64,000 nucleotides of DNA from Cutaneotrichosporon cavernicola (taxonomy: Eukaryota; Basidiomycota; Tremellomycetes; Trichosporonales; Trichosporonaceae). A model generated the notes under the pieces. That model made no database searches and was not told the DNA's origin. It saw nothing but the letters and a program-made list of their open reading frames with translations. The position numbers and the translations under genes are program-made. Shown here one piece after another: positions 1-64,000 of this stretch. Within the stretch, counting starts at the first letter, position 1. Each line of letters opens with the position of its first letter. The DNA lies in NCBI RefSeq assembly GCF_030864355.1, contig NC_083396.1:2976001-3040000 (forward strand), in the 5' to 3' direction.

Positions 1-1274
1 CCTCCCAACCCGCATCTCGCAGCTCCAATACCTCGTGACGTTGTGTCGCCTGACCAGTGTGTCGATGAGTGAACCATGCACCTCCGGTCTCAGTCGAGTT
101 ACTCTAGTGGAAATAATCTAGGGCCTAAGGGCTCGGAGCAGTGTCTCATGTTTGGGAACAAGGGGAGCTGGAACAACTGGAACAGGTGACAGCCGAATGA
201 ACATGATGGCAGTGGGATTCAAGTGGGTATTAGCACTATGGCTACGGTCTACTGCACGGCGGAGCTGCGGAGATGACGGTAACATCCAGGAGCGACATGA
301 TCATAACCAAGACGGAGCGCACGGTTCGCGTGGATCAATTGCCGCGTGCCACCCTGCTTACAAGCCGTGGCAGCCCCCCAACGCCCATCACGCCAACAGA
401 TCCTTTCGCACCAGTTGCACCGCGTGTCCGGCCTGGAACCGAGAACTTGTTTGCGGCGGTCCCAGCACTCTCCCTCCAACCACCCCATACTTAGCAATTA
501 GACTCCGCAGCTATTGTCAACATACCTCCTTGCTGACGTTTGGGTCAACGCCGAGAGGCCGAGGACCGTGCACGTTGCGGATAAAGAGGACGAGTAACCG
601 AGACGAGTGATTTGCGAGGTCTGACGTGGGGTGATTCAGGGTCACGAACCACCAGTTGAAGGAGCCTGAACTGATAGTGGACCAAACTCTGGAGTGGTAG
701 ATGATTTGATCCCGCTACATTGGCTGGCTGGTACAATGGGTCCAGGCACGTCCGGAGGTGGAGGCACGTTTACCTAAGGATGACCTGGGGTCATGTGCCT
801 AATCCCTCTCTAACTTACCTTAGCTTTAAGCCCTCTGTTCTTATCCCCCTCTCTACCCTCACCCTTCCTCCCCCCCCCCCCCCCCCCCGACCCATCACCC
901 AACCCCAGCCTCAACTCACCCTTCCCTCCCCTCCCCCCTTCCTTGTCGATTGCTGAACCCCTCCCCCCCTCTCCTCCCTCTCCCCTTGGACTCCGCGGCC
1001 GACAACATCTACTGTCTTGATCTTGTCATCTACTCAACTACTCGTATCAACTTGTCACAAGCACACCTCGACTTTACTTGCTCTCTCCTCCAACTCTCCT
1101 CATCCTCTCCCCATTTCATCTTCCCCCCTCTAGAGAGCACCCCCAACACCACTGCCTCCTCCGCCATCAACACCACCTTCCACCCCAGTAAACTCTTCAC
1201 CCAGTCACACTACCTCTTCCAGTGCCACCCACTTTCTCCCACTCCATCCTAGCTGCACAGCAGCTCTCTCCATC
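1..1274. other. Intergenic / upstream region with a C19 tract
   Basis: No ORF here has a recognisable motif or believable codon pattern; the small ORFs overlap one another in several frames. From about 830 onward the plus strand is strongly pyrimidine-rich, with an uninterrupted C tract at 870-888, and it stays CT-rich up to the start codon at 1275. That fits the promoter and 5' UTR of the next gene. The first 700 bases hold nothing I can name. Confidence 0.5.
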
Positions 1275-2417
1275 ATGCCTCCCACCCGTGTCACCATCTC
1301 GGTCCGACCAGCCCACCCTGGTGCGCCGAAATCCCGCTTCGGCACCCCCACCGTCACCCTCACGCCGCGCGCCCCATCAGCCCCCCAGCCCAAGCACGCA
1401 TCCGGCCCGCTCACTGCCAACCAGAAGCGCAAAATCGTTTCCATGCCCATGCCGACCGAGGAGCTCCTGTCCCGCACCATGGTCGCCCAGAACTCGTCCA
1501 TTGTCGACCGCTGCCTCTCCCGCGTCCAGCCGCCGAGCCCTCCCCTCAAGCCTGGCAAACGCAACTCGTCCCAGCACACGCCTGCGGCCTCGCCCGCTCC
1601 CACGGGTCCGATCAACTCCAACCCGTACTCGCCTGCGATCGACCTCGCCAACAATCGCAGCGCTGTACCTTCGCCGCAGGAGCTGGCCCGTGCCGAGCGC
1701 GCAGAGGAGGAGAAGGCTCGCCAGAAGAAGGAGAACGCCGCCGCTGCCCGTGCCGCTGCGGCCCTGATGCGCCGCCGCAAGGCTCTCCGTTCCGGCCGCA
1801 ACTCGCGCATGCCATCGACCTCGGTCACTCCCGCTACCATGATTCCGCCCATCCAGCGTGCGGTGGGGCGTGAGCGCGCGCGCTCCGCCGAGGCTGCCGC
1901 CGCTGCAGCCCGCCTGGCGGAGGACGTGTCGCTGGCGACTGTCGAGCTGGAGGACAGCGCCTCGGGTCCTGTCAGTCGCTCACTCAAGCGCACCCGCAGC
2001 TCGGGCCTCGGTAACATTACCCCTGGCGCCGCCGCGGTCAGCATCAACTCGCCGCTGCGCACAGTGACCGCGGCCGACGAGCACACTTCCACCCCCGAGT
2101 ACGAGGCCCCTCGCAAGCGCTCGCGTCTCGGCGAGACACCACGCCGCGGCACCAGCTCGCCGACGGGTTCGGAGACTTCTCTTCCAGACACAGGTGTGCG
2201 CAGGAGTCCTCGTGTGAGCGCCAGCCTTTCTCCCGTTGAGCAGACGTCTGCCGCAATGCGCCGCGTCGTAAGCGCGACCGAGCGCTCATCCGCACGGAGC
2301 ACGCGCGGCAACAGTGCTGCGCCACGCAATGCATCCGTCGGTCCGGAAAGTATGCGCGAGCTTTCGCGCCGCGACACCCAGCCGCCATCCCACATGCGAG
2401 ACTTTACCACATCATAG
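1275..2417 (+). CDS. Hypothetical disordered, basic Ser/Pro-rich protein
   Basis: Single-exon ORF of 380 codons starting in a good context (ATC-ATG-CC) after a long pyrimidine-rich leader. I do not recognise a family. The product is low-complexity: rich in Ser, Pro, Arg and Ala, with many S/T-P dipeptides. An Ala/Arg/Glu-rich helical or coiled segment lies around residues 135-175 (ELARAERAEEEKARQKKE), and a short alanine-rich run follows. Basic clusters (RKRSR near residue 279) suggest a nuclear protein, and the S/T-P sites suggest phosphorylation; both are inference. An antisense ORF of similar length lies over it and is treated as a shadow, because the sense frame has GC-rich third positions and a clean start. 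Confidence 0.7.
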   Translation: MPPTRVTISVRPAHPGAPKSRFGTPTVTLTPRAPSAPQPKHASGPLTANQKRKIVSMPMPTEELLSRTMVAQNSSIVDRCLSRVQPPSPPLKPGKRNSSQHTPAASPAPTGPINSNPYSPAIDLANNRSAVPSPQELARAERAEEEKARQKKENAAAARAAAALMRRRKALRSGRNSRMPSTSVTPATMIPPIQRAVGRERARSAEAAAAAARLAEDVSLATVELEDSASGPVSRSLKRTRSSGLGNITPGAAAVSINSPLRTVTAADEHTSTPEYEAPRKRSRLGETPRRGTSSPTGSETSLPDTGVRRSPRVSASLSPVEQTSAAMRRVVSATERSSARSTRGNSAAPRNASVGPESMRELSRRDTQPPSHMRDFTTS

Positions 2418-3725
2418 CGTCATCATCCACACCCGCCCTTCCACTTCCACACACGCCCATTGTTCGCCCCGCACGGACGCGCCCTTCGCACGGGCCCGCA
2501 ACGGTCCCCATCACGCTACAACTACCTATACCCTATACCCAGCTACCCAGCCTTGTGTCTGTCTGTAACCCCATGCATGTCGTCTTAGTATCTTAGGAGA
2601 GTCTTGTGCCCCTACAGGTGCATGTTTGTTAGGTGGGGGTGCTAGGTGGGGGTGAGGGTTTTGGGTCTGGTGCTCCGGGCAGGCCAAATACTAGAAGACC
2701 CTGCTTCCGAGATGACGTAAGGAAAATTTGGCCGTGAGTCTCATGAGAATTGGGCAGGTAAGCTCGGCCATGAACCAGATCGGTGTTGGTGAGCGTGAGA
2801 GTGAGACTCGGCGGCTTCATCAATATCGTGGCGAGCGAGCTTCAGACAATGGCACAAATACTGTTCCAAGACAGAAATGGCTGGCGAGTGAATCTGAGAC
2901 TTGGCAGCGAAAGCTCCGCAGGTGGGGGGACACGTGACCCACGTGCAAGCCTCTCGATTCATGTCTCATCTCACCTGCATTACCTGTCTTACCTCAACCA
3001 CGTATTGAATCGGAATTCAAAGACGGAGTCGACCGATATTTGTAGTCGAAGTAGGTTGCTGGAATGTTGATGAAATGATCACAGGGGGATCAGAGGGTAC
3101 GTGCGTGCACAAACCAAACACTGGGTACAATGGACATGTCAACAACGGCATCGGAAGATCTACCAAAAGCTACCAAACACGACGGAATAAACACCTTTAA
3201 CCTGCCTTCTGGGCCTTCTGAGATCCTGATAACTTGGTTGTTCATAGTTAGACACTCCGCCGTCGATTCCAGAGCAACCTATTCACCTACTCCCATGCTC
3301 AAAGGGAAGACTTGCCACCACCAGATCTGATGGTTTACTTATTTGGAAAGGGCACACCCTGAATTCTTGGCCAATCGCGGAACGCCAGATGATGTCTCGG
3401 ATACCGGAAGTATACATCCGGCTTCCTTGAAAGCAGCCTCTGCGACTAATTTGAATCCTCATTCCGATTCCGATGGAAGGGTCTTGAGATCAGAAACACA
3501 ACGCCTCACACAGTCCCACGGTCGCGCTGTTTGTGTCGCATTCACCATTCACCATGCACCATTCACCATTCACCATTCAGGTTCACCATTCAGTGCGAGA
3601 TGTGTTGGTCCTTTCCCGGGAATCGCACCGAGCATGTAGCAAACGGAAAAAGCACATAAGAGGCAATGTCAGCATGTTTTCTTGCTCCTCATCAATCAAG
3701 ACTCCATCGCTTCAGTTCCTTGAGA
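2418..3725. other. Intergenic region with short CACCATT repeats
   Basis: About 1.3 kb between two same-strand orphan genes. No ORF in it looks coding. At 3538-3594 a degenerate 7-nt repeat (CACCATT and variants, about six to seven copies, partly interrupted) lies 130-190 nt before the next start codon. Nothing else is identifiable. Confidence 0.4.
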
Positions 3726-5201
3726 ATGCTTGGCAAGTTTGTAAAGGGCAAGTTTGGTGAACGCCGTTCTCCTCCTCCAGACAGGGAGGACGGTGTGGGG
3801 GAGGCTACGGCTGGGGTTGAGATGGCGACGACGGCGACACGAATCCTCCGCCTACGCCGTTTCTTGTCCATCGACTCGTTCGTGTCCGCCGTCTCCACCG
3901 TGTCCACAGTGTCCACTGCTTCCTCGGCACAGTCTACCCCGAGCTCCCCCTCGTCCTCCCTACCCACTTGCATCCCTGGTGAGGAACTCCCTTCTTCGGG
4001 CGGCGCGGACAGCTCCGACGACTGGAGCTGTCGCGATCCAATTACCCCAGCGGATCTCGAATCCAGCGCGCCATCCGGACCTACGTCCATTTCCGGACGA
4101 CCTGCCGCGGCGATCGGTCTTCCAGTAGGTGGGAGCGAGGGAGAGACTTCCGGGGCCGAAAAGAAAAGGGAAGAGTATACCTATGCCCTTTCGCCGCTCT
4201 GTCCTGCCCTCCTCTGCGCGGCGACCTCCATTCTCCCGTCATACATCGACGCGGGTTTGGACTTCTTCACGGCCACCAGCACAATCCTCGCCCACCCGAC
4301 CTCTCCGCCTCCCATCAAGGCCATTCTTGTCAACGTCGGGGGGACGATCGACCGGATCATCCGCCACGCCACGGTCATCATCGCCATCGTCTGCATTGGG
4401 GCGAACTGGCTCCTCGCCTTCCACCCGTGTTGCAAGGCCGGCTTCTTTATCCCCCCGTTGGCGAAGGCGACGCTCCAGTTCTATCCCCGCCGCCATAAGC
4501 TACGTACGCTTCCTCCAGTCCCAGTAACCAACTGGAATATGTTGGGAGTGTACACTCTTCACAATTGGGTGGAGATGACCCGCTTCGCCCGCCACGCGGC
4601 TTACGGTCTCTCTCACCTGACTGTTGCTCTGGGTATTCGCGTCCTCGCAGGGCTGGTCAACCACCTCGAACGGTGCTGGGTCGCACCCAGCCTCCCGACC
4701 CCAGCCACCCTTCCGCCCAACACCCCGCCAACCATCACCGCCATCTTGTCATCCGCTGTCCCCACTCTCCCACCACCCACGTCCATCTCCTCGCCCACCC
4801 CGCACGAGATCTTGCAGTCCTACGATGCCCACATATCGAAGAAAGCAAACGACCTCGCGTTGAATCAGTACCATCTGGGCGTCCATGATCGAGTCGCTCG
4901 CCGGTGGCGCTTCGTCGGCAAGATCCCGGGCGGAAAAGCCTGGATATATTGGCTGGACCGGGGGAAGACGTGCGAAATTCTCGGTTTATCGGGTCGTCTG
5001 GATCCGAACACTCCTGAAGCCGAGCTGGCAAAGGAAGCGCGGATGGCGCCGGTTCTTCTGGATGCTTGGTGGGAACAGCAGAGGGCGGAGGCGGTGAAGG
5101 TGTTGAAGAGGGAACATGAGGAGTGGGATGCGGTGGTTGGGGTTCCGGTAGAGGAGGACGAGATGCCGGAGAGTTGGGTTGCGCCGGTGTGGGAGTTTTA
5201 G
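3726..5201 (+). CDS. Hypothetical protein with central hydrophobic segments
   Basis: Open frame of 491 codons from the ATG at 3726 (MLGKFVKGKFGERR). An in-frame ATG 60 nt upstream at 3666 would add 20 residues; I prefer 3726 because the basic, amphipathic start looks natural. No family recognised. Residues 1-150 are Ser/Thr/Pro-rich and disordered. Residues about 160-260 hold several hydrophobic stretches (around LSPLCPALLCAATSI and ATVIIAIVCIGANWLLAF) that could be membrane segments. The C-terminal third is soluble, with conserved-looking W/Y residues (WIYWLDRGKTCEIL, DAWWEQQRAEAVKVL) and an acidic end. It is convergent with the glycosidase gene, 201 nt stop to stop. Confidence 0.6.
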   Translation: MLGKFVKGKFGERRSPPPDREDGVGEATAGVEMATTATRILRLRRFLSIDSFVSAVSTVSTVSTASSAQSTPSSPSSSLPTCIPGEELPSSGGADSSDDWSCRDPITPADLESSAPSGPTSISGRPAAAIGLPVGGSEGETSGAEKKREEYTYALSPLCPALLCAATSILPSYIDAGLDFFTATSTILAHPTSPPPIKAILVNVGGTIDRIIRHATVIIAIVCIGANWLLAFHPCCKAGFFIPPLAKATLQFYPRRHKLRTLPPVPVTNWNMLGVYTLHNWVEMTRFARHAAYGLSHLTVALGIRVLAGLVNHLERCWVAPSLPTPATLPPNTPPTITAILSSAVPTLPPPTSISSPTPHEILQSYDAHISKKANDLALNQYHLGVHDRVARRWRFVGKIPGGKAWIYWLDRGKTCEILGLSGRLDPNTPEAELAKEARMAPVLLDAWWEQQRAEAVKVLKREHEEWDAVVGVPVEEDEMPESWVAPVWEF

Positions 5202-5402
5202 GACGATAGGATATCGGTTGATGGTAGAGGCGTAGGCTATTTGGTACAGTAGGGCAATTCCGGGTTTATAGGACAATGCTACCCATTCTATAATACACAA
5301 CTGACGAGTCAAAGCAGTACATGTATAATCGATCTAGTATTGTCCGTCTGTACAGAATATCAAGAGAATGTCGATCTTTTCAAGAGTCGCTGTGTCCTAA
5401 CA

Positions 5403-7275
5403 TCACATCGCCGCCACTCCCACTCCAACAGCAAGGAGCACACCCACCAAACTCGCACCAGCCCGCCCGGCCCCCGACAACGGATCTTTCCCCCTCGTAT
5501 TCCCCGGCTTCCCCATCTTTTCCCAGTCGTTATACGCCGCATAACCCAACACCACGAAAGCGTTTCCTTCGGGACTGACTGTGCCTGGCTGGTGGAAACT
5601 GTAGGGGTCCGTCACGTTGGTCAGGTATCCGGTAGAGTTTACGTTCCTTGACGCGCCGGCGAGCATTTTGGTGGCCGCATCGACGTGGTCGTTGGTTAGG
5701 TTTAGGGTTGCCATGCGAAGACCGGCGGACGCCATTAATGCGGTGGCGGCGGCGTCGACGAAGTCGGAGGCGTTGTTAATGTAGTTCCGTAAGAGGCCGT
5801 CGTGGGTCTGGTGTCAGAGTGATGACAGTAGATACATTAGCAAGGCACAGTGTCGCAGGATTGTCACAACGTAACAGGCGTGCAACCGACTCATGCTCTG
5901 TGACACCGCAACTTATGCAACGGTCGTCCAAGATCCAAGACAACCTCCCTTCCTCGCTCCCTCCCCCGCCACCCTGGTCTCCGGCTCGTGCGATCCCAAC
6001 TCACCATATACTCCTTACTCGCCCCCAATATCTCCGCCGCCCAAACCTGCAACTGCGTAACCTGATCCCCCATCCCTTCCGCAAACTGAGACCGTTTAAT
6101 CGTCGCAAGCACTCTGAGAATCCCAGCGGCGGCCCAAGCGTTCCCCGTTGCCCAGAGATTCGGATCCTCCGCCTCAGGTCCAGGACTCATATGTCGCCAC
6201 AACTTTGTTTCCGGGTCCTGTAGGCCTTGTCTGTAAGCTGAGATTTGATCGAACGCGGTTTGGAGGAGGGTCTGGTTGTTGGTTATCGCGCCAAAGTAGG
6301 CTAGGAAAGGGGGGACCATGTATACGTTGTCGGCCCAGAGTTGGAAGGTGGCGGCGCGGTGCGAGATTGCGCCCTGCTCGTTCTGCGGTCAGCGGAGGGA
6401 GAGGTGGAAAGATAGTGGTTTCAGGGCACTCTTGGCACGTTGGCGGCTTGGCGGCTTGGCGTCTTTGCACCACTTTACTGGCACAACTTTACCCCAAGTG
6501 TGCCGCTTGGCACCCAAACAAGGTGATGCTAGCCAACCAGCTCGCTGTGCACTGCACAGCATGCACTGACGCATGTACAGAGTTGAATAGCTGCAGCTTG
6601 GCGCGCAACGGTTACTCACCCGCGGCACACCGTACAGAAGGTAGTCGACCTGACTCTGCGCGGCTTGCATGAACGACACACCCTTGATCAGCGTTCCCGA
6701 GCTCGCCTTGTCGGCGACCAGCACAGTCACCCCAAGCGAGGCGGGATCGCCCGCTGCGCCGTCCTCCAACAACGGCTGGCCGTGAGGTAGCTGTGAGTTG
6801 GCAGCGAGGGGAACGAGGAGCGGGGTGCTGGAGGTGGCTGTCGATGTACTCGCCGTTGGCACTGGGACCGACGTGGGCGTCTGGCGGCGGCGCAGCCCTC
6901 CCTCACTGGTAGAGGAGGCGTTCGCCCCCGTGGCCGAGATATTGGTCGGCAAGGCGGGGTTGGTGAAATTCACCGGCCTGTTAGCCAGCGTATCCTCCGC
7001 CAACTGCATGATTTCGGGCACTTGGTCCGGCGTCAGGTCGGGCAGGGGAAGCGGGGCGGTTGACGAAAACACGGAGAGATGGGGATACTTCCATTCCAAC
7101 CATGTCTCGCCGATCGTCCCGTTCTCCCATCTTCCGTTAGATCGGTTGGAGGAGAGGAGACTTACGAGAAGTTGGACATGCGCACCGCGTGCTCCCATAC
7201 CGTGTTCAGCTGGTTTGGAGTGAGGTGGACCGCGTTCACGGTCGCGAGGAGTGCGGCTGGGATTATTGCGCGCAT
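5403..7275 (-). CDS. Secreted, probably GPI-anchored six-hairpin glycosidase (GH105/GH88-like)
   Basis: Four-exon model on the minus strand: 7275-7166, 7130-6620, 6382-6005, 5807-5403, giving 467 codons with all joins in frame. The start MRAIIPAALLATVNAV is a signal peptide. The middle carries the hallmarks of unsaturated rhamnogalacturonyl hydrolase-like (alpha/alpha)6 barrels: a repeated Q.W.D..YM.PPFLAYFG helix and an LWATGNAWAAAGILRVL helix. The C-terminus has a small-residue spacer then a hydrophobic tail ending GVGVAAM, typical of a GPI-attachment signal. A Ser/Thr-rich insert (around PTASTSTATSSTP) probably carries O-glycans. Family knowledge: such enzymes trim pectin- or glucuronan-derived oligosaccharides; the exact substrate cannot be read here. 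Intron 1 is only 35 nt; intron 2 is 236 nt. Confidence 0.75.
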
Positions 7276-8204
7276 TATTCAGAGGAGAGGAGAGTGATGC
7301 CAAGATGTTGGTGGTAGGGGGGTGAGAAATCAGTTCCCAGTTCGGTTAGACATTGAGTGCGGATGACGGCATGGCGGCAGGTGTACGTATCCCGCCCAGG
7401 TCTGATATCGGTTTGAGCGAAGATACGGGCTGGATTGGGAAGAGGTAAGTCATTGTCACGGGGCGGGGCCCGGATTTAGCCTTGGTCACCATGTGGTCTC
7501 CCAGAAAGAGCTGAGAGGAGTGAGGGGTAGGTTGTTGAAGGTCTCAAAAGTAACAATCATGGTGGGCAGGCAGCCAGGCGGCGAGGCGGACAAGGCTTTT
7601 CTAATCTAGTGGGCCCGTCATTAAACTATAAACAGATCTGTCGAAATGTCGTCAACCTTGAATGGCCCCACTCGGCAACTCAGCATTGAAAACGTCATAG
7701 TCCAAATCACGTGACTAGATGTTACCTCCACGTGGTCGTACTGGAGGCCTAAATACTGATGTTAGGCATCAACATTAGTTCCACGTGGTATTTACGTTCC
7801 CGGTAGTAAATGCCTCATGTTGTTCAGGGAATAGGCGTGCGGGCGCGCGTCCCTTGAGCTCGATGACTGACTGATGCCTTGTCCCCCCCCAATTTGGGTG
7901 GAGAGCTGTCAAAGAGTGGGGGATCGCAAAGGCACAGACCCCCCGCTTGGCCCAAGAGTTTATTCCCTGAAAGCGCGCTTGGACCCATTAGTTGTTAGTT
8001 GTGAGCGTAAGCGCATCAAAGGGTAAAGAGAGTCAAGGAGCCATCCAGCAAGGTCAAAGGTCAGGTCAGGTCAACAAGACACCACCCCCTACAACCAAAC
8101 CTCAACCCCGCCACACAACCGTACCTTTGAACTCGATAAACCACTTCTCACCTTCAACCACTCCTGTTCTCAACCATCACAATCACTCATTACCACATCT
8201 AATC
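7276..8204. promoter_or_regulatory. Divergent intergenic region, glycosidase / beta-tubulin
   Basis: 929 bases between the divergent starts of the glycosidase (minus) and beta-tubulin (plus) genes. It must hold both promoters. CACGTG-like cores recur (CACGTGACT near 7710, CCACGTGG near 7730 and 7781) and may be bHLH sites (inference). The last 120 bases before the tubulin start are CT/AC-rich, as in a fungal 5' UTR. No ORF of note. Confidence 0.4.
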
Positions 8205-10503
<2,299 letters not shown>

Positions 10504-11473
10504 GATATCATATTGTCCGCTTAGTAAAACGTTATGTGATAGTGCTACCGCGTGGACATGTGCTTCTGTGGTGTGCCCCACTCAACTCCCCACTGCCAAC
10601 CCGTCCTTGACCTCTGTGCGCTACTACTTCGCTGCACCGCTCTGGATCTCATTGGGCACAGGCTCATGTTCCTCACCCCTCGAGCGGCAGCGTTCCATCT
10701 CATTCCGTCCGTCGTCGCTTGCAGTGTGACTATGCAGTTTGCATGTTGCATTTTGCATTTGAAACATCTCGAGCAACCGTGCCTGATTGACGTGTCGCGT
10801 GTCGCGTGTTACGTGTCGCGTCTTGGAGTCCCTTTGACTTGTGTTCCTGAACCCTGACGGAAGGCCGAGACAGCGGGTGATACCGACTTGCATTACGTTG
10901 GCATCGAGCATCGAGCAAATGCATCTTACCATTCAACTAACTGTACACTTTGTTCCACTACTCACTTGAGTTGAAGAGTTAGTTCAAGGGAACAGTGGAC
11001 ACGGTCAACGCACCGACCACCCGCCCACTCGCCCACTCGCCACTCGCCACTGGGCCTGTGCGTCCCCAACCCAACCCATCACACAGTCGCTTCATCTTGA
11101 CTTGGACACTCTCGCGACTTACAGTACTTGCCTGCGGCTCTACGCTGTAATCAACAGCGTTCTCAGGCGGCACGCTCAGCACTCGTTCAAACGGTCGACC
11201 CGAGACAGGCGTCGCAGTCCGTCTCCCTCCCCGCTCCCCGCTCGCCATCGCTCGCTCCAAGTGCGTTGCACCTCGCGTTTGGCTGCGACACCTGCGCCAT
11301 CAGCGGACTTTGGATCACGCGATCACTTCACCTGCGCTCCCTTGGCACCCTCCACCCACCTCTTCACTCCCAATATCTTGCGGAACAGCACTCCCCCCCT
11401 CCCCCTCCCCCTCTCCTCTTCTTTACCACTCCCTAATACACACAGTGCTCCCCCTTGAAGGCCACACCGCACC
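10504..11473. other. Intergenic region downstream of beta-tubulin
   Basis: 970 bases with no convincing gene. It contains short imperfect repeats of a GTGTCGC element at 10793-10831 and clusters of TGCAT/TTTGCAT at 10735-10765. The final 250 bases are CT-rich, ending in an uninterrupted pyrimidine stretch near 11395-11432, and act as the promoter and leader of the next gene. Confidence 0.4.
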
Positions 11474-12751
11474 ATGGCCTTCTCGTCGCTCGCGGACGAG
11501 CTCAACCTCGACTCGGGGTTTCCCATGTCCCCCTCTGGACCTGGACTAAGCCTAGCCGACGAATTTGGGGATATGGGTGGCGGTGAGTCTCGATATACCT
11601 CAGCCAAGTTGCTGACTGTAGGAACACTAGCCGACGAGCTGGTCGACGACCTCGCACTGGCAGACTACGCCGAGCTCGAGCCAGGCCCGCTCGGGCTTGA
11701 CAGCAGGCTTGACAGCGGGCTCGACACCTTCACCGGTTCTGACAAGTACGGCTCTCTAGGGCGCTCGCCGCGTCGTCCAGCCCGTGGCGGAGCACGTACA
11801 CCAGGCCCGAGCGTCCGTGTATCGCGGCGGCACGAGAGCGAGAGTAATGACCAACTCGACCTCTCGCCACTTCTTGCAGCGCAGGCCGCCGGACAACGCA
11901 TGCTCTCCCGCCTACAGACGCTCGATGGCCCATCGCCCACTCATCGAGTACCTCTGGAGGAACGGCTGGCGGGCTTCGTGTCCCGCATGGGCGCTGCCGA
12001 GCGGGTGCGCGACGAGCAGACGCGTGAGGTGGCTGCCCTTGTTCGAGACCTTGAGGGATTACAAGGCGTGGTGGCGGAAGAGGACGTCGCGTACGTCGAC
12101 ATGCTAATGGATCACGAGTCGCCACGCGCGCGTAGGAGACCACCACCATTACAATTTGAGAGTGATGATGAAAGTCACCAACGCCCATACCAACGTTCGC
12201 CCCTCTCGCCGCTCGATCACAACTCGTCCTCGCCTCACGCGTGGAACGAGCCGCTGTCACCATTACACCGCCGGCCCAGCTCCCCCGTCTCGCCGCTACA
12301 CCGGCGGCCTAGCTCGCCTCTTTCACCCCTCTCGCCTTCGTTTCCGAACGGCACACATGTACATGCCCATTCTCAGGCTCAGGCTTGCCTAGCGTCGCAC
12401 CGCTCGGCTCTGGCGGCAGCGACGGCCGAGCTCGGTTCGGCGACGGGCGACGCAGCCGACGCACTGAACAAACTCGCCGGCGCGTCAACTACCGCCATAC
12501 AGGCCAGCGCAGGGGCCGGCGAGACGAGTCGCCAGCTCCGCAAGTTGCGCGTAGGCGTTGCGAGCCTCCGCCAGGGCATCGAGGCCGAGGAGACGGCACA
12601 GCGCGGCATCGACGCGTGGGAGGCCGCCCTGGTATCCGGCACTGCGCCCGACGTGCGAAGCGTGCTTGCCGGCCTGATGGCTGGGTTCGAGGAGCGGCTG
12701 GGCGAAATGGCCCGCGCACACGAGGGGTTGCGAATGAGAGCGCGCGCGTGA
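11474..12751 (+). CDS. Hypothetical coiled-coil protein with repeated LADE[LF] motifs
   Basis: Start ACC-ATG-G at 11474. The frame stays open to 12751, but a 39-nt segment at 11583-11621 has perfect intron signals (GTGAGT, CTGACTGTAG). It is probably spliced, giving 412 rather than 425 residues. Both forms stay in frame. The N-terminus carries three copies of a short motif, SLADEL, SLADEF and TLADEL, within the first 60 residues; the third is joined across the intron. A helical, probably coiled-coil region follows (LEERLAGFVSRMGAAERVRDEQ), then a Ser/Pro-rich linker with repeated SPLHRRPSSP, then a C-terminal Ala/Glu/Arg-rich coiled coil. Family not recognised. The motif repeat suggests a short linear docking site. 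Convergent with the NIPA gene, 63 nt between stops. Confidence 0.7.
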   Translation: MAFSSLADELNLDSGFPMSPSGPGLSLADEFGDMGGGESRYTSAKLLTVGTLADELVDDLALADYAELEPGPLGLDSRLDSGLDTFTGSDKYGSLGRSPRRPARGGARTPGPSVRVSRRHESESNDQLDLSPLLAAQAAGQRMLSRLQTLDGPSPTHRVPLEERLAGFVSRMGAAERVRDEQTREVAALVRDLEGLQGVVAEEDVAYVDMLMDHESPRARRRPPPLQFESDDESHQRPYQRSPLSPLDHNSSSPHAWNEPLSPLHRRPSSPVSPLHRRPSSPLSPLSPSFPNGTHVHAHSQAQACLASHRSALAAATAELGSATGDAADALNKLAGASTTAIQASAGAGETSRQLRKLRVGVASLRQGIEAEETAQRGIDAWEAALVSGTAPDVRSVLAGLMAGFEERLGEMARAHEGLRMRARA

Positions 12752-12814
12752 TAGTCAATCAATGTAACATAGTGCATCTCTAGATCAAAATCGCATCAAA
12801 GGTCCATCATACAA

Positions 12815-14867
12815 CTAGCGCGGCCCCATCGGCCCCCCCGTGTCAATGCTCAGGCTTGGCACGCTTTTGCGCGGACCCATGGGCCTTCTAGGCCCTGCTG
12901 GCGGAGTTGGCCGCTGTGGCGCACCAATGTCGCCGTCGCCGTCGCTCTCGTGACCGGAATAGATTTCTTCCGGCTCGGCGACGAGGGCCGCACGTTCCTC
13001 GCGTTCCGTCGCTTCGTCACCCCGGATATGCGGGTAATCTCTGACCCCGCGGTGTGGTCCCCCACGCACCTGGTCGTCGGTGGGACTGGTGCCCGTCATG
13101 CCCTTTAGTAGCTGGGAGAATGACGTCTTGCGCTCAGCCTGGTGGTGGATTGGGGAGAGGTATCCTTCGGCATAAGGGTCCACATACGGGTCCCGCTTCT
13201 CTGTCGTCGATACGACTCCCTCCTGCACGATCGGGAGGGAGAACGCCGAGCCAGAACTGGACGCCGTGATACCGCTCGACTGGCGGGTCGAGTGGAACGC
13301 GTCGCTGTGTCCCGTCCCCCTTTGCCCGCCTTCCGTGTATGCGTACTGGTGCACCGTGTCCTCTGCGCCAAACTTGAGTGTGCTCGTTCGTCCCGTGGTT
13401 TGCGGAGACATGGCGATCTCCTCATCTGGCATCGGGTTATCGCTGAGCTGGTAGCGCGGCAGATGGGCCAGTCCGGCAGTGTTATGTCGAGGTGCACCGA
13501 AGCCGCCCGCCGACGCGTTGCTCATCCGCCTACTGACGGAACGGGCGCGGATGATACTTCCCACTGCCCCGAAGCCACCACGTAACGCGTCCATCCCCGG
13601 CTCCTCCATTGCTCGCACGTCGCCCTTCTCCTCGGCCTCGGTGCCGTGTTTCGAGGCTGCGAGGAGCATTGTCGTTCGCCGATCCAGACCGCTCAGCTGC
13701 TTAGGATCCACCTTTGACATTTGGAGGAGCGTGATCCCGAAACACGTCACCAGGAACGCGAGGACCATTGTCACGAGGTCCAGAGCTGGTGCCTTGAGAC
13801 CTTTGTAGAGGATGAACGAGGTGACCATTGTCGCGCTGGTAAAGTAACAGAAGTAGACGGGCACGACCATGGACGTGTTGAACAGTTCGAGTGCCTTATT
13901 TAGGTAATTGATTCTGCTGTCAGCTCATGCCCATGCGGGGGAGCTTACTCAATCAGTAGCGTGATGACCACGAAGAAGAGGAGGAACCAGAAGAACCAGT
14001 TCTTGACCTGGTTGTCACCTTGGATCGAGGTGATGATGGCCGAGCCGAGGCCCTGCGTGCACGAGACGGAGATGCCGCCAATGAGCGAGCATACCGAGAT
14101 GTAGGGCATCATGTTCGTTTTGCCCCAGCGCGGCGCGACGTAGAACACGACTACGAGAGAGGCGGCAATACACAGGCCGGCCCATACGAGGAACCCTGGC
14201 GAGATGAACAAATGCTTGAACTCGTTGATTGTGCGTACGCTCTGCTCTTGTGGCGCGTTGAGTGCGAGGATGATCGAGCCGAGGATACACAATATGCACC
14301 CGATCCAGCCCTGTGTGTGAGCTGGTACAGGGGTATTGTGAGCTTACGAAGAACGTGAGTGTTTCCTTGAGGAAGAAGTGGGAGAGGACGGCCGCAACGA
14401 CGACTGAGACGGAACCAAGGGGCGTGACGAGAATGGCAACTGTGAATGCGTAGGCCACAAAGTTGAGAATCTGTCGTCAGCCACACACTCTGGAGAAGCA
14501 CAGCGCATTGCAGGGCACACTACTCACCTCGCCAATGACCATCATAGTCATGCCCGTCCACCACAGTGGGCTCTTGAGGTACGCGTGTCCCTCGCCAACC
14601 TCGTTCCCTGCTTTTGCGGTTGACTTGATCAGTCCCTTCTTCTTGACGACGAACCTAGAGTAAGCTGTGCGCCCCTTCTTACACCCACGAAGAGCCAATG
14701 AACAAGCCGGACCCGACGGCGAGACACACGCCGATAATCTTGAACGAAGGGTTCGAGCCGACGTTCAATCCGTGCCCGGAACTGGAGGCTGCGGCGGCGC
14801 TCTCCGTCGGTGAGGCGGTGGGATCAGCGCGCGCAGCGAGCCACGCCGCTGCTTTCATGGCCTCCAT
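12815..14867 (-). CDS. NIPA-type magnesium transporter (DUF803)
   Basis: Five exons on the minus strand: 14867-14689, 14654-14528, 14470-14348, 14310-13949, 13913-12815; 629 codons. Eight to nine transmembrane helices fill roughly residues 40-365. Family landmarks: GSGLFIGSSFVVKKKGL (helix 1 and the K-rich loop), WWTGMTMMVIGEILNFVAYAF, LVTPLGSVSVVVAAVLSHFFLKE, GWIGCILCILGS, and the late ALELFNTSMVVPVYF...ILYKG segment. NIPA proteins move Mg2+ across plasma or endosomal membranes. The C-terminal 270 residues are cytosolic, disordered and Ser/Thr-rich, a fungal-type extension of the approximately 350-residue core. All four introns are 34-57 nt. Confidence 0.9.
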
Positions 14868-15894
14868 AATGGAGGTATGTGTGTGTGTTATATGTGGCTG
14901 GTGCTAGTGTAGGATGGTAAGATGTGGGTGTGGAATTGTTTGTGTCGTCTGATGGCGGCGAGGGCCGGGCCGAAACCTGACGAGACAATTGCTTGGCAGA
15001 GGTCGTGGTCAGGACCAATTTGGGCCACGCTTAAAGTCCGAGTGCAAGTTGGTGATGTGGGCGATTGTGATGGTGATGGTGAATGGTTGAGGGCCGTCAA
15101 GGCGATGTATATGTAGTTGTGAAGATGTCAAAGCTCGTCTACAGGAATAGATATGGTGAACAAGGTAGAGGGATGTGGTGGATGACAGGATAACCAGAGA
15201 GTAAAGGATGAACACGAGGAGGCAGTGCGTCGTTTCTTGCTCGGTTACAGCTGTGTAGCATGTGTAGTTTGAGTACAGTAATGACACAATACAATTATTA
15301 TATAAATGGGCTATTACATTGCACTGCATTGCATTTACAATCCACCGCAGTTTCTGGGGTTTCAAGGTCAAGAGTGTGGGTCAATTTCAGGGAAGTTCAA
15401 TGAGTGTTACCCCTTTCACACCCAGCAATATGGCACCCTCAGGGCATGGGTCTTCGAATGATGCACAACCCCACAATCCCACGTGGCCCCAATTTAAGTC
15501 CCCGCGCACCTATCATATTTCTGATGTCAATCAAGTAGGCTTGCTGACGGTAGTCACGTGGTAAGTAGGCTTGTGAGCCCTGGTAGAGACGGTGACCGCA
15601 TCCCGCGTTTTGACGCGTCGTTGATATTGCGTCACTACTAGCAGTACTAGCACGACTACTACTACTACTAGTAACCCTCGAATAACGCGGAGACCGCGAG
15701 ACCGCAAGACTGTGAGACCTGCAGACCCGGGTGCGCCACGGTCAGGAATAACCGGGGCACATGTCCATTCCCTCCGTAACCTCTTTAGCTCTTAAGACGC
15801 CCCGCACTCTACACTCAGCACTCTTCTTATCTCCCATCACTTCACTTGTTTCTCTTCTCACCACATATACCACATACCCTACACTCACACTAAT
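14868..15894. other. Intergenic region, NIPA / SCP2
   Basis: About 1 kb between divergent genes. No coding ORF. It holds a TG/GA-rich minus-strand leader next to the transporter start, an AT-rich patch at 15280-15330, and a short ACT repeat (ACTACTACTACTACTAG near 15654-15670). The region before 15895 is CT-rich, as expected of a leader. Confidence 0.4.
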
Positions 15895-16489
15895 ATGTCC
15901 GACCTTAAGGAGACTGGTTTCAAGTCTGGCGACATCTTTGCCGTAAGCTGCTATCACTGCTTAGCTGACATCAGGCCGTCGCCGCAGCGTTTGCGGGCCT
16001 GGACGACGCCGAGAAGCAGAAGCAGATTAAGAAGGTGCGTCTTGACTAGGGAACACCTTGCCATTGATGAAGAGGATGGACGAGCTCATACCAGACCAAC
16101 GGCATCTTCCAGATCAACGTCGAGACCAGCGACAAGAAGTCCCAGACTTGGGTCATTGACCTCAAGCAGGACGGCACGGTCACCAAGGGTGCCGGCAAGA
16201 AGCCCGGTGAGTTTATTGGCTGAGTGGGCAGAAGGATGATGCTGACATCAGACGTGACTGTCAACCTCGGTGACGGTGGGTATTGGCAGAGATTGGCGTG
16301 GCGAGGCGTGGCGATGGGCGCAGAGGTACCAGTAGGGCACAGCTAACGTTAGACACTTTTGTCGCGCTCGCAGACGGCAAGCTCAACGCCCAGAAGGCGT
16401 TCATGACCGGCCAGCTCAAGGTCAAGGGCAACATTATGCTCGCGACCAAGCTCGACGGTGTGCTCAAGGCGTCCAAGGGCAAGCTCTAG
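15895..16489 (+). CDS. SCP2 sterol-carrier / lipid-transfer protein
   Basis: Five exons: 15895-15942, 15975-16034, 16095-16206, 16252-16275, 16353-16489; 126 residues, the size of a stand-alone SCP2 domain. Landmarks: TNGIFQINVETSD...QTWVIDLKQDGTVTKGAG, the DDTFVALADGKLNAQKAFMTGQLKVKGN block and a final helix. SCP2 domains bind fatty acyl-CoAs and sterols in a hydrophobic tunnel. In fungi the stand-alone form is usually peroxisomal. Here the C-terminus is SKGKL, so the last tripeptide is GKL rather than a canonical SKL-type peroxisomal signal. Exon 4 is only 24 nt. The intron branch sites are clear (GCTGACATCAG). Confidence 0.9.
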
Positions 16490-17096
16490 GTGGCGTGGCG
16501 TGGACCAGCGTGCAACCGTCCAGTTGGCTGGCCTGCAGTTGTGTTGTGCAGGCGGGCGAATAAACGGGCAGCAGAGAGGAACAGGATAGCAGCACTTGTT
16601 GTACGAGATGCAGCGTGAGCGCAGCCAAGCATAAGTGTGAGCAGGGGAGTGAGCTCATTGAATGAATGATTAAGCACTCGGCGGAGAGGGTGACGGGCTG
16701 TCGACGCGGTCAGAGATACCAGAGATACCAGCGTGAGCGACGTGGCGGCGCGCGGGCATGAGAGCGCTGCCTAGTCTGCAGTCTGTGCGCTCGAGCCAAA
16801 CAAGAACGAGGAGACGTACGTGTCGTGTCTTGGTGGCAGCAAGCGATGGACAACGCGTGGGAAGACGCAGGGATGTGCCTAGCGGAATGCGGTTGCCCGG
16901 GTCCCGGATAACCGGCTCATTCTACAAGATCAAGATGAGTATCAGATCGGCATCCCACTTACCCTGGATGTGGCAACTTGTGTATATTGAGCGATGACGT
17001 TTTGGGTCTTAACCGACCTCATCTCGCTTCTCACAGAGCTTATAAGCTGACACCGAGTTATTCCTTGTGGTCGTTGTACTCATCTCCACAGGCAAC
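16490..17096. other. Intergenic region after SCP2
   Basis: 607 bases between two plus-strand genes. It starts with the SCP2 3' UTR (a possible AATAAA poly(A) signal, GCGAATAAACG, near 16557). No ORF with support and no repeat beyond a doubled AGAGATACC near 16711-16730. An AT-richer stretch (TCTCGCTTCTCACAGAGCTTATAAG) precedes the next gene. Confidence 0.4.
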
Positions 17097-17479
17097 ATGT
17101 CGCAGCAAGCGTGAGTTGCTTGTCTTCTCGGACGCCGGCAGATCAGCTCGTCGTCCACGCACACATCTCTTCTCATCCCCGCTTCCTTTCTCATCCCCTC
17201 CCTCCCTTTCACGGCCCTCCCTTCCACCCCCTCCCTACCTTCACCTCTCCTCTATCCCTCCCGACTCACACAAGTACCAACACCAACACCAACACCACTT
17301 CCACTTCCGCTCCTACCCAGACTTCCGGGCACGCCGCGTCGGACGGCCACGAGCACCACCACTCTCACGGACATGGCGGTGGCAACGTCAGTGGCGAGAT
17401 TGCACCGGGTACAGGATCGCATCACCAGGGTCACCATCATCGCGAGGGCCCGCACCGTGGACACGAGGCCAAGTCGTAG
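17097..17479 (+). CDS. Tiny histidine-rich protein, two exons
   Basis: Model 17097-17110 joined to 17275-17479 gives 72 residues: MSQQA followed by a Thr/Asn repeat, then His-rich segments (DGHEHHHSHGHGGG and HHQGHHHREGPHRGH) and a C-terminal EAKS. The first exon is only 14 nt; the 164-nt intron starts GTGAGT and ends ACACAAG, and its 3' half is a polypyrimidine run. I do not recognise a family. His clusters of this kind can bind Zn, Ni or Cu (general knowledge), so a metal-buffering role is a guess. The frame has no stop in a composition-biased stretch, so the call rests mainly on the splice join and clean start. Convergent with STT3. Confidence 0.5.
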
Positions 17480-17625
17480 CAGCAAGTGTAATCGAGTACG
17501 AGTAGCGTATGCACCTGTCTGAGAACCTGGCCATGCTGCTACTCTCGGCTCCTCCAGAGGGGAACCCCACTGAAAAAATCTTCTACATTCGTCTAGCGCG
17601 CTGCGCGTTTTACTGCGTCTACTTG

Positions 17626-20076
17626 CTACATCGACTTGGCCCGCGGCTTGGGCCTGCTCCCCTTCTGGAACGCCGTTGCGTCCTGCAGGCTACGTCCGAA
17701 GGGGTCCTCCTTCTTGACGGCGTAGATGCGCACAATCCAGTTCTCGGATGTAAATGCCTCCTCGATGACATTCAGGTCCTCGTGGGTCCCGTGCTTCGGG
17801 ATGACCTGGTGGCGGACTCGGTCCTGCGCCGGGTGGCCGCCATACAGCTCCGGGAAGCTGTTGTCAGCGATCATATTCATATATACTGCCAGCAGCGCTC
17901 AAGCCAACTCACCGGTGGTAGCACATCTTGTACATGAGCGAGTTGCGCATTGTCGGCGACGCGCGGTCGTCCACCGCATACTCTCCCCGGGGCGTAAAGT
18001 AGTTGGGCTCGTGCACCTCGTCGGGCCACTCGCCTTGGGCGATGCGCACCATCCAGAGGAACTTGTTGATGTCGTCTCCAGAGTATCCCAGCAGGCCGCC
18101 AAAGATGACCAGGACGTAGTCGACGTCGTGCTTGCGCAGAATCGGGTATGCAATCTCCTCGGACGAGGCCATGGCCTTGCCGACGGTCGCAATGTGCGTG
18201 TTGTTCCACGTGTTGTTGTCGACAAGGGTGACGCGGTCGGCCATACCAGCAATCTGGTAGCCGTAGTCCCACCACGACGCAATGACCGTGTCCTTGTCCG
18301 TGTTCTGGCGGAGCCAGTAGTAGGCCTCGCGGAAGTCGTCGATGATGTTCTGCGAGCCGTCGTTGTTGCGCGACGACAGGACAACCGATGGCGACGAGTA
18401 CGCCGTCGAGGTCACGTACGTGCAGTGGTGGACAAACATGAAGAGGAGGACGCCGATGGTGACGATCACCGAGAAGCGCGAGTCGAGGTGGAAGATGCCG
18501 CGCGACCGCTTGCCCGACAGCAGACCCGACAGCTCAAAGGTCTGAGCCTGCTGCTGTGCCTGGTTGGCTGCCTTCTTAGCTGCCTTCTTCGACTTGGGCG
18601 CCTCGTCCTCCTCCACAGCAGGGAGTACGGGGTCCATGAACGCCTGGAGGAGGCGCGAGAGTGCAATGGCGGCGGACACGCACACGACCAGAGTGAGGAC
18701 GAGCATGAGGCGGACCATGACGCCGGAGAAGTAGGATGCGAAGAACGCGTAGACGATGACAAAGACGTGCTCGTCGCGGAGCTCCTTAAACATCCAGAAA
18801 AGACCGGCGGGGAAGAGCCAGATGAGCATCTGGAGGTCGAAGAAGTATGCGGGCCACGCGGTCGGCTGGTGCTCCGACACCGACGCGATAATGGGCATGT
18901 GGACCTTGGCGTAGCCAGTGTCCCAGAGCGAGTAAAAGCGGCCGGTCCAAGGGGCGATCCAGCCGGAGAAGGTAAGAGCAACGAGGACGACGAACGCGAC
19001 AACGGCAACGAGGCCAACGAACGCACGGAGGAGTAGCTCAAACTGCTTGCCGGGAACAAGCTTGCGCACCGTCTCGACAAACGCGATTAGCTGGAGGAGA
19101 CCGAAGATGCCGAGTGCTGCCATGCCTTCGGACGTGCGGATGGGCAGGAACTCGACAAACGGTACCTGCATCGACGCAACTGTGCCGAGAACGTACCAGC
19201 TCGTGTAGGCGACGTAGGCGCGGTTGTTGTAGCGGCCCATGAGGATGAGCACGAAGACGTGCAGGGGGATCATGTTGGTGATGAAGACGTAGCCACCCCA
19301 GGCAGCGACCATCCAGCCGTAGAAGAGAGCGCAGAGGGTGCCCCAGAGCGCCGAACCCGTCTTGAGCGCCTTGATCCAGAAGTAGAAAATGGCCATAAGC
19401 AAGAAGATGGCAATAGCCTCGTTGTCATACGAGCCAGCGACCGAACGCGAGATGTAGCCCGGCACGATGCCTATGAACGCCGCGGCGAGCAGGCCCGTCG
19501 AGGGCTCGGCCATCTCTGTTGTAAAACCGTACGTCGCAAGCGCAGTGAGACCCGAGAACGCCGGCGCGATCATCACGCACACATTGCGAATGTCGACTGG
19601 CATGTTGATCTTGTGAAGGAACGTCCAGATGAGGCCCGACGTAACCATCAGGCCGGGGTACACGGTGCCGCCAACGGTGCGGCCGAGGGGGTACCATGCT
19701 GTGGGGTCGAACCAGTTCCAGAACTCGTAGAAGCCCTCGTTGACGAGCACCTTGGTCGCGCGGCTGTTATCAGTTGGGTTATGCGAGCAGTAACGGACTA
19801 GTTGAACCAGGGGTCAAACTCGTGAATGACACTCTCGAACCGGATGACGGCGAAGAGGCGGCTCGCGACGGCGGCACCAGTGATGAACGCGAGAATCACA
19901 AAACGCAGCAGGCTCTGGGTGTTGTCGATAGTGTGAGCGGGAATGTTAGGGAGTGGCCAAGCGGTCTTGGGGTGGACAACGACCTCTGCGCTGGCTGTCG
20001 ATCCGACGTGTGTTGGTGCAGGCGCCGCCTGCGCGGGTGGCGCTGCGGCGCTGGAGGCAGCCTTTTTTGAAGGCAT
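17626..20076 (-). CDS. STT3: Oligosaccharyltransferase catalytic subunit STT3
   Basis: Three exons on the minus strand: 20076-19799, 19763-17913, 17857-17626; 786 residues, normal for fungal STT3. It transfers the dolichol-linked glycan to Asn in N-X-S/T sequons in the ER lumen. Landmarks: the first lumenal loop with FESVIHEFDPWFNYRATKVL (the D in EFDPWFN belongs to the catalytic metal site), an array of about 13 membrane helices, then the lumenal domain with WWDYGYQIAGM and the DNNTWNNTHIATVG sequon-binding region. The N-terminus is Ala/Pro-rich and cytosolic. Intron 1 (35 nt) has an unusual GTCCGT donor but is required for the conserved N-Y-R-A join. The product would serve N-glycosylated cargo such as the nearby LRR protein and the glycosidase. 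Confidence 0.97.
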
Positions 20077-20891
20077 GACTCCGTAAGTGTAAGGAGTGTG
20101 AGGCGTGAGGAGGGGGAGGGTGAGGGTGAGGGGGAGGGGGAGGTTAGAATGGAGGTGAACGAGTTGGGACGCGAGCGAGTGACTGCCATCCAGCTACAAG
20201 TGATCCTCCTGCCTGGCAAGCCGCCAGCGTGGAGACACGCGTGAGAGTATGGCACCCTGCACGCGTGGTTGACACATGGTTTCAAGTGTGTTGAGCAGTA
20301 GGCTGATTAGAATACTTTGTTAATGCAGGTGGTAATCTTCATCTGACTAAAGCGGGATCAAAAGTTTAGATTTCGGGATTGTTTGATTCTCTGGTGACGT
20401 CGATTGTAGACTTTTGTCCCTGAGAGGGGCTGACTCTGCCGGTCCGAGCGGCAGGCGTCGACTGGGGTGACGAGAAGACCGAAGGGCGCGGGAGGGCGCT
20501 GGTAGGTCATTAGGACCGAAGTGAGGGGGTTTGGGGAGCTGGGGACTGGGGGCTGAGGGCTGAGGCTGAGGGGAGGCGGCGTCCGAAGCAATCGACTGCA
20601 TGGCCCGTAAACCTCGTCTAATCATCATCATCATCATCATCATCTTATATCCCATTAGATCATCCTCTCCCCCTACAAACAAGCTCCAACGCTCCAACGC
20701 TCGCGTCATTCATTTCCTTCCTCTATAGTTTTCACTGCAATCTACTCATTCCCTATCTCACATTGGCATCGTCAACAACGCTCCTTCATCCTCAAACCTC
20801 CTTCCACAGCTCCTCGTTGATCCACCCACTCCAAGTTCGATAGGCTTCCACTCGCCAGTCACCCATCTCGCCCCAAGCATACCCCGTCGAG
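20077..20891. promoter_or_regulatory. Divergent intergenic region, STT3 / 20892 gene
   Basis: 815 bases. Next to STT3 lies a G-rich GTGAGG/GGGAGG stretch (20100-20142), a pyrimidine-rich leader on the STT3 strand. A (TCA)n microsatellite of about eight units is at 20621-20644. A CT-rich leader (20660-20880) precedes the start at 20892. No ORF of note. Confidence 0.4.
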
Positions 20892-23800
20892 ATGGACCAT
20901 CTCCGGCCAAGTCACGGAGCCCACCGGTCGTCCTCCGATCGCCTGCTTAGCAACTATCTGTGCGTCGTTTGTGTTTTGCCCGCTGACAACTCGCAGTGAG
21001 TCACAGAAGCTGTTTACGACCTCGCTTCTCGCATTACTCTCCCAGTCGCACTCTTCCACTTCCTCCCTCCTTGCCTATGTGACTTCCTCTCCAGGCGTGC
21101 TTCTCTCGGTTCGCCGCGCGGTCAGGCACTCGGCATTCGAGGGCCCGCTGTCCCCATCCATGCTCGAGAACCCAGAAGCACACATGCTGGGCGTAGAACA
21201 TGAACCACCAACTCCCGGTTGGGCGGGTTACATCCGCGTCCTCGACGACTTCCGCAAAGACCTCAAGCAGATCCACCTGCTCGAGGAGGAGATGACGCGC
21301 GTCAAGCGGGACAAAGAGATCCTCGTCAGCCGCCTCATACGACAGACCAAGGCCAAACCGACAAAATCTGACCTCAAGGAGATGGCCAAGCACCTCAACG
21401 CCGACCAGCTGAGAGATCTCGAGACCATGTCGTCGCGCGTGTCCAGCATTTCGCTTTCGTCGGAGGTCACGGGCGTCACAACAGGACCGGGTGGCAAGGA
21501 GAGCCGCCGCGCAACCAAGCTCAAGGATGCGCAGGTCGAGCTGCTCGGGTGCGAGGAGCACCTGCGCGCCCTCGAGGTCAAGATCGAGGACGAGCGCAAC
21601 AACGTCATGTACCGCGGGCTCGAGGAGCGCTTCCGCGCGATGGAGGTCGTGTCCCAGATGTGGCTCAGCCAAGCACGTCAGGGCCTCGAGGACCTCGAGA
21701 ACCTCCCAGGGCGTTCAAACGGCGTCGCCAATGCCAACAACTTTGAGCTCGAGTCCAACGGCTCTCTTGCGCCCTCCCAATCTGCGTCACAGGTTGGCCA
21801 TGACGAGTCGGGCCAGTCGCTTGGTCCCGTGGCCAACCTCTCCCCGAGACGACAGATGCAGCAGCGCCAGATGCAGCCGATGATAGGCCACGGAAGCATC
21901 ACGTCGGTGCAGGAGGAGAACGAGGGCAGCTCAGACGACGAACACGGACAGGGCACGTTGGTCATGCACGAAAACGTCCGCCGACCGGTATCACAAGCGC
22001 AGCCCCCCGCACCCGCACTGCCGATGAAGGACTTCAACCCACCTGACAGGCGACGAGCGACGTCCGAGCTCGGCCAGCCCTCGCGGTACAGTCGCCAACA
22101 GTCACCTCCGTTACGTCGCGCCATATCTAGCGAAGTGATGCGCCCGCCATACCGCGCTGGTTCAGCCTCGTCATCGGAGCGTACTGTCACGAAGCGCAGG
22201 GGGTTCTTCGCATCGATAGCGAGGTTCTTCAAGGGCCCGAAGCACCACGAACATCACAATCGCCACGGGCGCCCCGCATCAGGTGGTACCTGGGGCAAGG
22301 ACTCGCGCGCCGCACCGCAGTACGGTAGACGCGTGCGCTCCGATTCGAGCTCGGAGGACGAACCGGGCAACCTCGTCAGCGTATCAAATACGCTTAGAGG
22401 CACTGACAGCACCAGCTTCGCGGGCTGGAATGCAGCCGACGTCGGCAAAGTGCCCGTGAAGCGGTCGCAGTCGTCAGCGTCGGCGAAGCGGGGGTCAGGC
22501 GTCACCACTCCGCGTGCCCGCCCAGCGTCGGCTGCGCCGCATTCCACGCCCCGTGCAGCTGCGGCGTCAAAGCCCCGCCCAGCGTCGGCTGCGCCGCATT
22601 CCACGCCCCGTGCGGCTGCGGCGTCAAAGCCCCGCCCGCGCCCTGCTTCGGCTGCGGGTCGGGCGCAGACCACGGCTCCGACTGTCGTGACCATCACCCG
22701 GTCCAACACCGCCAAGTCGGCGCCAGACGCGAGCAAACGCGCTTCCACCATGTCTACGCGTTCCCGCTCGTCGCACCCCGGACAGTCCCTCATGTCCATC
22801 GTCGATGCCCAGCCTCCCGCAATGCCCGACGTGCCGAAGGCACCGCAGTCGCAGCAGGGGCCGATTCCGCTCGTTAGGGCGCCCGGCTCGTCCCTCGCGC
22901 CCGGCCTCGTTCTCCCCACACAGGTGATGCATCAGCCGCGGCAGAGTCTGCAACACCGCGTAGCGGACGACGAGCTCGGACCCAACGACTCAATCTCCCG
23001 CGTCAACTCGACGAAGAAGAAGCCTGCGCGGGATTCCAAGCCGTTACGGCGCAGCAAGTCCCTGACAGACAAGAAGGATAAGACGGAGAAGATCGGGGTG
23101 TCAGAGAAGCAGCCCAGACGGTCAATCTCGCCCCTCCCGCCATCCAAGCTGCGCTCGCCACCGCTGAAGAGCGCGCTTCGGCCGAGCTCTCCGTCGTCCT
23201 ACCCCTCGCAGCCACTTGGTCCTGCGCCTCAGATTACGACACTGTACGATGTGCACGCGCCTGGTCCTGTGCAGCTTCCTCCTGACCCGGAGCCTGAGCC
23301 GGCACCATCGGTCCACAGCGGCAAGAGAAGGCTCTCTGCAGAGGAGGTTTCGATCTACGAGTCGGCGAACGAGGACGCGGCGACGCCGCGTGCATCGATG
23401 ACACTGGACGACAGCAGCGATGACGAGAGCGTAGACGCATCTGCATTCCAGATCATTAACAATGAGCACAAGGCGCCCGAGGACAAGGCGGGCCCGAACG
23501 CTTCCCTCACGGCCCTCCCCGACGACGGGTTGCAGCGACGCAAGAGCGTGAGATTAGAGGTGCCTGAAGAGAACGTCGCCGAGTACTACAAGGCCGAGGC
23601 GGCGCGTGAGGAGGAGGAGCGCCGTGTGGGGCACGAGCGCGAGATGGATTTGGAGCGCGCGCGGATGTACATGGCGGCGGCCAACGACTCGGACGACTCG
23701 CTCCCAACCCAGCGCAGCAGTAACTGGGACTCGCGGATTGGGCGTGTGCGGGATGACACGAGCGAGGAGGACGACGACGACCCGCGATACGTCAAGGCGC

Positions 23801-23916
23801 GCCGGAGCCTGATGTCGCAGACGGGCGACTTTAGCAAGAAGAAGAAGAAGCGCTTTAGCAGCAAGAGTATGGGGAGTAAGCCGAGTGTGCGGGACGGCAA
23901 GAGCTGGCGCCCGTAA
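20892..23916 (+). CDS. Large protein with N-terminal helical/coiled-coil region and long disordered tail
   Basis: Two exons: 20892-20959 and 20997-23916 (37-nt intron, CTGACAACTCGCAG), 995 residues. The start MDHLRPSHGAHRS is preferred over a later in-frame ATG inside the intron. Residues 25-260 are mainly helical: GWAGYIRVLDDFRKDLKQIHLLEEEMTRVKRDKEILV, then ATKLKDAQVELLGCEEHLRALEVKIEDERNN and MYRGLEERFRAMEVVSQMWLSQ. The spacing recalls BAR-like or eisosome-type helical bundles, but I cannot assign it. The rest is disordered and basic, with polyampholyte and SSDDE patches (phospho-sites?), and ends in KKKKKRFSSKS. Residues about 530-590 hold near-identical 19-residue repeats. Confidence 0.75.
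22512..22635 (+). repeat. 57-nt tandem repeat inside the coding region
   Basis: Two nearly identical 57-nt units (one A/G difference in the GCAGCT/GCGGCT pair) and a partial third. Each encodes PRPASAAPHSTPRAAAASK. The length is a multiple of three, so unit gain or loss keeps the frame; such a repeat is likely to vary in copy number. Confidence 0.9.
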
Positions 23917-24510
23917 TGTCCCATGTCCCTAATGTCATTATACATGTAGAGTAATAATAGTGCATGCAGGCTCGCAGGAGGCGGTAGACCAAGACGGACA
24001 AAGCCAAGTAGTGCACATGGGCTTTGCCAACCTTTTGACTCCGCATCCATCGGAACAATCACAGAACGGGGCAATCATCATCACTACACCATTGTCCTTT
24101 GCCACGATCGCATCCCAGTTGTCGGCGTGGCACGACCCTCCCACAGCACACACTGAAACGGACGAACCGCCGCCCCGCGCGGGCTTGTGCTTACATTCTG
24201 ACCGGACAATGGCTCCTCACGCCGTCTCGACTGACTCATTGTGGCCTTGATCACTGATCTACAGTCATGCTTTCCGTCTTGCATCTTCCTCTTCCTCTTG
24301 TTCACGACAGAACCCAGTCGACAGAACGACTGGGAACCATCACTCGTACAACAGGGGTCAGCGGGGGTCAGCGAGGCTCAGCCTTGCCTATTCCCTCTTA
24401 ACTCGTTATTCTACCTTGGCCACTGTCCCGTCTTGAACCCGTCCTCCCCCACCTCCTTTGCCTCCCCGACCACCTACACCTACCACTCATCCCCCCCCCC
24501 CCCCCCCACC
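23917..24510. other. Intergenic region ending in a C17 tract at the start codon
   Basis: 594 bases. A frame open from 24241 continues into the LRR gene, but its first 90 codons lack coding character and contain the C tract. I therefore take the ATG at 24511 as the start. C17 at 24491-24507 is separated from that ATG only by ACC. Confidence 0.5.
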
Positions 24511-27067
24511 ATGACACCGAGACGCTTCAACCCGTTCACGCGCGCGCCCACCATCTCAGCCCCCACCGAGGCAGTCCAAGTCGCGCACCGCGTCGCGGAC
24601 GCCATGTTCTCCCCGCCCGCGATCCGGAGCCACCATGCCAGCGTAGTGCCATTGTCTCCAACCCCACCACAGGACCACATGCTACCCTCAGACTCGTCTA
24701 TGACCCAACCGTCCGACTTTGCTCCGCCTAAACACGTACCTTGCCACATACCACCACCTAAACACGTACCTTGCCACTTAGCACCACCCCGCCCACACGT
24801 ACCTTGCCACATACCACCACCCCGCCCACACGCACCTTGCCTCCTACCACCACCCCGCCCACACGCATCCCGCCCAACCACCCACCGCAAGCCCGTTCCA
24901 TACGACGATCTCGAGATCCTCCGCGATAGCCAGTACTCGTCCGAGTGCTCGGATATCGGCTCGCCGTCCGCATATGAGCCGAGTGCGGAGGAGGTGGCGC
25001 AGTTTGCCGTGCTGGCGCGTGCGAGTATCGTGTCGGACCGCCGGTCGGTCGAGTCGGACGACGCGAAACATACCGTGCTGGACAAGGGTAAGGGCCGAGC
25101 GGTCGACGAGCATGGTCACGATCACGAGCGCGACCACGATCACGATCACGATCACGATCACGGCTCCCGACACGTGGGCGCGTACGCTGTCAACATTGAT
25201 GAATGGAGGTGTGCGCCCCTCTCGCCTGGACTTGAGAACACGAGGGCGAGACGCGACAACCTCTCTGTGCCTGTTGTGCCATTCCACTCTGGGCATGTGG
25301 CATATGGGTCGTATCCCATCAACATTGACCAGTGGGCCGCACCTCTCTCGCCCGATCCGAGTGCCAGTCGCGACAGCTTTGGCTCTCCCTCGCACCAGGC
25401 CTCGTCGTCAACCTCACCCCCCGAGAGCTTCACCATCACATCCGGCTTTGGCGCACACTGCAGTGACACAAACTTGCCCTTGCCCGGTTCGATATCTCGT
25501 TCCGACTCAAGTACAGGGCCACCACGAACGACTCCACGCCGAGCCCCTCCGCCGCCGCTCAAGCTCGCGAAGAGCAACAGCTCGCTTGGACGCGAATCCA
25601 CGCCTAGCATTACCTCACGACGTAACTCGGACGACTCGCTTGGCGTCGTGATTGAAGCGCATAGGCCCAAGCACGCGGGGCCTGTTTGGAACGACAAACA
25701 CTCGGACTCGGCGTGGGACAGGGACGGGGACGCAGAAAAGAGACCCGAGATGCACAATGTCGCACTCACCCCGTTTGCGAGGGAGGCATCGTACTCGACT
25801 ACGGGACGCAAGTCGGGCCTTGTGGGCATCCTCAAGACCAAGCGGGCGAGTAAGTGCGAGCCCAAGAGGGTCCGTCTTGCTTCGCCAAAGGCGAGCGCTT
25901 GGGAAAAAACCATTCTCGCACAGCAAGCACAGTCGCCAGGCAGGTTCGAGTACAACGTCGGAAGGTACCAGGAGCCCAAGGCGCGACGGAGCTGTCGCAG
26001 CCGCATCCGGCCAAGCGTGGGTTGGCAGTTGAGCTTGCTAACAATAGTGGATTGTGGGTTTGGTGCTGCTGAGCATCATCATTGTCGTCATTGTCGTCCC
26101 GTTCAAGCTCAAGAGGAAGGAGGAGCCGCCACCGAGCATAATAGCCCCGTCTCCAGTCGCGCCGGAAAACTTCACAGGCGACGTCAGCGAATGTCTCCTC
26201 CCCTTCCTGATGGCGGTGAACAGCATTGGTCCTCTGTATCCCTGCGGAGCGTGTCGAACCCTCTTGGCCAACCACACGAACGACTTTCTCAACGACATGA
26301 ACACGACGTACACGGGTATCGGTGCGGTGAGGCAGTACTGTGCGCTGATGGACGTGTTCTTCGACTCGAGCGTGTCCAGCCTTCACCAAGGCAAGTGGGG
26401 TGCGGACATGGAACCGTGTGGCGGATGGCAAGGCATCCAATGCGACGCTCGCAAACGCATCACCACTCTCGAACTGGTTTATCCCGGCGTACCGGCACGA
26501 CTCCCCGCATCCTTCCAAGACCTAGTATCGCTTCAGACCTTCCGGGTCGTTGGCGACGGACAACGACCACAAGGTTTCCTCCCACCCAACATTGCCGTAT
26601 TGCCAAACATGACCACCTTGGACCTCCAATACACTGGGCTAGGAGGAACGGTGACGAATGTTTCGGCGTCGATGCGCAACCTAACAATGGTGTCTAATCC
26701 GGCCCTCAAGCCGCCGATGAACTTGAGCTCCATCCCGCTCGACGCGCTTGTCCTAGCCGACCAGAACCTCACCTCCCTCCCCTCCCTCCCGTCCTCTCTC
26801 CGGGTCTTGGACCTCAGCCACAACTCTCTCAACGTAAGTCTTAGCCCGCTCATGGCCCTACCCTACCTCAACACCTTGTATCTCCAACACAACGACTTGG
26901 AGCGATTCATACCGCCGCCCGGAGCGCCGATCGAGGTCCTCAGCCTGGCTGGTAACCCCCGCCTCGTGGGGGGACTTTGGAGTGCAACGTGTAGAGGATT
27001 GCGGGCATGCGATGCGCGCGGGACAGCGATGGGCAGGAACTGCACGACGTGTTACTATGAAGAATGA
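24511..27067 (+). CDS. Single-pass membrane protein with cytosolic disordered head and LRR ectodomain
   Basis: Two exons, 24511-26016 and 26048-27067, joined by a 31-nt intron (GTGGGT, GCTAACAATAG); 841 residues. The first 500 residues are disordered, with five H[VA]PCH/PPRPH repeats near 75-125 and an Asp-His run (DHDHDHDHDHG). The splice creates one hydrophobic helix, WIVGLVLLSIIIVVIVVPF, followed by KLKRK. After it come Cys-rich and LRR parts: CGGWQGIQCDARKRITTLEL, then repeats such as LPNMTTLDLQYTGLGG, LRVLDLSHNSLN and LNTLYLQHNDLERF, and a Cys-rich cap. Around ten N-X-S/T sequons support an extracellular ectodomain. Likely a cell-surface recognition or adhesion protein (inference). The N-cap looks like the plant receptor-kinase type. 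Confidence 0.85.
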
Positions 27068-27591
27068 ATAGCTATAACGATAGATACGACGACATGAATA
27101 CATATACGCGGGATACCGGCCGAGACGCTGTTGTCCAGGCCCATAGCGCGCGTCACGATGCTAATGTAGGTTGGGCAGTTACGTCATATATGCGACGTCA
27201 CTTTGAAACTAAGTGGTGTCGTCGGGCCCGATCAAATGGCGTGGAGAATGTGGGGCGGCCGATGCGGCTTGATCGGAAAAGACCGTCGGCCTTCACTCGG
27301 TGTACCCGTCTTGGTTTGCTGACGCAGCGACACCATGGTTTACATGTTACCTCTTGACTCCGCCTTGGCATCAAGTGTCGTGGTGTCAACGCCGCAATTT
27401 TACCACCTCACCATCACACATTGCTGTCGCTCAAACTCGACCTGCGATCTGACCCCCGACCTGAACGCTCTCTATCGACCATTACGTCGGTGATCGCCCA
27501 CCCGTCAGCTCCCCCACCCCCTCACCGAAGACCGCGGCGCAGCCGGTCTTCCCCCATACAAAATCAAGTAACAATTTGATCGTCAACCACT
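27068..27591. other. Intergenic region, LRR gene / MFS gene
   Basis: 524 bases between same-strand genes. Only short overlapping ORFs, none supported. The last 200 bases become C-rich, as in other leaders of this window. Confidence 0.4.
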
Positions 27592-27770
27592 ATGTCACCG
27601 CCCTCGTCCCCCTCCTCCTCCCGGGCTCGTCCAGCCCATGTCCGCAGCGACTCGAACATGTCCACCTCGTCCCGCGTGCGCCCGCAACAAGCCACGTTTG
27701 TGAACAGCGGCAGCCCCCTCGCTCCGCGGTTGGCCGGCGGCCTCGCTGCCCGCGAAGTGCAATTCGATGC

Positions 27771-27801
<31 letters not shown>

Positions 27802-29932
27802 GGCGAGACATCTCCGGGATCACGCAGCCCCGCCAAGCCAGATAATGCCGGCGAAGCACGGGGGCAGAGCTGGGATAACGTGCGCGATGGGTCCATCTCC
27901 CGCCGTCCGGCGTGGCGGCGACCCAGTCCACGATGGGTCCTGCCTTTTGTTTTGGGCATCACATTAAGTCTCGGGATGACTATCCCTGTGCGTGCCGAGT
28001 TGTATCTCGACCTAGCATGTCTCGTTCACCCCCCAAGCGCGCCGGTGTCCACATACCCCGTCACCAATAGCTTGCTAAGCGTCAGCAGCGCAGCCGACGC
28101 TACGCCTCTCTGGCCCATTGATATTTCAGCCCACGCTCACGGTAACTGGTCCGTGGCCCAGACTGTGTCTGAACCTGTACCGGGTACCCTCACCCCCGCT
28201 GAGCGCTGGTTCCAATGGGCCCAGCGCGATATCTTATCCTACCTCGAGAGACGTGAGGGATCGACCCCGTCTGAACCCAACAGCCCTAACCCATACCCTG
28301 AGATCGACCCGTCGCACTGCAAGCGCGACGCAGGCGTGCAACAAACCTCAGCCCGCCTTACACAGAGTACGTCCCTCCTCTTTCTGGCTGACATAAGTCA
28401 TCGCGGTCGTCGCGGGCCTCCTCTCGGCAATGACGACGGGCTGGTGGGCAGCCTACTCTGACCGGCGGGGACGGCGTATCGTCCTGGCTGTCGTCGAAGT
28501 CGGACTACTCATCAACGACCTGTGCATGCTCACCATCGCATCATATCCCCGACTAGTAGTCCAGACCCGCCTGTGGATCCTCCTCCTTGGCCCAGCACTA
28601 GACGGCCTCCTAGGCGGCTTCTCGACAATCGTGGCGGCGATGCACGCTTACATCTCTGATGTGACGCCTGACGGATCTCGCGCGACCGCCTTCTCACGTC
28701 TAGGAGCGGCGATTATGGCCGGCATGGCTATTGGTCCAGTTCTCGGCTCGGCCATCATCAAGGCCACTGGATCACTTCTCTTCCCTTTCTACATCAGCGT
28801 ATGCGTCCATGCAATGTGGGTCGTACTTATCCGTTTCCTCCTCCCCGAGAGTCTGTCGTCGGACTCGCGCGCCATCCTCAAGCAGCGCGCCAAGGCTGCC
28901 GCTGCCGCCGCGCGCGAACGTGACGCCGCCGAACGTGCATGGGAGTTTGACGGCGACGACCAAGACCAACCGCATGAATCGGAATCGAGCTTTGCCCGGC
29001 TCGCGGGCGGCGTGCGCGGTTCCCGCAATGCCAGGCGGACCATGGGGTTCGCACGCCGTATTGGCCGCAGGGCCATTCTCCCCCTCAAACCACTGGGTAT
29101 TTTCTGGCCACAAAGGGGAGAAGACGGGCGCAGGGAATACAACCTCATCCTGATCGCCATCCTCAACTTTATCATGGCCAACATGATGGGCGCTGTCGTC
29201 GCAAAGGCAAACTACACATTCTGGGCATTCGGGTGGTCGCCAGCCGAGCTCGGCCCGTACCTGAGCTACATGAGCATGTGTCGTCTCATCGTGCTCCTAG
29301 TTCTCCTTCCACGTGAGTTTTCAAATGGTATTACGCTGACCCCAGTCATCCTACGCAAAGTCAAGCCGTATTTCCGCGAACCGGCATTTGTTGATAATCC
29401 GTCGTCGTCCGAAAGCACGGAACGCACCCCGCTCCTATCAGATGCCGACGCCGACGCCGACGCCGACGCGGAAGCCCCGTCGAAACCCAAACGCTCTGTC
29501 CGCCTCGACCTCTGGATCGTCCGCCTCTGCCTTTTCCTCGACATGACTGGCTACCTAATGATGGGCGCAAACACAACAGACAGCGTATACCTCTTCCTGG
29601 CCGGCAGCACTGTTGCGGCGCTAGGCACTCCGGCTGCGCCGGTAGCCAACTCGCTTGCTCTGAGTTTCCTTCCTAACAAGCACGATGTTGGGCGGTTATT
29701 TGGGGCGATGGGGGTCCTGCATGCGATCGGGACGAATCTCGTTGCCCCAATCGTCTTCTTCTCCGTCTATTCTGCGACGGTGGCGACGTATGCGCCGACA
29801 ATCTTCCTCGTCGCAGCGAGCCTTATGGTTGTGGGTCAGGTGACGGTTTGGAGTGTGCGCACGCCAAGGCGAGAGGACGACGAGAGGGGGCGCGGGCGTG
29901 GTGTGCGCACGACTCGTGTTGGGCAGGCGTGA
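27592..29932 (+). CDS. Major facilitator superfamily transporter
   Basis: Three exons: 27592-28366, 28398-29312, 29346-29932 (introns 31 and 33 nt), 758 residues. The 33-nt intron keeps the frame open if retained (REFSNGITLTP inserted). Residues 1-125 are a disordered cytosolic head with a TETETETE run. TM1 is WVLPFVLGITLSLGMTIPV; a long, probably lumenal loop with one N-glycan sequon follows. TM2 leads into the AAYSDRRGRRIVL loop, the D-R-x-G-R-R motif A of MFS carriers. The central loop is charged and variable, and an Asp-Ala run (DADADADADA) lies between the halves. Late helices include LDMTGYLMMGANTTDSVYLF. The substrate is not deducible; it resembles TetA/HIAT-type facilitators. Confidence 0.88.
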
Positions 29933-29986
29933 GGCGTAGAGGTTGAGGCGTAGAGGTTGAGGCGTAGAGGTTGAGCCGTAGAGGTT
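29931..29986 (+). repeat. 14-nt tandem repeat overlapping the MFS stop codon
   Basis: Four units of GAGGCGTAGAGGTT, the fourth with one G-to-C change. The first unit overlaps the TGA at 29930-29932, so the array sits in the 3' UTR. Confidence 0.9.
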
Positions 29987-30569
29987 GAGAGGCTGGGGTA
30001 GGACGTCCTAACGAATATCCATAAGCCGTACACCATGCGATGCTGTAATGTAATGATGTTTGCCGTTTCTGAGGATGTAGAGGAGATTGGGGGTCTGGCC
30101 GCAGACGGATGATTGGTCAGGGCTAATCGATCAAGGGCTTTCATGGATCCACAGATCGTCGCACACTTCCCACTTTGCAACACACACAAGCGCACATCCT
30201 CCTCCTGCGCCCCTCGCTTCTCGCCACCAACTCAATTGGGGTTGTCAACTGCCAACATCCACGAGGCATGAAGCGTGAGAGGTGAGGGGTGAGAGGTCAT
30301 GAGCGCGTCAACTCCTGTTTGGGCGACCACTGGCCCGTCCGACTCAAGATGGGCACTGGGGAGATAGCTACGTGTGCTACCCGAGTCACCAAGGTTGTTG
30401 GGATGAGGGACTTGATCTGGCTGGGGGTCGGGTCGACACACTCTTCCCGGTCCAGGATCTATGGCCTACCACCTAGCTCACAAGCTGCCCCAGCCCACGA
30501 CACCGCTGCCCCCACCACGACACGGCTGCAGCCTCAAATGGGCCAAAATCCCATACCCACAACAGCACG

Positions 30570-30658
30570 GCCGAGGTCGCATAGTGGTCATTGCGGCTGG
30601 CTACTATCTAGTAGACTAGCTACCGAAAGGTTCCAGTGTTCGAATCACTGTCTCGGCT
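30570..30658 (+). tRNA. tRNA with long variable arm and 8-nt intron; anticodon reads ACT (Ser?)
   Basis: The cloverleaf folds by eye. Acceptor GCCGAGG pairs with TCTCGGC (last pair G-T). The D arm GCA/TGC encloses a loop with GG. The anticodon stem GCTGG pairs with CTAGC (one G-T pair). The variable arm has an ACC/GGT stem, as in class II (Ser/Leu) tRNAs. The T arm is CAGTG-TTCGAAT-CACTG. Between the anticodon stem halves lie 15 nt: a 7-nt loop plus an 8-nt intron after position 37. The intron contains TAGTAG, which pairs with CTACTA of the anticodon loop, as is usual for tRNA introns. The anticodon would then be ACT, which is atypical. A- and B-box elements are recognisable, with the B box slightly off consensus. 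The gene could be functional or a diverged copy. Confidence 0.7.
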
Positions 30659-30850
30659 GGCGAGTGCGTCTCTTTTGTCGTTTGCTTTGCTCGTCGTGTC
30701 GCATGGCGAGGGGCGCAAGATCGGCGACCAGTATGTAGTGGAGGGGTGGAGGGGCAGGTGGAGGTGGGGTCTCCACATTCTAATGCCATTAGGGTGGTGA
30801 TGTTTTTGGCCTTTGTATTAGGAACGAAGTGCGAGTGGAGACTAGAGACA

Positions 30851-30944
30851 GAGACTAGAGACTAGAGACTAGAGACTAGAGACTAGAGACTAGAGACTAG
30901 AGACTAGAGACTAGAGACTAGAGACTAGAGACTAGAGACTAGAG
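30851..30944 (+). repeat. Heptanucleotide minisatellite (GAGACTA)n
   Basis: About 13.4 perfect head-to-tail units of GAGACTA, preceded by two or three degenerate units. It lies between the tRNA and the carboxylesterase gene. Each unit has CTAG across its junction. Confidence 0.95.
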
Positions 30945-31393
30945 CTACCCTCTCCAATGCGGCGCGTTGGGTGAGTACCGTGTCTAGGAGATAGGGGCGC
31001 CCACTCGGCAGCCTCGCCCCAGGCGAGGATGGGTCATGCCGTTGTACAACGCGATACTTGCTGCAACATCGTCACGGCGAAATACAGGTGGTCTGAATGG
31101 TGCTTGATGATTGGGAATCACTGGATGCTTGGATGGTATTGGCGTTGGCCTGCGGTGACTAGCAGCCAACGGGACGGCATGCTCGGCGAATCATCTCTCC
31201 ACCCAGAAACATCCACTCGGCGCTGCATACTGTTCGTCACATGACATCGGTCACTCGGTGTCTTGTGCCATCACTGGTGCGGCAAGTATTTTCTTCCGCT
31301 CTCCTCTCCACTCTCCTCTGCTTGCTCCCATAACTCCTCTCCTTGCTCCCATAACTCCTCTCCTTGCTCCCATAACCCCCCTCCCATCTCAAC

Positions 31394-33120
31394 ATGTCAA
31401 TAGCAATGGACGACATGACCGGCGAACAGCTCGCCCTGCCCTCCGACCGCGTCCGCGCATATACGCGCCACGGCCCGATTGTCGGGGGGAGGGTGCGGAA
31501 TGGAGTGCAGGTATTTCTCAGTATGTCTCCTTCCCATCCCAGCTGAAACCAGACGTACCGTACGCGCTTCCCGTGTCGCGATGGACAGACGCGGCCCCTC
31601 TCCCTCCCACATATCGCTATCCCGAACGCGAATATACCGTCGATGGCGCGTACTGCGCCCAGCCCGGCCGGGCATATACTGCACACAGTACGTCTGGTGT
31701 TGTCAAGCTACACCCAAGTCAAGCTAAACCCAAGTTCCTGTACGCCAACGTCTGGGCCTGGGTCAGCCGACCGAGAACCCGTTCTTCGCGGATATATACG
31801 TGCCCTCGGACGCCGAGTTGGAATGTCCACCCCTCGAAAGCCTCGAAAGGACGGGGTTGAGGCCTGTCCGTGTTTTTGTGCATGGTGGGTTCTTGCAGTT
31901 TGGGAGCACGAGCGGGTCGACGTACAACCAGCAATTCTTTGCTGCGGAGCATTTTGGCGAGGTCCGCGTGTTGCTGGGACATCGGTACGTATCCATCTAG
32001 TAAGGATATAGTAAGGCTAAAAGCCAGTGTTTCGGCGCTGGGATTTCTCGCCTCGCCGCGTCTAGAAGGTAATTGGGGATTCAAGGATGTCTGGCTCGGC
32101 ATCGAGTGGGTCCAGTCCAACATTGCTGCTTTCGGGGGCGATCCAACCCAGATCCACCTCTCGGGCTTGAGCGGCGGCGCGCACATTGTCCACCAGCTAC
32201 TACATCGGGCGGCGCGGGGCCAGGACGCGGCGTTCGTCAGCGCGACGCTGCAGAGTAATGCCATCCTCACGGATCCGTTATCACGACACGCACGAGAGGA
32301 CCAGTTCGCCCAACTCGCCTCTGCTCTCGGGCTCGATCCCAATGATCCACTAGTCGTGGAGAGGATGCGTGATCGGGAACAAATCCCGACTGGGCGCCTG
32401 ATCGCGGCGATAGAGGGCATGGGAACCGAGAGCACGTTCCGTGGCGTCGCGGACGACCTGCACGGTCGAGACCAGATGGCTTTCCAAGCTTCTGGGGAAT
32501 TGGCGCGTGGCCTCGCCGCTGCTGGTGTGCGTGTGGTCGTTTTAGGAGATGTGCGCGACGAAGCACACTTCTACGCCCAGTGTCATCCATGCCCATCCCC
32601 AGCTGACCTCGTCCCAAACGTGGCGCGGTATTACCCACTCCCAACTACTACTGCGCTACTCGCGTCTTATCCGCCCCTCACGTCCATGTCCGAGGACGCG
32701 TGTCAGGCGCGTATGGGACGGGTGTTAGCGGACGGACAGGTACACCTCCCTGTGAGGCTGCTTGCGCGCGACCTCGCTGCCACTGGCCTCCCGGTCGTGC
32801 GGTATACCATAGAGATGGTTGTGCAGGCGCTCGGTACCAGGGGGAGCATACCGCATGGCAGTGACTTGCCCATCCAGCACCTCAGATTATCCGCCATGAC
32901 CGAGGACGAGGCACGATTAGCGCTCGAGTGGCACGCGGCCATCAGCGCCGCCACGCAGCCTGCACTCCAAGGTGACGGGAGCGCCTTTGTCCAGAAGCCA
33001 GAGGACCAGGTGCTTACTCTAGACGAGAGCGGGGTGAGCTGGCGACGCGACTGGCGGTGGGACACGTTACGCGCTGCTGAGGCTGCGGTGCGCCCACCAC
33101 AACCGCTCGCACACATGTAG
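31394..33120 (+). CDS. Type-B carboxylesterase / lipase family (alpha/beta hydrolase)
   Basis: Four exons: 31394-31520, 31553-31687, 31735-31984, 32028-33120; 534 residues, close to the usual 500-560. The domain signposts appear in order: VPYALPVSRWTDAAPLPPTY near residue 45 and ENPFFADIYVPSD near 100. Then come the oxyanion-hole loop VFVHGGFLQFG, NWGFKDVWLGIEWVQSNIAAFGGDP, and the nucleophile elbow GLSGGAH (Ser within G-x-S-x-G; the commoner form is GESAG). The late PHGSDLP supplies the catalytic His. No signal peptide is seen, so it is probably intracellular. Family knowledge: hydrolysis of esters of varied acids and alcohols; the substrate is unknown. In-frame ATGs at 31394, 31406 and 31415 leave the start slightly open. 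Convergent with UPF3, 47 nt apart. Confidence 0.88.
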
Positions 33121-33167
33121 GTAGTAACCGTCAGTCACCACCTTATGCACCATGGACTATGCAAACA

Positions 33168-34631
33168 TTACATGTCAATACGCGCCTCAGTCGGCAGTAT
33201 TCCACCGCGACCGCGCCCACGCGGGGCCGAAGGCGGTCCCCCGGCACCGCCACCCTGCTCGCGAGCAGCGCGGGCCTTCTGGCGCCGCGACAGTCCAGAC
33301 GCCGTCTCCTCCACCCCACCCCCGTCAACCGGTGCAGGTCGACTCTCACCGCCCCCAGCCCCAACCCCAGCCCCAGCCCCGCCACCACCTCCCCCGCGTT
33401 TGCGATTGCGATTCCGGCGCTTGCTGTCGGTGCTCGCCTCGTCCACCACCGCGACGCCACCCTCTGCCCGCGCGTCCTTCTTCCCGGCCGCCTCTTTTGC
33501 TGGCCCTGGCCCGGCCCCGACTCCACCGGCTGCGCTCGGTGGCTCGCCGCCCTCATCTGCCGCCTCCTTCTTCTTCCGCGGTTTTCTCTTCTTCTTCTCC
33601 TTGTCGCTCTTCGTGCTGACGCGTGGATCGCCGTCCTGCACCGTGTCAGCGGGCGCGACGAACACCTCGCGCCCCTTGCCGGCGACCATGACCACCGCGC
33701 CGCCACCAGCCTTGGGCGCACGCTTGTTTGCCGCCTCGGATATGGAGGCGAGTGCGGCCGCGCGCGCCTTGTCGCTCTTCGCTTCCGCATTCGTGCCCTT
33801 GTCGTCCTTCTTGGCTGCCGCCTTCTCCTTCTTCTTCGCCGCTTTGGCTCTGCTCTTACTCGCCGACGCGCGTAATGCGTCTAACAGGGGTGTCGAGGTT
33901 GGTTGGGGAGGAGGGGCTGGTGTCAGCTAGTACGAACTTGGTGGAGCTCACGGGCAATCTCGAGGGGTGGCTTGGTCTCAACCACGCCTCTGTTCTCGAG
34001 AAAGGCGAGAAAGTCTGGGTCTGTTGTTAGCTACAAGACATCCAGATAGTTCACCGTCGTCGATGGTCCCTTCACGTGCGTCCTTCTTCGCCTTGGCCTT
34101 GTACGGTGTCTTCTCGATCGCCGCATACTCGACGACGGCCTGGAACTCGGCGCCTGATGTCAGCTACCCCGGCAATTTAGTAGCTCACCAGTCTTGGCGC
34201 GGAAGATATGTCCGTCAAAGCCTGCATGGAATGCAATGAGCGACTCGGTGTCGTTCATGAGCACGTAAGCGCGTGAGTGTTGTGGATGCACGCCGTAACT
34301 GCGGTCAGCTTGGTGATCTCACGAGCGAGGGAGGTGAGGAGGGAGGTGAGGAGGGAGGTGAGGAGGGAGGTGAGGAGGGAGGTGAGGAGGGAGGTGAGGA
34401 GGGAGGTGAGGAGGGAGGTGAGGAAGGAGGTGAGGAAGGAGGTGAGGAGGATAGCGAGTGGTTCGACACTCACGCGTCTCCGGGTCGGCCCTTGACATAA
34501 CGCCGCCAAGCGTACTTTCCCTCGACGAAGGGCTCGACGACGCGCCAGAACGTCTCTTCCGGCAAGGTTGGGGGAAGGCGGCGGATGACGAGTTTGAGAC
34601 GCGCCGTGGGCGTTTTTGTACCACGCGGCAT
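33168..34631 (-). CDS. UPF3: Nonsense-mediated decay factor UPF3 (Smg-4/UPF3 domain)
   Basis: Five exons on the minus strand: 34631-34474, 34298-34189, 34153-34055, 34020-33952, 33916-33168; 394 residues. The UPF3 domain fills residues 10-145: LKLVIRRLPPTLPEETFWRVVEPF, WRRYVKGRP, SRAYVLMNDTESLIAFHAGFDGHIF, then AEFQAVVEYAAIEKTP...KKDAREGTIDDDPDFLAFLE. This is the RNP-like fold that binds UPF2 and links exon-junction or ribosome complexes to UPF1. The C-terminal 230 residues are lysine-, alanine- and glycine-rich and disordered, with a possible RGRGRGG RNA-binding end. Intron 1 (175 nt) contains a 12-nt minisatellite. Introns 2-4 are 34-35 nt. It shares a 233-nt divergent promoter with VFA1. 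Confidence 0.93.
34327..34450 (+). repeat. 12-nt minisatellite inside UPF3 intron 1
   Basis: About 10 units of GAGGTGAGGAGG (in the UPF3 sense, a CCTCCTCACCTC pyrimidine-rich array). The last two to three units carry a GGAAGG variant. It occupies most of the first intron of UPF3. It reads open as Glu/Gly repeats in plus-strand frames, which is only a composition effect. Confidence 0.95.
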
Positions 34632-34864
34632 TGCGGCGCGGGGGTGGGGGGGGGGTCGTGGGGGAAGAGGAGGGGGGGAAGTGGGTGGGTGGTGGGAGGT
34701 GGGAGTAGAGGAGGAGGGGGAGGGGGTGAGGGGGTTGAAGGATAATGGAGTTGTTGAATCGAATTCGTGTTGTGGTGGCAACTGATCGTCATTTGTTGAC
34801 CCTCCACCGGCTTAGTTCCCTTCCACCGTCCTCCACCCATTTCTCCATCGCCGAGTCTCTCGCC
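34632..34864. promoter_or_regulatory. Bidirectional promoter, UPF3 / VFA1
   Basis: 233 bases between two divergent start codons. It carries a G10 run (34646-34655; C10 in the UPF3 leader, ending 14 nt before its ATG), then GGAGG-rich sequence. The VFA1 side is CT/AC-rich. Confidence 0.6.
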
Positions 34865-35676
34865 ATGTTCCAGAACGTCTACTACGAACGAGTGAGCTGG
34901 GTCGAATAGACATGCTGACGACAGAAAGTCGGCACCTCGCAACCGTGTTATGTCTGTCGCCGACCCACTACCACCGTGTTGGCCACGCTCAAGACGGAAG
35001 ACTTTCTGTATACTTGCCAAGGGCATTTGACTGATGTGTGGGTGTTTGGTCTTGGTTTTGGTGTGGGCCGTTAAGCTGTCCCGTTAGCCTACCGTCTAGC
35101 TGCTGACACCGCCGATGCCTCCACTGGATTCACGGTACATACCTTGACAAACAGAGGGTTGTGAGTGCGCCGTGACGCGCGTGACACTGCCGCTGACACC
35201 AGCGCAACGCTAATCGCGGCGCCATCGGGACCGAGCGCCGACGATATTCGTAAAGTTGTGGACGAGTACCGTGCGCGAGAGACCAGGCGGACTGAGACCA
35301 AGGCTGAGAAGGACGACAAGGACGACAAGGACAAGGACAAGGAGAAGAAAGAGAAAGAGAGCGGCGGGTTGTTGTCGTACCTCCCCTCCCTGCCCGGGTT
35401 TGGGCACGAGGAGAAGGAGAGCTCGTCGCCCAAGTCTCCTCGTTCGCCTGCCCCCGTTACTCCCGTCAATGTCCCGTCGTCCCCTGCCCCGCCGGCACAT
35501 CGCAAGTTTGCGCTGCACCGCGCCATCTTCTCCAGCCGACAGGGGGAGCTCGCGCGCAAGGCTCAAACCGCCAGAGCCAAGGAGGTGTCCAAGAGTGGGT
35601 ATCCTTGTTCCATGTTGGCAGGGCACCAAGTTGACCCATCGCAGCACTGCCGCAGGCGCCTCGAGGCTCGTTCTGA
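34865..35676 (+). CDS. VFA1: VPS4-associated protein 1 (Vfa1)
   Basis: Five-exon model: 34865-34891, 34925-35037, 35155-35160, 35203-35594, 35645-35676; 189 residues, with all frames closing. Vfa1 binds the ESCRT ATPase Vps4 at endosomes and stimulates it. Landmarks: MFQNVYYERKVGTSQPCYVCRRPTTTVL and FLYTCQGHLTDVGFATL near residues 1-52. These carry the C-x-x-C and C-x-x-H zinc-binding pairs. A lysine-rich charged linker follows, and the family-type end LPQAPRGSF. The 6-nt third exon supplies the conserved G-F of DVGFA; skipping it would stay in frame (DVATL). The final intron (50 nt) gives a far better C-terminus than reading through to the TAA at 35789-35791, which would overlap GGPP synthase. 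Confidence 0.85.
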
Positions 35677-35787
35677 CAGAGACTGGTGCTGCACATATGC
35701 AACGTGTCCATTATCTGTACAGTATAAACATGTAGATGGGCTATGGTACAAGAGTAGTTGTGTTGTCCGGGTTGCTATTGTACACTG

Positions 35788-37222
35788 CTAATGCTCAGTC
35801 GGCGTCTTCTCGAGCGCCTCGATAATCTTCTCCAGCGCGCGGTTCCCTCCCAATTCGGCTACCTCGTCCTTGATCTGCTTCAGGAGCGTGTCGAGCACGC
35901 CGCGTGTATACTCGAACGACTTGGTCTCCTTGGCGAGGTAGTCGACAGTGTGCGCCTTGAGCGCGTGTGACGTTGTGCGCTTCTGCATTACGTCTGGTGT
36001 CAGTTCATTGTTCACTGCCCAACTGACTGAGTATCTGGCGGTTGGTCGTGTCCGCGCGGACGCCGTGCACGACGGGAAACGAGAACTTGCCCTCTGTCAG
36101 ATCTTCTGCAAAGCCCTTGTTGTCGGCGTACTGGTGTCAGTTGGCGTTTTCTCCCCGCAGCTCACAGTGCCCGAGGCCAGATTCATGTAGTCGTCACGGA
36201 TCTGGAACCAAATCGAGATGAGGTTGACGAGGGGGACAAAGTCACTGGCGTCAGTGCTTGCGGAACATGTGGGAGAACATACATTGTGGACTCGGACCGT
36301 GCCATCATGAGCTTTACGGCGATGCGGAACAGGCCCCCAGTCTCTGGGCCATCAGTGTTGTCTTCTGAGACTCCAGCACTCACTCCCAAGCACCATCTGG
36401 ACATACTCTTCCTCGGTCGGACACGTCAAGCTGTCACGCCAGAAGAGGTCTAGGCCTTGCCCGCGGTGGAGGTTTAAGAGCTCCTCTGATGTCAGCTAGC
36501 TGGAAACGGCCCGAGCTCACCAGTGACCATAGCGACAAGGTCGGGCGCGGCCGCCTGTCCTTTGCTTTCGCGGAGCTGTAGAAGCTCCTGGAACGCTAGG
36601 AAGTAGACATAGTTGGCCGTGTTGATGGTCTGGGGTACACCGTAGATCATGTGCGCGACGGGTACACCGCGGCGCAGCTCCGAGTCATCCTCGACATCGT
36701 CCATGCTGGTGTGAGCTGTCGTCTATAGAGCGAGTGAGCATAGGCCAGTCCAGTCACTTGACCCAGGAAGGTCTGGTTTCACAGCTTACATCCCCGGCCT
36801 CGTCTACTCACAGTAGACTCGCGTTGTGCAGCATGGACACAATGTGCCGGATAACCTCGAGGTCCGGCTCAGGAACATTGAGCCACAGGTTGAACGCGGC
36901 AATCAACTGCGACCGTACCTCCTTGCCGGCCACCGAGTTGAGGTATGTAAACGGTTCGAGGAGGATCTGCCGTCAGCTGCTGCTATTAGGTTGAATGCGC
37001 GGAGGCTCCGGTGCTGCGGTGTGGCGCTGCTTGCGTTGCTTGCGCGCAGGTGGGCGGTGGGTAGGATAGGAAGATGGGCGGAGGCGCTCGCTCGCCTCGC
37101 AAACTAGCCGAACCCGTGGGATACCGCCAACGCTCACGCTCACGCTCACGCTTACGTACCCGCTCCTGCGATTCCGTCCATGCGTCGCGCTTGAATGTCT
37201 CGCGCAGGGTCGAGTAGTCCAT
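35788..37222 (-). CDS. BTS1: Geranylgeranyl diphosphate synthase
   Basis: Eight exons on the minus strand: 37222-37160, 36966-36812, 36705-36521, 36485-36384, 36343-36283, 36244-36166, 36130-36028, 35993-35788; 317 residues, the normal size. It makes C20 geranylgeranyl diphosphate for protein prenylation and other isoprenoids in the cytosol. Landmarks: [45 protein letters not shown] (first Asp-rich motif DDVED), [23 protein letters not shown], and [13 protein letters not shown] with the second Asp-rich motif DDYMN, then [19 protein letters not shown]. Several introns are 34-42 nt; intron 1 is 193 nt. The symbol is given by homology to the yeast gene. Confidence 0.95.
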
Positions 37223-38073
37223 GCTTGTTAGATGGGTATATGTTTGAGGACGATGAGTGGCGAGTGGCGAGTGGCAAGCGGTGCGGTGAGTGAGATGAAA
37301 GTCAAGGACGTGTCGTGTATCACAGCAATCTACGTCACTCAGGAACATGTCGCGTGCCACCGTGCCGCCGGCGCCGGTAGGCCGGCAGGTTTGTGCGGGT
37401 AGGGGGTGCCTATTTCAAACCATAACATTAGGCGTGCGTGAGGGATGTATAGGCTCGTGCCAAGCGGAGTTGAAGCCCGGTCTTTCCGTGTCGGGTCGGT
37501 AGTTGTCAAGGGTTCGGCTGTTTCGAGGATGATGATAGTTCGGCTGTTTTGTTATCGGTAACAAAGTAGAAGCAAATAAAGCAAACAATAGCGGGGACCG
37601 GGACAATGCAATTCTGCTAAACGTGGTAGTAACGCCTGTACAGATGCGGCCAATATCCCCTCGTCTCTACACCATGCACAGCAGCTCTCGCGCAAAAGGG
37701 GGTTAATCTAGGCTTAGGCGTAAGCGGCGGACGGCGGACGAACGACGGACGGACCTCTTTCCTTGCTCATGATTTCGAACAGTTTGTCACTTATTCGAAC
37801 TTTGAACGCCAACATCCTAACAATCAAACGCTCACACCTCTTCATTCACTCCTACTCCTAGCTAGGTCGCTCCCTACATTGCCGCACGCACAAACATTTC
37901 TTGTCCAGAGCTTGAGAGACGACAGGCCGAAGCGAATCCCGCAAACTCGTCTCTTCTTAACATGCCATTGCTCTGAACGGCCATCATCCCGTCTCCGATC
38001 GCCACTGCCAACCATCACCGCCCACCTCCTACCTCCTATTACCTACCACCACTCCTTCCCCCCCCCCCCCACC
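37223..38073. other. Intergenic region, GGPP synthase / acidic orphan
   Basis: 851 bases between divergent genes. No supported ORF. GC-rich palindromic phrases (GCCGGCGCCGG around 37366-37376) and short GACGGACGAACGACGGACGGAC repeats near 37733-37755 are present. A C13 run at 38058-38070 ends three bases before the next ATG. Confidence 0.4.
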
Positions 38074-39224
38074 ATGTTCCCACTCTTGCTCGAACCACTG
38101 GCCCCGGCGCGCCCCGAGGTCGCCAAGGCTGCTTATACTGCTTGCGGCTGTGTGCACCACCGCGCCCAGCCCACGTCGACCCCATCCTCCCCGATCCCAG
38201 CGACGTGTAGCCCAGCCGAACGGTCCCGCCTCTTCGCCGAGGCTTCCGAGGCCCGCCGCCGTCACAATCAGTGTCGTGACTGGGCGTCTGGTGAGTCTCT
38301 CTTTCTCTTCATGTCGGAAGCATACCGGACGGAATTCGACTATAATTCCCCATTCCCCTTTTGCCACCACCGTCACTGACCCTAGTCGTCTCGGGCGCAG
38401 CACGCGACGCAGTCCACTTTAATGTCGTCGAACATGAATCGCCGTATTCGAGCGGTCAACGCAGCCTCCCCGCGTTCTACTATGACGCGGACTGCCCCCC
38501 GAACAAAACCGACGTGAAACCCCGTGCGAAATGGCCTAGCATCAAGGTCGAGGAGGAGGAGGAGGACTACAGTGAGGAGGATGACGACGAGGACGAAGAG
38601 GACGACGAGGACGACGAGGACGAGCCTATAGGATTAGGAATAGGACTCGGCTTGACACTTGGATTCCAGCATTACCGGCCTCAAGACGAAATTCCCGACT
38701 ACCACTACGCTCGTGTCGAGGTGCTGGATGACAAGCCACAGCGGCTGTATGTCGAGCCGCACTTGGAGGGCTCGGCTTTGCGGAAGCGTCGCCGTTCGCT
38801 ACATGCTGCGGCGCCAGTCGCCCAGCGGGTCAAACTCGAGCCTCTCTCGCCGCCGTTAAGCTCCGTGCCGGCTGTGCCGAGCCACAGTCACGATCGTCGC
38901 ACGGTGCGTCTGAACCGATCACGCGAGAGCGCGCCTCGGCATGTGCACGGGCGCCATGGCCAGGAGCGCGTCCGCCCTCATTCCTCGCATCCCACGCATC
39001 CCAATTCGCCTCATGACAATGCCCGCTCACAACCTGCGACCAATACCACAGCGAGGGCCGACGCCGAACATGGCCGAGCTGCAGACCAGGACTCTCCAGA
39101 CCAGGACTCTCCGAAGCGAATCTGCGATCCCCTCCCTAGCATCGGCGGTCTGTGGTGCGCCCTGGAAACGAGACACCACTCGTCGTCGCACTCATCCTCT
39201 TCAAAGGCACACAAGGGGCCATAA
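38074..39224 (+). CDS. Hypothetical acidic/basic disordered protein
   Basis: Two exons, 38074-38290 and 38386-39224 (95-nt intron, CACTGACCCTAG), 351 residues. The start sits in CCC-ACC-ATG directly after a C13 tract. The N-terminal 70 residues have four Cys and an ERSRLFAEASEARRRHNQCRDWAS helix. Residues 115-145 form a Glu/Asp run (EEEEEDYSEEDDDEDEEDDE). A folded-looking patch follows (DEIPDYHYARVEVLDDKPQRLYVEPHLEG), then RKRRR and a Ser/His-rich tail. Not recognised. The acidic run beside a basic cluster suggests a nuclear, chromatin-associated protein (inference). The next 363 bases to the STN1 stop (39225-39587) hold nothing I can identify. Confidence 0.65.
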
Positions 39225-39587
39225 GAACAGTGGACCCAGATCTCGATCTCGACCTAGACATCGGATACTTGCATATATTAATACATGCTCCTGAACAGCG
39301 TTTGGTCGAGCTATACATTTACAGTTGTACTAGTCCCATGTACAATGCTTCACCTCTGCCACCTGTGCGTCTGGGTTTGACCGTTTGCAGTCGCATAACG
39401 GGTATTTTGGTAACGACAACAAGCGAAACGGGTCAACGGAGAATCTGAATCCAGATCTGATGATTTGCTGCCGCCGTCCTTAGCCGACTCGCAAGGCTTC
39501 AGTCGTTCCTTCCACAACGCCTCGGCTACTCCGGCGCATTTCACGCCGTTGCCACCATAGATCCCAAGACGACCAGAACGCCCTGCG

Positions 39588-41690
39588 TCATACGCCTAGA
39601 CGGAGCAGGCCGGACGCCTCCGCCCACTCAGCAGCCTCTCGGACGGGCTTCTCCGCAATGCGCTCCCATCGCCCATCTGTACCCCATTGTCGTAGTCGCG
39701 CGAGCAGGACTTGGACGGTGATGCCGGGTTCCTGGTGCCTCACCCCAGCTTCACGTTCCGCCTTGCTCCGGAAGGTGGGCCGGCGCTCAGCACGCGCAGC
39801 CACTGCCAATGGGATGAGGAGCGCTCCGAGTAGTTCCGGTGTGACGGGGACATATCCTGCCTCCTGTGTGAGGCCGGACAGTGACACACAAGAGTCAAAG
39901 CTAGCCATCGTCCGCATCGAGTGCATTTGCCCGTTGACCTGCACTACCTCGCCCTCGCAAGCTGCGACGCGTATCGCCCAGGTGACCAGTCTGATCATCT
40001 TTCGTTGCCGCTCGTCGTCATTGAGCTTGTAGTCGCTGCTGCGGAGGCCGCGCGCCCGGCGGCCAGCAACGACTCTCTCATCCTCTTGCGTGATGCGACC
40101 TTCCTTGACCCGTTTCCGGCGCTCGTTCTCTTCTCGTCGCGCCCTGGTGTCGACGACGAGCGCCGCCAGCGTCTCTAACCGGTCAACAGCAAGGAGGGCT
40201 GTGACTGTGAACGGCTCGAAGGAGAGGGTTGAGAGCGTTGAGAGCGTGGAAAGGAACGACGTGTCTGTTAGGAGGGGCCGGGGCGTAGCCTCAACGAGGA
40301 ACGGGCTTGGACTCGCTCTTGCATCCCGTTCTCGCTCGGCCTTGGATCGGAAAGTCGAGCGTGAGTCCCGGGCTATTGGCGCGGACTCGGCGATGTGGGA
40401 GACGTGGGCCCCACTCCCCTGGGCCTTGGCGGCTTCGCGCTCAGCCTTGGAACGGAAAGTTGATCGAGGGCGAGGTGTCACGCAAGAAGGGCTGTTCTCC
40501 GCACGACTGGGTGCGAATATCTCAGGTGTCGCGGTCCGCCGAGGCTTGGGCGTGGGAGACGCTCTGCGTGCACGCACCGGTGGTGTGGGGGACGGGGACG
40601 CGCGGGATGAAGAGGCCACTCGCCCTCGCCTCAGGGGAACAGTGCACTCAGCATACTCGGGGAAGAGGGCTGCGAGTTCTGGCACTTGCGCGGTAGGGTC
40701 AGCGAGAAGTATGTGCGTAGCAGAGGACATTGCGCGCCTCGTTTCGCGAACGAGGTGGTCGGTCAGGTAGTACTTGAAGGTCCTCTCGTTCAGGAGCTTG
40801 GAGGGGAGCTTGGAGGGGTGAGGAAGGTCGGGGCTTAGGTCATCCTCTACCTCGTCGGCTTCGCTTGTCATGTCCCATGTCGACAGAATGCTCTTTGTGG
40901 GAGACGACAGCACGGACGCAGGTGGTGCTGTTGCTGGCATCTGGAATGGGCAGGAATACACCTCGCGGTGGAGGCGGATCACGTTCTCGGCATGCGCGTA
41001 CTGCTCATCTGGGTCAACAACACCTGCTGTCAGCTGCACGTGTACATGTGGAGCTCACGAACGTAGCCCGATCCTGACTCCTCGTCAACCACGACCTGCC
41101 GCACCGTGTCGCTCTTGCGCATCCACTCCTCCACGTAGCCAGAGAGGCGCACCGTGTCGCCCACGATGATGTCGGGCCGGACGTAGTAGTTCTTGGGCTG
41201 TGGTGGGGGTGGTCGCGCGACACGTTCCCTCACCGAACGGAATGTGGTCCTCGCCTCCTTCTTCTCCTTCTCCTTCTCGACCTTGAGTTCGACCTGCGCG
41301 AGCTTGACCGAGACGTTCAGCACACAATCGCCGTCCCCGTCATCCACTGAAGTCAGCTTAACATCGAGCGGGTCCCGGCTGAGGAAGGCGCACAGGTGAT
41401 GGTCATGGACGTGTCCTTGTGGTCGACACCGGCGACCCAGCCCACAAGTTGAACGAACTTGCACGGGAAGTGGTCCAAAAGGAAGACGTCTGGTGTCAGC
41501 TAATCTGAGAGCTCGGCAGCTCACCCCTGGTGGTGCGTGTGACGAGGTTGGTCTCCTCTCGGAGCGCCCGCAGAGCGTACACGTCGCTCACAAAGCACAA
41601 TGCGAGCGCTTGTGGACGGTGCACCCAGCTCTGCAGTGCCGCGAGGCTTGGAGGCGCCTCGAAGACCCGCCCCGAGCTGGACGCGTCCAT
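39588..41690 (-). CDS. STN1: CST complex subunit Stn1-like OB-fold protein
   Basis: Four exons on the minus strand: 41690-41525, 41489-41394, 41346-41059, 41023-39588; 661 residues. The N-terminal OB fold matches Stn1: FLLDHFPCKFVQLVGWVAGVD, TITLDDGDGDCVL, IIVGDTVRLSGYVEEW, then VVDPDEQYAHAENVIRLHREVYSCPF. That last D-P-x-x-E..H...V..L....Y..PF block is the strongest Stn1 sign. Stn1 works with Ctc1/Cdc13 and Ten1 in capping telomeres and recruiting polymerase alpha-primase. A helical stretch LLNERTFKYYLTDHL and a long Ser/Pro-rich linker follow. The C-terminal segment is folded and may be winged-helix. TFRSKAERE recurs three times, with a weaker fourth copy (TTFRSVRERVA). Divergent from SURF1. 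Confidence 0.8.
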
Positions 41691-41847
41691 GCTAGAGTTG
41701 TTGATGACGGCAAGACGAATGTGTCAACAAACACCGTCAACCGATTCGGAGACGGAAGCAAATATTGGATTCGTATGCCGCCAACCTCAGTGCTCAGCGA
41801 CCAACTCAACTGGATGCTCGAGATGACGGCTCCCTCACTGTCGCAAC
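41691..41847. promoter_or_regulatory. Bidirectional promoter, STN1 / SURF1
   Basis: 157 bases separate the two start codons, so both genes must be driven from this compact region. No motif stands out beyond modest AT richness (ATATTGGATT near 41761). Confidence 0.55.
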
Positions 41848-42918
41848 ATGTCCCGCCCCCTCTTCTCCGCGTTCCGAGCGGCCTTCCGCTCCGGCGGGGC
41901 GCCCTTCGGTTCGCGTGCTGCGCCGCGGTCCGCCTTCAACTTTACGGCCGGGCTCGGTGCCGGCGCTGGCTTCACGTTCGGTGCGCGCCGTGCGTCGTCG
42001 ACTGTGGTCAGCACGTCGACGCGCTCGACCCTCTTCCGCCCCATCACAATCATTCTTGCGTTCGCTCCTATCTTGTGCGGGTACCTCGGCGTGTGGCAGG
42101 TACAGCGGCTCAAGTGGAAGCTTGCACTCATCGAGGAGATCGACCACAACCTCACCAAGGCGCCGATCGCACTCCCCGACCACGTCAAGTGAGTCCCATT
42201 GGCCCCTCTGGGGTCCAGATGCGTTAGCCTTTCCTTGCTGACAGCAGCATGTCCGCTCTTCCTGACTTTGCCTTCCGCCGTGTCCTGCTCAAGGGCCACT
42301 TCCGCGGCCCACCCATCCTCCAGGGCCCCCAGACGCGCGACGGCACTGCTGGTTACCATCTGATCGTGCCGTTCGACCGCAGCGCCGAGGGCGGAAGCAC
42401 AGTACTCGTGAACCAGGGTTTCATCCTGACGGCGGAGGGCGACGCTATCCGCGAGGGACGCAAGCCCGTCCCTGGTCTGGCGGCCGACGGTGGGCCGGGA
42501 GAGGAGGTGGTCATCGAGGCGATGCTCACCAAGGTCGACAATGACGCCAAATCCTACTTTGTCCCCCCAAACCAGCCGCACGACAACCAATGGTTCTGGA
42601 AGGACATTCCCGAAATGGTCGAGTGGGTTGGCGGTGAGGCGGCGGGCGTGCAGCCTGTGCTCGTCGATGTGATTGATCGTGAGTCTGCATTTGGGCTAGC
42701 TAACAGCAGACGGAGACAGCGGCGTGCCCGCTTCCATGCGCATGGCCAAGGGCGTGCCCGTTGGCAGGCCTCCTACAATCGAGCTGCGTAACCAGCACTT
42801 GACGTACGTCATCACATGGTTCTCGCTGTGCGCCGTGACGACTGTCATGCTCGGCCTCGTCATCCGGTCCGGCCGCACGAAGAAGATCCCCAAGCGCCGC
42901 CCCTTCGGGCGCGGCTAG
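41848..42918 (+). CDS. SHY1: SURF1/Shy1 cytochrome c oxidase assembly factor
   Basis: Three exons, 41848-42188, 42248-42678, 42710-42918 (last intron 31 nt), 326 residues. Surf1 sits in the mitochondrial inner membrane and helps build heme a/Cu centres of cytochrome oxidase subunit 1. Signs: an Arg/Ala/Ser presequence, TM1 with ITIILAFAPILCGYLGVWQVQRLKWKLALI (the G-x-W-Q-x-x-R-x-x-W-K signature), FRRVLLKGHFRGPPILQGPQ, VLVNQGFI, QWFWKDIPEMVEW, RNQHLTYVITWFSLCAV (TM2 with the N-x-H-x-x-Y-x-x-T/x-W-Y/F signature). The tail is basic. The 3' splice site of intron 2 is AGCAG before ACGG; the next AG would break the frame. Confidence 0.96.
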
Positions 42919-43368
42919 TCGCATCGACGTCGCGTCTGTACACTACAACTTGCATGCACTATTCATAAGCCGGGAGGGAGGGTGGAGGGATGGAGATGGC
43001 GAATGCCGATTGGCAGACCTCTCATCTCCTCATGGCCGCTTTGTCACTGTCTGCTGCTCAATGTTCTTCAAACCGCTCCCCGGCCTGGTGTCGGGTGACG
43101 CCCGGCGCCAGGTGCATTAACGGCCGAGGCGCACTGGGCGACGTTGGAATGTGATGAAGCCAACGTCACCAAAGTGCTTCCGGTATCGTCATCGTTCCAA
43201 GTGAGGGGCTGACAAAGCTGGTCCATGCCTCGCTTCGCTGCTCCTCTTTCATCTAGTCACTCGACTCATAACTCACAGCTTGGACTCCCGTCTCGCTGCG
43301 CCCATCTCGTGCTTGCGCGGCCGCTCACTCCAACACCCGTGCCTGCGCTAACCAACCTCCACCTCCAC
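42919..43368. other. Intergenic region, SURF1 / F-box-like array
   Basis: 450 bases marking the left border of the array. An in-frame ATG at 43225 could extend the first array gene by 48 residues, but that stretch (Ser/His/Pro-rich) lacks family similarity. No repeats or mobile-element ends are visible at the border. Confidence 0.4.
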
Positions 43369-44355
43369 ATGTCCGGCCCCGACAATGGCGCAGCACTCGA
43401 CCACAAGGCGTTCCCAGACATCTTCGAGGCGATCCTCTCATACGCGCCCGCGGCTTCCATCCTCCGGCTACGCCTCACTTGTCGCCGACTGCGGGGTTGG
43501 GCTGATGCTCGCCTGGCCCCAGACCTGGCGATCGCGTATGTATCCTCCGTGCGCGGAGTGAGAGCGCGCTCGTCCACGGGCTTTACGCCGCACTTTCCCA
43601 CGCCCGTCTTACGGCGAACACAAGCGGCCGAGTGGCCCTCCTCCGCCACTAGGCTCTTCGCCAGCGTACTCGCGCACACCACGACTGTGGACTTGGCCGA
43701 GGTGTTCCCGCCCACTGGTCTGCATCCTCTCCCATCCTTCCTGACCAATGTGGAGACGCTACGCATTGCAGTGAGCAGAGATGGGTGGAGTGAGGCGCCG
43801 CGACCACCCGACCTCACTGGACCTCTCACCGCGCCAGAGGTCATCCTATTAGGCCCGACGAGCTGGAGCACGATGCCTGGCCTGCGGATTCCGCATGGTG
43901 TGCGGCGGCTCGTCATCAACTCGCCCCTCCACAGCCCGATGATCCAGGTGGACAACGTGGGCAGACCAACTGATTTGTCCGAGGCCGTGTTCCTCTTCGA
44001 CGCGCGCGATGGCCTGGATTGGGCAGATCCCGACTTTGCGCTCAAGCAGCAGCATCAGGCGCTCGTGTACTCTGTCGCGGGGATTCTTGTTGCGTCTCCG
44101 CGGATGCGGGTCACGCTCGTGAACCTAGACGCGTTGAGTCCCATGGCTCTGGGGATTGCGCCGGTGGAGATGGCAGGGAAACGCGTACAGGAGGTGTTTG
44201 CTGAGCGCGTGCGCGTTCATGTTGTTCGGCAGCTTGGCGAGGTCGACGTGCTGGGGCTCCAATTCCTGTCACTTGAGGAGTATGCGGCGACGAGGAGTGC
44301 GGAGGAGCTTGCCCTGGAGATGGGCGAGCGTAAGTCGGCGCATGTGGTGAACTGA
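43369..44355 (+). CDS. F-box-like paralogue 1 (intronless)
   Basis: Start at MSGPDNGAALDHKAFPDIFEAIL; 328 residues. The N-terminal motif FPDIFEAILSYAPAASILRLRLTCRRLRGWADARL fits a degenerate F-box (helix, L-R-x-T-C-R-R-x-R), the module that binds Skp1 in SCF ubiquitin ligases. Downstream the family pattern appears: APEVILLGPTSW, GVRRLVINS, a MRVTLVNLDALSP strand and a tail FLSLEEYAATRSAEELALEM. This is the least similar to the tight subgroup at 44.7-51 kb and has no intron. The Skp1-adaptor role is inferred from the fold only. Confidence 0.65.
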   Translation: MSGPDNGAALDHKAFPDIFEAILSYAPAASILRLRLTCRRLRGWADARLAPDLAIAYVSSVRGVRARSSTGFTPHFPTPVLRRTQAAEWPSSATRLFASVLAHTTTVDLAEVFPPTGLHPLPSFLTNVETLRIAVSRDGWSEAPRPPDLTGPLTAPEVILLGPTSWSTMPGLRIPHGVRRLVINSPLHSPMIQVDNVGRPTDLSEAVFLFDARDGLDWADPDFALKQQHQALVYSVAGILVASPRMRVTLVNLDALSPMALGIAPVEMAGKRVQEVFAERVRVHVVRQLGEVDVLGLQFLSLEEYAATRSAEELALEMGERKSAHVVN

Positions 44356-44772
44356 CCGTAGCTTTGTGACGATTCGAACTCTCAACGAAGCGAGGCATAT
44401 CCTGTGCTCGACTCCCCTTGGCGTCTGCGCTGCTGCCGCTCCCTTTCTCGTATAATCTGTCCGTTGTAAGGCTCACTTGAATATCTGTTTGATCTGCTAT
44501 GCACGTTGCTTGCCTCTCGTTCTGCTGACACTCTGACACTATGCTCATAACCCCTCTTGCCTCTCCCCAGCCACTGCCTCTCTTCTGTTCACCTTCTCGC
44601 AATAACTGCTGGAGCGCTCCTCGACTCGACTCTGTGGTGAAGCCGAAACCCACCCGATGGCCGGGTGCCAAGGCTGCCGGATCCGAAACACATTCCAATC
44701 GACCGTTTGGGCCCCGCACGGTTTCCAGTTCATCTCTCGTCTCACATCTCGTCCCTTCGCTGACACGACACC

Positions 44773-45677
44773 ATGGCCGACACGAACGATGCGACCAATG
44801 GTCCTAGTAGGTCCCTCTCCTTGCCTCGCTGACCGCAGCCATCGATCACCTCGCGTACCCGCACGTCATCGAGCGCGTCCTGCAGTTCGCGGACGCGCGC
44901 ACTCTGCTAGCCTTCAGCCGCACTGCCCAAGCGTATCGGCCCTGTGCAGCCGTCGCGACGCGCCACATTGTCGTCGAGCCATGCGGCCGCTCTCTCGCTC
45001 TACGCAGCTCGCGCGGTTCACTAGGCATCGAGGTCGAACCGCAAGCCCACCACATCCCGGCACACGCGCACATCCCCATGGCGAGTCTGACCCACACCCG
45101 AGTCCTAGACTTTATCGGTCCCGTTGGCCGCAATGCCCCTCGCCTTCTCCAATCCATTCCCGCCGATATCGTTCGCGTAATCCAGCGCGACGGGATAGCG
45201 AGGCATAACTTTGTCGCGTTCAAATCAACAACCACCATCGTGTTTGGCGACCTCGTCCTACGGTCTGATGCGCACGTCTCGGCGTACTGGTCTGGACCGG
45301 GAGTGCCCCCAAATACGAGGCTCGTGTGGAACATCAAGGGCATTCGGTCCGGGTCGCCGGTGACCAACAAGCTCACGGACAAGGGGCTGCGTGAGATGGT
45401 GCTCCACTTTTCTATTGATTCAATCTGCAAACTGCAGCCGGAATGGTTCGATTTACTCTCAAAGTGGATTATGATCTTGTCCAATCTAGAGGAGATTAAG
45501 ATGCGGTTCGTTGGCTTGGACGAGCTGCTTGAGCGGCTCGACATGCCACCCACGAGCATCTGGATCTTGGCACGAGGCAAGTTGGGCAAGCGCGCATCGT
45601 TCATCTCGGCGGAGGCGTATGAGTTGGAGGTGGGGAGGGAGCAATACGAGCTGGAGACGTGTGAGGAGCTGTGGTAA
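44773..45677 (+). CDS. F-box-like paralogue 2 (tight subgroup)
   Basis: Exons 44773-44806 and 44839-45677 joined by a 32-nt phase-1 intron (GTAGGT, CTGACCGCAG); 290 residues. Reads MADTNDATNGPTIDHLAYPHVIERVLQFADARTLLAFSRTAQAYR, the family N-motif. Then TRVLDFIGPVG, TTTIVFGDLV, a ligand-like aromatic loop AYWSGPGVPPNTRLVWNI, LREMVLHFSID, and the tail FISAEAYELEVGREQYELETCEELW. It ends in the shared C-terminal Trp. The intact copy gives the reference architecture for the broken copies that follow. Function unknown beyond the F-box-like motif. Confidence 0.75.
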
Positions 45678-45950
45678 TTGTGTAGGTCGATGGACGGGTA
45701 TCCGCCGCTTGTCGAAGCGCTGTTCTCGACGATTTCGGAAGGCGCAAAAGGGATGTTGGTGTGAAATGGTTGCTGTGTGGTGGACTTGACACCAGGTCTG
45801 ATCCAACTCTCAGAACCTCACCGCGCAGGCATGGATTGACATCGTGCGCCCTCAACCAGCCCCTCCACGTCGACGACATACTGCCACCTTTCAGCCATAT
45901 AACTGTTCTTCCACTAGCACAATCCAACTTCTTCCACTACCTCATCCCTA

Positions 45951-46952
45951 ATGTCTTCGTGCACCAACATCAACCCCGGTCGAAGTGATGCCGAGGACGG
46001 TAAGTCGTGCAGCAGTTCAATCTGATAACGCAGACGTGACTGCTCCGCGGAGTGTCATCGACCACCTGGACTATCCTCATCTGATTGACCTGATCCTCGA
46101 CCACGCCAACGCTGAAACCCTCCTCGCCTTCCGCCGTACTGCCAAAGCCTACGCGGACCGCTGTCTTAAAATCGTTTATCAGCACCTAGTTGTCAAGTCT
46201 ACCTGGAAGAGCCTCATCATCGCTTCCTCCCGCGGAACGGTAAATCGTCTGGCGGGGCCCTTATACGACTTCAATCTCTTTTATCTTGACTGGCACAACT
46301 GGGACTCGAGGACCTGGCACTTGTTTAAAAATTGTCGTGCACTGGACTTCGTCGGGGGGGGGGTCCCGAATGGCCCCGGCCTATCACCGTTTCCATCCTC
46401 GGTCTGGAGCACTTGCGCATCATCAAGTCCCCCGACTACCTGGAGCACGACCTTCCCTACTGCTCCGTCCCAACGTTGGTCATCTTCGGGATACTCCCAG
46501 AGCCCGACTGGCTCTCGGAACCCGATTACTATTGGGAAGGCCCAAATTTTCCTCGCGCTGCAAAGTGCGCATGGACGTTGGAGTCGTTTCCGGTCTCGCT
46601 GCGCTACCGAAGTTTAATCTTCCCGGAGGAGGTGCCGGGCCTCGTTGTCCTGCATTTCTGCCACTTCAAGGCATCTTCTCTTGCGGCAACCTTCTCCTCT
46701 CTCTTGGCCAATATCAAATACATTCTTGAGCACTCAAGCTTCACGACAATCAAGATTGTCGACTTGGACCAGGCCGACTACTCTGATCTTCTGGCTGCCA
46801 AACGCTGCGAAGTCATTCAGGACTGTCAGAGCTACCTCGCGAAAGAGCTCGGACCGACCGGTGCAGGTGTCGCCTGTCTGACCCGAGAGGAGTATATCGC
46901 CGAGTACGGAGCCGAGCAATACCACATCGAGACATGCAAGAAGCTGTGGTGA
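45951..46952 (+). pseudogene. F-box-like paralogue 3, frameshifted at a G10 run
   Basis: Exon 1 45951-45999 and a 34-nt phase-1 intron precede SVIDHLDYPHLIDLILDHANAETLLAFRRTAKAYADR. The frame runs to CRALDFVG at about 46353, where ten G residues (46354-46363) throw it out of frame. The rest of the family pattern continues uninterrupted in another frame: GPEWPRPITV, TLVIFGILPEPD, LVVLHFCHF, IKIVDLDQADY and the tail CLTREEYIAEYGAEQYHIETCKKLW. Total coding length is 2 modulo 3, so one base too few or two too many. Either a recent frameshift, a slippage-prone switch, or a sequencing error in the homopolymer; otherwise the gene is intact. Confidence 0.75.
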
Positions 46953-47628
46953 AGTCAAGATGAGCAACACAGTGAGTCGCGGCTGTCTACCTTTCAGCAG
47001 ACGCTGATATAAGGCGCTGGTCGCTATTACAGCTTGCGGATAGGATAGGATAGCCAGAAGTAGTGTGAGCGTGGATGCCTATGTACGTTGGGACTGTCTA
47101 GGATCTACATCTCGAGTGTCGATAGCTTAACATATGTCTATAGACAATTTGCATCTGATTATGCATCCGAGTAGCTCTGAATGTAGAGCGATTGATTCCT
47201 TTTCCCAGCTTATCACGGGTCTTGGATCACCCGTGTGGAAGTATCTACTGTACGTCAGGTCTCCCACGAATGCGGTCCTCCTCTTCGCTTCTCCCGACCT
47301 TGACTTCCCAAGGGGAGTCTAGTATTGAAAGGGTCCAGAGGCTCCTGCGGCGACCAGGCTTGTATCGACCGTCGAGAACGTTGAGTTCTGTTCAAGGAAC
47401 ATGGCTGGCGGGATGTTGAACGAATGATGACGTGTGTGAACATGGGCTGCATGGGATCCGTTTGCCGCTCACAGGCTCATAGGCGATCAGCGAAGCGCCC
47501 TCGATGGGCAGACGTCACGAAGCGACACGGCGTCAGAAGGAACACAAGGTTTAGAGAGAAGATCCTCTTCTCCATAGCGGAGCCTTCAAGAGGTCTGCTA
47601 GCATCCTCCAGAATGTCTCCATCCCACC

Positions 47629-48604
47629 ATGTCTCAATTCAAACCACTCGCTCACTGTGGTACCACCTCACCGTCAACTGAAGGTATGTTCCTGCTAGGA
47701 CTTGTCTAACGATGTAGGCCGGGGCCTCATCGATCACCTGAGCTACCCACACATCATCGATGAGATCCTGTACCATGCCAACTCACAACTACTGCTCACC
47801 TTCCGCCGAACATCCAAACCCTACGCTGAACGGTGTTTGAATATCCTCGCGCACCATGTTATCGTCTCGCAGACTGGACCGCTGGTGGTCAAATCGTCTC
47901 ACGGAGACCTACCCCGCTTTTCGGGATACTGGGGCGTAGGCCACCGAATCAAGAGCAGACCGTGGTTCTTCCACCACTCCCGCATTGTAGATATTCACGA
48001 TACGATCGGACCCCTCGCTTCTGAACTTCTGGCGCCGTCACTCAAGAACCTCGACACTCTCCGAATCTTATCCAGCGTCAACAGTGTGAAAACCGGGAGA
48101 TATCGCCTCGACCTTATCCACTACACTCCACGCTCTGTGGTGGTGTTCGGAGATCTGCCAGACTATAACCACTCGAACCACGGTTTCTACGTTTGGGCTG
48201 GGACGACTCTGCCCGCCACCAGGAAGGTTGTGTGGGCGGTATCGCGTATCACTCCCTCGGTATCCAGGAATTCGGGGAATTACGTCTTCTATTCGCCTCA
48301 TCGAGTTGAACGGGCCGTTTTGCATTTCTGATTCTGTCACACCGAGGACGTAGAAACAATGTTGGCTCGGCTGGCTCGAATCGTCAGTTATATCGTAACG
48401 ATTGGGCCGTTTACACGCGTCATCATTGTCGATCTGGACCAGGTACATCCCGAGTGTATGGAGCGCATGAGCCAGCTCGTGAGTACCCTCGTTGCAAATC
48501 TCGGAGATCGGGCTGCGCGGGTGACGTTCATGAATGGCGAACAGTACTGTGCTGCATACGGAGCTGGGCAATACCGTATTGAGACTTGTGAGAAGGTCTG
48601 GTGA
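47629..48604 (+). pseudogene. F-box-like paralogue 4 with an in-frame stop codon
   Basis: Exon 1 47629-47683, 34-nt phase-1 intron (CTAACGATGTAG), exon 2 47718-48604. N-motif: GLIDHLSYPHIIDEILYHANSQLLLTFRRTSKPYAER. Family signs follow: SVVVFGDLPDYN, FYVWAGTTLP, RAVLHF. At 48329-48331 a TGA interrupts, created by a 6-nt tandem duplication (TTCTGA/TTCTGT) where the neighbour has HFCHF. After it the same frame continues intact for 91 codons through VIIVDLDQVHPECM to FMNGEQYCAAYGAGQYRIETCEKVW. It could be a young pseudogene or use readthrough; pseudogene is more likely. Confidence 0.75.
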
Positions 48605-49079
48605 GAGCGTAACGTGAGTGAGATGCGATCCTAGTCCCAATCAGGGTGGCTCACGCCCAGCCTAAAACAGATCGAACGCGATGGTATTCGGACCGACGTA
48701 GTTGCGGGAGTAGCGGAGAGCGACAGACACGTCGGCGTTCTTGCAAGGAGCTTGCATTGTATACCTATGCGAGTTATGAGTATTCCAACTTGTGTCTTTC
48801 TGCGAGCAGCGCTGAGCGGTACCTCAAATGGAGGAATGTGGCAGATTAGGTGAAAAGAGTGGGGCAGGAAATGGGGGACCCGCTTGACGCTGGCGCAGGA
48901 CGGCGCATCTGTGACGATACTCGGCGGTTTGATAGACAAGCTGCACACCTTCTTGGTTCGCTGTGACGCCTGTATTGCCCCTAGCAGCAGATGCGGACGC
49001 CATGATACGTCACTGGGTGGAGACGCGGAAGTTGTCATCTGCATCACCATCTTTAATATTCTTGAGAACTCATGCCACT

Positions 49080-49521
49080 CGCCAGTCCACCACCAATCTC
49101 GTCCAACATGCTGCATCAGTACTGGACCGGTATCCCCTCCAGTTCGCATCGGACCGGGCCAACCTCCTCCGGTTCACGGGATTCCGGCTGGGTTTCGACA
49201 AGCTCCATGACCGAAACCAACGCAGCGGATTTCACACATCCTAGACATCTGCGGACAGACCGGTCCCAAGTGTCCTCTAGTGCTTATAGTCGCTGCAGCC
49301 TTCTTGTCAAGATTGTAGATCTTGAGAAAGTCCGATTCTCGCATTCTCAGAATTGTGACTCGAGGGAGCCGAGTCTCGTATCCTCGCCCAGCTCGAGGGC
49401 AATGCGGACCGCCTTTGTTCATTTCTGCCAACGATATTGTCACTGGTATGGGGTGGAGGCGTACCGTATTGAGAAGATTAGTTGTGACGCCCTAGTTCCT
49501 GACAGGGACAGTGTGGCGTGA
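49080..49521 (+). pseudogene. Decayed relic of an F-box-like paralogue
   Basis: No full ORF, but family fragments remain in order in shifting frames. There is an aromatic-loop-like QYWTGIPSS near 49103, then LVKIVDLEKVRFSH near 49305 (cognate to IKIVDLDQADY of paralogue 3), and a tail piece WYGVEAYRIEKISCD near 49446 (cognate to YGAEQYHIETC). The N-terminal F-box-like part is not recognisable. It sits in the right place and on the same strand as the other copies. Confidence 0.55.
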
Positions 49522-49993
49522 GTGAAGCATAGAGACGTCAGCAGGCGCATCCTGTTGGTACATTGTCCTAAGAATAATTCTGCTGATCGGCGGGCTTGTG
49601 GCGAAGCGCACGATATACACGAAAACCCAGCGCCTTTCTTCTCGTCCGCCATATTCCACTGACGGCCATCAGAGCGATTGTGTTTTCAGACCCTCCATAT
49701 GTCCACCATGTGTACTACAGTATCAGTCATCAGATCTTGCAGAGCGGCGCAGGACATTCATTCATCCAATATTGCGCCCCAAGCGCCTTCACGGATGACA
49801 CAATCTCGCCACTACGTACTATCGTACCTTCTTTTTGCATCAAACCACGCTGACGCCGCCCGCATCAATTGCGAGTCGAACTGTGTTAAACCGAAGCGTA
49901 TATAGAGACATGGGATGTTCTACACCGCCCCGCCTCCAAAACACGATTTACCACAGTTCACACCCCTTACCTCCTCCATCGCATCTGCACATT

Positions 49994-50970
49994 ATGGTCG
50001 ACTCTCACACTACACCCAAAGGTGTGTCACCAGCGACGGAGCCTCGTCCCTCTGCGCACTGACTGCAGACCATGTCCTCATCGACTCGCAGGTGTATCCT
50101 CACATTATCGAGCGCGTCATCAGGCATGCGGACGCGGGGGTCTTGCTCGCCTTTAGCCTCTCAGCCAAGGCATATCGCAACGTCTATTCCAAGAACGTTG
50201 CCCGACACTTGGTCATGCTCAGCGGCAAGACACCATGCATCGTTATCACCTCCCACCGTGGGCCAGTCTCGATCCCCACCCTGCCAATGTTAAAGATCAA
50301 GGCCCTCATGAAGCGCAAAGCCGAGTTCTTCAAACACTGCACGACGCTGGACGTCAAGGACGACCTCGCTTCCTACCTGCAGTTCACCCTTGTTCTCCCA
50401 CAACTCAAGACTCTCCGGCTCTTCCTCAACCCAAGTGGCTTCCGCAAAGCCCTCCCTCACCTCGCCAACACCTCGATCGTCCTCTTTGGCGTGTATCCCT
50501 TCCACGACACGGTTTGGTCCGATAACGTCGTCTGGTACGGGCCCACAATCTATCTCAAGGACAAGGTTGTGTGGAACGTCACTGACTTTTACTGCCCCGA
50601 GCTTCGAACCAGCCGACTTGTAGACCTGTGGCGCGTCAAGGAGTTCGTCATCTACTTCAACATTTCCCCGAACGCCCGCGTCAAGAACTGCCTCTTAATG
50701 TCGATTACTGAGACGTTGATTCCCGTTCTCCAGCGCTCGGTGAGTCACCCGAATCCGCTACAGTTCAAGCTCGTGGGCTTTGAGACCCTCTCCCTCGAAA
50801 ACGTCAGCTTTGTCAACTCGTATGCAGAGAGCACCGAGGAGAGGACCCAGTTGGCTCACAGTCAACTCGATAACGTAGCCAACCGCATCTTGTTCATGAC
50901 GGCTGAGGAGTACTGCGCTGAAGTTGGGCGCGAGACTTTTGAGATCGAGACTTGTGAGGAGTTGTGGTGA
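49994..50970 (+). CDS. F-box-like paralogue 6 (tight subgroup)
   Basis: Exons 49994-50021 and 50069-50970 with a 47-nt phase-1 intron (GTGTGT, CTGACTGCAG); 309 residues. MVDSHTTPKDHVLIDSQVYPHIIERVIRHADAGVLLAFSLSAKAYRNV is the N-motif. Then TSIVLFGVYPFHD, VVWYGPTIYLKDKVVWNVTDF, VKEFVIYFNIS, and the tail FMTAEEYCAEVGRETFEIETCEELW ending in Trp. A longer ORF opens upstream at 49915, but its extra residues read through the intron and are not family-like. Confidence 0.75.
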
Positions 50971-51203
50971 GCAATGGGGGGTTTAGGGGGCAAGTGGCGG
51001 TTGAGGGAGGGAGAACGGCCACTTTCGGGACGGGAACAAATGTGGGTGCCCGATCGGCAACTAACCTGATAAACAGGACCTCCCGATAACACACATTCAT
51101 CCACAACATCCACCAGCGGTCCTTGTCGCTACATCTCTCGACTTGACACCCCTCTCATCATTTCCTGATTCCACCATCGGCTCCTCCAAATCAGCCCACG
51201 ATA

Positions 51204-52412
51204 TGGACATCGACAAAGAGAAGCGTAAGAGCTGGCTAGCGCCGGTTTCACAGCTGACGCTCAGCTCCACTTCCCGAATTCTGGATCGACGATAGCGTCT
51301 ACCCTCACATCACCGACAATGTCCTGCGTTGGTCTTCGTGGGAGACACTTTGTGCCTTCCGGTGCGCATCCGAATCCCACCTCGCACGCGTCGATGCACT
51401 CATGGGGGAGCATGTCGTCCTGGCATGCGACACGCCGCCGCGAATGAACGTGACGTCGCCATATGGACGTATCCCCGGAATGCGCGACAGACACTACATG
51501 GACTGGGCGAAGCCGGGTGGAAAGCGCAACGGGTCGGCTCTGGAGCGCTCGAAGCAGCTGATGAAGCACACGCGCGTCGTCGACCTCATCGGTACTGGGG
51601 ACCTGTCGCTGATACCCATCTCGAACTCGCTTACGGGTGTCCGCGTCCTCCGCGTCCGGCCGGACCAGGATAACGTCCAGGTGTACAAGACACACATCAT
51701 GGCTGCGAAGATGGTCGTGTTTGGCGATGTTGGCGCATCACCTGTTTTGTTTGGCGACTTCCGCACAGTCGTCCCGGCCGGCGTGAATAAACTTGTCATC
51801 AACATCCGATATCATCCTGCGCAGGACGGCGAGGTGCGGTTCCCCGTTATCATTGAGCTGTTCCCGCCTGATCTCCCGGAGGTGGTGGTGTATATCGTCG
51901 AACCACGATGGATCAACACGCATCCACCATGGGACCGCGAGCGTTTGCAGCGCCAGCGCTGGAATTCGATGTCGTCCAGCCTCGCGGGCATGCTCCTGCG
52001 CACGCGCCGGCGCGATCTGCGCGTCACCATCGTCGGGTTACGCAGCGTCCACCCTGGCTGGGTGGAACATCACGTGGATAGCGTGTCCCAGCTCGAGGGC
52101 CGGCTGCTCCACGACGTCGAAACCTCGCTGCGAGAGGAACTCCGCCGCCGTCGCGGTCATGATGCTGGCGTGGAGCGATCTTCGGAAGGAAACGCGCGAG
52201 ACGACGCGAAAGATCTTCGCGAGTGGCCGTTCCCTGACGCCTCCACGGCTGTACAGAACATCGTGTTCAGCACGCGTGAGGCATACGCTGCAACACTTGA
52301 CCCGTACGAGCACCTTCTAGAGACGGCCGAGGTGCTCGAGAGCGACAAGCGCGATCCGCCTCTCAGGGAGAAGTGGCCGAAGAACGAGATCATGGGGTTT
52401 GTTGGTAATTGA
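51204..52412 (+). CDS. F-box-like paralogue 7 (shares the phase-1 intron)
   Basis: Exons 51204-51225 (22 nt) and 51265-52412, 39-nt phase-1 intron (GTAAGA, GCTGACGCTCAG); 389 residues. MDIDKEKPPLPEFWIDDSVYPHITDNVLRWSSWETLCAFRCASESHLAR is a diverged N-motif. Then TRVVDLIGTGDLS, AKMVVFGDVG, VNKLVINIRYHP, EVVVYIVEPRW, RVTIVGLRSVHPGW and IVFSTREAYAATLDPYEHLLETAEVLE. It lacks the terminal Trp and has an extra lysine-rich tail. Confidence 0.72.
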
Positions 52413-52586
52413 GAGTCTGCCCGCTTGCGCGAATGGCGGGTTGTGTGTATAGCGATGATGATCGCTGCGGTCAACAAGACTGGGTACTTGAAGGAAATTC
52501 CGGCCGTCTAACCTTCCCTCCTCACATCTCTTCATTCCATCACCCAATCTTCTTTCGACCAGTCTACTCATCCACCCATCATCTCC

Positions 52587-53861
52587 ATGTGCTCGTCGGG
52601 TTCGAACTCGGCATCAAGGTCATCAGAGTTCCCCGTAGCAGCCGTAGCCCCAGCGGCTACCTTCGCTATTCCTTCGCGTGGGCTACCGCCAGTGTTGCTC
52701 GACGTACCTTCCCTCGGTGCAAGTGGATCGGCCCAGTCTACTACTTCAGGCTCGCCATGGTCAACTCCTGTGACGCCATTCTCGCCAGCGTTTCCGTTCG
52801 ACCCACAGACTCCCCAGCTTGGTCACAGTAGTGAAGACGAGAACAATTCCAATCAAGGTTGCGGCAGCCAGACCGATCTGATCGCGCCTTCGTCGGGCAC
52901 GCTGGCGACATCCGTGACCGATCCCAGGAGCATCCTGTCCTCTACCCATTTCGATCTCGTTCTACGGAGGCACGACACCCTCCTCTCCTGGCTGCGCGCT
53001 ACGCACCGTTCCGACCAAACCTTTGTTGGCGGCAGCGTGTATCGACACCTTGAGGTCTCGCACGATGGCAATGGCACTCTGCTTGGGTCCCTGTCGGTCA
53101 CCCCGCACGGCGGTAAGACCCAGCTGGACTGGGCTACCAGAAACGGAGCGTGTCTGGAGCAGACTCGGGTTGTCGACTTGCATGGCGAGCTGCCATTCCA
53201 TTCCTTGGTCTTCTTCACCAACCGGCTCCCGAACCTCGAAACGGTGCGGCTCTTCCCTGACGACGCTGGCAGGTGCATCGACAAATGCCCAACTGTGACC
53301 AAGAACCTCGTCATCGTCGGTGAGCCGAAGGTACCAAGGAAAGATCCCGGCGAGAGCTGTATCCCCATGGCGACGCCCTTGCTCCGCGTCGTCATCCACG
53401 TCGATGCCTTCAGCAACGCCAACAGCCTGTGGTACCACCAACTGCTGTTCCCCTATGGCGCCGAGGAGATCGTCATCGTCTTCACGGGCTGGAAGAGGCC
53501 GTACAAGCCCAAGACCCGGCCTCGTAGCTGCTCGAGCACCCAGAGTAAATCGCATGCCGCACGCGAGCGCTTCCAAAACCTGCATTACGCAGTTGAGCAC
53601 ATCATCACCAAGTTTCTCGGTCATTCCGGGATAGAAACAGGCGGGATCAGGTGCACGATCGTCGACCTCGACACTGTCGATCCCGAGTGGTTCGGCCTAC
53701 CCCACGATGCCGCAGTCGCACGCTGGTTGCATGAGGAGGTCCGGGACAGTCTGAACACTCGCCGTTGGGAGGGGGTTGCCGAGGAGGCCATCAGCCTCCT
53801 CTCCTTCAAGTCCGACGCTCAATGGAGAGAAGAACTATTAGTTGAGCAGGACGGCAGCTAG
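52587..53861 (+). CDS. F-box-like paralogue 8 (long disordered N-terminus, intronless)
   Basis: 424 residues. The first 110 are Ser/Pro/Ala-rich and disordered, so the N-motif is replaced or very weak (SSTHFDLVLRRHDTLLSWLRATHRSDQ). Later family elements are clear: TRVVDLHGELPFHSL, NLETVRLFPD, TKNLVIVGEPK, LRVVIHVDAFS, AEEIVIVFTGWKRP, RCTIVDLDTVDPEWF and a degraded tail. Membership rests on the order of these strands and its position in the array. Confidence 0.6.
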   Translation: MCSSGSNSASRSSEFPVAAVAPAATFAIPSRGLPPVLLDVPSLGASGSAQSTTSGSPWSTPVTPFSPAFPFDPQTPQLGHSSEDENNSNQGCGSQTDLIAPSSGTLATSVTDPRSILSSTHFDLVLRRHDTLLSWLRATHRSDQTFVGGSVYRHLEVSHDGNGTLLGSLSVTPHGGKTQLDWATRNGACLEQTRVVDLHGELPFHSLVFFTNRLPNLETVRLFPDDAGRCIDKCPTVTKNLVIVGEPKVPRKDPGESCIPMATPLLRVVIHVDAFSNANSLWYHQLLFPYGAEEIVIVFTGWKRPYKPKTRPRSCSSTQSKSHAARERFQNLHYAVEHIITKFLGHSGIETGGIRCTIVDLDTVDPEWFGLPHDAAVARWLHEEVRDSLNTRRWEGVAEEAISLLSFKSDAQWREELLVEQDGS

Positions 53862-54051
53862 CTCGTATACATGTAGATTCAGGTTCTTGTAGCGTCCCTT
53901 GTTTTGCGTCCGGTACGTACCAACACATGCAATGTTGTTTGGAAGGACATTCGGGGTTGTTTTGTTGTGGTGACCGGCCAACTAATTTCGCAAGTGGAGG
54001 TCGGCTGATCTTTGGCCTTTTTAACTTGCATCCAATCTCCCTTCTCAGCAC

Positions 54052-55080
54052 TTGATCATGACCGTTGCCACCCAGTCCGCCGACGATCCAAGCACTCTCA
54101 CGCCGTCCATGGCCTCCATATCCCTCGACTCGTCCGCCTACCCTCACATCCTGGAATCCGTACTCGCCTACGCGCCAAAGGAAGCCCTAATTGCCCTTCG
54201 CGGGGTGTCAACCAACCTCCGAGACCGGGTCGACGCCGTCCTCTGCCGCCACATCCTATTTACAAGTTATTCACCCAACGAGATCTTCGGCAAGACCGGG
54301 GGCATACCTGGCCTATGGCCAGCCTGTGACTGGAAGGAGGAGGGTGAGGTGCGAGTCCTCTCTCATGCCCGTGTAGCCGACATAATCGGGCCCTTTGGTG
54401 CGCCCGACGCTCGCGCCTCCCAACTCTCCTCCACCCTCAATCGCCTGGAAGCGGTGCGCCTGCGGCATCACCCGGCCGGGCCACTGAGCATGATCTGTCC
54501 CCTGTCCGCACCGCTTCTGGTGACATTTACGACGTTGACCGAGGTGGGAAGCTGGGACCACCCGGCAGTTGCAGAGGTCGGTCCCGTGCCGGATGGGGTG
54601 GAGAGGTTCGTCCTCAACCTCCGGTACGACCCTGGACGGAGCTGGATGTCGCAGGCTCATATACCGCCGTTCTCACGGCCCAAGTCGCTCAAATATGTCG
54701 TGATCGTGTTTACCGAGAAGACGACCCATCAAGAAGAAGAGGTGTGGTTCAGGCGCGCAAGTAAGCCGATGGGCTTACTTAACTCGATCGTCCTTGGTAT
54801 GACTATGGCGATTCCGAAGGGCGTCGAGTATACGTTGGTGGACGCCGAGACGCTGCGCCCCGAATGGCTCGGGAATGACGGAACAGGCACAATTGTCGGG
54901 AGGGAGGAGGGCGCAATTGAGGGCGCAGTCAAGGATAGCGTTGTGGCCGGGCTCAAGAAGTGGGAGAGGTGGAGTGATCAAGTGGCGGCAGAGGCCGCGG
55001 GTGCCATTGCGTTCCGCACGCGCGCCGAGTATCGCGCCGAGGTTGGCGAGGCTGCGTTCGAGCTGCACACGGTCGAGTAA
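54052..55080 (+). CDS. F-box-like paralogue 9 (intronless)
   Basis: 342 residues, or 340 from the second ATG at 54058. N-motif: SSAYPHILESVLAYAPKEALIALRGVSTNLRDRVDAVLCRHILF. Then ARVADIIGPFGAPD, LEAVRLRHH, VERFVLNLRYDP, LKYVVIVFTEK, EYTLVDAETLRPEWLG and the tail IAFRTRAEYRAEVGEAAFELHTVE. Intact and convincing as a family member. The 830 bases after it (55081-55910) contain only short overlapping ORFs that I cannot assign. Confidence 0.72.
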   Translation: MIMTVATQSADDPSTLTPSMASISLDSSAYPHILESVLAYAPKEALIALRGVSTNLRDRVDAVLCRHILFTSYSPNEIFGKTGGIPGLWPACDWKEEGEVRVLSHARVADIIGPFGAPDARASQLSSTLNRLEAVRLRHHPAGPLSMICPLSAPLLVTFTTLTEVGSWDHPAVAEVGPVPDGVERFVLNLRYDPGRSWMSQAHIPPFSRPKSLKYVVIVFTEKTTHQEEEVWFRRASKPMGLLNSIVLGMTMAIPKGVEYTLVDAETLRPEWLGNDGTGTIVGREEGAIEGAVKDSVVAGLKKWERWSDQVAAEAAGAIAFRTRAEYRAEVGEAAFELHTVE

Positions 55081-55910
55081 GGAAGTGGGCAATGCGGCGC
55101 GGCAGGCGCGCACACTCGTGGGCGTTAACGGCTCCACGCTGGTTCATTGCGACGTCATCTAGTCCCACGCGTCGCGTCGGCGGCGCGTCGCCCTCTGCCT
55201 CACGATCCAGCTGCGAGCTGCGCAACAAGACGGTGAGACCAATCAAACCTCGTGAACCGCCATCGCGACGACGTGGAACAGTAGCCGAGACTGTATATTG
55301 CAGCTCATGGGAGATGCTGATGTATGCATATCTCTGGTACAAGGTCTAACCTGCGGACGTGGCTGCACGTGTCCTCCTCCCGGGCGAACGTGTATCGGTC
55401 CAGGATGGAGGGAGATTGATAGCCGTGCACGAGCTGACTATATCCGCCATGCGCGCCTTGACTGCCCAGCACGACTCCTTGCCTTGACACGAGACAAGTT
55501 CGCCTTCGGCTGGACGTCTGAGCGGCGCGCCACGGCACGAGAAAACCGAGCTCGTTGATCGTCGATGACCAGTAGCGAGCAGCGAGGTGCTCCCCAGCGA
55601 TTGAGCGACACGCCGTGCAGACCCGACGAGTTGGCACAAGAGAGGGCTGCAGCACGACATCAAGGCCTTGAGGATAGGCATCGGGGCCAAGGCCAGAAGC
55701 GCCCACATGCGCGGGGCTGGGGACGATGGCAAACGGCGCGTGGTGATCTTTGCAGGATGGGACTTGGATGATCACTAGCCAGTTAAGTCTTGTAGTTCCA
55801 TTCTCCGTCCATCCTCGCCTGAACGCCAGCCTTCGCGGTGTCGCCGTCACTGTCGTTGAGAACAGGACAAGGTGCTTGGGTAGGCAGTCGGTTGACGTAA
55901 ACCTAACTCT

Positions 55911-57089
55911 CTACCAGCTCGACTGGCTGCACCGCCCTCGCACACCCCCATCCTCAGGATGGCGGGCCTCGAGCTCGAACTGACGGTGTCCTACACGCAG
56001 CGCATACTCCGCGGGGTCGACGAGCGTGACGCGCGTGCGCCACGTCTCCTCGAGCTTCGTGTCGATGTATGCCTCGAACTCGTCGACCGTGGGCGTCGGG
56101 GTGCAGTCCATCTCGTCAAGGAAGGCAGCGACGCCGACAAGCGTCCACTGTACACCGCGGTCAGCGCGGCGGACCTCGTTGATGATCGTGCGCAAGAAGC
56201 TGAAGTTGGGCAGGCGGTTCGCGTACGCTGCGGCGGGCGTCAGGCGGCGCGAGCGCCGGCGGCCGGGGGGTTGTTTGAAGTGCGGGGCGTTGGCGTTGGC
56301 GAGGATGATGACGGCCTCGCGCAGACCCGGGACGTGTGTCCCGAATAATCCGACGAGGTCCTGTCGGTACGCAAAGTCGGGCTCGTAGGGTATGGTGAGG
56401 ACGAAGCGGCGCAGGCCGAGAGGCAACGTTGGCGCCTCAACCCAGATGCCGCTTCCGCAACGATTAACCGAGCAGGGGTCGTCGTGGGCTATTGCGCCGA
56501 TGCACACGAGGGTCCGTGCGCCGGGCGCGCTCGCCAGAAACTTGGAGTACCGGAGGTGCAGTTGGGTGTTGGAGATGCGGATGAGATCGAGATTCGGTGC
56601 ATGGGTCGCGAGGGTAGATACGAGGTCAGCGGTTTTGGTGGAGTAAAGGTTGGACTCCCATGCCTCAATGTTGGTGAGAGACAGTGTGCGCGCCCCCGCG
56701 ATCCGTGGAGGTGGAGCCTCTCGCGCACGCCAGCGCAGCAGCGGTTTTGCTGGACCTCGCGGACCCGGTACGGTGACGTAGAGCCCTTGGTCGGAGGTTG
56801 TCATGTCCGAGCCGACTACAACGTGTCGGAACAGCCGGGCATCCACTTCCTCGCGATACGCGCGCGATGCTCCGCGCATCGCTAGGAGGGCGTCTGTGTC
56901 GGCATGACGAAGGATCCGCTCGACAATGTGCGGAAAGGCGAGGTGGTCGATGGTGACACGCGGTGGCGCGGAGAGGGTTCTCTTGAACTGTCGCTTCGCG
57001 GGTTCTGGCGGCCACGAAATGGTCATGTTGGCCTCAGGAAGGGCGCGCTTGGCCGATGAGGCGGTTGGTATAGGTGTTTGGTCTTGCAT
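55911..57089 (-). CDS. F-box-like paralogue 10 (minus strand, intronless)
   Basis: 392 residues, the first array member in inverted orientation. A Ser/Thr/Pro-rich lead precedes the N-motif VTIDHLAFPHIVERILRHADTDALLAMRGASRAYREEVDARLFRHVVV. Then ARTLSLTNIEAWE, ARTLVCIGAIAH, LRRFVLTIPYEPD, LREAVIILANANAP, VQWTLVGVAAFLDEM and the tail VTLVDPAEYALRVGHRQFELEA. A 15-residue extension ends in Trp. The N-motif is close to paralogue 2, yet there is no intron. Confidence 0.72.
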   Translation of the reverse strand: MQDQTPIPTASSAKRALPEANMTISWPPEPAKRQFKRTLSAPPRVTIDHLAFPHIVERILRHADTDALLAMRGASRAYREEVDARLFRHVVVGSDMTTSDQGLYVTVPGPRGPAKPLLRWRAREAPPPRIAGARTLSLTNIEAWESNLYSTKTADLVSTLATHAPNLDLIRISNTQLHLRYSKFLASAPGARTLVCIGAIAHDDPCSVNRCGSGIWVEAPTLPLGLRRFVLTIPYEPDFAYRQDLVGLFGTHVPGLREAVIILANANAPHFKQPPGRRRSRRLTPAAAYANRLPNFSFLRTIINEVRRADRGVQWTLVGVAAFLDEMDCTPTPTVDEFEAYIDTKLEETWRTRVTLVDPAEYALRVGHRQFELEARHPEDGGVRGRCSQSSW

Positions 57090-58704
57090 CCTTTAAAGGT
57101 CAGCTTGTGTAGAGCTGTTGACAATCTGACGTGGTCAGTCCTGGTTTTGGCCGATGATACAGTAGCAGTGCACATCCCCACCAGGAACCAAATAGCACGC
57201 GGGATCAACCTGACTCTCAAAACCTGCTCGTGTCAGGCTGATGATTATCGGTCGGCCAGCCTCCAATCTACCTCAACACCAAAACGTTGTCCGCGCAGTT
57301 TGGTTTCGTCCACTCGCAGCCCAGAAACGTACGCGCCAAGGCCGATATCCATGTGAGTCGGGGTTTTCAATTATCAGATAAGCCCTGATCGAAGCGCGCC
57401 CTTATGAAGTATAACTTTGTTCTCGGCGATGAGAGCATGAGTCTCCCCTTCGCAAACGCCATGCTCTATCCGCGGTGCGACTCACAATGACAGTCCCTAG
57501 TGCGGCTGGTCGTAGACTATGGCCGCGGCTGCCCTTTGGCACGTGTCCTCCAGCGTCGGTCTGTCGATGATCAGCGTTTATCGACGCCGACTCGACAACG
57601 GCGGCGACGACGTCGCCCGCCTGCCCGCCAATCCGCTGCCAGGTTGATGAGGACCACCTCGTCCTTGTCGACGGGGTCCCCGCCGCGTGCATCGGCACAG
57701 TCCAAATGCCGTTGATCTCGCTCCAAGGTTAGCGAGGAGGTTAGCAAGGGCGCGCTTGAAGAATCTGCTGCGATGTAGAGCCGGAACACTCACATGGGTG
57801 CGACATGCCCATGCCAGGCGGGGCGAATGCCCACATCACCTGAGCATTCGCCCAGCCTCCGCTCCGTGTCCCCCTCCCCTTCCCTTCCGCCGCCACCGCT
57901 GTGACGGTTCGCCAAAGTCGGCCACTCGTGTCGCGTTGTGAAACGAGGGGTAGCCGCTGCTGCGTGACCCAACAGTTCGCGAAGCGGGCTAGGGCTCGCT
58001 TAGCGAGTCCTCACTTGGTTGTACTGGAGACTGTGGGTTGAGCGTGAGGTCCCGTCTCCGGCACCAACCCCTCGTGCCGAACGCCCGCCGAACAACATGT
58101 GGAAGGCGACCAGTCGCGGTCGCGGAGGTCGTTCCTCCACAGCTGGTGAACTTGGATGGACTCGATGGCGGCGGGAGGCGGGGGTCGACATTGAAGGTGG
58201 CTTGATACACTTGACGCCGGCACCGCGTGTCAATGGCAAGTGGTCGAGAGAAGTGGCGAAGGAAGGTATCAATGAGCCAGGAGACTACGCCCAAGGGCGG
58301 GCACCGCACGCGCAGTGGGCGGCTGTGCGCCCATCAAGCCTGACGAGTGGCCAAAGATGAAGAGTAGAGAGTGTTGAATGGTAGGGTTGAAGGAGATGTG
58401 AGGAGGCAAAGGTGCGCAGTTGAGGTGAAGGTGTTGACAGTGCGGAAGAGAAGTGTAAAGTGGAGGCGATACGCCATCTACACACTCTCTTGCAAGTTGC
58501 AACCACTCCCTCACTCTTTCCTTCCACCAACTCCCTCATGCTGCTGATTCCAAACATCACAATACTTTTCCGCGCTAGCATCGCTTCCCCAATCACCACC
58601 ACAACTGCGACGCTCGCCACTAGCGCTCACTCCACTTTCCTCGCACTCCTCACGCAACCTTCCCTCACATCATCTTCGCTCCTCGCACTTTCTCTCGCAC
58701 TGCC
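57090..58704. other. Intergenic region between divergent paralogues 10 and 11
   Basis: 1.6 kb, the longest gene-poor stretch in the array. Short ORFs overlap on both strands (for example 57402-57789 minus) but show no family motifs, and their codon pattern is not convincing. The 200 bases before 58705 are a CT-rich leader. A decayed paralogue cannot be excluded. Confidence 0.4.
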
Positions 58705-59784
58705 ATGAGCCGCCCACCGCCCCGCAAGAAGCAGCGGGTGCTGCGGCAGACGGACATTCGCGGGTTCCTCAAGCCGGGCCTCCCGACCCTTCAGCATCTC
58801 GACTTTACCCAACATCCCACAGTCGTCAAGATGATCGTCACGTACCTTCCTCTCCGGTCGCTCTTGCACCTGCGTCTTGCTTCGCGTGCGTTGCGAGATC
58901 ATGTGGACCACATCCTCCGCGGCCATCTGGTCCTGAAGCCGGGAAACCATCTCGACGGCATCACTGGCCCCCTCCCAACGTTTCGGCATACGAATGCGGA
59001 CGAGGTCTTGGGTCCCAGGCGCTGCTGGTGCACCTACTGTCGCCGTCACCCCAGCAAGATTGAGCGCGATCGCGTCCGGACAACTCTCCTCGACGCTCGC
59101 ATTCTCGACTTGCGCTATATGACCACCCACAATCTTCGAGTACTCAAGAACCTTCTGGCCGACAGGTGTTCACCCGTCCCAATCGTCCGGCTCTGGATGT
59201 GGTGCACCAAACCCCAGCCCGGCGCCCTCCCCATATCCGCCTCGACTCTCATCGTCTTCGGCTGGGCCGGCGTGTGGGAGCCGACGAACGGTTACCGTTG
59301 CGAACGATTCAGGCTCCCGCCCTGGGGAATCCGCAAAGCGGTTTTCAACCTTCAAGTCTCCCAGACCAAGGTTCCTTTCATGTTCCACGGCCTCTTTGTC
59401 AAGCGCACTCCTCCCGCAAGCCTGGAGAAAGTCGTGTTCGTCTTCCACGCAAACTGGGCATCCGACGATCGCCCTTCCGCGCTCGAGCCGCTGCAAGCCG
59501 CCATCCCGCGGATCCTCCAGCTACTCACGGAGGCACGGCAGCGGCGGCTGCAGATCATCTTTGTCAACGCCGAAGCCATCTTCCCCGCCACATTCCCCAT
59601 CCCAAGTCACAACACCAAATACCCCAGTTTCTCCGAGTGCAGCTCCCTCATCGAGTACGTGACGGCGTACTACATATCGGTGCGAGGTAGTGAGGAGTTT
59701 ATGGAGAAGGTGATGTTCATGACCCTGGACGAGTACCGAGCCGATATCGGGCCAGAGATGTTCCGGGTGGAGACTTTGGGATAG
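58705..59784 (+). CDS. F-box-like paralogue 11 with a PIP-box-like N-terminus
   Basis: 359 residues. The first 25 (MSRPPPRKKQRVLRQTDIRG then FLK) are basic and contain Q-T-D-I-x-x-F-L at residues 15-22, close to a PCNA-interacting PIP box with the T-D of PIP degrons. The N-motif follows: FTQHPTVVKMIVTYLPLRSLLHLRLASRALRDHVDHILRGHLVL, the most F-box-like in the array (Y-L-P-L-R-S-L-L). A C-x-x-C pair near RCWCTYCRRH is unique to this copy. Later signs: TLIVFGWAGVW, EKVVFVFHANW, IIFVNAEAIFP and MFMTLDEYRADIGPEMFRVETLG. Confidence 0.75.
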   Translation: MSRPPPRKKQRVLRQTDIRGFLKPGLPTLQHLDFTQHPTVVKMIVTYLPLRSLLHLRLASRALRDHVDHILRGHLVLKPGNHLDGITGPLPTFRHTNADEVLGPRRCWCTYCRRHPSKIERDRVRTTLLDARILDLRYMTTHNLRVLKNLLADRCSPVPIVRLWMWCTKPQPGALPISASTLIVFGWAGVWEPTNGYRCERFRLPPWGIRKAVFNLQVSQTKVPFMFHGLFVKRTPPASLEKVVFVFHANWASDDRPSALEPLQAAIPRILQLLTEARQRRLQIIFVNAEAIFPATFPIPSHNTKYPSFSECSSLIEYVTAYYISVRGSEEFMEKVMFMTLDEYRADIGPEMFRVETLG

Positions 59785-60584
59785 CACGAGTTGTCAAGGC
59801 GGGGGGAGTAGGAGTATGCCATGTAACTTATGCGCAGCGATAAGGTCAAGAGCCTGTGGCTGGCGCAGGCCCTGGTGTGTCACTTGAGATTTCAAGGCAA
59901 CTCATGGGTGAGCAACTCGCGGTCCGTGCCCAAGAGATGCCTTCTAATGAGTCGTTGTGAATCGGCCCGAGAGTATGACGCCTGGTTCAAGATCAGGTCC
60001 TGGATTCTGGGTTTGGCTGACGTTTGCCTCTTGGAACGCTCGTATCAGGGGTGGTGACACTGCGATTTTGTCCGCGTTCCCTTTCTAGTGATGAGGTTGG
60101 CGGCACAGAGGAGATCCGGTAAGGACTAGATTTGAGGAGGAGGAATAATGGTTGTGGTAGCATGGTTGTGGAGGCAGAGAGGGCTGGGGAATGTGTGGCC
60201 CAGGATTAAAATGTGTTTAACCAAAGCCCATCTCACACGGCAGCTCACAGCGTCGGGATCATCGTTTACCCGAAGCGAAAACATGATGAAAACATGGATT
60301 TTACGTGTATTTTCTCATCCGGAAAACAATCCTTGATGGCATTTTCCGTGTGTGGGAACACGAAGCAAATGTGCATTTCTCCGACAGTTTCCATGTCAGT
60401 AAATTGCAAAGCACGTGTACGGCAGGGAGCACGTCATACACCCCGTGGGTAATTGTAAGGCAGTGTTGGACCCGGATCACACTCGGCCTAATGGCTCTAA
60501 CTGATACATACGCATGCAGTCCTATAACATGCCCACCTTTTGAACCTATTTATACCGCCAAACTCAGACTTGCACGCCAGACTT
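59785..60584. other. Intergenic region between convergent paralogues 11 and 12
   Basis: 800 bases with no supported gene. Convergent 3' ends; composition is more AT-rich than in the coding parts. Confidence 0.4.
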
Positions 60585-61829
60585 TCACAGCGGCTCTCCC
60601 ATCTCGATCGCAAACCGCTCGGGCCCAAGCTCCTCCTCCCACTCCTCGAAGGAGATGAAGCGGTAGTGCTTCTCAATGATTCCCGGGACCCCCATCCTGT
60701 TGATGAAACGCTTGAGGAGCTCGCCCACAGGGAGCGGGTCGATCATCCATCCGAAGGGAATCCGAAGCCTCTCCAACACGGTCGTGGGTATTGACGATGT
60801 GGGGTTGACGACTGTAATTTTGAGGTGGCCTCCGTCCATGTCACCGTCGTACCAGAAGGGAAAGAGGCAGAGCAAGTCGCTAGGTATAAAGGTCTTGAAC
60901 GAGTGGGCGACGTAGACGATTTCCTCAGTGGCAGGAAGATTGGGTTCAGAACAGAGACTGGAGAAGTGGTGGAAATGGATCCCGCTCTCAATCGTGTTGC
61001 CGATGTGGATGATGAGACGTTTCGGAGGTGCAAAGTCGAGAGTTGGCAGAGCGGCTGGTTCGTAGCATAAGGGTGGACGGTGGGCGAGTGTGGACCGACA
61101 GGGACTGATTGGCAGGAGTGGGGAGCCTAGCGGCTGGAGGAGCGGGGTGCTGCAACACAGGACAATGGTGTCGGCGCTCATCTCCAGCTTCCCGTTGCGG
61201 CGGATGTACGATCGTTCTGGGGACAAGCGAGGTACAGTCCATATTCGCAGCACTGGGAGGCGCTTGTCCACGTAGAGGATCCCGGGAAGGGTGGTGCTTT
61301 GCCGACGAACCAGGATGGAGTGGCGTATGTCGAGAACCTGAGTCTTCTCGATCAGGGACTGGAATGCGGCGTAGTAGTCTTCGCACTCGGTAAATGTGAG
61401 GGAGTGGTTGAAGGGACTGCGCCGGACATGATCCTCCCGTATGTCTTTGACCCCCCCTGGAGTGAGGGATTCGAGATAATTGAGGTAGTTCTCGTGGCCC
61501 ATGTTGAATCGGTACGGGATGTTGGTCTTTTGTACGAGGAAGGCCGATTTCTCGAAGATGGGGACTGTTCCGTGGCGGAGAACGGGGATCTTGACACATT
61601 CCTTCTTGAGAGAAGAGAGAGCTTCAGCCGCGAGAGTGCGGGAATGACGTGAGGGTGCGATAACGAGGTCACCGTCCATCCAAACTAAATGTCTTGCGAG
61701 CTTTGCATCGCAGCGCGTGCGCAGAGTTGATGAAGTCGCACGGAGACTGATGAGCGCTGATGTGTCTGCGCTGGCGATGATCTCGTCGAGGATGTGAGGG
61801 AAGAAGGCAACGTCGATGACTACGGGCAT
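60585..61829 (-). CDS. F-box-like paralogue 12 (minus strand, intronless)
   Basis: 414 residues. N-motif MPVVIDVAFFPHILDEIIASADTSALISLRATSSTLRTRCDAKLARHLVW. The central region has an insert with LTFTECEDYYAAFQSLIEKTQVLDIRH. Then ADTIVLCCSTPLL, PKRLIIHIGNT, TEEIVYVAHSFK, LKITVVNPTSSIP and the tail RFISFEEWEEELGPERFAIEMGEPL. Complete and clearly a family member. It has an H-L-V-W block in common with the partial gene at the window end. Confidence 0.72.
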   Translation of the reverse strand: MPVVIDVAFFPHILDEIIASADTSALISLRATSSTLRTRCDAKLARHLVWMDGDLVIAPSRHSRTLAAEALSSLKKECVKIPVLRHGTVPIFEKSAFLVQKTNIPYRFNMGHENYLNYLESLTPGGVKDIREDHVRRSPFNHSLTFTECEDYYAAFQSLIEKTQVLDIRHSILVRRQSTTLPGILYVDKRLPVLRIWTVPRLSPERSYIRRNGKLEMSADTIVLCCSTPLLQPLGSPLLPISPCRSTLAHRPPLCYEPAALPTLDFAPPKRLIIHIGNTIESGIHFHHFSSLCSEPNLPATEEIVYVAHSFKTFIPSDLLCLFPFWYDGDMDGGHLKITVVNPTSSIPTTVLERLRIPFGWMIDPLPVGELLKRFINRMGVPGIIEKHYRFISFEEWEEELGPERFAIEMGEPL

Positions 61830-63068
61830 GGCCGGGAATATTTCGAGTCTGGATGATACCTGGACAGTAAGAAAAGTTGGATGGAGATGAGAGAGGATGA
61901 GAAAGTTAGTGTTTGTCTTTTAGTCGTCGCTTTTATAAAACAAGGTGTTGTGACCGTGCGATACTTGAAGGCAACTGAGACATTCTCACAAACAGACTCA
62001 TTCACGTACAACCTCCACCTCCATATCTACCTCCACTTCCACTTCCACTTCCATAATGATACACTGTACAAACCACTGCGTTTCCAGATGCTCATCAAAT
62101 ACGTCTGGCAGTGGCTGCCCCAGTCTAATCCAACAAGGCCTCCTCAATCATGTCGCCAAACAGTATTTGGATACTCTCAGTGCCAAATAGAGCAACCGTT
62201 TCTTCACGCTCTAGGAGGTCCAACTTGAACCGTACTTGGGCTGGAGATGTTTCACCCGCTCAGAGTGCTGAATATGCACTGTGAGGTGACGGCTCGGCTC
62301 GACTCAGCTTACCTGCCGTAAGCCATAACCCCAACGACCCCAACCCTTAGACATACCATGGATTAGAGTGTCAGAGCGAGGGATGAGTGAGTGTTGTCGC
62401 CACGGCGGCACAGACCTCTGGACATGACAGTGTCACGTGAGCCGCTCTGAGCACTGAGCACTGAACAGTACCGGTTCAAAACCCTCCGTTGAGGCAAGAG
62501 ATCATCTATGGACCACTTTTGGACCAATCAATCTGTGGGACCTCAGATCTTAGAGATCAGCTCCTTGGGAAAGACATTTCTGTTTATGACAGAGCGTGGC
62601 TTGACGAGGATCATTGATCACGGGCCAACTGGAGGTGATGGGGTTACGGAACTGGCATCGAAACACTGGAACGCATGGTAGTCACCCCAATTGATATGAT
62701 GCGGGCAGTGAAAAGGTTCTCTGATGAGACGACAGGACCCAGTCTATCAATCTCCATTGTTGATTCGGTAAATCCACACTCGACAATGTGGCTGACTTTC
62801 CCCTAACTCTTGATGACGGCGACTCGGCCAATGGGTATTTCCCACACGGCTTGGTTAACATGTTCACAGGCCTCGTGTCTGTCCTCTCCAACCTGGAACG
62901 AAACGGTATATATGCTTCGCTTGAGACGACCAAATCTCCTCACCGCCTCGTCTCTCGTCTCGCAACTCTCAACCCAAGACCACAGCTACCACGCTCTCAC
63001 GCAACTCTCAATCGCCCATCTTCACAACACCTCTTCCTCCATCGCCACAACCACATTCACTGTCCAAC
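61830..63068. other. Intergenic region between divergent paralogues 12 and 13
   Basis: 1.24 kb. A C-A-C-T-T-C-C repeat (CCACTTCCACTTCCACTTCC) at 62032-62051 and a short ORF at 62788-63216 that overlaps the next gene in another frame, taken as a shadow. Nothing else identifiable. Confidence 0.4.
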
Positions 63069-64000
63069 ATGCCCTTCAAGGACGCCCTCGACGAATGCTA
63101 CCCTCACATCCTTGACGATATTGTCGACTACAGCGAGTACGCGGCCCATATCCCGCTCTACAATGTCAACCACTACTGTCGCAACCGGATCGACACTCAC
63201 CAGGCCAAGCACCTAGTCTGGGACGATGGGCTCTTCACCAAGACCCTCGACGGCCAATACGTCCGACCCCTCAACCCCCTCCTGGCCGCACGCCTGCCCG
63301 CGGCTCTGACTATCAATGAACTCCTTTCGGAGCAGCGCGCTCATCTCGACCTGTTCCGAATTACCCACATTATGTTCAGGTTGAAGCCCCCGCGCAGTAG
63401 TCGGGTTGGCCCTCCCTTTAAGCAGCTGCCTCCATCGCCCCAGCTCCAGAACCTACTGGCCATCAACCAGGTTTTCGACATCTACGAAAAGCGGAACGGG
63501 GAGGACGACTGTCTCATCAGCTTTCCCATCAAGCCGTCTGTACTCCGCTTCTGGCCTGTGGTCCGCAACATCGCCTGGCGCGCTACGACCTATAACGTTG
63601 GCCAAATTGACACGCTCGTCATCCTCCCCGCCCGTGTCACTCCCAAGTCTCCTGTCAAGGCACCCCGCTATACTCTTTGCCTTGGAATTGACGAGGTCAC
63701 GCCGTTTATTAGCGTCATATCGGCCAACCGCATCGTGCTCCACCTCCGCGATAACTCGCTCCACCTTCTCGGGGACGTGCTGGGAACTTCCGCCATTGAG
63801 GGCACAGACATTGTGCTGATCGCTAGCGGCTGGAAGATGGGCGGAATCACCACCTTCAATGGGTTCGCCTACCTGCTCTGGATGATTGTTGATAGCATGA
63901 ACGACAAACAGTCTATCACCCTTGTTGACGACCAGGTACAGGTTTCCAAGCGGACGCTAAAGACCCTCCGCCAGAAGACCGGGGTGCCCGGCCTTGAGTC
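63069..64000 (+). CDS. F-box-like paralogue 13, cut by the window edge
   Basis: Open frame from the ATG at 63069 to the last base with no stop, at least 310 codons. The start MPFKDALDECYPHILDDIVDYSEYAAHIPLYNVNHYCRNRIDTHQAKHLVW is the family N-motif, closest to paralogue 12 in the H-L-V-W block. Later: VGQIDTLVILPAR, ANRIVLHLRDNS, TDIVLIASGWKMG, SITLVDDQVQVS. The C-terminal tail lies outside the window. No intron is seen in the visible part. Confidence 0.7.
   Translation, partial: MPFKDALDECYPHILDDIVDYSEYAAHIPLYNVNHYCRNRIDTHQAKHLVWDDGLFTKTLDGQYVRPLNPLLAARLPAALTINELLSEQRAHLDLFRITHIMFRLKPPRSSRVGPPFKQLPPSPQLQNLLAINQVFDIYEKRNGEDDCLISFPIKPSVLRFWPVVRNIAWRATTYNVGQIDTLVILPARVTPKSPVKAPRYTLCLGIDEVTPFISVISANRIVLHLRDNSLHLLGDVLGTSAIEGTDIVLIASGWKMGGITTFNGFAYLLWMIVDSMNDKQSITLVDDQVQVSKRTLKTLRQKTGVPGLE

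Follow-up and report, generated by a model that had tools for sequence, protein, structure and literature searches.

The genome of Cutaneotrichosporon cavernicola harbours a large and mostly unrecognised F-box family of at least 112 distinct loci, broken copies included, which we consider likely to comprise many old and separately maintained substrate receptors, shaped by local tandem duplication and by loss in one subgroup. The count combines four single-sequence whole-genome searches with four loci from local HMM matches and is a lower bound. Of the 112 loci, 83 fall into clusters whose members are separated by no more than 15 kb, whereas 1000 random draws placed 17 loci there on average and never more than 34. 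The largest of these clusters is the array described here, with 13 loci, one of them outside the window and a relic uncounted. The window is the whole stretch of 64,000 nucleotides that was analysed, bases 2,976,001-3,040,000 of the 3,097,500-base contig C4, in a genome of 20.2 Mb and 8 contigs.

The first-pass annotation had described an array of about 13 paralogues lying mostly on one strand, and this description was borne out. An iterated profile HMM, run on the window and the remainder of the contig with E up to 0.1, recovered ten near-full-length and two interrupted copies between 43213 and 64136 and no family match in the first 43 kb of the window; the relic was found with a subgroup profile. 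The near-full-length open frames start at 43213, 44811, 49906, 51258, 52512, 54025, 58624 and 62925, and on the minus strand at 55914 and 60588, while the interrupted copies are those at 45952/46329 and 47699/48332. The plus strand holds 11 of the 13 copies. The search gathered the copies into one family rather than into unrelated ones, and their F-box reading stands in this respect. The array, noted as spanning about 21 kb, continues past the window edge, with a further copy at contig positions 3040752-3041942 and then three more before the contig end. A SURF1 gene, seen as two ORF pieces in the Pfam scan, directly precedes the array. That no other genes lie between the copies was not contradicted among the eight spacer and antisense ORFs scanned, none of which exceeded a Pfam cut-off (one weak TEX19 match, E 0.025).

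The main frame of each copy encodes nearly the whole protein. At least ten complete frames had been noted, and one frame need not be the entire gene: copies 3 and 5 carry a short extra 5' exon (at 45951 and 49994) placed on the window from annotated strain protein starts. Copy 1 (43225-44355, plus strand, as are all copies below unless stated) is a full-length F-box/LRR-like gene. Copy 2 (44811-45677), with its main frame open from 44811, belongs to a local subgroup at 44.8-51 kb, and visible decay in the window is confined to this subgroup except for the degenerate F-box of copy 7. Copy 3 (45951-46952, with exon 1 at 45951) is interrupted: homology switches frame near 46362-46377, adjoining a run of ten G at 46354-46363. 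At this site the HIS019 and HIS002 gene models omit stretches, and the model of the relative HIS471 spans the site and is itself without another stretch of some 40 residues. The pattern suggests a loss in C. cavernicola, and a homopolymer or assembly error, or faulty gene models, could account for the break in place of a true slip. Copy 4 (47702-48604) is interrupted by a single in-frame TGA at 48329-48331. The relic (49291-49476, plus strand) is a C-terminal part of the same subgroup; it scored 17.2 bits with a profile of the neighbouring subgroup, against a maximum of 4.1 in 60 mononucleotide shuffles, and was missed near 49.3-49.5 kb by the array-wide HMM. Copy 5 (49994-50970) has its short exon 1 at 49994, according to the annotated strain protein, and a main exon reaching 50970, of which 50068-50967 matches CcaverHIS019_0411560 at 100% identity over 300 aa.

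Further along, copy 6 (51258-52412) has a full-length main frame, and the stops immediately upstream may reflect a 5' intron, judging from the sequence. Copy 7 (52587-53861) is full-length in its body and has lost the Y-P-H-I motif that had been listed as part of the repeated architecture. Copy 8 (54058-55080; AlphaFold model me0c8a5f0cf08) shares 77% identity with a homologue in C. spelunceum and 79% with one in C. oleaginosum. Copy 9 (55911-57089, minus strand) is full-length, as is copy 11 (60585-61829, minus strand), which is 99.8% identical to CcaverHIS002_0411680. Copy 12 (63069-64000) runs past the window end, its frame being open to contig position 3040136. Copy 10 (58705-59784; AlphaFold model m9e5c6ee0d37b) is 96% identical to a homologue in Cutaneotrichosporon sp. 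HIS471 and 63% identical to one in C. oleaginosum. Its basic N-terminal tail (58705-58776), of low confidence in the model, contains Q-T-D-I-R-G-F-L, which we take to resemble a PCNA-binding motif. The form Q-x-D-[IL]-R-x-F-L is kept in seven of the eight copy-10 homologues (P0001-P0008) and is lost in C. oleaginosum. By count the motif is not significant, occurring 3 times among the 49 members where shuffling predicts 2.1, and it was rejected as a PCNA-binding candidate.

The identity of the N-terminal domain as an F-box is supported by sequence and by two predicted structures. When 47 N-terminal regions were searched as a profile against the PDB, the best 8 of 12 matches were F-box proteins (top E 0.0011), and four family loci coincide with genome matches to Pfam F-box-like above cut-off. 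In the genome search copy 1, taken together with its frame neighbours, reaches 24.4 bits against a cut-off of 24.3, but in the protein scan it stays below the cut-off with 20.9 bits. The Pfam F-box is carried by two of the eight homologues of copy 10, Pfam at E 0.1 reaches only 8 and 7 of 47 members, and most loci of the family lie below Pfam detection. The AlphaFold models of copies 8 and 10 both consist of F-box helices and an LRR-like body, and the F-box-like helices that the annotation had led one to expect are present in both. The predicted three-helix fold comprises residues 20-29, 32-39 and 43-53 in one model and 38-46, 50-59 and 61-71 in the other, and coincides in both with the position of the F-box sequence match. 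KDM2B was the first structural match for both models, the glycosidase barrels that topped the Foldseek list (probability 0.25 or less) being taken as unrelated. In the 47 members Pfam at E 0.1 matched neither an LRR family nor a WD40 family, the latter marking the FBXW subclass. The closest known counterparts are FBXL proteins (the C-terminal region of KDM2A/KDM2B, SKP2, FBXL3, FBXL5, FBXL17), in which an N-terminal F-box is followed by an LRR-like solenoid; the predicted body may be a solenoid of this kind.

The weak Pfam scores, and an F-box that is divergent or degenerate in some copies, would also suit proteins whose N-terminal helices derive from an F-box and have lost Skp1 binding, leaving LRR-like binding proteins with another job. 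We regard this as improbable, as the F-box is the best conserved part across paralogues, with a mean identity of 35% against 17% for the body and 31% for the C-terminal cap, computed on 46 of the 49 rows after two broken rows and a truncated one had been removed. Such conservation is unexpected for an idle surface, although folding could also explain it. Among close homologues in other genomes the two parts are equally conserved, with 61-62% in the F-box and 60-63% in the body (copy 10 with 8 and copy 8 with 10 proteins, orthology not being established for each row, such as P0003/P0007). A shared docking part combined with a private, maintained body is the pattern expected of separate substrate receptors.

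The paralogues sampled are old. In a tree of 49 rows the median end branch was 1.63 changes per site, and the closest pair, at 3004 and 3006 kb on contig C2, shared 45% identity over 471 codons (dN 0.50, dS 1.70, NG86), where a dS near saturation gives no more than a hint of constraint. The copies at 44811, 45952, 47699 and 49906 form one local group (SH-aLRT 97), copies 11 and 12 group with the next copy outside the window (SH-aLRT 91), and the remaining window copies are scattered in a tree that is poorly resolved, with 29 of 46 inner branches drawn open and long branches meeting. Four members used as whole-genome queries had a best non-self match of 35% over most of its length. A recent duplication of the whole array was rejected for the compared copies, as no close paralogue occurs in the 49 rows, which sample at least 112 loci so that close pairs among the remainder are possible. 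The annotation had spoken of active birth and death. Broken copies at 44.8-51 kb agree with this, while the very long end branches, the 45% identity of the closest pair and the close homologues of copies 8 and 10 elsewhere speak against it. The divergence pattern thus accords better with a set of many old and specialised SCF substrate receptors than with a recent burst.

Copy 10 is 57-96% identical to its homologues elsewhere and copy 8 is 73-82% identical to its seven nearest. Comparison of C. cavernicola with HIS471 gives 96% identity for copy 10 and only 55-66% for copy 3 and its likely counterpart, so family members change at very different speeds. To judge from the locus tags of the named relatives, 0411340 to 0411680, the array probably occupies the same chromosome in HIS471. 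In the copy-10 group, P0003 and P0007 share a longest contig of 16,790 bases and might both come from a single genome. P0013 in the copy-8 group has this value too, and P0005 and P0014 are both given 13,806; these matching values across groups suggest that copies 8 and 10 adjoin each other in other genomes too. The C. spelunceum homologue of copy 8 (P0016) carries the locus tag CspeluHIS016_0900040, which suggests that it is among the first genes of its contig and near a contig end there as well.

Genomic drift, in which mostly dispensable copies multiply and decay with no selected function, would be in line with the two interrupted copies and the relic held by a single array, with the low identity of copy 3 to its HIS471 counterpart and with the position of the array within 79 kb of the contig end, where a telomere repeat was looked for and was absent. 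It would also be in line with the loci outside the arm of the array, of which 19 of 96 are no more than 150 kb from a contig end where about 12% would be expected, but this excess is modest and the family is therefore not simply subtelomeric. We judge drift to be very unlikely, since a frame covering at least 200 of 370 profile positions was found near 48 of 49 census loci (main fetched stretches, including the arm of the array, with L002-L008 left out), a figure that leans high in that 20 stretches were chosen from stronger matches and copy 3 passes via its C-terminal piece alone; the single failing locus is copy 4. Copies 8 and 10 likewise argue against drift, having close homologues in other species in which the body is conserved to the same degree as the F-box. 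Two census loci have uncommon architectures: L014:4231-6015 (minus strand) is a 595-residue frame with an unusual proline/alanine-rich repeat extension at its C-terminus, and L053:420-1901 (minus strand) is a single open frame that the profile matches in two separate stretches, the second being possibly a partial second domain.

For the family as a set of substrate receptors we infer Skp1 binding, ubiquitin-ligase function and the presentation of substrates via the body. The three-helix F-box of each intact protein would dock on the product of the single Skp1 match in the genome, and this docking would link the proteins to a cullin-based SCF ubiquitin ligase; the genome search gave cullin matches at several places. 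The body, predicted to be an irregular LRR-like solenoid with a conserved EEYxxxxGxxxFxxET cap, would hold the target protein. By retaining the docking part and varying in the body, the paralogues would provide many distinct receptors, with local tandem duplication supplying copies and loss acting within one subgroup. A few yeast F-box proteins, such as Ctf13 and Rcy1, work outside SCF ligases, and the proteins described here might similarly bind Skp1 and act elsewhere, a reading in keeping with the presence of the F-box and with a cullin engagement that we have only deduced. We give it a low probability, as more than 100 loci with diverse bodies and one common docking part are better suited to interchangeable ligase receptors. 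The only Skp1 match (L024, G000:C4:3070504-3070647) shares a chromosome arm with the array and is found 30 kb past the window end. Its nearest family member is 11.6 kb away, and a random point is equally close 6.5% of the time; 16 members lie within 55 kb, a count reached by 0.1% of random points and made post hoc. The linkage was accordingly rejected as a functional cluster, and the proximity may be a coincidence.

Receptors of this kind could, by analogy, form a recognition repertoire, in which more than 100 SCF receptors with private bodies would mark proteins of foreign or selfish origin (those of mycoviruses, transposons or mating partners) for destruction. Nematode F-box genes have been linked to innate immunity and F-box genes act in plant self-incompatibility, and the logic would be comparable. 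We consider this extension unlikely; for copies 8 and 10 an arms race is disfavoured, since in both groups compared the body is as well conserved as the F-box. The self/non-self or stress-specific role put forward in the first-pass annotation is likewise conjectural.

F-box expansions are known in plants, and the set of putative receptors described here is a new family within this known class, at a scale unusual for a small yeast genome. As Pfam reaches a small part of the family, the size of the protein-turnover network in these yeasts would be underestimated, and other fungi may have comparable hidden F-box sets. What purpose a very large F-box set serves could be studied in a simple setting here, the genome being that of a haploid yeast and small. 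No paper describing the family was among the matches listed in a literature search outside subscription journals, and the term 'F-box' is absent from the main text of the genome paper (PMC10568926). Fungal F-box proteins are described as SCF adaptors, some with LRRs, in a survey that tabulates 19 F-box genes of 6,431 in Cryptococcus neoformans and 95 of 23,130 in Laccaria bicolor, the highest among the fungi compared there (PMC7991009). With about 7,750 annotated genes in the C. cavernicola genome (PMC10568926), the present family of at least 112 loci, some of them broken, would amount to about 1.4% of genes against 0.3% in C. neoformans and 0.4% in L. bicolor, detection methods differing, and approaches the 1.6% of Arabidopsis in the same table (PMC7991009). 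In Caenorhabditis, F-box families are likewise tandemly duplicated and diverged, with 39 to 1426 genes per species (PMC8665587). That expansion is described as mainly species-specific, whereas the paralogues sampled here are old and close homologues of two copies occur in other species.
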